Shown: positions 1 to 25,407 of the stretch, piece after piece
Position numbering within the stretch: position 1 is the stretch's first letter
How the letters are laid out: the number at the start of each line of letters is the position of its first letter
IMG/VR virus record: IMGVR_UViG_3300008116_007717
Location: 1-25,407 of that record
From: a virus
Direction: 5' to 3' (one strand)
Length of the DNA: 25,407 nt
Notes under the pieces: generated by a model
Told to the model about the DNA's origin: nothing
Databases searched by the model: none
What the model saw: only the letters and a program-made list of their open reading frames with translations
Translations under genes and position numbers: made by a program

Positions 1-933
1 AACATAGGCCACGAATATAATAAGGATATTGAATCTCGTTACAGAGATGAAGTATGTAGTGTAGTTCCTACTCCATGGCCCCTAATTGATGAATTGCTTT
101 GTGGTGGTTTAGGGGGTGGTGATTTTGGTTTGATATTTGGTAATCCTGGAGGTGGTAAGTCATGGACATTGGTTGCTTTAGGAGCTTGGGCAGTAAAATT
201 AGGTTACAATGTAGTTCACTACACACTTGAGTTAAGTGAAGGATATGTTGGTAAACGATATGATGCTTATTTCGCCAATAAAGCAGTTAATGTAATTGGA
301 AGCTTTAGAGCAGACGTTGAAAAAGCAGTAAATGAATTACCAGGTACCCTTACAATTAAAGAATACCCACCAGGTAAAGCAACTATAACAACAATCCAAT
401 CACATATTCAAAAATTAACTGACCTTGATAATAAACCAGATTTGGTAATTATTGACTATGTAGATTTACTTCGTGCTAAACGTAATAGTAAAGAAAAAAA
501 AGAAGAGATTGATGATATATACTTAGCTACAAAGGGTTTAGCCCGTGAGTTAAATTTACCCGTTTGGTCAGTATCTCAAGTTAATCGTGCAGGTGCCAAA
601 GATGATGTTATTGAAGGTGATAAAGCAGCCGGTTCATATGACAAAATTATGATTACTGACTTTGCAATATCATTATCAAGAAAACGTCAAGATAAAGTAA
701 ATGGTACTGGTCGTTTCCATATTATGAAAAATCGTTATGGGATGGATGGATTGACATACTTTGCTAAAATAGATACAGCTACAGGTCATATAGAAATGGA
801 CGAAGAGCCAATGGATGAAGATGGAATGGATAATCCGTCATCTAAACCTCCAACTCCTTTTGCTGGTGGAATGGTAAGCACAGATGAAAAAAAGCATTTA
901 AGTAATTTTTTGAAACTTAAAATGGAATCGTAG
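1..933 (+). CDS. Replicative DNA helicase, DnaB/T4 gp41-like (5' partial)
   Basis: This is the C-terminal RecA-like motor domain of a hexameric replicative helicase, which unwinds the fork ahead of the polymerase. The frame is open from base 1, so the N-terminal part lies outside the window; 310 residues are visible. A glycine-rich Walker A (GNPGGGKS) lies near visible residues 47-54. A hydrophobic Walker B strand ending in Asp-Tyr (LVIIDYVDLL) is followed by the Ser-Gln-Val-Asn-Arg stretch typical of DnaB motif H3. The HYTLELSE segment after Walker A is seen in phage gp41/DnaB proteins. The C-terminal tail is acidic and Pro-rich. A TTG at 94 could be mistaken for a start, but the upstream codons continue the domain. 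It fits with the gp43, gp44, gp45 and gp62 homologues downstream. A RecA/UvsX-type recombinase is less likely given the DnaB-like motifs. Confidence 0.85.
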   Translation, partial: NIGHEYNKDIESRYRDEVCSVVPTPWPLIDELLCGGLGGGDFGLIFGNPGGGKSWTLVALGAWAVKLGYNVVHYTLELSEGYVGKRYDAYFANKAVNVIGSFRADVEKAVNELPGTLTIKEYPPGKATITTIQSHIQKLTDLDNKPDLVIIDYVDLLRAKRNSKEKKEEIDDIYLATKGLARELNLPVWSVSQVNRAGAKDDVIEGDKAAGSYDKIMITDFAISLSRKRQDKVNGTGRFHIMKNRYGMDGLTYFAKIDTATGHIEMDEEPMDEDGMDNPSSKPPTPFAGGMVSTDEKKHLSNFLKLKMES

Positions 934-940
934 TATATAT

Positions 941-950
941 TATATTTATG
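941..950 (+). promoter_or_regulatory. TATATTTAT motif before thioredoxin
   Basis: TATATTTA at 941-948 lies 21 bases before the thioredoxin ATG in a 36-base gap. No TTTG/TTGG box sits at the -33 spacing seen elsewhere in the window. The same core recurs in several other gaps, so it is proposed as a phage promoter element. No transcription evidence is available. Confidence 0.3.
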
Positions 951-969
951 CTCACAAATCAAAAGTATT

Positions 970-1230
970 ATGGTAAAGGTTCTTAAATTCTCGGCTGCGT
1001 GGTGCGGACCGTGCAAGATGTTATCTCCTATTTTCGAACAAGTAAAAAAGGAAATATCCGGAGTTAATTATATAGATATTGATGTAGATACACATCCTGA
1101 GCTTGTACAAGCTTACTCAGTAACAGGAGTTCCTCTTGTTATAATTGAAAAAGATGGAGTAGTAACTAATACCATTGTTGGGGCTAAACCTAAATCTGTA
1201 TATACAAGCGCTATACAGAATTTACTTTAA
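970..1230 (+). CDS. Thioredoxin
   Basis: Small (86 residue) thioredoxin-fold disulfide reductase of the cytoplasm. The redox motif Trp-Cys-Gly-Pro-Cys is at residues 11-15, and the cis-proline segment (GVPLVII) follows near residue 54. The protein is shorter than cellular thioredoxins (about 105 residues), mainly because it lacks the first strand and helix, which is common for phage thioredoxins and glutaredoxins. It lies just upstream of a ribonucleotide reductase whose C-terminal cysteine pair needs re-reduction, so it is probably the reductant of that enzyme. The two genes are now separated by a homing endonuclease gene. The ATG at 970 is the only sensible start. Confidence 0.88.
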   Translation: MVKVLKFSAAWCGPCKMLSPIFEQVKKEISGVNYIDIDVDTHPELVQAYSVTGVPLVIIEKDGVVTNTIVGAKPKSVYTSAIQNLL

Positions 1231-1258
1231 TTACAGCGCACACGAAGTAAAAATTCCA

Positions 1259-1268
1259 TATATTTATT
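1259..1268 (+). promoter_or_regulatory. TATATTTAT motif before the GIY-YIG gene
   Basis: TATATTTA at 1259-1266 lies 16 bases before the ATG at 1283, in the 52-base gap after thioredoxin. There is no matching -33 box. It is the same core as at 941, 10659 and 18463. A homing endonuclease with its own promoter would be expected for a mobile gene, but this is inference. Confidence 0.28.
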
Positions 1269-1282
1269 GGAAACAATTATTT

Positions 1283-1846
1283 ATGAAATACTACGTTAGC
1301 GGTCATATTCAAAGTGGAATATATAAAATAACAAATAAAATTAATAAAAAACATTATGTAGGTAGTGCTTATGATTTATATAAACGATATAAAGAACATA
1401 GAAGTGCATTAACAAGTAATAGACATCACAACAATCAGCTTACTAGATTTGTAAACAAGTATGGCATAGATAATTTAGAATTTAATTTATTAGAAGAATG
1501 TAAACCAGAAGAATTAGAGTTAAGAGAACAGTATTATATTAATAATAATAAAAACTTATTTAACGAAACAATAGATGTTAAATCGTGTAATAGAGGTAAA
1601 AAACTAAGCGAAGAACACAAACAACGAATAAGCAAAAGTATTAAAGATAAAAATATAACACGATCTGAGGAAACTAAAAATAAAATTAGTGAGGCAAATA
1701 AAGGAAAAGTAGGTAAATATAAAAGAACAAATAAAATAAAACAAACTGTAGCTGATAAGATAAAAAATAATACTGAACGAAGTAAAAAAATATCTGAAGC
1801 ATTAAAAGGAAGAAAAATAACTTGGATAACTAATAAAACAAAATAA
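1283..1846 (+). CDS. GIY-YIG homing endonuclease (free-standing)
   Basis: A 187-residue site-specific DNA endonuclease of the T4 Seg type, which spreads its own gene by cutting alleles that lack it. The GIY motif is at residues 12-14 and YVG at 25-27, followed by the catalytic Arg near residue 35 and a Glu in the ELREQYY segment. The C-terminal half is very Lys-rich and carries NUMOD3-like DNA-binding repeats (Gly-Lys-Lys-Leu-Ser-Glu-Glu-His-type). The frame is open further upstream, but only through the end of thioredoxin, and the fold starts right after the ATG at 1283. Base composition is even more AT-rich than its neighbours, consistent with recent arrival. It sits between thioredoxin and the reductase, a type of locus where phage homing endonucleases are common. 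Confidence 0.88.
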   Translation: MKYYVSGHIQSGIYKITNKINKKHYVGSAYDLYKRYKEHRSALTSNRHHNNQLTRFVNKYGIDNLEFNLLEECKPEELELREQYYINNNKNLFNETIDVKSCNRGKKLSEEHKQRISKSIKDKNITRSEETKNKISEANKGKVGKYKRTNKIKQTVADKIKNNTERSKKISEALKGRKITWITNKTK

Positions 1847-1850
1847 AAGA

Positions 1851-3701
1851 ATGGATACAACACAGGCAATTTTATCAGATATTACCTGCTATATGAAATA
1901 TAGCAAATTTAAACCAGAATTTAATAGAAGAGAAACATGGGAAGAATTAGTAACAAGAAATAAGGAAATGCATCAAGCAAAATTTCCACAATTAAAAGAT
2001 GAAATTGAAGAAGCTTATAAATTGGTATATGACAAAAAAGTGTTGCCGTCAATGCGTAGCTTACAGTTTGCTGGAAAACCCATTGAACTTAATAATGCTC
2101 GTATATTTAATTGCTCTTTTTTGCCTATTGATGACTGGCGTTCCTTTAGCGAAATAATGTTTTTGCTTTTAAGTGGATGTGGAGTAGGTTACTCAGTACA
2201 AAAACATCATATTGAGCAATTACCTGAAATTAAAATTCCTATTAAATCAAAAAGATATTTGATTGGTGATAGTATTGAGGGGTGGGCTGATGCTGTTAGA
2301 ATGCTTTGTAAAGCATATTTTACAGGTGCACCCCTTCCTTTATTTGATTTTAGGGATATTAGACCAAAAGGCGCCCAGTTAATCACTGTAGGTGGTAAAG
2401 CACCTGGTCCAGAACCATTAAAAGAATGTTTATTTAACTTACAAAAGGTATTTGATAGAAAGAAAAATGGTGAAAAAATTTCTCCATTAGAAGCTCATGA
2501 TATGGCTTGTCATATTGCTGATGCTGTATTATCAGGTGGTATTCGTAGAGCAGCATTGATCTCATTATTTAACTTAGATGATGAAGAAATGTTGACATGT
2601 AAATTTGGTAATTGGTGGGAAGAAAACCCACAACGTGGACGTGCCAATAACTCAGCTGTAGTTATTCGTCATAAAATAGATGAAGAAGAATTCTTCAAAT
2701 TATGGAAGAAAATTGAATTAAGTGGATCTGGAGAACCAGGCATTTACTTTAGCAACGATAAAGATTGGGGTACTAACCCATGTTGTGAAATTGCTTTACG
2801 CTCTTATCAGTTCTGTAACCTATGTGAAGTAAACGTTTCAAACGTTGAGTCACAAGAAGATTTAAACGAAAGAGTACGTGTAGGTGCCTTCATTGGTACA
2901 TTACAAGCTGCGTATACTGATTTTCATTACCTAAGAGATATATGGCGTAAAACAACTGAGAAAGATGCTTTATTAGGAGTGGGAATGACAGGTATTGGTA
3001 GCGGTGCTATTTTAAAATATGATTTGAAAAAAGCAGCTGATTTAGCTAAAGAAGTAAATGCTGAAATAGCTGAGAAAATTGGTATTAATAAAGCTGCTCG
3101 TGTAACTACAGTTAAACCAAGTGGTACTTCATCATTAGTATTAGGTACATCATCTGGTATTCATGCTTGGCATAATGATTTTTACATTAGACGTATTCGT
3201 GTAGGTAAAAACGAAGCAATTTATACTTACTTATCTATTAATCATCCTGAATTAGTTGAAGATGATTTCTTCAAACCAACTATTCAAGCTGTAATTTCAG
3301 TTCCACAACGTGCTCCAGAAGGATCTATCTTAAGAACTGAAGATGTAATGGATATGCTTGAGCGTGTTAAGAAATTTAACACACAATGGGTTAAAAAAGG
3401 ACATCGTAAAGGTGCTAACACAAACAATGTATCAGCTACAGTGTCAATTAAAGAAGGTGAGTGGGAAAAAGTAGGACAGTGGATGTGGGATAATAAAGAA
3501 ACATTTAATGGGTTATCAGTATTACCTTATTTTGGAGGTACATATACTCAAGCACCATTTGAAGATATTACTAAAGAACAATTTAATGAAATGATAACTC
3601 ATTTACATGGTATTGACTTAAGTAAAGTAGTAGAGTTTAGTGATGAAACAGCATTAATGGACCAAGCAGCTTGTGCTGGGGGCGCTTGTGAAATAGTATA
3701 G
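1851..3701 (+). CDS. Adenosylcobalamin-dependent (class II) ribonucleoside-triphosphate reductase
   Basis: Reduces ribonucleotides to deoxyribonucleotides using a thiyl radical generated from coenzyme B12. Key features match the monomeric Lactobacillus-type enzyme (RTPR). Cys88 lies in an Asn-Cys-Ser context. The Asn-Pro-Cys-Cys-Glu finger has radical-site Cys311 and Glu313. The C-terminal tail carries the redox pair Cys608 and Cys613 in a Cys-x-Gly-Gly-x-Cys arrangement before the end. Other blocks, such as the LSGCGVGYSV stretch, the PSGTSS loop and the LPYFGG segment, are also present. At 616 residues it is clearly shorter than the roughly 740-residue bacterial enzyme. It needs no oxygen and no small subunit, but it depends on cobalamin. 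Thioredoxin (970) is the likely electron donor. The ATG at 1851 follows the endonuclease stop by 4 bases. Confidence 0.93.
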   Translation: MDTTQAILSDITCYMKYSKFKPEFNRRETWEELVTRNKEMHQAKFPQLKDEIEEAYKLVYDKKVLPSMRSLQFAGKPIELNNARIFNCSFLPIDDWRSFSEIMFLLLSGCGVGYSVQKHHIEQLPEIKIPIKSKRYLIGDSIEGWADAVRMLCKAYFTGAPLPLFDFRDIRPKGAQLITVGGKAPGPEPLKECLFNLQKVFDRKKNGEKISPLEAHDMACHIADAVLSGGIRRAALISLFNLDDEEMLTCKFGNWWEENPQRGRANNSAVVIRHKIDEEEFFKLWKKIELSGSGEPGIYFSNDKDWGTNPCCEIALRSYQFCNLCEVNVSNVESQEDLNERVRVGAFIGTLQAAYTDFHYLRDIWRKTTEKDALLGVGMTGIGSGAILKYDLKKAADLAKEVNAEIAEKIGINKAARVTTVKPSGTSSLVLGTSSGIHAWHNDFYIRRIRVGKNEAIYTYLSINHPELVEDDFFKPTIQAVISVPQRAPEGSILRTEDVMDMLERVKKFNTQWVKKGHRKGANTNNVSATVSIKEGEWEKVGQWMWDNKETFNGLSVLPYFGGTYTQAPFEDITKEQFNEMITHLHGIDLSKVVEFSDETALMDQAACAGGACEIV

Positions 3702-3703
3702 CA

Positions 3704-3931
3704 ATGGACGAAACAAGATTTTATACAGACGAGAAAACGGGGTTCATAGTTATGACCCCGTTTGCTCATTTGGTACGAGGATCTTGTTGTGGTAATGGTT
3801 GTAAACATTGTCCTTATGATAAACATTATCAAAAACCAATGTTGCGTAACGTTGTTGTAAAAATTGAACATAGTGAATTAGCTGAATATGTGAATAAAAA
3901 ATTTAAAACTAATTTGGTTATTCAAGAATAA
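3704..3931 (+). CDS. DUF5522-like Cys-rich small protein
   Basis: A 75-residue protein built around Arg-Gly-Ser-Cys-Cys-x-x-Gly-Cys-x-x-Cys-Pro-Tyr (residues about 26-38). This is the signature of the small bacterial DUF5522 family, which has no assigned function. Three or four cysteines in such a short span suggest a metal site or a redox role. It begins two bases after the reductase stop, so it is probably co-transcribed with that gene. A perfect 9-bp hairpin lies inside its first 20 codons (separate entry). Family recognition is from memory of the motif; no biochemical role is claimed. Confidence 0.7.
   Translation: MDETRFYTDEKTGFIVMTPFAHLVRGSCCGNGCKHCPYDKHYQKPMLRNVVVKIEHSELAEYVNKKFKTNLVIQE
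3735..3763 (+). other. GC-rich hairpin inside the start of the DUF5522-like gene
   Basis: AAACGGGGT at 3735-3743 is exactly complementary to ACCCCGTTT at 3755-3763, giving a 9-bp stem with an 11-base loop, or a 10-bp stem if a T-G pair is counted. It starts 34 bases after the reductase stop, inside coding sequence. No clear U-run follows, so it is not a classical terminator. It could attenuate transcription or mask early codons of the DUF5522-like gene. Confidence 0.45.
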
Positions 3932-3944
3932 TATCATAGATTTA
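3913..3944 (+). promoter_or_regulatory. Bacteroidota-like promoter upstream of the AT-hook gene
   Basis: TTTGGTTA at 3913-3920 and TAGATTTA at 3937-3944 are separated by 16 bases. The -33 part lies in the last codons of the DUF5522-like gene. The next gene starts 13 bases after the -7 part. The same two-part arrangement recurs at 14872, 16476, 21519 and 23142 with the same or nearly the same spacing. It resembles the Bacteroidota TTTG / TAnnTTTG promoter. Confidence 0.5.
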
Positions 3945-3957
3945 CAAAAAATAGGTT

Positions 3958-4485
3958 ATGTTTGTTGAACACAAAAAAGAAACAATATTGGCTGAAGTAG
4001 GCAAATTACAACGTCTTAATTACAACCAGTTTTTCTGGTGGAGAAAGTTCCGCCCCAAACAAAAACAATTACATAAATATTCTTATACAGTTGCCAAAAT
4101 CAAAAATGGCGATTTTGACTTTTCTCATTACTACTGGCAAGCACAATATGCGTTGCTTGAAATGAATGAGAAAACAGGACATATCCAACATCCATCAGCA
4201 CGTCATGAGGCACAAGCTTTATTTCGTGAGCGTTATAGACGTTTAATGAGGGATTTTGAAAAAGATGAAACTGAACGTTTAGAGGCATTTTACACTGACT
4301 GCCGTAAAACTCTCAAACTATCAAAACGACAAGTAGAAGAAATGGCGCTCAATTTTGATGGTACACTAGAGGAGTTTTATATTGACTTGCAATCAAAATA
4401 TCAAAATAAACCTCAACCAGTACCTGATTTTAATAATTTTGGTAAACGTAAAAGAGGTAGACCTAAAAAAATAATAAATGAGTAA
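3958..4485 (+). CDS. Hypothetical protein with C-terminal AT-hook
   Basis: 175 residues with no family recognised. The protein is rich in aromatic and charged residues and is probably mostly helical. Its last 15 residues contain Lys-Arg-Lys-Arg-Gly-Arg-Pro-Lys-Lys, an AT-hook core (Arg-Gly-Arg-Pro at 166-169) that binds the minor groove of AT-rich DNA. This suits an AT-rich genome and suggests a DNA-associated role. It is preceded by a promoter-like pair at 3913-3944 and overlaps the QueD start by 8 bases, so it may be the first gene of the deazaguanine operon. The ATG at 3958 is taken as start because the frame does not extend usefully upstream. Confidence 0.7.
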   Translation: MFVEHKKETILAEVGKLQRLNYNQFFWWRKFRPKQKQLHKYSYTVAKIKNGDFDFSHYYWQAQYALLEMNEKTGHIQHPSARHEAQALFRERYRRLMRDFEKDETERLEAFYTDCRKTLKLSKRQVEEMALNFDGTLEEFYIDLQSKYQNKPQPVPDFNNFGKRKRGRPKKIINE

Positions 4486-4942
4486 ATTTCAATCAACAAA
4501 ATTATTTGATGGATACAGTTGTGTATTCCGTCAATGGAAAGCAGAAGGAACACACTGTAGATTCCTTCATGGTTATGGTGTTTCATTTAGAGTATGGTTC
4601 GAAGGTGAACTTGATGAACGTAATTGGGTTTGGGATTTTGGAGGAATGAAACGCTCTAAAGGTACTATTGATGGTATGAATCCTAAAGCATGGATGGATT
4701 ATATGTTTGACCATACAACTGTTATAGCTGAAGATGATCCATATCGTGCCTATTTTTATAATATGGAAAGAGAGGGCATCATTCAATTGAGAGTACTTCC
4801 TGCTGTTGGAGCTGAACAATTCGCAAAATTCATTTACGGAAAATTAAATACATTTGTTCAGGAAGAAACTGATGGTAGAGTTAAAGTTGTAAAAGTAGAA
4901 TTTATGGAAAACAATAAAAACTCAGCTACATATGGAGAATGA
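4478..4942 (+). CDS. queD: 6-carboxy-tetrahydropterin synthase, QueD-like (phage variant)
   Basis: Second step of the preQ0 pathway: converts 7,8-dihydroneopterin triphosphate (the FolE product) to 6-carboxy-tetrahydropterin. Family blocks, in order: Cys-Arg-Phe-Leu-His-Gly near residues 27-32; a Gly-Glu-Leu-Asp turn; a Trp-Asp-Phe-Gly-Gly-Met-Lys segment; the Phe-Asp-His-Thr block; Pro-Ala-Val-Gly-Ala-Glu-Gln-Phe with the conserved Glu; and a C-terminal Ser-Ala-x-Tyr-Gly-Glu. In the usual enzyme zinc is held by one early His and by both His of a His-Gly-His motif. Here the motif reads His-Gly-Tyr and the early His position appears to be Val or Phe, so the metal site differs. Together with FolE, QueE, QueC and DpdA in the same run of genes the assignment is good. 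The start overlaps the AT-hook gene by 8 bases. Confidence 0.8.
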   Translation: MSKFQSTKLFDGYSCVFRQWKAEGTHCRFLHGYGVSFRVWFEGELDERNWVWDFGGMKRSKGTIDGMNPKAWMDYMFDHTTVIAEDDPYRAYFYNMEREGIIQLRVLPAVGAEQFAKFIYGKLNTFVQEETDGRVKVVKVEFMENNKNSATYGE

Positions 4943-5123
4943 CCCAATGTTAGAAAATAATAGCTATTATGATATAGATATCATTAATAAAGCTAACAAA
5001 CCTATTTTTAAGAAAATACAGGAATGGGAGAAAAAATATGCTAATGCCTCTAGTAATATGGGTAAATGGTATTGCCAGATTCAAATTGATAGATGGAAGA
5101 AAAAACTACATCATTATAAATAA
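4932..5123 (+). CDS. Small hypothetical protein
   Basis: 63 residues, rich in Lys, Asn and Tyr; not recognised. It overlaps the QueD stop by 11 bases and ends one base before the DpdA ATG, so it is translated within the deazaguanine operon. An in-frame ATG at 4947 would remove the overlap and shorten the protein by 5 residues. The C-terminal half looks like an amphipathic, basic helix (WEKKYA...WKKKLHHYK). It could be a small nucleic-acid-associated or accessory protein, but nothing more can be said. Confidence 0.55.
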   Translation: MENDPMLENNSYYDIDIINKANKPIFKKIQEWEKKYANASSNMGKWYCQIQIDRWKKKLHHYK

Positions 5124-5124
5124 T

Positions 5125-5913
5125 ATGAAAGTATCACACGAACTACCTTTAGGGTTAATGCACAAAGCATATGAGTGGAATGATTATGATTATTGTCTCC
5201 CTCATTTGATTGACAAGTATCAACAGTATAGACTATTTTTCCAAAAATCACGTTTAGATAAACGTTTTATCATTATGGATAATGGGTTATTTGAGGGAGT
5301 AACTCATACAAAAGAAGATTTATTTGATAAAATTAATTTAATCCGTCCTAGTGTTTTTGTAGTTCCAGATGAATGGAATGATGCTAATAGAACTTTAGTA
5401 AATGCTAAAAGTTGGATGATTAATTATAAACCTAATCTACCCGATGGAGTTGAATTAATGGCTGTTTGTCAAGGACAAGATATAGATGAATTAACTAGAG
5501 TTTATACTACGCTAATTGATTTAGGATACAAATATATAGCAATTAACCATTCTAGTATTGCTTATGAAAAATCATATCCAGGTGAAATGCCTAAGTTAAA
5601 AAAACAAATGTATGGCAGAATGGAATTTCTTAGAAGATTAGTTGAAAAAGATATTGTTAGAAAAGGTATTCATCATCATTTGCTCGGTTGTTCATTGCCT
5701 CAAGAGTTTATGGCTTATACTGGGTGGTCATGGGTCAAAACAGTAGATACATCTAATCCAATATTAGTTGGAGCAGAGGGACATCGTTACACAGACAGTG
5801 GTATTCATTTCAAACCAGAAAATAAATTAGAACATTACATAGAAATGAATTTGGAGGATCGAATGGAAGATATTACCTTTAATGTAAACAAATTTAAAAG
5901 TTATGTCAAGTAA
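5125..5913 (+). CDS. dpdA: DpdA-like DNA 7-deazaguanine transglycosylase (TGT-related)
   Basis: Probably swaps guanine in DNA for preQ0 or a related 7-deazaguanine, using the base-exchange chemistry of tRNA-guanine transglycosylases. Visible TGT-like blocks: Met-Asp-Asn-Gly (51-54, matching the DSGG block with its base-binding Asp), Val-Pro-Asp-Glu-Trp (80-84), Val-Cys-Gln-Gly-Gln (114-118, matching the substrate-binding Gln loop), Leu-Leu-Gly-Cys-Ser-Leu-Pro (186-192), and Thr-Val-Asp-Thr-Ser-Asn-Pro (206-212), whose Asp208 is the likely nucleophile. At 262 residues it is much shorter than tRNA enzymes and lacks their C-terminal zinc site, as expected for short phage DpdA proteins. The frame opens further upstream, but the ATG at 5125 fits the fold and the previous stop. 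Its neighbours are queD and queC. A DNA substrate is inferred from family and context. Confidence 0.82.
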   Translation: MKVSHELPLGLMHKAYEWNDYDYCLPHLIDKYQQYRLFFQKSRLDKRFIIMDNGLFEGVTHTKEDLFDKINLIRPSVFVVPDEWNDANRTLVNAKSWMINYKPNLPDGVELMAVCQGQDIDELTRVYTTLIDLGYKYIAINHSSIAYEKSYPGEMPKLKKQMYGRMEFLRRLVEKDIVRKGIHHHLLGCSLPQEFMAYTGWSWVKTVDTSNPILVGAEGHRYTDSGIHFKPENKLEHYIEMNLEDRMEDITFNVNKFKSYVK

Positions 5914-6172
5914 AATGGTATCATTGTATGATTATTTAGGTCGCCCTGCAGGTAAAGCATTAGGATGGGCTGTTGGTAGACAAGCATCCTTAGCTGGAGT
6001 TGATGTTCAAAAACGTCATGTAGAAAATAAAGCTTATACAGGATGGGTAAATTTGTATAGTGAAGAAGTATTAAAAATATTCTTTAAAAATCCATCTAAT
6101 AAAGCTATTATTGATGCTGATGAAAAAGCATACCGTGAAAGACAAATAAGGAGGAGATTATGGGGAAAATAA
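5903..6172 (+). CDS. Hypothetical protein downstream of dpdA
   Basis: 89 residues, overlapping the dpdA stop by 11 bases. An N-terminal Ser-Leu-Tyr-Asp-Tyr-Leu-Gly-Arg motif leads into a Gly/Ala-rich helix (AGKALGWAVG), then a basic C-terminus ending Arg-Gln-Ile-Arg-Arg-Arg-Leu-Trp-Gly-Lys. No function is known to me for this arrangement. There is no signal peptide or membrane segment. Its position inside the operon suggests a link to DNA modification or nucleotide metabolism. A second ATG at 5915 is possible. Confidence 0.6.
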   Translation: MSSKMVSLYDYLGRPAGKALGWAVGRQASLAGVDVQKRHVENKAYTGWVNLYSEEVLKIFFKNPSNKAIIDADEKAYRERQIRRRLWGK

Positions 6173-6354
6173 AAGAAGCATTATTTGAAGTAATTAATAG
6201 TAGAAATGACGATGGTATTGATCTAGACTATCAATACGAACAATATCTACTAGAACAAAATAAAATTAAGCGTAATAATTTACGCAAGTCGCTTGAACAA
6301 GACGTAAGCGATAAACAAGTAAATACTGTCTTAAATAATATTAAGTTGAAATGA
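6160..6354 (+). CDS. Small hypothetical protein with strong Shine-Dalgarno
   Basis: 64 residues, charged and probably helical, not recognised. AGGAGG at 6149-6154 stands 5 bases before the ATG. It is one of only three perfect or near-perfect Shine-Dalgarno sites in the window, which makes this start secure. The gene overlaps its upstream neighbour by 13 bases and the queC start by 4 (ATGA), so translation is probably coupled to queC. Confidence 0.6.
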   Translation: MGKIKEALFEVINSRNDDGIDLDYQYEQYLLEQNKIKRNNLRKSLEQDVSDKQVNTVLNNIKLK

Positions 6355-7280
6355 AACAAGCAGTTTTATCATTGTCAGGTGGAATGGACTCAAGTTCATT
6401 ATTGTTACACCTGTTAGCTAATGGCTACGAAGTAACAGCATTAAGTTTTGATTATGGACAAAAGCATCGTGTTGAATTAGAGCGTGCTCAATCATTAGTT
6501 GAGTATATCAATTGGAATCCAACAAGAGTATTTCATCATGATCATGCACCAGAAGGATTTGAGCAAGCATACCCATTAGTAAAACATCAAGTAATTAAAC
6601 TAGATGGATTACAACAATTACTAAACTCAGCTTTAGTAACAGGTGGGGCTGATGTTCCTGAAGGACATTATGAACAAGACAACATGAAAGAAACAGTTGT
6701 ACCTAACCGTAATAAAATATTTAGCTCAATTATCCAAGCAGTAGCATTATCACTTGCAACTAAACCAATTACTGATGATTGCTCTATAGGACAAAATGTA
6801 GCTATTGCTATGGGTATTCACGCTGGTGATCATGCTATTTATCCTGATTGCAGACAAGAATTTAGGGATGTTGATTTTGAAGCATTCAAAACAGGTAATT
6901 GGGATAGTCATTTAGTTTATATTCATACTCCCTATCTTGAAATGAATAAGTATGATATTTTAGTAGATGGAGAATCATGCTGTGAAAAATTAGGATTAGA
7001 CTTTGACGAAATATATAAGCGCACAAACACATCTTATAAGCCAATTTGGATTCCTAAAGCTCAAACACTAGATGGAGATATAGTTTTATATGAATCAAAA
7101 GAAGGTTATTGGTTTAGTGACTATAAATCAGCAGCATCAGTAGAACGTATTGAAGCGTTTATTAAACTAGGTCGTCCTGATCCTGTAGATTATGCTGATG
7201 AAACAGGACCTGTAAGTTGGGAAGTAGCTAAAGCACACGTAGAAAAGGTATTATATGAACATAAAAAAACAAATATATGA
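6351..7280 (+). CDS. queC: 7-cyano-7-deazaguanine (preQ0) synthase, QueC-like, without the zinc cysteines
   Basis: ATP-dependent conversion of 7-carboxy-7-deazaguanine to preQ0. The PP-loop Ser-Gly-Gly-Met-Asp-Ser-Ser is at residues 9-15. A Phe-Asp-Tyr-Gly-Gln block is at 33-37, Val-Val-Pro-Asn-Arg-Asn at 116-121, and Gly-Ile-His-Ala-Gly-Asp-His with Tyr-Pro-Asp-Cys-Arg at about 155-168. At 309 residues it is longer than cellular QueC (about 230). The C-terminal region that normally carries four zinc cysteines (TWSCY ... CGxCxxC-VER) is recognisable, but by eye the four positions read Ser228, Asp257, Ser260 and Ser263. The Val-Glu-Arg-Ile-Glu-Ala-Phe that follows is intact. A further 40-residue tail follows. 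The start overlaps the upstream gene by ATGA and the stop overlaps the next start by ATGA. Confidence 0.87.
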   Translation: MKQAVLSLSGGMDSSSLLLHLLANGYEVTALSFDYGQKHRVELERAQSLVEYINWNPTRVFHHDHAPEGFEQAYPLVKHQVIKLDGLQQLLNSALVTGGADVPEGHYEQDNMKETVVPNRNKIFSSIIQAVALSLATKPITDDCSIGQNVAIAMGIHAGDHAIYPDCRQEFRDVDFEAFKTGNWDSHLVYIHTPYLEMNKYDILVDGESCCEKLGLDFDEIYKRTNTSYKPIWIPKAQTLDGDIVLYESKEGYWFSDYKSAASVERIEAFIKLGRPDPVDYADETGPVSWEVAKAHVEKVLYEHKKTNI

Positions 7281-7534
7281 TTTACATATTTAAATTTATT
7301 TTGGTAATGTTGGCTATGATAGTAGCTGATGTATGTTGGACTTTCTATTTTATTAAAGTAGAAGAACGCAAAGTAATAGCATCAGGTATTTGGTCATCAC
7401 TTATTATTATAGCAAGTGCCTTTATTACAACAAGTTATGTAGAAGATAGATCATTAGTACCTGCTGCTGTTTTAGGAGCATTTATTGGTACTGCTGGTAC
7501 TGTATATTATAAAAAGAAAAAAGAAAATAAATGA
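7277..7534 (+). CDS. Small membrane protein between queC and queE
   Basis: 85 residues with three predicted membrane segments (about residues 3-26, 35-54 and 60-77) and a Lys-rich cytoplasmic tail (Lys-Lys-Lys-Lys-Glu-Asn-Lys). It overlaps queC by ATGA upstream and queE by ATGA downstream, so the three are translated as one unit. It is far too small to be the known queuosine-precursor transporter YhhQ, which has about six segments. The function is unknown; a role in import or membrane anchoring of the pathway is only a guess from position. Confidence 0.65.
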   Translation: MIYIFKFILVMLAMIVADVCWTFYFIKVEERKVIASGIWSSLIIIASAFITTSYVEDRSLVPAAVLGAFIGTAGTVYYKKKKENK

Positions 7535-8361
7535 GTAAAATAGACCCACACAAACTACTTATTAGTAGTGATTTCTATTCAGTACAAGGTGAAGGTATTT
7601 CATCTGGGGTTCCATCGTATTTCGTTAGATTAGGTATCTGTAATCTAACTTGCGGTATGAGCCGTAAATTCGCTAACCAATTAGAGAAGGAAAAATCATT
7701 AGAAGACGGAGAAATATTCGTTGGTGATTTACACGCTGAAGGTAAAGCAACGTGGACTTGTGATTCTACAAGCCAATGGTTGTGGAGAGGTGTAGATCAA
7801 GAGTTTCAATATCTAATTGATAGATGGAAAGAACAAGGTATATATGATGATGTTAAAGAAGGTAATATTCATATTATTTGGACTGGTGGTGAACCAACAA
7901 TTAAAGGTCATCAAGCAGCTATTTGTAACTTCTTAGCTTATTGGTATGAGCAAGATATGTCAATCACACCATATAATGAAATTGAAACAAATGGTACTGT
8001 TTATATTGAGGATGAATTGTTTAGACAATTAGACCAAATTAATTGCTCCCCTAAATTAGCTAATTCAGGTATGTCTAAAAAGCAACGTTTTGTTGAACCT
8101 GCTCTTAGACGTATTATGGAACATGATAATTATCAATTTAAGTTTGTTATTAGTGTTGAAGATGATATCAAGGAAATATTTGATGAGTTTGTAACACCAC
8201 TTGAAGCACCACTTAAAAATATAGTTTGTATGCCTGGTTTAGATGATCAAGATGATTTCCACGAGCGTACTAATTTCGTTTTGGAAATGGCTAAAATCTA
8301 TAAATTTAGAGGTCTTACTCGTTTGCACATCTCAGCTTGGAATAAAACATTAAACGTATAA
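7531..8361 (+). CDS. queE: 7-carboxy-7-deazaguanine synthase, QueE-like radical SAM enzyme
   Basis: Radical SAM ring contraction of 6-carboxy-tetrahydropterin to 7-carboxy-7-deazaguanine. The QueE N-terminal block Ser-Val-Gln-Gly-Glu-Gly (17-22) is present, as are Thr-Gly-Gly-Glu-Pro (SAM binding) and Glu-Thr-Asn-Gly-Thr. The cluster-binding cysteines are Cys37 and Cys41, but the third of the usual Cys-x3-Cys-x2-Cys is not at 44. Cys77, in Thr-Trp-Thr-Cys-Asp-Ser-Thr, looks like the displaced third ligand, implying an insertion of about 33 residues in the cluster loop. QueE proteins with altered cysteine spacing are known, so function is plausible. The start overlaps the membrane gene by ATGA. 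Confidence 0.88.
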   Translation: MSKIDPHKLLISSDFYSVQGEGISSGVPSYFVRLGICNLTCGMSRKFANQLEKEKSLEDGEIFVGDLHAEGKATWTCDSTSQWLWRGVDQEFQYLIDRWKEQGIYDDVKEGNIHIIWTGGEPTIKGHQAAICNFLAYWYEQDMSITPYNEIETNGTVYIEDELFRQLDQINCSPKLANSGMSKKQRFVEPALRRIMEHDNYQFKFVISVEDDIKEIFDEFVTPLEAPLKNIVCMPGLDDQDDFHERTNFVLEMAKIYKFRGLTRLHISAWNKTLNV

Positions 8362-8362
8362 T

Positions 8363-8650
8363 ATGCCTAAATACAAAATAATGGGTGAACGTACCCTAGT
8401 AGAAGCTTGGAGTTACATCGTTGAAGCAGATGATGTCGATCAAGCAATTGAAATGGTTGAAGAATGTCCTGATGGATTATGTGAAGGAATTGAACGTCAA
8501 GATGACGATCAGTGTTATGAGGATAGTACTGAGTTTTCATTTCTGGAAGAGATTGAAGAGCCAAAGCCAAAGAAAAAGGCTAATCCAAAACAGATGAATG
8601 GAAAGAAAAGTGATGAACCATTTAAGAAAACCAGGAAAAAGAAAAAATGA
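8363..8650 (+). CDS. Hypothetical protein with basic C-terminal tail
   Basis: 95 residues. The first 50 form a compact acidic domain (Tyr-Ile-Val-Glu-Ala-Asp-Asp-Val-Asp-Gln-Ala-Ile pattern) resembling small phage proteins that have a sheet-helix repeat. The last 35 residues are almost entirely Lys, Pro, Arg and Asn, probably disordered and nucleic-acid binding. It follows queE by one base and overlaps the Smr-like gene by ATGA. No family assigned. Confidence 0.55.
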   Translation: MPKYKIMGERTLVEAWSYIVEADDVDQAIEMVEECPDGLCEGIERQDDDQCYEDSTEFSFLEEIEEPKPKKKANPKQMNGKKSDEPFKKTRKKKK

Positions 8651-8889
8651 AAGAATTAGATTTGCATGGGGTATCTCATTATGATGTACGAGATATAGTT
8701 GAAAATTTTGTTTTGCTTAATGCTAGAAACTTACCTATACGAATCATAACTGGATATTCAAATCACATGCGTATTCTTACTGAAAATATTTTAATAAAAC
8801 ATAGTTTTGACTATCATGTCCCTTCTCATAACGCAGGTGAAATAATAGTAGTACATGATAAAGAATATACCTTATGCAATTCACAATAA
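8647..8889 (+). CDS. Smr-domain protein
   Basis: 80 residues that amount to one stand-alone Smr (small MutS-related) domain. The signature Leu-Asp-Leu-His-Gly is at residues 4-8, followed by a helix and the Ile-Ile-Thr-Gly-Tyr-Ser-Asn-His strand-loop that corresponds to the usual Ile-Thr-Gly-x-Gly-x-His-Ser block. The C-terminal Gly-Glu-Ile-Ile-Val strand ends the fold. Smr domains bind or nick nucleic acids, and in cells some cleave RNA at stalled ribosomes. Here the loop glycine is Tyr-Ser. The gene overlaps its upstream neighbour by ATGA and its downstream neighbour by 16 bases. Confidence 0.75.
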   Translation: MKELDLHGVSHYDVRDIVENFVLLNARNLPIRIITGYSNHMRILTENILIKHSFDYHVPSHNAGEIIVVHDKEYTLCNSQ

Positions 8890-9110
8890 CATTAGAGCAA
8901 TTATATTTTGGTGTTTTCATTTTTGTATCAATAATGCAAATATATTTGATACGTAAAATTGATAAAACTAAAATTGAAATAACTAACCAAAATAAAGAAA
9001 TTCAGAAAATTTGGGAACAGATTGGAATGATAGCTTCAACAATTGCTATAAAACATTTGGAGCTTGAAAAGGAAGTTAGTAAATTAAAAGAAAAAATAGA
9101 AAAAGAATAA
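8874..9110 (+). CDS. Small membrane-anchored coiled-coil protein
   Basis: 78 residues with one membrane segment near the N-terminus (about 10-27) followed by a Lys/Glu-rich coiled coil (about 28-78). The layout is like that of the 93-residue protein at 22233. It overlaps the Smr-like gene by 16 bases and ends one base before folE. Function unknown; small spanin-like or inhibitor proteins have this shape, but nothing here identifies one. Confidence 0.6.
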   Translation: MQFTITLEQLYFGVFIFVSIMQIYLIRKIDKTKIEITNQNKEIQKIWEQIGMIASTIAIKHLELEKEVSKLKEKIEKE

Positions 9111-9111
9111 T

Positions 9112-9747
9112 ATGGAATTATTAAAAAAATCAAACGGTAATTTACCTCGCACACAGAAAGAAATCGATAAGATGATTGACAAAGCAGCTGATGCGTATGG
9201 TAAATTCCTTAATGCTGTTGGGTTTGACTATACAGCAGACAGACAAACAGTAGATACTCCTCGTCGTGTAGCTAAAGCATGGCTTAAGGATTTGATTGTA
9301 GGTAGCATTACTGACGAACCAAATATCACTGTATTCCCTAATGATGATGGTTATAATGGATTAGTAATCCAATCAGGTATTCCTATTGTTAGTATGTGTG
9401 CGCATCATAATCTTGCATTTACAGGTTATGCTACAGTAGCTTATGTTCCAGGAGAGCAAGTAGTAGGTTTATCTAAATTAAATCGTATTGTAGAGTGGTT
9501 CAGCCGTAGACCACAAATGCAAGAATCACTTACTCAACAGATTCATGATTATTTAGCTACCAAAATGGATTGCCCATCAGTAGCAGTAAGTATTGCTTGT
9601 AAACATACTTGTTGCTCACACAGAGGTATTAAACACCCATCTGTAATGACTACAAATAAATTCAGTGGTGTGTTTATGGAGAAGGATAATTTAATTCGTG
9701 AAGAATTCTTACACGCAATTGAGGTTAACGGAACAAAAATGAAATAA
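9112..9747 (+). CDS. folE: GTP cyclohydrolase I
   Basis: Opens and rearranges GTP to 7,8-dihydroneopterin triphosphate, the first step toward preQ0 (and folate). The zinc site is intact: Cys96 in Cys-Ala-His-His with His99, and Cys167 in His-Thr-Cys-Cys. Other family blocks are Asp-Thr-Pro-Arg-Arg-Val-Ala (48-54), Gly-Leu-Ser-Lys-Leu-Asn-Arg (119-125) and Ser-His-Arg-Gly (169-172). Length (211) is normal. It lies at the 3' end of the deazaguanine genes and shares TAATG with the phosphoribosyltransferase start. In phages it most often serves DNA 7-deazaguanine synthesis, which the neighbours support here. Confidence 0.95.
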   Translation: MELLKKSNGNLPRTQKEIDKMIDKAADAYGKFLNAVGFDYTADRQTVDTPRRVAKAWLKDLIVGSITDEPNITVFPNDDGYNGLVIQSGIPIVSMCAHHNLAFTGYATVAYVPGEQVVGLSKLNRIVEWFSRRPQMQESLTQQIHDYLATKMDCPSVAVSIACKHTCCSHRGIKHPSVMTTNKFSGVFMEKDNLIREEFLHAIEVNGTKMK

Positions 9748-10172
9748 TGGATAAGCGCTATTTAAATTGGAATGACGTTGATAGAGCAATTAATAGGATA
9801 GTTGCTAGTATTAATAGTAGTGGAGTTAAATTTGAAGCTGTTGGTGGATTACCTCGTGGAGGACTAATTCCAGCTGTAATATTATCTCATAGATTAAATA
9901 TTCCATTCGTAGCCCAAGCTAATATAGCATCAATAGAGGGCGACGTTTTAGTTGTAGATGATATTTGTGATTCAGGTAAAACATTAAAACGATTTAAATC
10001 AGAAAAAAATATCTATACAGCTACTTTACATTGGAAACAATCAGCTGAATATCAACCCCATTACTTTTGGGAAATTGCTTATGAAAATGAATGGATAGTT
10101 TATCCGTGGGAAAATAAAGATTCACAAACAATACAAGATTATAAAACTAATATAATTAATAAATTATGTTAA
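9747..10172 (+). CDS. Type I phosphoribosyltransferase
   Basis: 141 residues with the PRPP-binding motif Val-Leu-Val-Val-Asp-Asp-Ile-Cys-Asp-Ser-Gly-Lys-Thr near residues 67-79, and a Gly-Leu-Pro-Arg-Gly-Gly loop at 38-43. This is the fold of purine phosphoribosyltransferases such as xanthine-guanine phosphoribosyltransferase, which attach a base to PRPP. The base hood is small, so the substrate cannot be read from sequence; salvage of guanine or of a deazaguanine is possible given the neighbours. The start is inside the folE stop (TAATG) and the stop overlaps the next ATG by 7 bases. Confidence 0.85.
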   Translation: MDKRYLNWNDVDRAINRIVASINSSGVKFEAVGGLPRGGLIPAVILSHRLNIPFVAQANIASIEGDVLVVDDICDSGKTLKRFKSEKNIYTATLHWKQSAEYQPHYFWEIAYENEWIVYPWENKDSQTIQDYKTNIINKLC

Positions 10173-10432
10173 ACGTACAACAAATATTAGGAGAAGGACT
10201 CCTTAAATTAGATAATACTAAAGGCAAACCAGCACAAGTTGGTTTTGATTTATCACTTAAAGCAGTAAATAAAGTAGGATATAATCCCCAAATTGATCCT
10301 GTAACATTAGAAAAAACAGGTAAAATTGGTAAAGTATTAGTTGATAAAACTGAATTAACTGATTATACTCCTGTAGAAACATTGAATTTAGATGGTAAAA
10401 AAGGGTGGTTGTTATACCTGCTAATCGTGTAG
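10166..10432 (+). CDS. dCTP deaminase/dUTPase-family protein, N-terminal part (frameshifted)
   Basis: 88 residues as read. The first roughly 80 resemble the N-terminal half of dCTP deaminase-like proteins, including Gln-Val-Gly-Phe-Asp-Leu-Ser-Leu, comparable to the Ala-Ser-Val-Asp-Leu block. After a run of six A at 10397-10402 the frame continues for ten meaningless codons to a TAG at 10430. The missing C-terminal half lies in the -1 frame from 10399 to 10656 (next entry). Read across with a -1 shift the two give about 163 residues, a reasonable length for the family. The start overlaps the phosphoribosyltransferase by 7 bases. Confidence 0.6.
   Translation: MLNVQQILGEGLLKLDNTKGKPAQVGFDLSLKAVNKVGYNPQIDPVTLEKTGKIGKVLVDKTELTDYTPVETLNLDGKKGWLLYLLIV
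10397..10405 (+). other. Frame-shift point (A6-G3 run) in the deaminase-family gene
   Basis: Zero-frame codons read GGT AAA AAA GGG. The -1 frame is open only from 10399, because a TAA occupies 10396-10398 in that frame, and the zero frame ends at 10432. Any switch must therefore fall in a 30-base interval that starts at this homopolymer. A single tRNA-Lys slip on AAA would produce it, and so would one base lost from the A or G run in sequencing or evolution. Confidence 0.5.
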
Positions 10433-10656
10433 CATTCATCAAACAACGTTCATCAATGTGGAGAAATGGTACATTAATCAATTCTCCAGTGTTCGATCCT
10501 GGTTTTGAAACAAATAATATGGGAACAATTATGTTAGTAACTGAGACAATATTCATTGAAGAAAATGCTCGTGTTGCGCAGATTTATTTCCATGAGTGCG
10601 ATTCTGCTGAATTATATGACGGACAATGGCAGAATGATAAACAAAGACAAGGATAG
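10405..10656 (+). CDS. dCTP deaminase/dUTPase-family protein, C-terminal part (frameshifted)
   Basis: Contains the strongest family signals: Ile-Pro-Ala-Asn-Arg, then Arg-Ser-Ser-Met-Trp (phosphate-binding Arg-Ser-Ser), Val-Phe-Asp-Pro-Gly-Phe (the Asp-Pro-Gly-Phe block), and Ala-Arg-Val-Ala-Gln-Ile-Tyr-Phe near the end. The last residues (Tyr-Asp-Gly-Gln-Trp-Gln) resemble the dCTP deaminase tail. The enzyme would deaminate dCTP and/or hydrolyse dUTP, keeping uracil out of DNA. A GTG at 10405 could start it alone, but it would then lack the N-terminal strands, so independent function is doubtful. It is more probably the second half of the 10166 gene. Confidence 0.65.
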   Translation: MVVIPANRVAFIKQRSSMWRNGTLINSPVFDPGFETNNMGTIMLVTETIFIEENARVAQIYFHECDSAELYDGQWQNDKQRQG

Positions 10657-10658
10657 GA

Positions 10659-10668
10659 TATATTTATA
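10659..10668 (+). promoter_or_regulatory. TATATTTATA motif before 10677
   Basis: TATATTTA at 10659-10666 continues to TATTTATA at 10668 and is centred in a 14-base palindrome-like stretch (10657-10670). It occupies most of the 20-base gap and ends 8 bases before the ATG. There is no -33 box. It has the same core as at 15965, 18463 and 22553. Confidence 0.33.
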
Positions 10669-10676
10669 TCAAAACG

Positions 10677-11042
10677 ATGGAAGGATTTGACCCAAAGGCA
10701 CCATCACAAGGTTTAGGTGATGTAATAGCAAAATTTACTCATGCCACTGGATTAGATGTGGTTGCTGATAAAGTCGCTAAGGCTTTAGGGGAAGAAGATT
10801 GTGGTTGTAATAAAAGAAGAGAAAAATTAAATGAATTGGTTCCTTTTAATAATAAACCAGTTCCTTCTTTTCCATTACCCTCTACTTTTTTAATCAATAG
10901 AAATCTTTCTATTCAATGGAATGGTGATTTGGTTAGATATTCTAAAGGTGAACAGGTATTTGTAGATGAAAACCATCCCATTGCTCAATCATTAAACTAT
11001 TTTCTTAAAATAGGAGCGATTGAGGTTGTAAATAAATCTTAA
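10677..11042 (+). CDS. Hypothetical phage protein with Cys-Gly-Cys motif
   Basis: 121 residues in two parts. The N-terminal half has a Gly-Leu-Gly-Asp-Val-Ile turn, then a helix-rich stretch ending in Glu-Asp-Cys-Gly-Cys-Asn-Lys-Arg-Arg-Glu-Lys-Leu-Asn (about 40-52). I associate this pattern with short proteins in several phages, but I know no function. The C-terminal half looks like a small beta domain. It follows a TATATTTATA element and is 4 bases from the next gene. A structural or packaging role would be a guess. Confidence 0.6.
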   Translation: MEGFDPKAPSQGLGDVIAKFTHATGLDVVADKVAKALGEEDCGCNKRREKLNELVPFNNKPVPSFPLPSTFLINRNLSIQWNGDLVRYSKGEQVFVDENHPIAQSLNYFLKIGAIEVVNKS

Positions 11043-11046
11043 CGCT

Positions 11047-12099
11047 ATGAAATTAGACAAATTTTATAAATTAAAAAATGAACTAGAGACTTTTAGTTTT
11101 GAAAATAATTTTAGTTCATTAAGTAAAACACTATATTATTTTTCCTTTTTAGGGAATATCTTTTTAATATTATTTAGTTATTTTTTTGTTAAAAACGTAA
11201 CTGATAGCATCCCCAACTTGTTCACAGGTCAGGGGCTGTTTTTTTCTGTTTTCATAGTTTTATTTATGACTGGATATGAGTTGTTTAAGCGCTTTGCGTT
11301 TGAGCAGCTCACATCCACTATTTTACGTGTGCGTAAAGCATCAGTTAACGTTATAATAGGTGCTATTACTTGTATTATATTAGTAGCAGGTTCATTTTAT
11401 TTATCACTTAATGGAGCACATCGATTAATTGATACAAGTGAAACTATAGAAACAACATTAGAGACTAAAGTAAATAATGCTGCTGACTCTATTACTGCTG
11501 TATATCAAAAAAGAATTGATATTAAAGAGCAGCAAATAAAAGCTATTAATGATAATAGTGAAACTGGTGTATTAACTAAACGCCAACAAAATAATGTTGC
11601 TAAATTAGAAGCAGACGTTAAACAACTTGAAGCAGATAGAGATGCTCGTATTTCTAAAGTTGAAAATAAAACGGGAGATAAATTAACTAAAAAAGAAGAA
11701 GAAATAAAACAGAATGATTTTGCGTTTACAGCAATGGTTTTCTTCTTAGAATTAATTATTTTAATAGGTGTAGCTTTTGCTGCTTACTATAAATGGACTT
11801 CATATGATGAAATGAAGCAAGTATTATCAACACCTAAGTTTAAGCAAATGGAAATAAACATCCGTTTATTAAAATTATTCTATCAAAACGGACGTAAAAA
11901 AGAACAGGATCCTATATTAGCCATAACTAAACTAACCGCATTGGCTAAAGCAAATAAGATAGGTATAACCTTGGGAGAAATAAAAACTTTTGTTACCTTG
12001 TGTCAAGAATTAGAAATCGTAACTGGTACACGTAGAAAAAAAGTGTACAATGTTAGTTATGAAAAAGCTAAACAATTAATTGAAACACAAGAAATATAA
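11047..12099 (+). CDS. Large membrane protein with periplasmic or cytoplasmic coiled coil
   Basis: 350 residues, no family recognised. Predicted membrane segments lie at about 31-48, 62-79, 101-121 and 226-248. A long Lys/Glu/Gln-rich coiled coil (about 150-222) separates the third and fourth segments. The C-terminal 100 residues are soluble and helical, with a helix-turn pattern near 285-335 that could be a winged-helix-like fold. The topology suggests a host membrane protein acting during infection, such as in superinfection exclusion or remodelling. That is inference from shape only. It is in an operon with 10677 and 12104. Confidence 0.65.
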   Translation: MKLDKFYKLKNELETFSFENNFSSLSKTLYYFSFLGNIFLILFSYFFVKNVTDSIPNLFTGQGLFFSVFIVLFMTGYELFKRFAFEQLTSTILRVRKASVNVIIGAITCIILVAGSFYLSLNGAHRLIDTSETIETTLETKVNNAADSITAVYQKRIDIKEQQIKAINDNSETGVLTKRQQNNVAKLEADVKQLEADRDARISKVENKTGDKLTKKEEEIKQNDFAFTAMVFFLELIILIGVAFAAYYKWTSYDEMKQVLSTPKFKQMEINIRLLKLFYQNGRKKEQDPILAITKLTALAKANKIGITLGEIKTFVTLCQELEIVTGTRRKKVYNVSYEKAKQLIETQEI

Positions 12100-12103
12100 A
12101 GTT

Positions 12104-12271
12104 ATGAATCATCCAGATCCCAAAAAACATCAGTTTATTAGTTTTGTAAAAAGTGCTTGGCGTATTATCGCAGGAGGTGCTTTATGTTTTTACCCTAACG
12201 ATTTAATATTGTTAGCTGGTATTAGTATCGTTGTTGCGGAAATTCTTGGTATAGTAGAAGAACTAGTGTAA
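12104..12271 (+). CDS. Small membrane protein
   Basis: 55 residues with a soluble N-terminus and a hydrophobic segment from about 20 to 50 that could span the membrane once or as a hairpin. A TTG at 12080 would extend the frame, but the ATG at 12104, 4 bases after the preceding stop, is preferred. It ends 8 bases before the polymerase start. No family assigned. Confidence 0.5.
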   Translation: MNHPDPKKHQFISFVKSAWRIIAGGALCFYPNDLILLAGISIVVAEILGIVEELV

Positions 12272-12279
12272 ATTTAAGT

Positions 12280-14886
12280 ATGTATCAAGCAATTTACATT
12301 CAACAGGGAGAGAACTATGCTAAAACAGTTCATCTTAAAGACGACAATGAAGGTTGGTTACATTTTGATTTCAAACCAACATATTATAAGACTGACCCTA
12401 ATGGTCAGTTTACTACTTTAGATGGTAAAAAAGTATCACCAACAAATAAGTTTGAGAAATCAAACTATGAAATTGATATACCTAACGAAACAAGGGTATT
12501 AATTGATGCATATTTAAATGAGGACGAGCCACCTAAATGGCACAATATAGTATTTTTAGATATTGAGTGTGAAATCGGTGGTGCTCTAACTCCTGAGAAT
12601 ATTAAAAATTCTCCTACTAAAATTACATCAATTGCTTTATATGACAAATCTACTCAACAAACTATTTGTTATATTCTTGATGAATCCAAATCAATGGAAT
12701 CAATTGAAGAAGAAGGTAAAAGTATTATTGCGTGTTATACTGAAAAAGAATTGTTGCACAAATTCCTAGATAAATGGGAAGAACTTGATCCTACAATTGT
12801 TGTAGGATGGAATAGTGAATTTTTTGATATTCCCTATTTGTATTTTAGAATATTAAGAGTATTTGATGCTAAAACAGCATCAAGATTATCTCCACTTAAA
12901 ATAATAGGAAACCTAAATCAATATGGTGCTGTTACTACAGTTGAATCTCAAAAAATGAGTAAAGATTATATTGATCTAGCAGGTATTAATCATTTAGACT
13001 ACTTTAATTTATTTAAAAAATACATTACTAAACAAGAACCATCTTACAAATTAGGTGATATTGGTAAAAAATATGTTGGTTTAGATAAAATCAAATATGA
13101 TGTTAGTTTAGATAAATTATTTAAAGAAGATAAGAAGAAATTTATTGAATACAATATTCGTGACGTTGAAATCCTTATTGAATTGGATAAAAAACTCCAA
13201 TTCATAGATTTAACACTCAATATTTGTCATTTGTGCCACGTGCCTTATGAAAACATTTATTGGTCAACAATGTTAAATGAAGGAGCAATCTTGACATACC
13301 TTAAACGTCAGAATATTGTTTCAATGAATAAACCAACTACTACAAACCCTGAATTAAAGTTAACAATTGGGGAAGAATATGCTGGTGGTTATTTGAAAGA
13401 TCCAATTCCTGGCTTGTATAGCGATGTGATTGATCTTGACTTTACCTCACTATACCCATCTATTATTCGTTCGTTGAATATGGGAGTAGAAACATTAGTA
13501 GGTAATGTTAAAATAAGAGATAAATACGATAGTAACTGGACTTTACTTGATTTGAAAGCATTAAAACCAAGCACAAAAATTACCATTGAAAATCCTAAAC
13601 GTCAAGTAACTGAAATTACTGCTGGTAAGCTAGTTGAAATGGTTGAAAAAAATAAATTAACAATTGCTGCTAGTGGTGGTTTATTTAGAAGTGACAAGCG
13701 AAGCGTTGTATGTGATGTATTATCAGATTGGTTTGATAAACGTGTTGAATATAAGAACTTGATGAAGGATGCTTTTAAGAAAAAGAAAGATCCTGTATTA
13801 GGTGAGTTTTACAACAAACGTCAACATGCATTTAAAATTAAATTAAATGACGTTTACGGGTGTTTTGCTCAAAACGGATGGAGGTATACGGATGGATATA
13901 AAGTTATTTCAAACGCAATTACATTAACAGGACAAAGACTAATTCAGGAATCAATCAAAGCGATGAATCGAATGATTAATACTGAGATTGGAACTGAAGA
14001 TGTTGATTATGTAATTACAAGTGATACCGATTCAATGTTTATTAGAGTAGGGGATGTTGTAAAATATAGATGGCCTGATTTAGATGTAAATGATAGAGAT
14101 GCTCGTATTGCTAAAATATTAGAGGTAGCAGCTGATTATCAAAAACAAATCAACAAATATCTTAACCAACACGTTCGCGATTTATTCAATATTCAGGATG
14201 ATCATTATTTTGAATTAAAACAAGAGGTGATACTTGAAAGAGGTTATTTCGCAGGTAAAAGACGTTATGCCCAATACATTATTAATAAAGAAGGTGTTAC
14301 CACTGAAGAATTAGATATTAAGGGACTTGATTTGATGAAATCTAATTTCCCTCCATTATTCAGAGAATTTGGTGAAAACCTAATTAAGCAAATAATGTTT
14401 GGTAAAACCAAGAAAGAAATTGATTTATTAATTTCATCATTTAAAAAGAGTATAGCTAGTAGGGAAATAGTTGAAATTGCTAAACCAACTGGAGTTAAGA
14501 AAATTAGAGAATATATTGAGCGTGGACCTACAGCATCTAAAATATTTAGTGATTTAAAATCTAAAGCTCCAATTAATACTAAAGCAGCTATCTATTACAA
14601 TGATTTGTTGCGTTTCAAAAAATTGGACAAAAAATATCCAACAATCAAAGAGTTTGAAAAAATATACTATGTGTATTTGAAGGATAATCCATATCGACTT
14701 GATTGCATAGGATTCTTTGGAGTTGATGATCCACCAGAAATTATAGAATTTATTGAAAAATATGTTGATAAGGAAAAAACGTTTGACTCAACGTTCCTAA
14801 ACAAGTTACAAGGTGTATATGATGATTTAAAATGGTCATTTCCATCTCTTAATGAGTACGCCAACAAGTTTTTTGTTATTAGTTAA
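12280..14886 (+). CDS. DNA polymerase, family B (T4 gp43-like)
   Basis: Replicative DNA polymerase with 3'-5' proofreading. The exonuclease site is complete: Asp94/Glu96 (Phe-Leu-Asp-Ile-Glu), Asn178/Asp183 (Trp-Asn-Ser-Glu-Phe-Phe-Asp), and Tyr291/Asp295 (Tyr-Asn-Ile-Arg-Asp). Polymerase motif A is Asp-Phe-Thr-Ser-Leu-Tyr-Pro-Ser (387-394), motif B is Lys-x3-Asn-x2-Tyr-Gly (519-527) and motif C is Asp-Thr-Asp-Ser (582-585). Length (868) is close to T4 gp43 (898), with no intein or split. The last residues after about 845 probably form the clamp-binding tail. With clamp, clamp loader and helicase in the same window it completes most of a T4-like replisome. Confidence 0.97.
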   Translation: MYQAIYIQQGENYAKTVHLKDDNEGWLHFDFKPTYYKTDPNGQFTTLDGKKVSPTNKFEKSNYEIDIPNETRVLIDAYLNEDEPPKWHNIVFLDIECEIGGALTPENIKNSPTKITSIALYDKSTQQTICYILDESKSMESIEEEGKSIIACYTEKELLHKFLDKWEELDPTIVVGWNSEFFDIPYLYFRILRVFDAKTASRLSPLKIIGNLNQYGAVTTVESQKMSKDYIDLAGINHLDYFNLFKKYITKQEPSYKLGDIGKKYVGLDKIKYDVSLDKLFKEDKKKFIEYNIRDVEILIELDKKLQFIDLTLNICHLCHVPYENIYWSTMLNEGAILTYLKRQNIVSMNKPTTTNPELKLTIGEEYAGGYLKDPIPGLYSDVIDLDFTSLYPSIIRSLNMGVETLVGNVKIRDKYDSNWTLLDLKALKPSTKITIENPKRQVTEITAGKLVEMVEKNKLTIAASGGLFRSDKRSVVCDVLSDWFDKRVEYKNLMKDAFKKKKDPVLGEFYNKRQHAFKIKLNDVYGCFAQNGWRYTDGYKVISNAITLTGQRLIQESIKAMNRMINTEIGTEDVDYVITSDTDSMFIRVGDVVKYRWPDLDVNDRDARIAKILEVAADYQKQINKYLNQHVRDLFNIQDDHYFELKQEVILERGYFAGKRRYAQYIINKEGVTTEELDIKGLDLMKSNFPPLFREFGENLIKQIMFGKTKKEIDLLISSFKKSIASREIVEIAKPTGVKKIREYIERGPTASKIFSDLKSKAPINTKAAIYYNDLLRFKKLDKKYPTIKEFEKIYYVYLKDNPYRLDCIGFFGVDDPPEIIEFIEKYVDKEKTFDSTFLNKLQGVYDDLKWSFPSLNEYANKFFVIS

Positions 14887-14902
14887 AAGAGTCGTATATT
14901 CA
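14872..14902 (+). promoter_or_regulatory. Bacteroidota-like promoter before 14907 and the sliding clamp
   Basis: TTTGTTA at 14872-14878 (in the polymerase 3' end), then 16 bases, then TATATTCA at 14895-14902. The ATG at 14907 follows after only 4 bases, so the transcript may be leaderless. The 9-mer GTATATTCA stands at exactly the same distance from the clamp-loader start at 23178. Confidence 0.5.
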
Positions 14903-14906
14903 CATT

Positions 14907-15245
14907 ATGAATTTATTTAAAGGTTTTATTTACGGATTAATTGCTCAAATCATAACGTTTTTGCAATTACAGGGACAATTGAAGTATGATGTATTAAAAA
15001 ACAATACATGGTTTGTTGTATTGTTAGGACTTCCTATTTCATATTTGTTTATGATATCCGTAAAACATTTTGTATTAGCTTATGATGGACAGATATGGCC
15101 ATCACGATTAATAGGATTTGGAATTGGAGTAGTTGTATTTAGTCTTATGTCACATTGGTTATTTAAAGAGCCGATAACAGCTAAAACAATTACTTGTTTA
15201 GGTTTAGGAACTATTATAGTTTTAATTCAAATATTCTGGAAATGA
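14907..15245 (+). CDS. Small polytopic membrane protein
   Basis: 112 residues with about four membrane segments (roughly 6-24, 35-52, 67-84 and 93-110). The last part, with a charged Lys-Glu-Pro turn followed by a Gly-rich hydrophobic helix, recalls half-size DMT/SMR-type transporters, but similarity is weak and I do not assign one. It lies between polymerase and clamp and overlaps the clamp start by ATGA, so it is translated with the clamp. Gene order here differs from T4, where no such gene sits between 43 and 45. Confidence 0.62.
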   Translation: MNLFKGFIYGLIAQIITFLQLQGQLKYDVLKNNTWFVVLLGLPISYLFMISVKHFVLAYDGQIWPSRLIGFGIGVVVFSLMSHWLFKEPITAKTITCLGLGTIIVLIQIFWK

Positions 15246-15964
15246 ACAAAGAAGTATTAATGAGTGTCGTTGATAAGTACTATCTAAACGGATTGTGCGA
15301 ATCAGTTAAATGGAATGTTAAGGATAAACAATTATCCATTAATGCAGTATTAGCAACAAAAAACGCTATTACTAAAATTAATTGTTCCGATGTTGAAATT
15401 GATGATAGTGAACTATGTATTTTTAATACAACTCAACTTATTAGCTTGCTTTCAATTACAGATGATTTTGTTGAATTAAATGTAGAAAGTATTAAATCAA
15501 CACCTGTTAAATTGAATATTGCTGATAATCAATACGATTTATCGTACCATTTGAGCGATGCATCAATTATCCCTTCAGTAGCAACTATTGAGGAACCAAT
15601 TAATTATGATTTTGAATTTGATATTAATAATGAATTTATAACTAAGTTTATTAAATCATATGCTGCACTTGATAAGAATCCACGATTTACAATGCAAGCA
15701 CATTTAACACCTGATAAAAAAGAAGTGGAAATAGTAATGGGTGCTGCTGAACAACATGCTAATAAAATTAAATTCAAAGAAGAAGGTGAATTTATAATGA
15801 GCACAGAACCAATACCTTTTCCAGCAAACATATTTAAAGAAATATTTTCAGCAAACAAAAATGCTACAGGTAAATTATATGTTAGTTGTCAGGGATTAGC
15901 TAAGGTAACTTTTACCGAAGATCCAATTTCTGTTACCTATTTTGTTGCAAGAAATAATAATTAA
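15242..15964 (+). CDS. DNA polymerase sliding clamp, T4 gp45-like
   Basis: 240 residues, close to T4 gp45 (228). It forms the trimeric ring that tethers the polymerase and, in T4, also activates late transcription. The two-domain clamp pattern is visible: the N-terminal block ends in the Phe-Asn-Thr-Thr-Gln-Leu-Ile-Ser-Leu-Leu segment, and the C-terminal block has Phe-Pro-Ala-Asn-Ile-Phe-Lys-Glu-Ile and the closing strand Val-Thr-Tyr-Phe-Val-Ala. The frame extends 16 codons further upstream, but the ATG at 15242 sits in a 4-base ATGA overlap with the preceding stop and matches family length. Confidence 0.88.
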   Translation: MNKEVLMSVVDKYYLNGLCESVKWNVKDKQLSINAVLATKNAITKINCSDVEIDDSELCIFNTTQLISLLSITDDFVELNVESIKSTPVKLNIADNQYDLSYHLSDASIIPSVATIEEPINYDFEFDINNEFITKFIKSYAALDKNPRFTMQAHLTPDKKEVEIVMGAAEQHANKIKFKEEGEFIMSTEPIPFPANIFKEIFSANKNATGKLYVSCQGLAKVTFTEDPISVTYFVARNNN

Positions 15965-15972
15965 TATATTTA
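15941..15972 (+). promoter_or_regulatory. Promoter before hsp20
   Basis: TTTG at 15941-15944 (in the clamp 3' end) and TATATTTA at 15965-15972 are separated by 20 bases. This matches the Bacteroidota -33/-7 layout and the other paired sites in this window. TATTTATA runs to 15974. The transcript would have a leader of roughly 60 bases that includes one arm of an inverted repeat (15983-15994). Confidence 0.45.
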
Positions 15973-15982
15973 TAGATGACCT

Positions 15983-15994
15983 TAGGGCGCTAAC
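15983..15994 (+). repeat. Inverted repeat, left arm, flanking hsp20
   Basis: TAGGGCGCTAAC is the exact reverse complement of 16464-16475. The arm lies 46 bases before the hsp20 ATG and is GC-rich against an AT-rich background. The pair brackets exactly one gene. Confidence 0.75.
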
Positions 15995-16040
15995 CAGGTT
16001 TTATTATTAACAATTTAAAAACTATCTTAGGAGGTTTATT

Positions 16041-16457
16041 ATGACACTAATGAGAACACACACAGACCCATTTGATGTCTTGTTCAAGAATTTCTTCAAC
16101 AACGACTCATTCTTTGCTCCTGCTTTGGAGACAAAAATTACACACCCAGTAGACATTTACGAAACAAAAGAAGGCCTGCATTTTGAAATTGCATGTACTG
16201 GTCTAACTAAAGAAGATGTTAACATTAACATCGAAGGGGACGTTTTACGCGTTACCTATGAAAAAGACGGAGAAAGTGAAATTGACGTGACTAACTTTAT
16301 CCATAGGGGTATTGCTCGTCGTTCATTTAATCTAGGTTATAAAGTATCATCACGTTTTGATCTTCAAAATGCTGATGCCCAAATGAATAACGGTTTATTA
16401 CTAATTTCTATTCCGTTCGCGGAACAAGCCAAACCTAAAGTGTTGGCTATTAAATAA
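16041..16457 (+). CDS. Small heat-shock protein (Hsp20/alpha-crystallin)
   Basis: ATP-independent holdase chaperone. The 138 residues hold an alpha-crystallin domain from about 30 to 125: Val-Asp-Ile-Tyr-Glu-Thr, the Thr-Gly-Leu-Thr-Lys-Glu-Asp-Val strand-turn, and the Asn-Asn-Gly-Leu-Leu-Leu-Ile-Ser-Ile-Pro block matching the family's A-x3-NGVL-like signature. The C-terminal Leu-Ala-Ile acts as the I-x-I oligomerisation motif. AGGAGG at 16029-16034 stands 6 bases before the ATG, a strong Shine-Dalgarno that is rare in this window. It has its own promoter-like element and is bracketed by a 12-bp inverted repeat. It is first in a chaperone island with groES and groEL. Confidence 0.92.
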   Translation: MTLMRTHTDPFDVLFKNFFNNDSFFAPALETKITHPVDIYETKEGLHFEIACTGLTKEDVNINIEGDVLRVTYEKDGESEIDVTNFIHRGIARRSFNLGYKVSSRFDLQNADAQMNNGLLLISIPFAEQAKPKVLAIK

Positions 16458-16463
16458 TCAAGA

Positions 16464-16475
16464 GTTAGCGCCCTA
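16464..16475 (+). repeat. Inverted repeat, right arm, flanking hsp20
   Basis: GTTAGCGCCCTA begins 6 bases after the hsp20 stop and is the exact reverse complement of 15983-15994. No U-run follows, so a simple terminator is unlikely. In the transcript the two arms could pair across the whole gene. Confidence 0.75.
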
Positions 16476-16507
16476 CTTGGTTATTTAAATTATTTTACTT
16501 ATATTTA
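16476..16507 (+). promoter_or_regulatory. Bacteroidota-like promoter before groES-groEL
   Basis: TTGGTTA at 16477-16483 and TATATTTA at 16500-16507 are separated by 16 bases, and the groES ATG follows 17 bases later. The 14-mer TTGGTTATTTAAAT (16477-16490) is repeated exactly at 23143-23156, before the clamp loader, with the same distance to its -7 element. Confidence 0.52.
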
Positions 16508-16524
16508 AAAAAAAATAAAAATTC

Positions 16525-16812
16525 ATGATACAACCTTTAAATGGACACATTATCCTAACCCCTGTGGAAGAAATAGAGCAGATGGTAGGTAATATTATTA
16601 TTCCCGATTTGGGAAAAGAAAGACCCGAAATGGGAGAAGTAGTTGCTGTAAGTGATACATTCAACTGGAATAGAGGTGAATGGAAAAAAACAGAACTTGC
16701 TGTTGGTGATAAAGTATTGATTCCTAAATTAGGAGCAATGAAAATCACTGTTGATGGACAAGATTATTTTATTTGTAAAGAAAACGATATTTTAGGAATT
16801 GTAAAAAATTAA
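16525..16812 (+). CDS. groES: Co-chaperonin GroES
   Basis: 95-residue lid of the GroEL chamber. The fold begins Ile-Gln-Pro-Leu-Asn-Gly and includes a mobile loop (about 15-32) whose Ile-Ile-Ile-Pro triad replaces the usual Ile-Val-Leu that grips GroEL. The dome/roof region contains Val-Gly-Asp-Lys-Val-Leu-Ile-Pro (about 66-73), and the C-terminal strand is Asp-Ile-Leu-Gly-Ile-Val. Length is standard, unlike the longer and divergent T4 gp31. It is 2 bases upstream of groEL and shares its promoter. A paired phage GroES and GroEL implies a self-sufficient chamber, probably for virion proteins. Confidence 0.93.
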   Translation: MIQPLNGHIILTPVEEIEQMVGNIIIPDLGKERPEMGEVVAVSDTFNWNRGEWKKTELAVGDKVLIPKLGAMKITVDGQDYFICKENDILGIVKN

Positions 16813-16814
16813 TT

Positions 16815-18461
16815 ATGGTAGAAACATCATTTGGTATTGATTTAAAAAATAAGTTACTTGCTGGTATTCAAAAGTTGAATAACAGTGTTTCTTCCACATT
16901 AGGTCCTGGTGGTAGAACTGTTTTGATTAAAGATGGAAACGGTGAAATTAAAGTAACTAAGGACGGTGTTACAGTTGCTAAAGCATTTTCTGAATTACCT
17001 GACCAGGTAGAAGATTTAGGTGCTCAACTTGTAAAACAAGTATCTATCAAATCAGCTAATGAAGCTGGTGATGGTACAACAACATCTACTTTACTTGCAA
17101 CAACAATGGTAGAAGAAGGACTTAAATTATTAGGTCAAGGTTCTAATCCAGTAGAAGTAAAGAAAGGTATTGATCATGGTGTTAAGTTAGTAGTTGATGA
17201 ACTTAAAAAACTTGCCCTTGATATTAGCGATGAGAAACAAATTAAAGCCGTAGCAACCATTTCAGGTAACAATGATGAAGAAATTGGTAATTTAATTGCC
17301 ACTGCTCTTGAAAAAGTAGGTCGTGATGGTGTTGTAGCTATTGAAGAAAGCAAATCGGGTGAAACGTCACTTGAAGTAGTTGAAGGTATGCAATTTGAGC
17401 GTGGTTATAAATCACCTTACTTTGTTACAGATAATAATACAATGTCAGCAATTATTGAAGATGCGCATGTATTAATTTTCGATGGTCGTATTACTACAGC
17501 AGCAGAATTACTTCCAGTATTACAAAAAGTAAGTGCTGAAAATAAATCATTGTTAATTGTTGCTGAAGATATTGATGGTGAAGCATTAGCTACATTGATT
17601 GTAAACAAAGCTAGAGGTATTATTAAAGTTATTGCTGTTAAAGCTCCTGATTTTGGTGAACGTAGAACAATGGCCCTTGAAGATTTAGCTACTGTGACAG
17701 GTGGTCAGGTTATTAGTAAAGAAAAAGGATTAAAACTTGATAAAATCCCAGTTGCTAATTATACTCAATATCTTGGTAAAGCAAGAACAGTTAACGTTAA
17801 TAAAGATAAGACAACTATTATTGATGGTGCTGGTACTGAAGAAGCAATTACTGCACGCGCAGAAGAAATTAAATCACAGATTGATAAAGCAACTTCGTTC
17901 TTTGAAAAAGAAAAATTACAAGAACGTTTAGGTAAATTGATTGGTGGTGTAGCTATCGTATCAGTTGGTGGTAATAGTGAAATTGAAATTAAAGAAAAGA
18001 AAGATAGAGTTGAAGATGCATTATTTGCAACTAAAGCAGCATTAGCCGAAGGTATTGTACCTGGTGGTGGTGTTTCGTTGATTAAAGCATTTAATAATAT
18101 CTTAGGTAAAATAGGTGATACTAGTGATAATACTATTGCAGGTATTAAAATTGTAAAACAAGCCTGTTACGCACCATTTAAGAAAATTATGGATAATGCT
18201 GGTAAAGATAACTGGTATGAAATCCTCCATTTAATATTTGAAGAAGATAAAGAAGCAAATAACTTTATTACGTTCAATGTTAAAACCGATACTATAACAA
18301 ACGCCTTAAACGAAGGATTACTTGACCCCGTTAAAGTAACTCGTATCGCGCTTGAAAATGCTGCTTCTGTAGCCGGAACAATATTAACAACAGAATCAGT
18401 TGTATTTGAAAAAAAGGACGAAAAAGAAGGTGGTAACAATATGATGAACCTAGGAATGTAA
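16815..18461 (+). CDS. groEL: Chaperonin GroEL
   Basis: Full-length 548-residue group I chaperonin that folds proteins in an ATP-driven double-ring chamber. ATP-site blocks Leu-Gly-Pro-Gly-Gly-Arg (29-34), Lys-Asp-Gly-Val-Thr-Val (49-54) and Gly-Asp-Gly-Thr-Thr-Thr (85-90) are intact, as are Arg-Arg-Thr-Met-Ala-Leu-Glu-Asp and Gly-Gly-Gly-Val in the later equatorial part. The C-terminus ends Asn-Asn-Met-Met-Asn-Leu-Gly-Met, a short variant of the usual Gly-Gly-Met repeat. Complete groEL genes are uncommon in phages, most of which carry at most a GroES-like protein; here it forms a pair with groES and follows hsp20. Confidence 0.96.
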   Translation: MVETSFGIDLKNKLLAGIQKLNNSVSSTLGPGGRTVLIKDGNGEIKVTKDGVTVAKAFSELPDQVEDLGAQLVKQVSIKSANEAGDGTTTSTLLATTMVEEGLKLLGQGSNPVEVKKGIDHGVKLVVDELKKLALDISDEKQIKAVATISGNNDEEIGNLIATALEKVGRDGVVAIEESKSGETSLEVVEGMQFERGYKSPYFVTDNNTMSAIIEDAHVLIFDGRITTAAELLPVLQKVSAENKSLLIVAEDIDGEALATLIVNKARGIIKVIAVKAPDFGERRTMALEDLATVTGGQVISKEKGLKLDKIPVANYTQYLGKARTVNVNKDKTTIIDGAGTEEAITARAEEIKSQIDKATSFFEKEKLQERLGKLIGGVAIVSVGGNSEIEIKEKKDRVEDALFATKAALAEGIVPGGGVSLIKAFNNILGKIGDTSDNTIAGIKIVKQACYAPFKKIMDNAGKDNWYEILHLIFEEDKEANNFITFNVKTDTITNALNEGLLDPVKVTRIALENAASVAGTILTTESVVFEKKDEKEGGNNMMNLGM

Positions 18462-18462
18462 T

Positions 18463-18472
18463 TATATTTATA
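18463..18472 (+). promoter_or_regulatory. TATATTTATA motif before the oxygenase-carbamoyltransferase trio
   Basis: TATATTTA at 18463-18470, with TATTTATA at 18465-18472, starts one base after the groEL stop and ends 15 bases before the next ATG. No -33 box at the usual distance. It may be a separate promoter that uncouples the trio from groEL. Confidence 0.35.
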
Positions 18473-18487
18473 GGAAATATAGTTATA

Positions 18488-19159
18488 ATGACTCGTTCTG
18501 ATTATTTTCATATACCTAATTTTTGCCCACCTGAAATCTGCGATTTTCTAGTTCGTGAGTATGATAGAGATAGTGATATGCTCAATCTTACAAGTGAATT
18601 TGATAACGCAGATTTCTCTTATTTTGATAAAACAAATCTCCATAAACAAGGACTTAGAGATAAAAGAGCTAAAGTATTTGTAGAGCAACTGGCTTATAAT
18701 ACAAGACAAAAGCATATTGACTTTTATAAACCCGAGCAAATATGGTCTGATACTCAGGTATTAGTAAAATGGTTTCCAGGTCGCGATCTAGGAGTACATG
18801 CTGATAATGCCTTTTGGCCTGATGGAAGACCAAATTATGTTCATTTTAGACAATTCTCTTCAATAGTTTATCTTAATAATGCCAGTGAATATGAAGGTGG
18901 AGAGTTCTTTTTTATTGATCCTTATTTAGAAATTAAACCACAAAAAGGAGACTTGATAGGATTTAAATCAGGAATGGAATGGGCTCATGGAGTAAAAATG
19001 ATTACTTCAGGAGCTCGTTATACTTTATCTCTTTGGTTTACAGACGATATTGAGTATGCTATATGGGATAATGATAATTATAGAAAAGACATTGATGAAA
19101 AAAGTGAACAATTACAAATAGATCCTTTGGATCGTTCTAACATTATAAAGTTATGGTAA
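18488..19159 (+). CDS. 2-oxoglutarate/Fe(II) oxygenase, prolyl 4-hydroxylase-like
   Basis: 223 residues with a double-stranded beta-helix. The iron ligands are His104 and Asp106 (Val-His-Ala-Asp-Asn) and His167 (Trp-Ala-His-Gly-Val), and the 2-oxoglutarate-binding Arg is Arg177. A Tyr-Glu-Gly-Gly-Glu-Phe-Phe-Phe strand and Lys-Pro-Gln-Lys-Gly-Asp-Leu lie between them, as in prolyl 4-hydroxylases. It would hydroxylate a protein side chain, a nucleobase or a sugar; the substrate cannot be read from sequence. The stop overlaps the carbamoyltransferase start by 7 bases, so the pair is translationally coupled, which suggests that the new hydroxyl is the acceptor for the next enzyme. Confidence 0.88.
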   Translation: MTRSDYFHIPNFCPPEICDFLVREYDRDSDMLNLTSEFDNADFSYFDKTNLHKQGLRDKRAKVFVEQLAYNTRQKHIDFYKPEQIWSDTQVLVKWFPGRDLGVHADNAFWPDGRPNYVHFRQFSSIVYLNNASEYEGGEFFFIDPYLEIKPQKGDLIGFKSGMEWAHGVKMITSGARYTLSLWFTDDIEYAIWDNDNYRKDIDEKSEQLQIDPLDRSNIIKLW

Positions 19160-20784
19160 TATATGGAATATTTCTTGGTGCTCACCAATATTCAACAGCA
19201 TTAATTAAAGATGGAAAAATATTATATGCTATTGAAAATGAAAGAATAACAAGAGTAAAGCATGGATATAGTTGGTTTGAATCACCTAAAGCATCTTATG
19301 TTGCTATTGAAAAAGCAACAGGTATAAAATTTGAAGATGTAGATTATATTGCTCTTTCAGATCCTGGACAACTAAGATATGATTTGGGCGCCTATAATAA
19401 TTCTCCTGATAAAGTAGCTAACTATTATTTTTGGAAACAAAAGATAAGAGATTTTAATAAACCTATTATTGCTTTTGAACATCATCAATGTCATGCCGCT
19501 GTGGGTTATTATTTAAGCGGATTTCAAGAGAAAACTTTAATTCTTACTATGGATGGTGGTAGTAATGAAAGAAACTACACTACAATTTGGTTAGGTGAAA
19601 AAGGTAACATGACTAAGGTACACCAAAATATAGAGCCGTTAGAGGGTTCATTAGGGTGTATTTGGTTTGAATTATGTAAACACTTTGATTACACACCTGT
19701 TAAAGATGAAGGAAAAATAATGGGCTTAGCACCTCAGGGCAAATTAAATTCAGACTTTTATAATATATTAGATGAAATATGTCGTTATCAAGGTAATTTA
19801 AGTTTTAGTACACCTCATAATTTTCCATTTGCTAATTGGGCTTTTGCTCAATGCGAGGGCAATGGATTTTTTGATACACCCGAGAAAAAAGCAGATATAG
19901 CGTTTACAACACAAAAACATTTTGAGGATAATATCATACCATACATTAAAGACCTTAAAGCTAGATACCCTGAATATACTAAATTAGTCATGTCAGGAGG
20001 TTTATTTGCTAATGTTAAGGCGAATCAAAAAATAAATGAGCAGTGTGGGTTTGAAGAGGTATTTATTGCCCCACCAATGGGTGATGAAGGTTTATCATTA
20101 GGTGCTGCTATGTTAGCTTCTTGGAAATTAGGTGAATGGGAACATAAACCAACTAAAGATGTATTTTTTGGTTTAGAATATACTGATGAACAAGTTATGG
20201 ATGCTGCTTTAAAATTTAATGTTAAAGCAAAAGGTAGATACACTAATGATATGGAATTTATCGTATCTGAATTAACAAACAGAAAGGTATTTGGTATATT
20301 CAATGGTCGATTTGAATTAGGACCTAGAGCATTAGGTAACAGAAGTGTTATAATGGAAGCAACAAATCGTTATAATCATTCTCATCTTAATCAGCGATTT
20401 GGAAGAGACGAAACAATGCCTTTTGCCCCTATAGTATTATATGATAAAGCAGAAGAAGTATTTGATATCAAATCATCTAAATTTGCTTCTGAATTTATGA
20501 CGTTATGTCATAATGTAAAAGAAGAATGGAAGGAAAAAATTCCAGCAGTTACTCATTTAGATGGTACTGCACGTCCTCAAATTGTAAGACTAGATGTACA
20601 TCCTGTATTTTACAATATATTACACTTTTATGACAAATGGACTAATATTCCTGTCTTAATTAATACTTCGTTTAACGGACATGGTGAACCTATTATTGAT
20701 ACACCTGAACAAGCATTTATCCATTTAGAAAAAGGTTCTATTGATTATTTAATTATAAACAACATGTTATATGCTAGAAACTAA
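19153..20784 (+). CDS. O-carbamoyltransferase, NodU/TobZ/CmcH family
   Basis: 543 residues covering both expected domains. The N-terminal Kae1-like domain has Ser-Thr-Ala-Leu, Glu-Asn-Glu-Arg (28-31), the metal-binding Glu-His-His-Gln-Cys-His (109-114), and Thr-Met-Asp-Gly-Gly-Ser (132-137). The C-terminal YrdC-like domain has Phe-Glu-Leu-Gly-Pro-Arg-Ala-Leu-Gly-Asn-Arg-Ser and Asn-Thr-Ser-Phe-Asn, near residues 390 and 498. Family members carbamoylate hydroxyls of Nod factors and antibiotics from carbamoyl phosphate and ATP. In phages such genes have been linked to nucleobase or surface modification. It overlaps the oxygenase by 7 bases and the next gene by 14, so the three act together. All conserved residues I looked for are present. 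Confidence 0.93.
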   Translation: MVIYGIFLGAHQYSTALIKDGKILYAIENERITRVKHGYSWFESPKASYVAIEKATGIKFEDVDYIALSDPGQLRYDLGAYNNSPDKVANYYFWKQKIRDFNKPIIAFEHHQCHAAVGYYLSGFQEKTLILTMDGGSNERNYTTIWLGEKGNMTKVHQNIEPLEGSLGCIWFELCKHFDYTPVKDEGKIMGLAPQGKLNSDFYNILDEICRYQGNLSFSTPHNFPFANWAFAQCEGNGFFDTPEKKADIAFTTQKHFEDNIIPYIKDLKARYPEYTKLVMSGGLFANVKANQKINEQCGFEEVFIAPPMGDEGLSLGAAMLASWKLGEWEHKPTKDVFFGLEYTDEQVMDAALKFNVKAKGRYTNDMEFIVSELTNRKVFGIFNGRFELGPRALGNRSVIMEATNRYNHSHLNQRFGRDETMPFAPIVLYDKAEEVFDIKSSKFASEFMTLCHNVKEEWKEKIPAVTHLDGTARPQIVRLDVHPVFYNILHFYDKWTNIPVLINTSFNGHGEPIIDTPEQAFIHLEKGSIDYLIINNMLYARN

Positions 20785-21532
20785 TTGGCCCCAAGTTAAT
20801 ATTAGATACCATGATTATTTTAGTGGTCCTTTTGTTGAAATAAAAACAACTGAAATAGAAAAATGGGGTGAATTTTTAATTCGTTTTTACGAAATAATAG
20901 GTGATAAAAAGGAATTAGTAGACCAAAAAGCTATTTGGGGAAACAACTGGTATGAAACTCCTAGAAAATTTTACACTAACTGGTATACTGAAGTATTAGG
21001 GTTTCAAAATAATAAAATAGTAAAAGTAGGATGGGATAGGTTTGATTTATATGGAAAAAAAGTAGCTATATGGCTTCAAAATGGATATAATAATATTTTA
21101 GATGTTAATTTCCATTTAGAAACACTCCCAGTAATAGAAGAATTTGCTAATAAACATAAGTGTTATGTAACAGTAGTTTCCGATTTTGCTCCATCATTAT
21201 CATCTTCAAATAAACATATCAGTTTTATGTCTATGTTAACTGCAGATGAAGCAAGATCATCTTATTATGCTACTTATAGAATAGGAATATACGCAGGGGA
21301 AGAAAATTATATACGATTACCTTGGGATGATTTAAAATCACAACCAGTATTAAATTCAAATAGATTACATTATGACCAGTTTCATCCTCGTAACGTAATT
21401 AAATTAAACCTATCTCCATCAGAAATTGCACGTGACATTTTATTTGGGTTTGATCATAACGATTTGAGTTACAATAACTATTACCAATCAACAAAATCTA
21501 TACTTTCTTCAAAGCAAGTTTGGTTACCCTAA
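20771..21532 (+). CDS. Unrecognised protein coupled to the carbamoyltransferase
   Basis: 253 residues, soluble, rich in Tyr, Trp and Asn; no family recognised. The central part has an alternating strand-helix pattern around Lys-Lys-Val-Ala-Ile-Trp-Leu-Gln-Asn-Gly and Cys-Tyr-Val-Thr-Val-Val-Ser-Asp-Phe-Ala, which could be a Rossmann-like or glycosyltransferase-like fold. That is weak. There is no signal peptide or membrane segment. The ATG lies 14 bases inside the carbamoyltransferase gene. It may supply a transferase, substrate-recognition or prior step for the hydroxylation-carbamoylation pathway. Confidence 0.75.
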   Translation: MLETNWPQVNIRYHDYFSGPFVEIKTTEIEKWGEFLIRFYEIIGDKKELVDQKAIWGNNWYETPRKFYTNWYTEVLGFQNNKIVKVGWDRFDLYGKKVAIWLQNGYNNILDVNFHLETLPVIEEFANKHKCYVTVVSDFAPSLSSSNKHISFMSMLTADEARSSYYATYRIGIYAGEENYIRLPWDDLKSQPVLNSNRLHYDQFHPRNVIKLNLSPSEIARDILFGFDHNDLSYNNYYQSTKSILSSKQVWLP

Positions 21533-21550
21533 TATATCGTCATATATTTA
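21519..21550 (+). promoter_or_regulatory. Bacteroidota-like promoter before the lipoprotein gene
   Basis: TTTGGTTA at 21519-21526 (in the last codons of the preceding gene) and TATATTTA at 21543-21550 are 16 bases apart. This spacing is the same as before groES, the AT-hook gene and the clamp loader. The lipoprotein ATG is 38 bases downstream. Confidence 0.5.
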
Positions 21551-21588
21551 CAGGGAATAAGTTATATTTTTAATTTAAAAAAACAATT

Positions 21589-21759
21589 ATGAAAAAAATC
21601 ATGTTCGCATTGCTAGTTGCAACTACATTGGTAGCTTGTGGTGGTAATGGTGCTTCTACTGAAGCCAAAGTTGATTCTACTGCAGTATCTACACCTGATA
21701 CTACAGTTGCTGTTATTGACTCAACAAAAGTTGATTCTGTAGCTGCTGAGGTGAAGTAA
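21589..21759 (+). CDS. Small lipoprotein
   Basis: 56 residues. Lys-Lys is followed by a hydrophobic signal stretch and a lipobox Leu-Val-Ala-Cys (lipid-bearing Cys17). The mature 40 residues are Ser, Thr, Val and Asp-rich, low-complexity and probably unfolded. Tiny lipoproteins with this Val-Asp-Ser-Thr-like composition are common in Bacteroidota. The lipidated product would sit in the inner or outer membrane and could alter the surface during infection. It has its own promoter-like element and lies immediately before tRNA-Ser. Short length and low complexity could cause automated gene callers to miss it. Confidence 0.78.
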   Translation: MKKIMFALLVATTLVACGGNGASTEAKVDSTAVSTPDTTVAVIDSTKVDSVAAEVK

Positions 21760-21767
21760 TCACCAAC

Positions 21768-21854
21768 GGTGAGATGGCAGAGCGGTTGAATGCGTCGGTC
21801 TTGAAAACCGAAATACTGGAAACGGTATCTGGGGTTCGAATCCCTGTCTCACCG
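21768..21854 (+). tRNA. tRNA-Ser (anticodon UGA)
   Basis: Seven-pair acceptor stem (GGTGAGA with TCTCACC), discriminator G, and an anticodon stem TCGGT/ACCGA around a CTTGAAA loop giving TGA. A long variable arm typical of serine follows, then a TTCGAAT T-loop whose stem has two wobble pairs. CCA is not encoded. It reads UCA codons, frequent in this AT-rich phage. Confidence 0.95.
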
Positions 21855-21874
21855 CAATTTTAAAAAATTAGATT

Positions 21875-22102
21875 ATGTTTTGGATATTTTACATTATTAG
21901 TGTTTTATATTGTTTCTACCATTTAGCAAAAAGATGGAATCGAGATGTAATGCCTGGTGGGTTAGGAATTAATCCTGGATTGGATACATTAGCTGTTTTA
22001 TTTTTAGCTCCTGTTTTGATGGTAGTAGATGTAACATTAACTTGGATTCGCATTTATAAAGAAGCAGAAGAAGCAAGGAGAAAAAACGATAAGGTATTTT
22101 AA
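21875..22102 (+). CDS. Small membrane protein between the tRNA genes
   Basis: 75 residues with two hydrophobic segments, about 3-18 and 38-60, separated by a Gly/Pro-rich loop (Pro-Gly-Gly-Leu-Gly-Ile-Asn-Pro-Gly), and a charged C-terminus (Glu-Ala-Glu-Glu-Ala-Arg-Arg-Lys). No family recognised. It is encoded between tRNA-Ser and tRNA-Leu, 20 bases after the former, and probably shares their transcript, so the mRNA must be processed at both ends. Confidence 0.62.
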   Translation: MFWIFYIISVLYCFYHLAKRWNRDVMPGGLGINPGLDTLAVLFLAPVLMVVDVTLTWIRIYKEAEEARRKNDKVF

Positions 22103-22108
22103 TCTTAT

Positions 22109-22194
22109 GCCTGGGTGGAGTAATGGCAGCCTCGAAAGACTTAAAATCTTTTGGACAGAAAACGTCCGTGTCGGTTCGAGTCCGACCCCAGGTA
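22109..22194 (+). tRNA. tRNA-Leu (anticodon UAA)
   Basis: Acceptor stem of seven pairs counting a G-T closing pair, discriminator A, and an anticodon stem AAAGA/TCTTT around CTTAAAA giving TAA. A long variable arm is followed by a perfect T-stem GTCGG/CCGAC around TTCGAGT. CCA is not encoded. It reads UUA, a very frequent leucine codon here. Confidence 0.95.
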
Positions 22195-22197
22195 CTA

Positions 22198-22213
22198 GTT
22201 GTTGTTCTTTGAC
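22198..22213 (+). repeat. Inverted repeat, left arm, with boxA-like core
   Basis: GTTGTTGTTCTTTGAC is the exact reverse complement of 22525-22540. It begins 3 bases after tRNA-Leu. The inner TGTTCTTTGACA (22203-22214) matches the E. coli boxA antitermination element TGCTCTTTAACA at 10 of 12 bases. Confidence 0.8.
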
Positions 22214-22232
22214 ATATAAGGAGAAATAAATT

Positions 22233-22514
22233 ATGGATACACTATCATTCGTTTTAGGGATAGCATTTGTGGTGGTTATTGCTGTTGCAATAGTTGCTGT
22301 TTATGCTTTCGTTAAGGTAAAAGAAGTAAAAGAACAAATTGAAAATAACGAGCGCAACATGTCACAAGAAATAGAGCGTGTATATAGAAATTTTCATGAA
22401 GAGAATAGAGCAATATATGAGCATATCAGTAATCGAGTGCGAGATATTGAGTCTATGATAGATTCACGCTTAGATAAGTTACAAAATAAACCAAAACAAT
22501 TATTAAAAGACTAA
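22233..22514 (+). CDS. Single-span membrane protein with coiled coil
   Basis: 93 residues. A strongly hydrophobic Val/Ala/Ile-rich segment (about 7-27) is followed by a charged coiled coil (about 30-85). AAGGAG at 22218-22223 stands 9 bases before the ATG, a rare strong Shine-Dalgarno here. The gene is bracketed by a perfect 16-bp inverted repeat, with the left arm between tRNA-Leu and the ribosome site. The shape is like that of the 8874 product. No family recognised; it may be a transferred cassette that kept its own translation signal. Confidence 0.68.
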   Translation: MDTLSFVLGIAFVVVIAVAIVAVYAFVKVKEVKEQIENNERNMSQEIERVYRNFHEENRAIYEHISNRVRDIESMIDSRLDKLQNKPKQLLKD

Positions 22515-22524
22515 AATAAAATAA

Positions 22525-22540
22525 GTCAAAGAACAACAAC
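22525..22540 (+). repeat. Inverted repeat, right arm, followed by a T-run
   Basis: GTCAAAGAACAACAAC begins 10 bases after the 22233 stop and is the exact reverse complement of 22198-22213. ATTTTTTC follows directly (22541-22549). Pairing of the two arms across about 310 bases would place a 16-bp stem just before six T, an unusual long-range terminator-like arrangement. Confidence 0.75.
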
Positions 22541-22552
22541 ATTTTTTCTCCT

Positions 22553-22562
22553 CATATTTATA
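22553..22562 (+). promoter_or_regulatory. CATATTTATA motif before the second oxygenase
   Basis: CATATTTA at 22553-22560 with exact TATTTATA at 22555-22562, directly followed by TTC and the ATG at 22566. No -33 box. If it is a promoter the transcript would be essentially leaderless. Confidence 0.28.
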
Positions 22563-22565
22563 TTC

Positions 22566-23141
22566 ATGATTATAATAGATGGTTTTGTAAGAGATGAAGC
22601 ATTGCTTCGTAAAATTCAACAGTCAAACGAATTTTGGAACTCAGGTTATTATTGGTGGAATGGATGGTGGAATACTCCAGCCTCTACTTTACGCCATCAG
22701 TTGATTGAATATATTTGGCGCAATCATTGTCCTTTAGCTGAATCTATTTATTTAGATGGCTTTGAACATTGGGTAGGTGTTTATAATGCTAATGAAACTG
22801 TTTCTAATGTTGGTGGTGAGTTTTCACTTATTTCCCATTTTGATAAAGATGAAAAATTATGGAATGAAACAGGTAAAGTAGTTACTCCTAAATTAGGTAC
22901 TATTTTTTATCCTGATCCGTGTAATGATGAAATGGAAGGTGGTTATCTTAAAGTATGGAAAACTCATAATACTGATTTTAACGCTCCCTATGAACTTATT
23001 GAAGCGAAATACAATCGCTTAATTATATTTGACGCTAGTCAATTACATGCTGTTACTCCTGTTACTAAAGGAACAAGAAAAGCAATCGCTATTAATTTAT
23101 GGGATGAATCCCCAAGCGATGCTCCAAACATGCTATTCTAA
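22566..23141 (+). CDS. 2-oxoglutarate/Fe(II) oxygenase (second, divergent)
   Basis: 191 residues with the double-stranded beta-helix motif set: His91 and Asp93 (Ser-His-Phe-Asp), His161 (Leu-His-Ala-Val) and Arg171 (Gly-Thr-Arg-Lys), with a Gly-Gly-Tyr-Leu strand in between. The N-terminus is Trp/Tyr-rich (Tyr-Tyr-Trp-Trp-Asn-Gly-Trp-Trp). It shares only the motif pattern with the 18488 enzyme, not close sequence. It is followed by the clamp loader with its own promoter. The substrate is unknown; nucleic-acid, protein or small-molecule oxidation are all possible. Confidence 0.8.
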   Translation: MIIIDGFVRDEALLRKIQQSNEFWNSGYYWWNGWWNTPASTLRHQLIEYIWRNHCPLAESIYLDGFEHWVGVYNANETVSNVGGEFSLISHFDKDEKLWNETGKVVTPKLGTIFYPDPCNDEMEGGYLKVWKTHNTDFNAPYELIEAKYNRLIIFDASQLHAVTPVTKGTRKAIAINLWDESPSDAPNMLF

Positions 23142-23173
23142 TTTGGTTATTTAAATAAAAGTTTGTATATTCA
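23142..23173 (+). promoter_or_regulatory. Bacteroidota-like promoter before the clamp loader
   Basis: TTTGGTTA at 23142-23149 and TATATTCA at 23166-23173, 16 bases apart. The 14-mer TTGGTTATTTAAAT (23143-23156) is an exact copy of 16477-16490. The ATG at 23178 is 4 bases after the -7 element, the same distance as at 14907, suggesting a leaderless mRNA. Confidence 0.52.
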
Positions 23174-23177
23174 ATGT

Positions 23178-24056
23178 ATGAATAAACATACATTATTTGT
23201 TGAAAAATATAGACCTGATACACTTGAAGGTTATATTGGTAACGAGCAGTTTACTACTGATTTACAAAAGTGGATTACTGAAGGAAATTTACCTAATTTA
23301 TTATTACATGGTTCACCAGGTACTGGTAAAACCACAGCCGCTAAACTAATTGTTAAAAACATTCAGTGCGACTTTATCTATATTAATTGTAGTGATGAAA
23401 ATGGTATTGATACAATTAGAGATAATGTTAAGCAGTTTGCATCAGCAGCATCGTTCCAACCAATTAAGGTTGTTATATTGGATGAAGCTGATTTCTTGAC
23501 TATTAATGCCCAAGCAGCACTTAGAAACATTATTGAGTCGTTTAGTGGCAATACTCGTTTTATCTTTACTTGTAATTTCGTAGAACGCATTATTGAGCCG
23601 TTACAATCACGTCTTACAATATATGAATTAAGTTCTCCCCCAATCAAACAAATGGCTAAGCATTTAGCTAGTATTTTAGATAAAGAAAGTATTGAATTTG
23701 ATACTAAAGATTTATCTATTATAGTTAAAAAAACATACCCAGATATTAGACGTGCTTTAAACACAATCCAAGGTTCAATTCGTAATAAAACTTTAGTTGT
23801 GGATAGATTAGGAGAAGTAAATTATCCTCAACAAATTATAGAAGCATTAGACAAAAAAGATGCATTTGCTACTGTTAGACAAATTGTAGCAGATAATAAT
23901 ATAAAAGATTTTAATAATTTATATAGGATGTTATTTGAAAAATATAGTGATCCTGAAATTATTATTACCATAGCTGAATACCAATTTCAATCTGTAACAG
24001 CCCCAGATAAAGAAATTAATTTTATGGGCTGCATTGCTAAACTAACAACAATTTAA
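23178..24056 (+). CDS. Clamp loader large subunit, T4 gp44-like (AAA+)
   Basis: 292 residues. This ATPase opens the sliding clamp and places it on primer-template DNA. The N-terminal Glu-Lys-Tyr-Arg-Pro motif (9-13) is typical of RFC/gp44 proteins. Walker A is Gly-Ser-Pro-Gly-Thr-Gly-Lys-Thr (45-52), Walker B is Val-Val-Ile-Leu-Asp-Glu-Ala-Asp (98-105), sensor-like Thr-Cys-Asn is at 131-133, and the arginine finger is in Leu-Gln-Ser-Arg (142-145; T4 has Ser-Arg-Cys). A TTG at 23163 extends the frame, but the ATG at 23178 fits the family and the promoter element. It lies near gp62-like 24294, with a zinc-ribbon protein between. Confidence 0.95.
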   Translation: MNKHTLFVEKYRPDTLEGYIGNEQFTTDLQKWITEGNLPNLLLHGSPGTGKTTAAKLIVKNIQCDFIYINCSDENGIDTIRDNVKQFASAASFQPIKVVILDEADFLTINAQAALRNIIESFSGNTRFIFTCNFVERIIEPLQSRLTIYELSSPPIKQMAKHLASILDKESIEFDTKDLSIIVKKTYPDIRRALNTIQGSIRNKTLVVDRLGEVNYPQQIIEALDKKDAFATVRQIVADNNIKDFNNLYRMLFEKYSDPEIIITIAEYQFQSVTAPDKEINFMGCIAKLTTI

Positions 24057-24057
24057 A

Positions 24058-24294
24058 ATGTCACAAGAAAGAGTTCAATTAAACATTTCATTAGACAAAA
24101 CCACAGCACTTATTTGTGATGGGTGTGGTAGTCAAACATTTCAAGAGGGAGTTGTATTGCGTAAAGCATCTAAATTCCTTACAGGTACAACTCAAGATGG
24201 TATTATTCCTATTCCTACTTTTTATTGTGTAAAATGTGGACACGTTAATGAGGAATTTTTACCTGCTGATTTGAGAGCACCTAAAGCTGAATAA
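24058..24294 (+). CDS. Zinc-ribbon protein between the clamp-loader genes
   Basis: 78 residues with two CxxC pairs: Cys-Asp-Gly-Cys near residue 20 and Cys-Val-Lys-Cys near 60, i.e. one zinc ribbon. Between them lies Phe-Gln-Glu-Gly-Val-Val-Leu-Arg-Lys-Ala-Ser-Lys. No function is known to me. It starts one base after the clamp loader and shares TAATG with the next start. The position suggests a replication or late-transcription accessory protein, but this is inference. Confidence 0.7.
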   Translation: MSQERVQLNISLDKTTALICDGCGSQTFQEGVVLRKASKFLTGTTQDGIIPIPTFYCVKCGHVNEEFLPADLRAPKAE

Positions 24295-24755
24295 TGACAA
24301 TTTTTGATTGGTTAAACGAAATTACAGGCGCAAAGCGTCCTTGGAATGGATTTACTGATGATGCTAAGGAATCATTTAATTCTTATATGATTAGTAGATT
24401 CATTTCAATGAAACGCGACTATATTGATGTAGTTAATATTGCACAGAAATATACATTACCTAAAGGTAAATTGTATGAATTCTATTGTGCACTGCTTCCT
24501 AAAAGCAAATCATTTTTTCGTTATGTAAAATCAACCAAATCAATTAATCAGGATCAGGTAAACGCATTAGCAAAGTACTATATGTGTAGTACACGTGAAA
24601 TTATTGATGTACTTCCTCTTTTGGAGGAGCAAGAAATAGAGCGTACCTTTAATGAAACTCAAGGCTATGTTAGTGCCCAAAAAACGAAAAAACGGAAAAC
24701 AAATAGCAAAACAAATGTTACAAGTGATAAAAAGAGTAGAAAGACCAAAGGATGA
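24294..24755 (+). CDS. Clamp loader small subunit, T4 gp62-like
   Basis: 153 residues. The N-terminal Ile-Phe-Asp-Trp-Leu-Asn-Glu-Ile-Thr pattern, the Tyr-Met-Ile-Ser-Arg-Phe-Ile-Ser-Met segment and Leu-Leu-Pro-Lys-Ser-Lys are similar to gp62-type small subunits of marine T4-like phages, as far as I can judge by memory. The C-terminal 30 residues are Lys-rich. T4 gp62 is 187 residues. Location near the gp44-like gene supports the call. The TAATG overlap with the zinc-ribbon gene fixes the start. Confidence 0.78.
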   Translation: MTIFDWLNEITGAKRPWNGFTDDAKESFNSYMISRFISMKRDYIDVVNIAQKYTLPKGKLYEFYCALLPKSKSFFRYVKSTKSINQDQVNALAKYYMCSTREIIDVLPLLEEQEIERTFNETQGYVSAQKTKKRKTNSKTNVTSDKKSRKTKG

Positions 24756-24996
24756 TATTACTTGGGAGGTAATGGAAGATTTAACTGAACGTGCTAAACG
24801 AGGGTTAAATAAATACGATACTACCTTAGCCGAGAATAATCATCAAAACATGCTTCAACATGCCTATGAAGAAGCACTTGATTTAGCTCAATACCTAAAA
24901 AAAGAAATTACTACATTAAATACAATTCAAGATTTAGTTAAACAATATCCAAACGATGCTGAATTGGGACGTGAGATAAGAAAAATATATGGCTAA
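24715..24996 (+). CDS. Small helical protein, possibly MazG-like
   Basis: 93 residues from the ATG at 24715; in-frame ATGs at 24652 and 24667 are also possible but would overlap gp62 by about 90-100 bases. GGGAGG lies 3 bases before another in-frame ATG at 24772, but that start would cut into the likely domain. The core has Gly-Leu-Asn-Lys-Tyr-Asp and His-Ala-Tyr-Glu-Glu-Ala-Leu-Asp-Leu, a pattern seen in small phage proteins with an all-alpha NTP-pyrophosphatase (MazG-like) appearance. Only one E-E-x-x-D helix is visible, so the activity is not established. The stop overlaps the next gene by 8 bases. Confidence 0.6.
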   Translation: MLQVIKRVERPKDDITWEVMEDLTERAKRGLNKYDTTLAENNHQNMLQHAYEEALDLAQYLKKEITTLNTIQDLVKQYPNDAELGREIRKIYG

Positions 24997-25407
24997 GAAA
25001 AAACTAACTGATATTGAGAAATTAATTAAGGAAACTAAGTTACCTGAATTAAATTATGGAACACAAAATAGTGTATCATACTCTCAGTATTCCGTATACA
25101 GAAGATGTCCCCATCAATGGTATTTACAATATATTAAGAATTTAGCCCCTTATCAAGCATCAATTCATACTGTATTTGGAACAGCAATGCATGAAACACT
25201 CCAGCATTATTTTGAAATAATGTATAATCAAAGCGGTGCCGCTGCTGATAGAGTTGAAATAGTAGAATACTTTAAAGAGCGTTTTAGAACTATATATAAA
25301 GAAGAATATAACAAAGTTAAAACACATTTTTCATCTCCTGAAGAAATGAAGGAATTTTATGAAGATGGAGTTACAATTATTGATTGGTTTAAGAAAAACA
25401 GAAATAA
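24989..25407 (+). CDS. PD-(D/E)XK-family nuclease, RecB/Cas4-like (3' partial)
   Basis: 139 codons are visible before the window ends. Ser-Tyr-Ser-Gln-Tyr-Ser-Val-Tyr-Arg-Arg-Cys-Pro (residues about 29-40) and Gly-Thr-Ala-Met-His-Glu (66-71) are the opening blocks of RecB-type exonuclease domains. The His is the usual first metal ligand, and the Cys in Arg-Arg-Cys-Pro may be the first of four iron-sulfur ligands. Catalytic Asp, Glu and Lys would lie beyond 25407. In T4-like phages such enzymes process DNA ends in recombination or packaging. The start overlaps the preceding gene by 8 bases (ATGGCTAA). Confidence 0.8.
   Translation, partial: MAKKKLTDIEKLIKETKLPELNYGTQNSVSYSQYSVYRRCPHQWYLQYIKNLAPYQASIHTVFGTAMHETLQHYFEIMYNQSGAAADRVEIVEYFKERFRTIYKEEYNKVKTHFSSPEEMKEFYEDGVTIIDWFKKNRN

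Follow-up and report, generated by a model that had tools for sequence, protein, structure and literature searches.

The window analysed here, the whole 25,407-nucleotide stretch of the IMG/VR virus record IMGVR_UViG_3300008116_007717, carries QueD, DpdA, QueC, QueE and FolE, in that order, as one co-directional run at 4478-9747 on the plus strand. The run goes at least one gene further: its next member, at 9747-10172, encodes a purine phosphoribosyltransferase (PRTase) and starts with an ATG that overlaps the stop codon of folE. The genes are as follows.

4478-4942 (+), QueD-like 6-carboxytetrahydropterin synthase of the phage type (PF01242, E = 6.7e-14; phrog_2389, 4.6e-38)
4932-5123 (+), small protein of unassigned function, conserved alongside the cassette (88 loci carry the family, usually directly before DpdA)
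5125-5913 (+), DpdA3-type DNA guanine transglycosylase, 262 aa, assigned by kinship to CP220/immuto and by AlphaFold2 (AF2) plus Foldseek
5903-6172 (+), conserved small protein of the SLYDYLGxxAG family (found in 81 loci, in 72 of which it lies between DpdA and QueC)
6160-6354 (+), poorly conserved ORF without assigned function (only 6 loci)
6351-7280 (+), QueC variant (PF06508, 5.3e-36)
7277-7534 (+), small hydrophobic protein without assigned function (16 loci)
7531-8361 (+), QueE-like radical SAM CDG synthase (phrog_2076, 4e-38)
8363-8650 (+), poorly conserved ORF without assigned function (13 loci)
8647-8889 (+), small ORF, weakly Smr-like (PF01713, E = 0.022, below the cut-off; 16 loci)
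8874-9110 (+), small ORF without assigned function (44 loci)
9112-9747 (+), FolE, GTP cyclohydrolase I (PF01227, 1.4e-47)
9747-10172 (+), XGPRT-like PRTase, candidate guanine recycler (PF00156, 9.2e-11, above the cut-off)

An earlier sequence-only reading had placed FolE, QueD, QueE, QueC and a TGT-related protein in a single run of a T4-like phage, and each of these genes was found where it had been placed. Pfam and PHROG profile matches recover the complete GTP-to-preQ0 set, with all four enzymes scoring below the NCBIfam equivalog cut-offs, and the window encodes PolB, gp44-like and gp62-like clamp loader subunits and a DnaB-like helicase, in support of the T4-like assignment. The order QueD-DpdA-QueC-QueE-FolE(-PRTase) is repeated in 55 loci examined, some of them from the same contig, with the inner genes at 4932 and 5903 likewise retained; it is therefore not a product of chance. 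There is also an almost identical 9.3-kb contig (L004, 99.1%), and the cassette is common, as a scan of IMG/VR returned at least 553 relatives of the window DpdA.

The DpdA product has no match in Pfam or NCBIfam and matches phrog_19058, a family of unassigned function. A sequence-profile search against the PDB gave no TGT match, only one chance match, and alignment to E. coli Tgt by hhalign was weak (E = 0.079), with D82, Q116, G188 and D208 meeting matching motifs. It was a structure search that settled the fold as the TGT-type barrel. Using the AF2 model (pLDDT 95.9, pTM 0.92) as the Foldseek query, the best 50 PDB matches were all TGT or DpdA structures, led by a TGT (E = 1.3e-8, probability 1.0) and including DpdA 7ui4 (4.6e-7). 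D52 and D208 are the counterparts of the TGT catalytic aspartates (D102 and D280 in Z. mobilis), D52 being assigned from motif and order only, whereas D82, Q116 and G188 correspond to the base-pocket residues D156, Q203 and G230; all five positions are invariant in an alignment of 108 relatives. The proposal of a DpdA-like transglycosylase thus survived the structure prediction that had been suggested as its test, in which a model lacking the two aspartates would have spoken against it. The protein is 31-34% identical to gp056 of Campylobacter phage CP220 and to DpdA of Flavobacterium phage vB_FspM_immuto_2-6A (immuto), and tblastn aligns it with the CP220 DpdA at E = 1e-28 over 99% coverage. 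By sequence, it belongs with the DpdA group of CP220, immuto and Cellulophaga phage phiST. The CP220 subfamily is reported as DpdA3 by Cui et al. 2023 (NAR).

QueC retains SGGMDS (SGGxDS), YGQKHRVE (YxQxHxxE), VPNRN (VPxRN), YPDC and Y229, the essential tyrosine of the zinc region, but the zinc cysteines are replaced by S228, D257, S260 and S263; as the canonical motif C(x)8CxxCxxC of PF06508 cluster 1 (PMC13329287) is absent, we classify it as a variant. All 105 environmental relatives of the clade whose alignment covers the site show the same S-D-S-S pattern, whereas the CAjan-like and phiSM enzymes have CCCC. Such an invariant form questions the assumed need for zinc. One sister phage (L096), whose QueC is likewise of the S-D-S-S form, also carries QueF (TIGR03138, 3e-48, under the profile's cut-off). 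As QueF acts on preQ0, it is plausible that QueC of this type makes preQ0. QueD keeps C27, H31 and H79, and its invariant R18 and Y33 occupy the positions of the zinc-ligand histidines of canonical QueD. QueE has no Pfam match; its cluster cysteines C37, C41 and C77, with a long insert between them, are invariant in 96 of 96 sequences. FolE keeps the invariant residues C96, H98, H99, H165 and C167.

It had also been suggested that the small ORFs choose the final base or its target. Counted over about 158 loci, those at 6160, 7277, 8363 and 8874 are kept in 6, 16, 13 and 44, respectively; being mostly not conserved, they are poor candidates, and we rejected them as deciders of the base. Among the small ORFs named, only those at 4932 and 5903 travel with the cassette (88 and 81 loci), and, as the confident AF2 model of the 5903 family (pLDDT 92.4) gave no fold match in the PDB, we propose no function for it. 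In sister phages the base-choosing genes are likely QueF and a PurN-like formyltransferase. We consider the PRTase the best new functional candidate; lying just outside the coordinates of the sequence-only reading, it had been missed there.

The PRTase carries the motifs VVDDICDSGKT and WIVYPWE. Against the NCBIfam XPRT profile NF006613 it scores 48.1 bits (8.5e-13), below the curated cut-off of 138, and for this reason we call it XGPRT-like only. In the PDB, the chains closest to it belong to purine PRTases, including XGPRT. D71, D72, D75, G77 and T79 are invariant in 25 sequences spanning both subfamilies described below, so that, judged from sequence, the protein is of PRTase fold with the PRPP motif and the general-base Asp; guanine is its putative substrate.

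We found the PRTase in 48 of 99 loci carrying DpdA and FolE, mostly abutting folE, and detected none nearby in the other 51. Two subfamilies fill the place, XGPRT-like and HGPRT-type (TIGR01203, down to 5e-41). In PRTase-centred scans starting from unrelated phages, FolE or Que genes lay within 8 kb in 69/103 loci (23/31 sequence clusters), compared with 0/35 control loci, 34 of them ThyX-centred. A control scan with a nicotinamide PRTase yielded a single locus and so carries no information. Three loci (L273, L274 and L275) encode one-ORF PRTase-FolE fusions, and a 171-kb contig (G032) has DpdA, QueE and the PRTase with no detectable FolE. Among isolates, the gene occurs in three of the four DpdA3-type phages, whereas the 12 other QueC phages all lack it. 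In the complete cyanophage BUCT-ZZ01 the order is QueE-PRTase-QueD-FolE, with no DpdA detected by profile A4 or PF01702; profiles A2, A4 and PF01702 found none in other PRTase phages except StAshley, where a dNMP kinase lies beside FolE-PRTase. When bacterial and archaeal genomes were searched with the PRTase, a single locus came up, in an archaeal MAG, without FolE or Que genes. The PRTase is also nearly exclusive with the QueF/formyltransferase module, which occurs in 2/48 loci with it versus 19/51 without; the recycling idea set out below does not predict this pattern, which lineage may explain. Overlooked so far, the gene stands beside 7-deazaguanine genes in many unrelated phages and probably recycles expelled guanine. 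This linkage can be used to recognise DpdA3-type systems in genomes and to predict which phages have heavily modified DNA.

CP220 DNA is reported to contain 100% dADG (PMC8306585), whereas characterized preQ0 phages that have FolE-QueD-QueE-QueC but lack any later enzyme contain about 28-32% dPreQ0 (PMC6884629). The latter could suggest that DpdA here, as in CAjan (about 32%), replaces no more than part of the guanines, either a fraction or a subset defined by sequence, giving dPreQ0. We hold this to be unlikely: those phage types have other DpdA classes with no match to profile A4, whereas the window DpdA groups with CP220, which makes extensive replacement likelier than partial. Most or all guanines are therefore probably replaced, and the "partly" of the earlier prediction was probably too weak. 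QueF, the formyltransferase and the kinase module were sought in the window and are absent, which makes preQ0 or its amide, ADG, the probable final base.

The explanation we lean towards, at somewhat better than even, is a DpdA3-type DNA hypermodification cassette in which the PRTase recycles the guanine released by DpdA. FolE, QueD, QueE and QueC would convert GTP to preQ0 or ADG, and DpdA would exchange guanine in finished phage DNA for this base, probably at most or all sites, so that guanine-dependent restriction enzymes would fail. How base exchange reaches every guanine is not obvious, as the reaction is reversible and each event frees one guanine. Assuming a genome of about 175 kb, 32% GC and a burst of 100, full replacement would free about 5.6 million guanines, or about 9 mM in a 1-fL cell. 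The PRTase would take this guanine and PRPP to GMP, pulling the exchange forward and returning the purine towards GTP, the FolE substrate. If true, a dedicated guanine sink would explain complete replacement, and the idea is easy to test. We give even chances to the wider proposal that a 6-oxopurine PRTase from two subfamilies, sometimes fused to FolE, is an unrecognised part of phage 7-deazaguanine DNA modification, clearing DpdA3-expelled guanine to GTP in a closed cycle that allows complete replacement. Recycling does not seem to be a required step, because CP220, the reference for complete replacement, lacks the PRTase and 51 of the 99 loci show none nearby. We also counted against the explanation the PRTase of BUCT-ZZ01 without a detected DpdA and the lost zinc site of QueC.

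The PRTase could instead perform ordinary purine salvage, supplying FolE with GTP from any cellular guanine or xanthine irrespective of the DpdA by-product. Consistent with this, its link, both by adjacency and by fusion, is to FolE and not to DpdA, and it accompanies FolE, QueD and QueE in phages without detectable DpdA. However, none of the 12 QueC phages whose DpdA belongs to another class has it, and these need GTP too, G032 has it where FolE was not found, and DpdA is the sole cassette step expected to release free guanine; we regard salvage as rather unlikely. Phages such as BUCT-ZZ01 and its relatives, in which the PRTase and the pathway occur alongside RNR and no DpdA is detectable, together with the kinase adjoining FolE-PRTase in StAshley, would fit a PRTase that acts on CDG, preQ0 or ADG, yielding a nucleotide and then a dNTP for the phage polymerase, with replacement partly pre-replicative. 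However, catalysis by purine PRTases involves N7 of the base, an atom missing from 7-deazaguanines, and the window, like 98 further DpdA+FolE loci, does have a DpdA, whose active-site residues are intact in all full-length sequences that were aligned, leaving this route improbable. Least credible, to the point of being very improbable, is that the cassette boosts queuosine precursor for host or phage tRNA rather than modifying DNA: many bacteria do use preQ0 for queuosine (PMC13329287) and some phages have the pathway without DpdA (PMC6884629), yet this phage has its own short transglycosylase, which the Pfam TGT family does not match and whose nearest characterized relative belongs to a phage whose DNA is fully modified.

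Compared with known systems, the CAjan/Rosebush-type preQ0 phages share FolE-QueD-QueE-QueC and a DpdA with no later enzyme, but differ in DpdA class, partial replacement, a zinc-type QueC and the lack of a PRTase. CP220, a large T4-related phage, has a short TGT-fold DpdA 33-34% identical to that of the window over its full length, and QueD and QueC in the regions examined; its genes are scattered over the genome, however, its QueC keeps the zinc cysteines, and it has no PRTase. phiST shares QueD, QueE, FolE, the PRTase and a DpdA3-type gp042 (annotated as hypothetical), but its PRTase lies about 19 kb from FolE and the cluster examined has no QueC, so its product is perhaps of the CDG/DG type. 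The nearest isolate is immuto. It differs in having QueF, a PurN-like formyltransferase and a kinase, in its QueE cysteine loop and in its family A polymerase, but it shares QueC (60%), QueD, FolE, DpdA and a PRTase (47%) adjoining FolE, and with them the S-D-S-S form of QueC and a 5903-family member near QueC.

The window (25,407 bases, ~32% GC) carries PolB, clamp loader subunits (phrog_168, 4e-80; phrog_225, 5e-17), a DnaB-like helicase, RNR and GroES/GroEL, and its source is, on this gene content, a T4-like phage. The sequence-only reading placed a complete preQ0 pathway with a DpdA-like gene at 4478-9747; the run does lie there on the plus strand, but it continues by at least one more gene:

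4478-4942, plus strand: QueD, first gene of the run
start 4932, plus strand: small ORF between QueD and DpdA
start 5125, plus strand: DpdA, 262-aa product
5903-6172, plus strand: protein of the SLYDYLGxxAG family
start 6160, plus strand: small ORF between the 5903 gene and QueC
6351-7280, plus strand: QueC, zinc cysteines replaced
start 7277, plus strand: small ORF between QueC and QueE
7531-8361, plus strand: QueE, long insert in the cluster-binding loop
between QueE and FolE, plus strand: three small ORFs
start 9112, plus strand: FolE, followed by PRTase
9747-10172, plus strand: purine phosphoribosyltransferase (PRTase), abutting folE

Overlaps of a few bases between most neighbouring genes of the cassette suggest that they are translated as one unit. 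Elsewhere, a possible homing-endonuclease-like ORF lies between thioredoxin and RNR (1175-1846), and two PKHD-type 2OG-Fe oxygenases, a NodU-like carbamoyltransferase and a heptosyltransferase-like gene occupy 18488-21532 and 22566-23141; the genes of this latter group are not shared with the DpdA relatives.

The window DpdA has no match in Pfam, and among isolates it is 33-34% identical to proteins of CP220-group Campylobacter phages and 31% to that of Flavobacterium phage vB_FspM_immuto_2-6A (immuto). All 50 PDB matches listed for its AlphaFold2 model, built with 33 relatives (pLDDT 95.9), are tRNA-guanine transglycosylases, including the solved DpdA 7ui4. Across 108 distinct sequences, residues D52, D82, Q116, G188 and D208 never vary, and they follow the order of D102, D156, Q203, G230 and D280 in the Z. 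mobilis TGT; in a weak profile alignment, D82, Q116, G188 and D208 fall on the corresponding motifs of E. coli Tgt. The outcome that would have spoken against the sequence-only reading, a model lacking the two catalytic aspartates, therefore does not arise. The cassette very probably serves DNA modification. CP220 (NC_027997) reportedly has 100% of its dG replaced by dADG (PMC8306585), whereas CAjan and Rosebush DNA contains ~30% dPreQ0 (PMC6884629) and phages of their kind encode DpdA of other classes. The grouping of the window DpdA with that of CP220 rather than with these argues for extensive guanine replacement. The DpdA3-type proteins of Cellulophaga phage phiST (KC821604 gp042) and CP220 (NC_027997 gp056) carry no annotation beyond 'hypothetical protein'.

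The window DpdA has at least 553 relatives in IMG/VR. In the fetched loci, QueD, QueC, QueE and FolE accompany it in a few fixed orders, most commonly QueD-DpdA-QueC-QueE-FolE(-PRTase) (55 loci). Only two small-gene families are kept with the cassette, those at 4932 (88 loci) and 5903 (81 loci), the others occurring in 6 to 44 each; several loci share one contig, so these counts are not independent events. In 72 loci a gene of the SLYDYLGxxAG family sits between DpdA and QueC; the immuto member lies near QueC, far from DpdA; the window protein gives a confident model with no match in PDB.

In QueD, R18 and Y33 are invariant and recur in immuto and phiSM; presumably they occupy the positions of the zinc-ligand histidines of canonical QueD. 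The QueE insert separates C37 and C41 from C77, and this loop is shorter in immuto and phiST. QueC retains the motifs essential in E. coli QueC (PMC13329287), with its four zinc cysteines replaced by S228, D257, S260 and S263, a pattern shared without exception by 105 clade members, immuto and the sister locus L096 among them. Both of these also encode QueF, which acts on preQ0, so the S-D-S-S QueC probably still makes preQ0. In L096 (10862-13693) and 18 further loci, QueF, a PurN-like formyltransferase and a small kinase lie directly 3' of DpdA, in L096 between DpdA and QueE. This module, which resembles a formyl-preQ1 branch, occurs in 19 of 51 sister loci without PRTase versus 2 of 48 with it. 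Since no QueF, formyltransferase or kinase of this kind is found in the window, dPreQ0 or dADG is predicted, provided that no later enzyme is encoded beyond the fragment.

Four lines of sequence evidence tie the PRTase to the pathway: folE adjacency, two subfamilies, scans and fusions. The window protein matches PF00156 above cut-off, carries the PRPP motif VVDDICDSGKT, and has purine PRTases, XGPRT included, as its nearest PDB chains. A PRTase is present in 48/99 DpdA+FolE loci, mostly immediately 3' or 5' of folE, and belongs to either an XGPRT-like or an HGPRT-type subfamily (TIGR01203, up to 5e-41); a swap of one purine PRTase for another at this position points to selection acting on their activity. 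For PRTase-centred scans, two unrelated isolates supplied the XGPRT-like queries, Synechococcus phage BUCT-ZZ01 and Brevundimonas phage StAshley, and 103 loci were recovered, mostly 25-40% identical. FolE, QueD, QueE or QueC lay within 8 kb in 69 of these, compared with 0/35 controls, of which 34 were anchored on BUCT-ZZ01 ThyX (Fisher p 1.7e-13, kinship ignored); clustered at 50% identity, 23/31 clusters were linked, with some ascertainment bias left, as the queries are themselves FolE/Que-linked. Finally, PRTase and FolE share a single open frame beside other preQ0 genes in three loci, possibly through a single fusion event:

L273, 7773-8753: PRTase 9-134, FolE 140-317
L274, 7827-8717: layout like L273
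L275, 2950-3945: layout like L273

As to the step served, phiST, immuto and StAshley each encode a PRTase-domain protein as well as a DpdA3-type one. PRTase-domain proteins occur in 0/12 QueC phages that lack a DpdA3-type match, although the need of these phages for GTP is the same. Moreover, the 170,908-base IMG/VR contig of locus L266 carries a DpdA3-type gene, QueE and PRTase, with FolE not detected. Together, these distributions favour a link to the DpdA step. Exchange by DpdA would release guanine one for one, a heavy load computed at ~5.6 million per burst or ~9 mM in 1 fL (assuming 175 kb, 32% GC and a burst of 100). As the exchange is reversible, a guanine PRTase would draw off its product and convert it to GMP. 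We give such recycling about even chances. Three observations count against it: CP220 lacks a PRTase, the profiles used detect no DpdA in BUCT-ZZ01, and PRTase and the QueF module nearly exclude each other (2/48 vs 19/51).

The open literature, with most subscription papers outside the search, gave no account of a PRTase linked to DpdA or 7-deazaguanine in phages. DpdA3-type systems are already known; the environmental clade adds a new form of them, with a QueC lacking the zinc cysteines and an accessory PRTase.

Follow-up and report, generated by a model that had tools for sequence, protein, structure and literature searches.

The window, that is, the whole stretch of viral DNA analysed here (25,407 nucleotides, IMG/VR record IMGVR_UViG_3300008116_007717), carries three overlapping genes downstream of groEL and a further oxygenase gene beyond them. 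The features are as follows:

18488..19159, + strand: 2OG-Fe(II) oxygenase gene (gene 1), 223 aa
19153..20784, + strand: NodU/TobZ-type O-carbamoyltransferase gene (gene 2), 543 aa
20771..21532, + strand: half-TibC gene (gene 3), 253 aa, overlapping the carbamoyltransferase gene by 14 nt
20771..21046, + strand: beta-barrel domain predicted for the half-TibC protein, residues 1-92, equivalent to TibC 1-97 (AF2 model)
21059..21448, + strand: N-lobe plus linker predicted for the half-TibC protein, residues ~97-226, equivalent to TibC 98 to ~199
22566..23141, + strand: second 2OG-Fe(II) oxygenase gene, 191 aa

The three open reading frames and their 7- and 14-nt overlaps, described in a first-pass annotation of the sequence, were confirmed, and both overlaps are kept in relatives. 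The gene order is identical in locus L003, on the 76.6 kb contig G001, where the overlaps lie at 8001-8007 (7 nt) and 9619-9632 (14 nt). Locus L013 retains the 14-nt overlap between genes 2 and 3 (478-491) and is uninformative on the gene 1 oxygenase because its contig begins inside gene 2. Genes 1 to 3 are conserved as proteins and evolve under purifying selection, with amino acid identities between the window and L003 of 83%, 90% and 66%, and dN/dS values of ~0.12, ~0.09 and ~0.30, respectively. The same annotation gave the genes a promoter-like motif of their own, which we did not recover: a scan for sigma-70-type sites found none on the + strand in the 26-nt gap after groEL (18462-18487), and counted 28 sites over positions 16000-22600 versus 32.2 (sd 6.3) in shuffled sequences.

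The enzyme families first proposed for genes 1 and 2 are borne out by Pfam domain matches. The gene 1 product matches 2OG-FeII_Oxy_3 (PF13640; 8.6e-12, 46.3 bits for a cut-off of 27), with a putative HxD...H iron site at H104/D106/H167 and a putative 2OG-binding R177, both assigned by eye. Its closest relative of solved structure is collagen prolyl 3-hydroxylase 1 (E 2.8e-12 over 115-192), a sequence match that, taken by itself, would be compatible with collagen-type proline hydroxylation. The gene 2 product matches Carbam_trans_C (3.8e-52) and Carbam_trans_N (1.1e-38), both above the cut-off, and resembles decarbamoylnovobiocin carbamoyltransferase (E 5e-53) and the TobZ chains (7e-51). Its residues H11, H110, H114, D134 and D311 occupy the positions of TobZ H14, H114, H118, D137 and D338, which we take to be the catalytic histidine and metal ligands of that enzyme. 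This H, H, H, D, D set is present in the window and in 20 of the 21 aligned phage carbamoyltransferases, the truncated L004 lacking the first histidine. The protein is thus a NodU/TobZ family member with intact catalytic residues, predicted to transfer a carbamoyl group to a hydroxyl.

The third protein had been called unrecognised. It has indeed no family in Pfam or PHROGs, but it can be identified through NCBIfam and structure. It matches the TibC/BAHT family TIGR04414 (E 1e-8 over profile positions 48-168 of 374) with 34.6 bits, far below the curated family threshold of 200. The structure prediction proposed in the first-pass annotation, which became usable when AF2 was given nine sequences, yields a TibC-like fold: TibC fills Foldseek ranks 1-20 (rank 1, E 2.6e-10) and leads the VIA search (Z 14.3 versus 9.3 for the next entry, 171 aligned residues, rmsd 3.8), where residues 6-228 of the model superpose on TibC 21-199 and the alignments under rank 2 fit mainly the beta-barrel. 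A model built from two sequences broke down past residue 92, gave FN3-like barrels in Foldseek and was rejected. Using the TibC domain borders given in PMC4358343, the usable model identifies the third protein as the N-terminal half (beta-barrel and N-lobe) of a TibC-type O-heptosyltransferase. The protein stops after the linker, and no match to the donor-binding C-lobe was found in the window or in G001; being without this lobe, it would also be without the ADP-heptose pocket and the iron finger. The position of the catalytic Asp110 of TibC holds F in the window, L003 and L013; among 84 halves, it is D in 14 and E in 51. The LGD motif at this site reads GD in 16 of 17 full-length TibC rows, whereas its G occurs in 0 of the 84 halves.

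Searches with this single protein return little: one weak match (5e-4) among 50,697 phage records, to a full-length Mel-JY01 protein, zero matches in viral_contigs, and nothing significant with phmmer in the PDB, where TibC chains appear at 0.12 and 0.19. TIGR04414 itself misses four of the nine scanned half proteins, which depend on our in-house iterated HMM. The early suggestion of a target-handling role for the third protein gains support, because the protein corresponds to that half of a protein O-glycosyltransferase which lies on the acceptor side. According to PMC4358343, TibC-type enzymes glycosylate proteins; for the TibC barrel, its authors suggest no more than a possible part in recognising the substrate or in integrity. 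Acceptor binding by the N-lobe would follow the pattern of GT-B enzymes in general.

Genes 2 and 3 proved to be coupled far more strongly than the window alone could have revealed. In 78 of the 80 phage contigs whose carbamoyltransferase belongs to this subfamily, a half-TibC reading frame touches a carbamoyltransferase gene (73 of 75 once the five contigs that seeded the query are removed); in 70 of the 78, the half-TibC frame lies downstream, mostly overlapping. Counted per cluster, the pairing holds in 52/54 at 95% identity and in 18/18 at 60%. As the iterated HMM could drift, we also report that 59 of the 78 paired half-TibCs are detected by an HMM trained solely on full-length TibC N-halves. 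Other viral carbamoyltransferases have no half-TibC beside them (0/74 loci), and those on prokaryotic genome contigs have one in a single case (1/80). The carbamoyltransferases of half-TibC loci form a single clade (support 100/99) in a 29-row tree; with midpoint rooting, two enzymes of the 5-hydroxymethylcytosine (5hmC) type fall on that clade's side (100/98). A 21-row tree had put the 5hmC type next to the window pair with weak support (66/89), a grouping we dropped as the 29-row tree, which omits six of its rows (four long or partial, two near kept rows), separates the half-TibC clade. A mirror-tree correlation of 0.87, computed without a neutral control, was set aside as evidence.

The window itself has no fibre or glycan genes, and such context stems from relatives, whose neighbouring genes point to protein glycosylation. 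In L035, a full-length TibC-like gene (TIGR04414 5.6e-94, above the cut-off) takes the half-TibC slot and overlaps the carbamoyltransferase gene, preceded by a GT4-like gene. The L127 operon runs from GT9/GT4 through carbamoyltransferase, half-TibC, a 320-aa reading frame and a full TibC (1.5e-84) to a collagen-like fibre (7e-39). In L137 and L141, the half-TibC is fused to a GT2 domain and is followed by a tail-sheath-like reading frame (read by eye). Annotated heptose-activation genes come immediately after the carbamoyltransferase in P-SSM2 and S-CAM1. Contig G001, from the closest relative, has a glycan island with GT4s, GT2, GT10, HldE-type kinase and adenylyltransferase and RmlC, as well as methyltransferases, APS kinase and sulfotransferases. 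It also encodes a collagen-like fibre with 283 GXY triplets, adjoining a collagen lysyl-hydroxylase/galactosyltransferase fusion with matches to LH3 (2.4e-27) and COLGALT1 (6e-14). Collagen-like genes occur on 12/49 half-TibC contigs versus 6/40 contigs with other carbamoyltransferases, an enrichment that is not significant in this subset (49 of 80 and 40 of 74 loci, near-duplicates and many short contigs being omitted by eye), and a GXY run lies inside the fetched flanks of 1/80 subfamily loci.

The overlap of the two genes points to a two-part machine whose task would be to decorate surface proteins of the phage. We give about even chances to a two-component O-carbamoyltransferase in which the half-TibC, in physical complex with the carbamoyltransferase, presents it with a virion protein or glycoprotein. 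The carbamoyltransferase would make carbamoyl-adenylate and then use it to carbamoylate a hydroxyl. The half-TibC, its sugar-nucleotide lobe gone, would keep the barrel and N-lobe, taken to face the polypeptide acceptor in TibC-type enzymes, and would offer the acceptor to its partner. Most likely, the acceptor would be a glycan, for which heptose is a candidate sugar, carried by a virion protein; that protein would probably be a repetitive collagen-like tail fibre rich in Ser/Thr. In the window lineage, the gene 1 oxygenase would probably hydroxylate the same or a related fibre, as an addition outside the core.

The first-pass annotation had gone further and made one pathway of all three genes, the oxygenase installing a hydroxyl, the carbamoyltransferase capping that same hydroxyl and the third protein selecting the target. 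The genes do overlap in the window and in G001, and L036 has a carbamoyltransferase, a 155-aa reading frame without family match and a 2OG oxygenase in succession, the latter matching P0001 across only 23 residues. However, of the 80 subfamily loci, one has an oxygenase no more than 50 nt from its carbamoyltransferase, the case being a 90% relative of the window phage, and four have one within 3 kb. Elsewhere the spacing is that of chance: among 14 phage records that combine an oxygenase with other carbamoyltransferases, 5 have the two within 3 kb for 3.2 expected (P 0.19). The oxygenase is thus rarely a neighbour, whereas the carbamoyltransferase and half-TibC nearly always are. We rejected the trio as a conserved unit and regard the single pathway as improbable; the unit is the pair, and gene 1 is a lineage-specific neighbour outside its conserved core. 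Even less credence goes to another option raised there, carbamoylation of a DNA base after its hydroxylation by the oxygenase or another enzyme. A phage-derived 5hmC carbamoyltransferase acting in this way is established (PMC8670742), the half-TibC clade sits on the 5hmC side of the tree, and the window phage seems to modify bases, since it has 7-deazaguanine-type genes. Nevertheless, this option is disfavoured because the active-site residues differ and the expected neighbour is absent. At TobZ W408/G421/R423, the three positions emphasised in PMC8670742, the window has F383/G395/R397, whereas the two cultured-phage enzymes representing the 5hmC type have I/C/T (BF503P1) and I/G/T (HHU4). Their records, W18 and W19, each encode two thymidylate-synthase/dCMP-hydroxymethylase homologues, while G000 and G001, both fragments, encode none. 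In addition, the oxygenase fits the prolyl-hydroxylase-type PF13640, with no TET/JBP family among its domain matches, and the partner is half of a protein glycosyltransferase.

Two further readings keep the pair and change its role. It could carbamoylate heptose or another sugar on the host surface, in LPS or capsule, for example as a defence against superinfection. This would resemble the inner-core heptose carbamoyl assigned to the putative carbamoyltransferase WapO (PMC8005017) and would fit both the heptose genes of P-SSM2 and S-CAM1 and the interpretation of pelagiphage glycosyltransferases as O-chain modifiers (PMC7029224). We think it unlikely: TibC-type enzymes act on proteins, a fibre gene closes the L127 operon, a tail-sheath-like frame follows L137 and L141, and no membrane or lipid-linked step caught the eye beside the pair. 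The half-TibC could instead stabilise its partner, play a structural part or help assembly as a chaperone, leaving acceptor choice to the carbamoyltransferase, as the near-absence of a half-TibC beside other phage and prokaryotic enzymes and the loss of the LGD motif would allow. This, too, is rather unlikely: the GT2 fusions and the full TibC in the L035 slot point to acceptor handling, and dN/dS is low.

The preferred acceptor-presenting pair differs from each of the known systems it resembles. The third protein shares the barrel and Rossmann-like N-lobe fold of the TibC/BAHT family, full-length members of which accompany carbamoyltransferases in L035 and L127, but has no C-lobe and, in the window lineage, a Phe for the catalytic Asp. 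The carbamoyltransferase shares both Pfam domains, the histidine and the metal-ligand residues with NodU, TobZ, GdmN and NovN, yet comes with a dedicated partner gene. The 5hmC carbamoyltransferase is likewise phage-borne and TobZ-like and would act after hydroxylation, but the neighbour described in PMC8670742 is a thymidylate-synthase homologue, and the two cultured-phage enzymes of its type diverge at the three positions above. WapO provides a precedent for sugar carbamoylation by such a gene, but it is a chromosomal LPS core gene of Pseudomonas, and the available part of PMC8005017 reports no half-TibC partner. The G001 fusion recalls the Mimivirus L230 collagen lysyl hydroxylase/glucosyltransferase (PMC9614988) in joining lysyl-hydroxylase and GT25 beside a collagen-like fibre, but it occurs in a tailed phage, has an extra GT4 domain and lies outside the window.

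In the open-licence PMC literature, we found no paper on the carbamoyltransferase/half-TibC pair, on phage TibC-like genes with carbamoyltransferases, or on a phage collagen hydroxylase; the cyanophage paper PMC9146016, in its available text, treats phage carbamoyltransferases as nucleotide-synthesis genes. The pairing supplies these enzymes with a partner and a likely substrate class. Through it, half of a GT-B enzyme also emerges as a conserved entity that accompanies a transferase of another kind. It also joins phage oxygenases, heptose genes and collagen-like fibres in one idea, that phages chemically decorate their own fibres, which could affect adsorption, stability or recognition. A bolder and doubtful version would have a dismembered glycosyltransferase become the acceptor-recognition subunit of a protein O-carbamoyltransferase, acting on hydroxyls of the phage's own fibre (Ser, Thr or oxygenase-hydroxylated residues) or on fibre-bound heptose. 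If true, both the two-part enzyme and the post-translational modification would be of kinds for which we know of no report, and in the window lineage the substrate would be a collagen fibre hydroxylated and glycosylated much as in animals. Finally, the second oxygenase gene (22566..23141) is found at the same location in L003 and L013, a position that makes it a possible further modifier.

The first-pass annotation had drawn three overlapping genes as one candidate modification unit with its own promoter-like motif. The open reading frames and their overlaps of 7 and 14 nt were confirmed in the window, a 25.4 kb virus record:

18488-19159, +, gene 1, 2OG-Fe(II) oxygenase
19153-20784, +, gene 2, NodU/TobZ-type carbamoyltransferase, its carbamoyltransferase residues intact
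20771-21532, +, gene 3, N-terminal half of a TibC-type fold (half-TibC)

The closest relative of the window, the 76.6 kb contig IMGVR_UViG_3300032320_002688 (G001), has all three genes with identical overlaps, and in a third contig of the lineage (L013), which begins within gene 2, genes 2 and 3 are present and overlap by the same 14 nt. All three are under purifying selection, with dN/dS between the window and L003 (a stretch of G001) of about 0.12, 0.09 and 0.30 for genes 1, 2 and 3; for gene 3, the comparison of the window with L013 gives 0.13. The promoter did not hold up: a scan of 16000-22600 for sigma-70-type sites placed none in the gap ahead of gene 1, and such sites are no commoner in the region than in shuffles (28 vs 32.2). 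Phage-encoded Hsp20, GroES and GroEL (16041-18461, named by eye) lie immediately upstream and are kept in L003.

The unit itself resolves into a conserved pair, genes 2 and 3, plus a neighbour, the oxygenase. Among 80 loci with carbamoyltransferase relatives in a first scan, the ones closest to the enzyme of the window (L032-L034 and L057, 38-40%) have a tandem carbamoyltransferase and, overlapping its end, a half-TibC gene (about 214 aa); in L035 a full-length TibC (TIGR04414, 5.6e-94) occupies this overlapping slot. A second scan, using a subfamily alignment and patterns from carbamoyltransferase peptides alone, gave 80 subfamily loci, 78 of which have a half-TibC ORF touching a carbamoyltransferase gene (70 downstream), at gaps of -49 to +3 nt in 74 and of 169 nt in four. 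Pairing is found in 52/54 clusters at 95% identity, in 18/18 at 60%, and in 73/75 loci without the five query-seeding contigs. A strict profile trained only on N-halves of full-length TibC recovers 59 of the 78 ORFs, and a single one of the 78 also encodes a C-lobe. The same test gave 0/74 in other viral carbamoyltransferase loci (L037-L111 minus L057, with L032-L036 and L057 excluded as subfamily members) and 1/80 in loci from prokaryotic genomes. That one (L192) comes from a Lokiarchaeota bin; its contig, 6.4 kb long, is possibly a mis-binned piece of phage DNA. Carbamoyltransferases with a partner form one clade (100/99; 15 rows, including L035, with its full-length TibC, and L036). The oxygenase lies within 50 nt of the carbamoyltransferase in only 1/80 subfamily loci, namely G001, and within 3 kb in 4/80. 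Of 80 loci in the general set, 9 have an oxygenase next to the carbamoyltransferase and 25 have one within 3 kb (own HMM). Distances in 14 oxygenase-bearing cyanophage and pelagiphage records match the random-shift expectation. The real find is the pair of a carbamoyltransferase and half a glycosyltransferase that lacks its donor part, which appears undescribed in the open-licence PMC papers searched. Five loci (L182, L183, L154, L158, L186) have a second carbamoyltransferase within about 730 nt after the pair, and L182 has an additional half-TibC ORF (7434-8219).

The third protein matches no Pfam or PHROGs family. In NCBIfam it matches TIGR04414 (TibC-type O-heptosyltransferase; E 1e-8) over profile positions 48-168 of 374 only, and was not assigned to that family. 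TIGR04414 matches 5/9 half proteins in one scan and 5/5 clear halves in another, two of them weakly (0.008 and 0.0016); it does not match the 155-aa L036 protein. An AlphaFold model from a nine-sequence alignment (mean pLDDT 70; mostly 80-92 in blocks to residue 170, poor at 174-212 and 227-253) retrieved TibC at Foldseek ranks 1-20 (E 2.6e-10). VIA aligned model residues 6-228 with TibC 21-199 (Z 14.3), the runner-up (Z 9.3) covering the barrel alone. TibC consists of a beta-barrel (1-97), N-lobe (98-195), linker (196-217) and C-lobe (218-406); the residues holding ADP-heptose (Thr226, Lys230, Arg286, Trp305) are all in the C-lobe, and the candidate base is Asp110 (PMC4358343). The third protein ends where the C-lobe would start, a search of the window and G001 found no C-lobe, and the window lineage has Phe at the Asp110 position. 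Given these absences and the TibC-like fold, the protein has the architecture of the acceptor side of a protein O-glycosyltransferase and cannot hold a sugar nucleotide as TibC does.

Three lines point to a protein-bound glycan as the acceptor. TibC enzymes glycosylate proteins (PMC4358343), and one takes the half-TibC slot in L035. In the L127 operon the order is GT9/GT4, carbamoyltransferase, half-TibC, a 320-aa ORF, full TibC and a collagen-like gene with many GTS and GSS triplets; in L137 and L141 half-TibC is fused to a GT2 domain, as might be expected of an interchangeable module that handles the acceptor. Finally, G001 has a glycan island with two GT4-like genes, GT2, GT10, RmlC, epimerases, sugar methyltransferases, APS kinase, two sulfotransferases, and HldE-type heptose kinase and adenylyltransferase halves (2.9e-38 and 9.2e-29, neither reaching the family cut-off). 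Its collagen-like fibre has 283 uninterrupted GXY triplets with Lys at Y only (18/18), and the adjoining 816-aa protein matches LH3 (2.4e-27) and procollagen galactosyltransferase 1 (6e-14). The relevant G001 features are:

L009:7788-9792 and 13090-14034, APS kinase, NMNAT-like nucleotidyltransferase and two sulfotransferases, possibly a phage pathway that sulfates glycan or protein
L012:10542-12992, fusion of GT4, GT25 (procollagen-galactosyltransferase-like) and lysyl-hydroxylase-like 2OG oxygenase
L012:13647-16643, fibre with a Peptidase_S74 C-terminus

The fusion and fibre resemble the mimivirus L230 arrangement (PMC9614988), G001, a tailed phage, being a bacterial-virus counterpart. In P-SSM2 and S-CAM1, annotated heptose kinase/adenylyltransferase and phosphoheptose isomerase genes directly follow the carbamoyltransferase, with tail-fibre genes near. 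Two observations count against this acceptor: collagen genes are not significantly enriched (12/49 half-TibC contigs vs 6/40 other carbamoyltransferase contigs), and the window ends ahead of the island, which is known from G001.

Carbamoylation of a DNA base, of the 5hmC type, is retained at low probability because the half-TibC clade shares a side of the tree with 5hmC-type enzymes. One phage-derived 5hmC carbamoyltransferase has been proven; its gene adjoins a thymidylate-synthase homologue, and TobZ W408, G421 and R423 are flagged as discriminating positions (PMC8670742). The cultured phages BF503P1 and HHU4 fit this type, with two thymidylate-synthase homologues each and I/C/T or I/G/T at these positions. 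The window enzyme has F/G/R, and Arg at the R423 position is found in all 19 non-5hmC-type enzymes among 21 aligned. The base-modification genes of the window are of the 7-deazaguanine kind; 4478-10172 likely holds a preQ0-type DNA-modification set:

4478, PTPS/QueD-like
5119-5913, a protein within this stretch with matches to unknown-function PHROGs alone (phrog_19058 best)
6351, QueC
7531, radical-SAM QueE-like (weak Pfam match, E 0.12)
9112, GTP cyclohydrolase I
9747, phosphoribosyltransferase

We favour a glycoprotein target. The carbamoyltransferase and half-TibC would form a complex, half-TibC presenting the acceptor. The acceptor may be a virion glycoprotein, our best guess being a collagen-like fibre, with the carbamoyl group passed to a sugar such as heptose or, less likely, directly to Ser, Thr or hydroxylated residues. 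Heptose carbamoylation has a precedent, assigned to WapO (PMC8005017). The best solved-structure relative of the window oxygenase is prolyl 3-hydroxylase 1. The oxygenase most likely acts by hydroxylating residues of the fibre, an addition peculiar to this lineage.

Cultured Bacteroides and Acinetobacter phages (OP172670.1 and PQ619753.1) have carbamoyltransferases, annotated as hypothetical, near thymidylate-synthase homologues and with Thr at the R423 position, and are candidate 5hmC carbamoyltransferase phages. The carbamoyltransferase XQU50148.1 (PQ898602.1, 5977-7569) bears the name '2OG-Fe(II) oxygenase' in its deposited record. The TobZ-type carbamoyltransferase of S-SZBM1 was read as pyrimidine biosynthesis (PMC9146016). 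Two further ORFs were named by eye:

1175-1846, GIY-YIG homing endonuclease-like, between thioredoxin-like and ribonucleotide reductase genes
21590-21757 (L013 1212-1448), small lipoprotein-like ORF (signal peptide with LVACGG) immediately after gene 3, kept in L013, possibly a lysis or superinfection-exclusion protein
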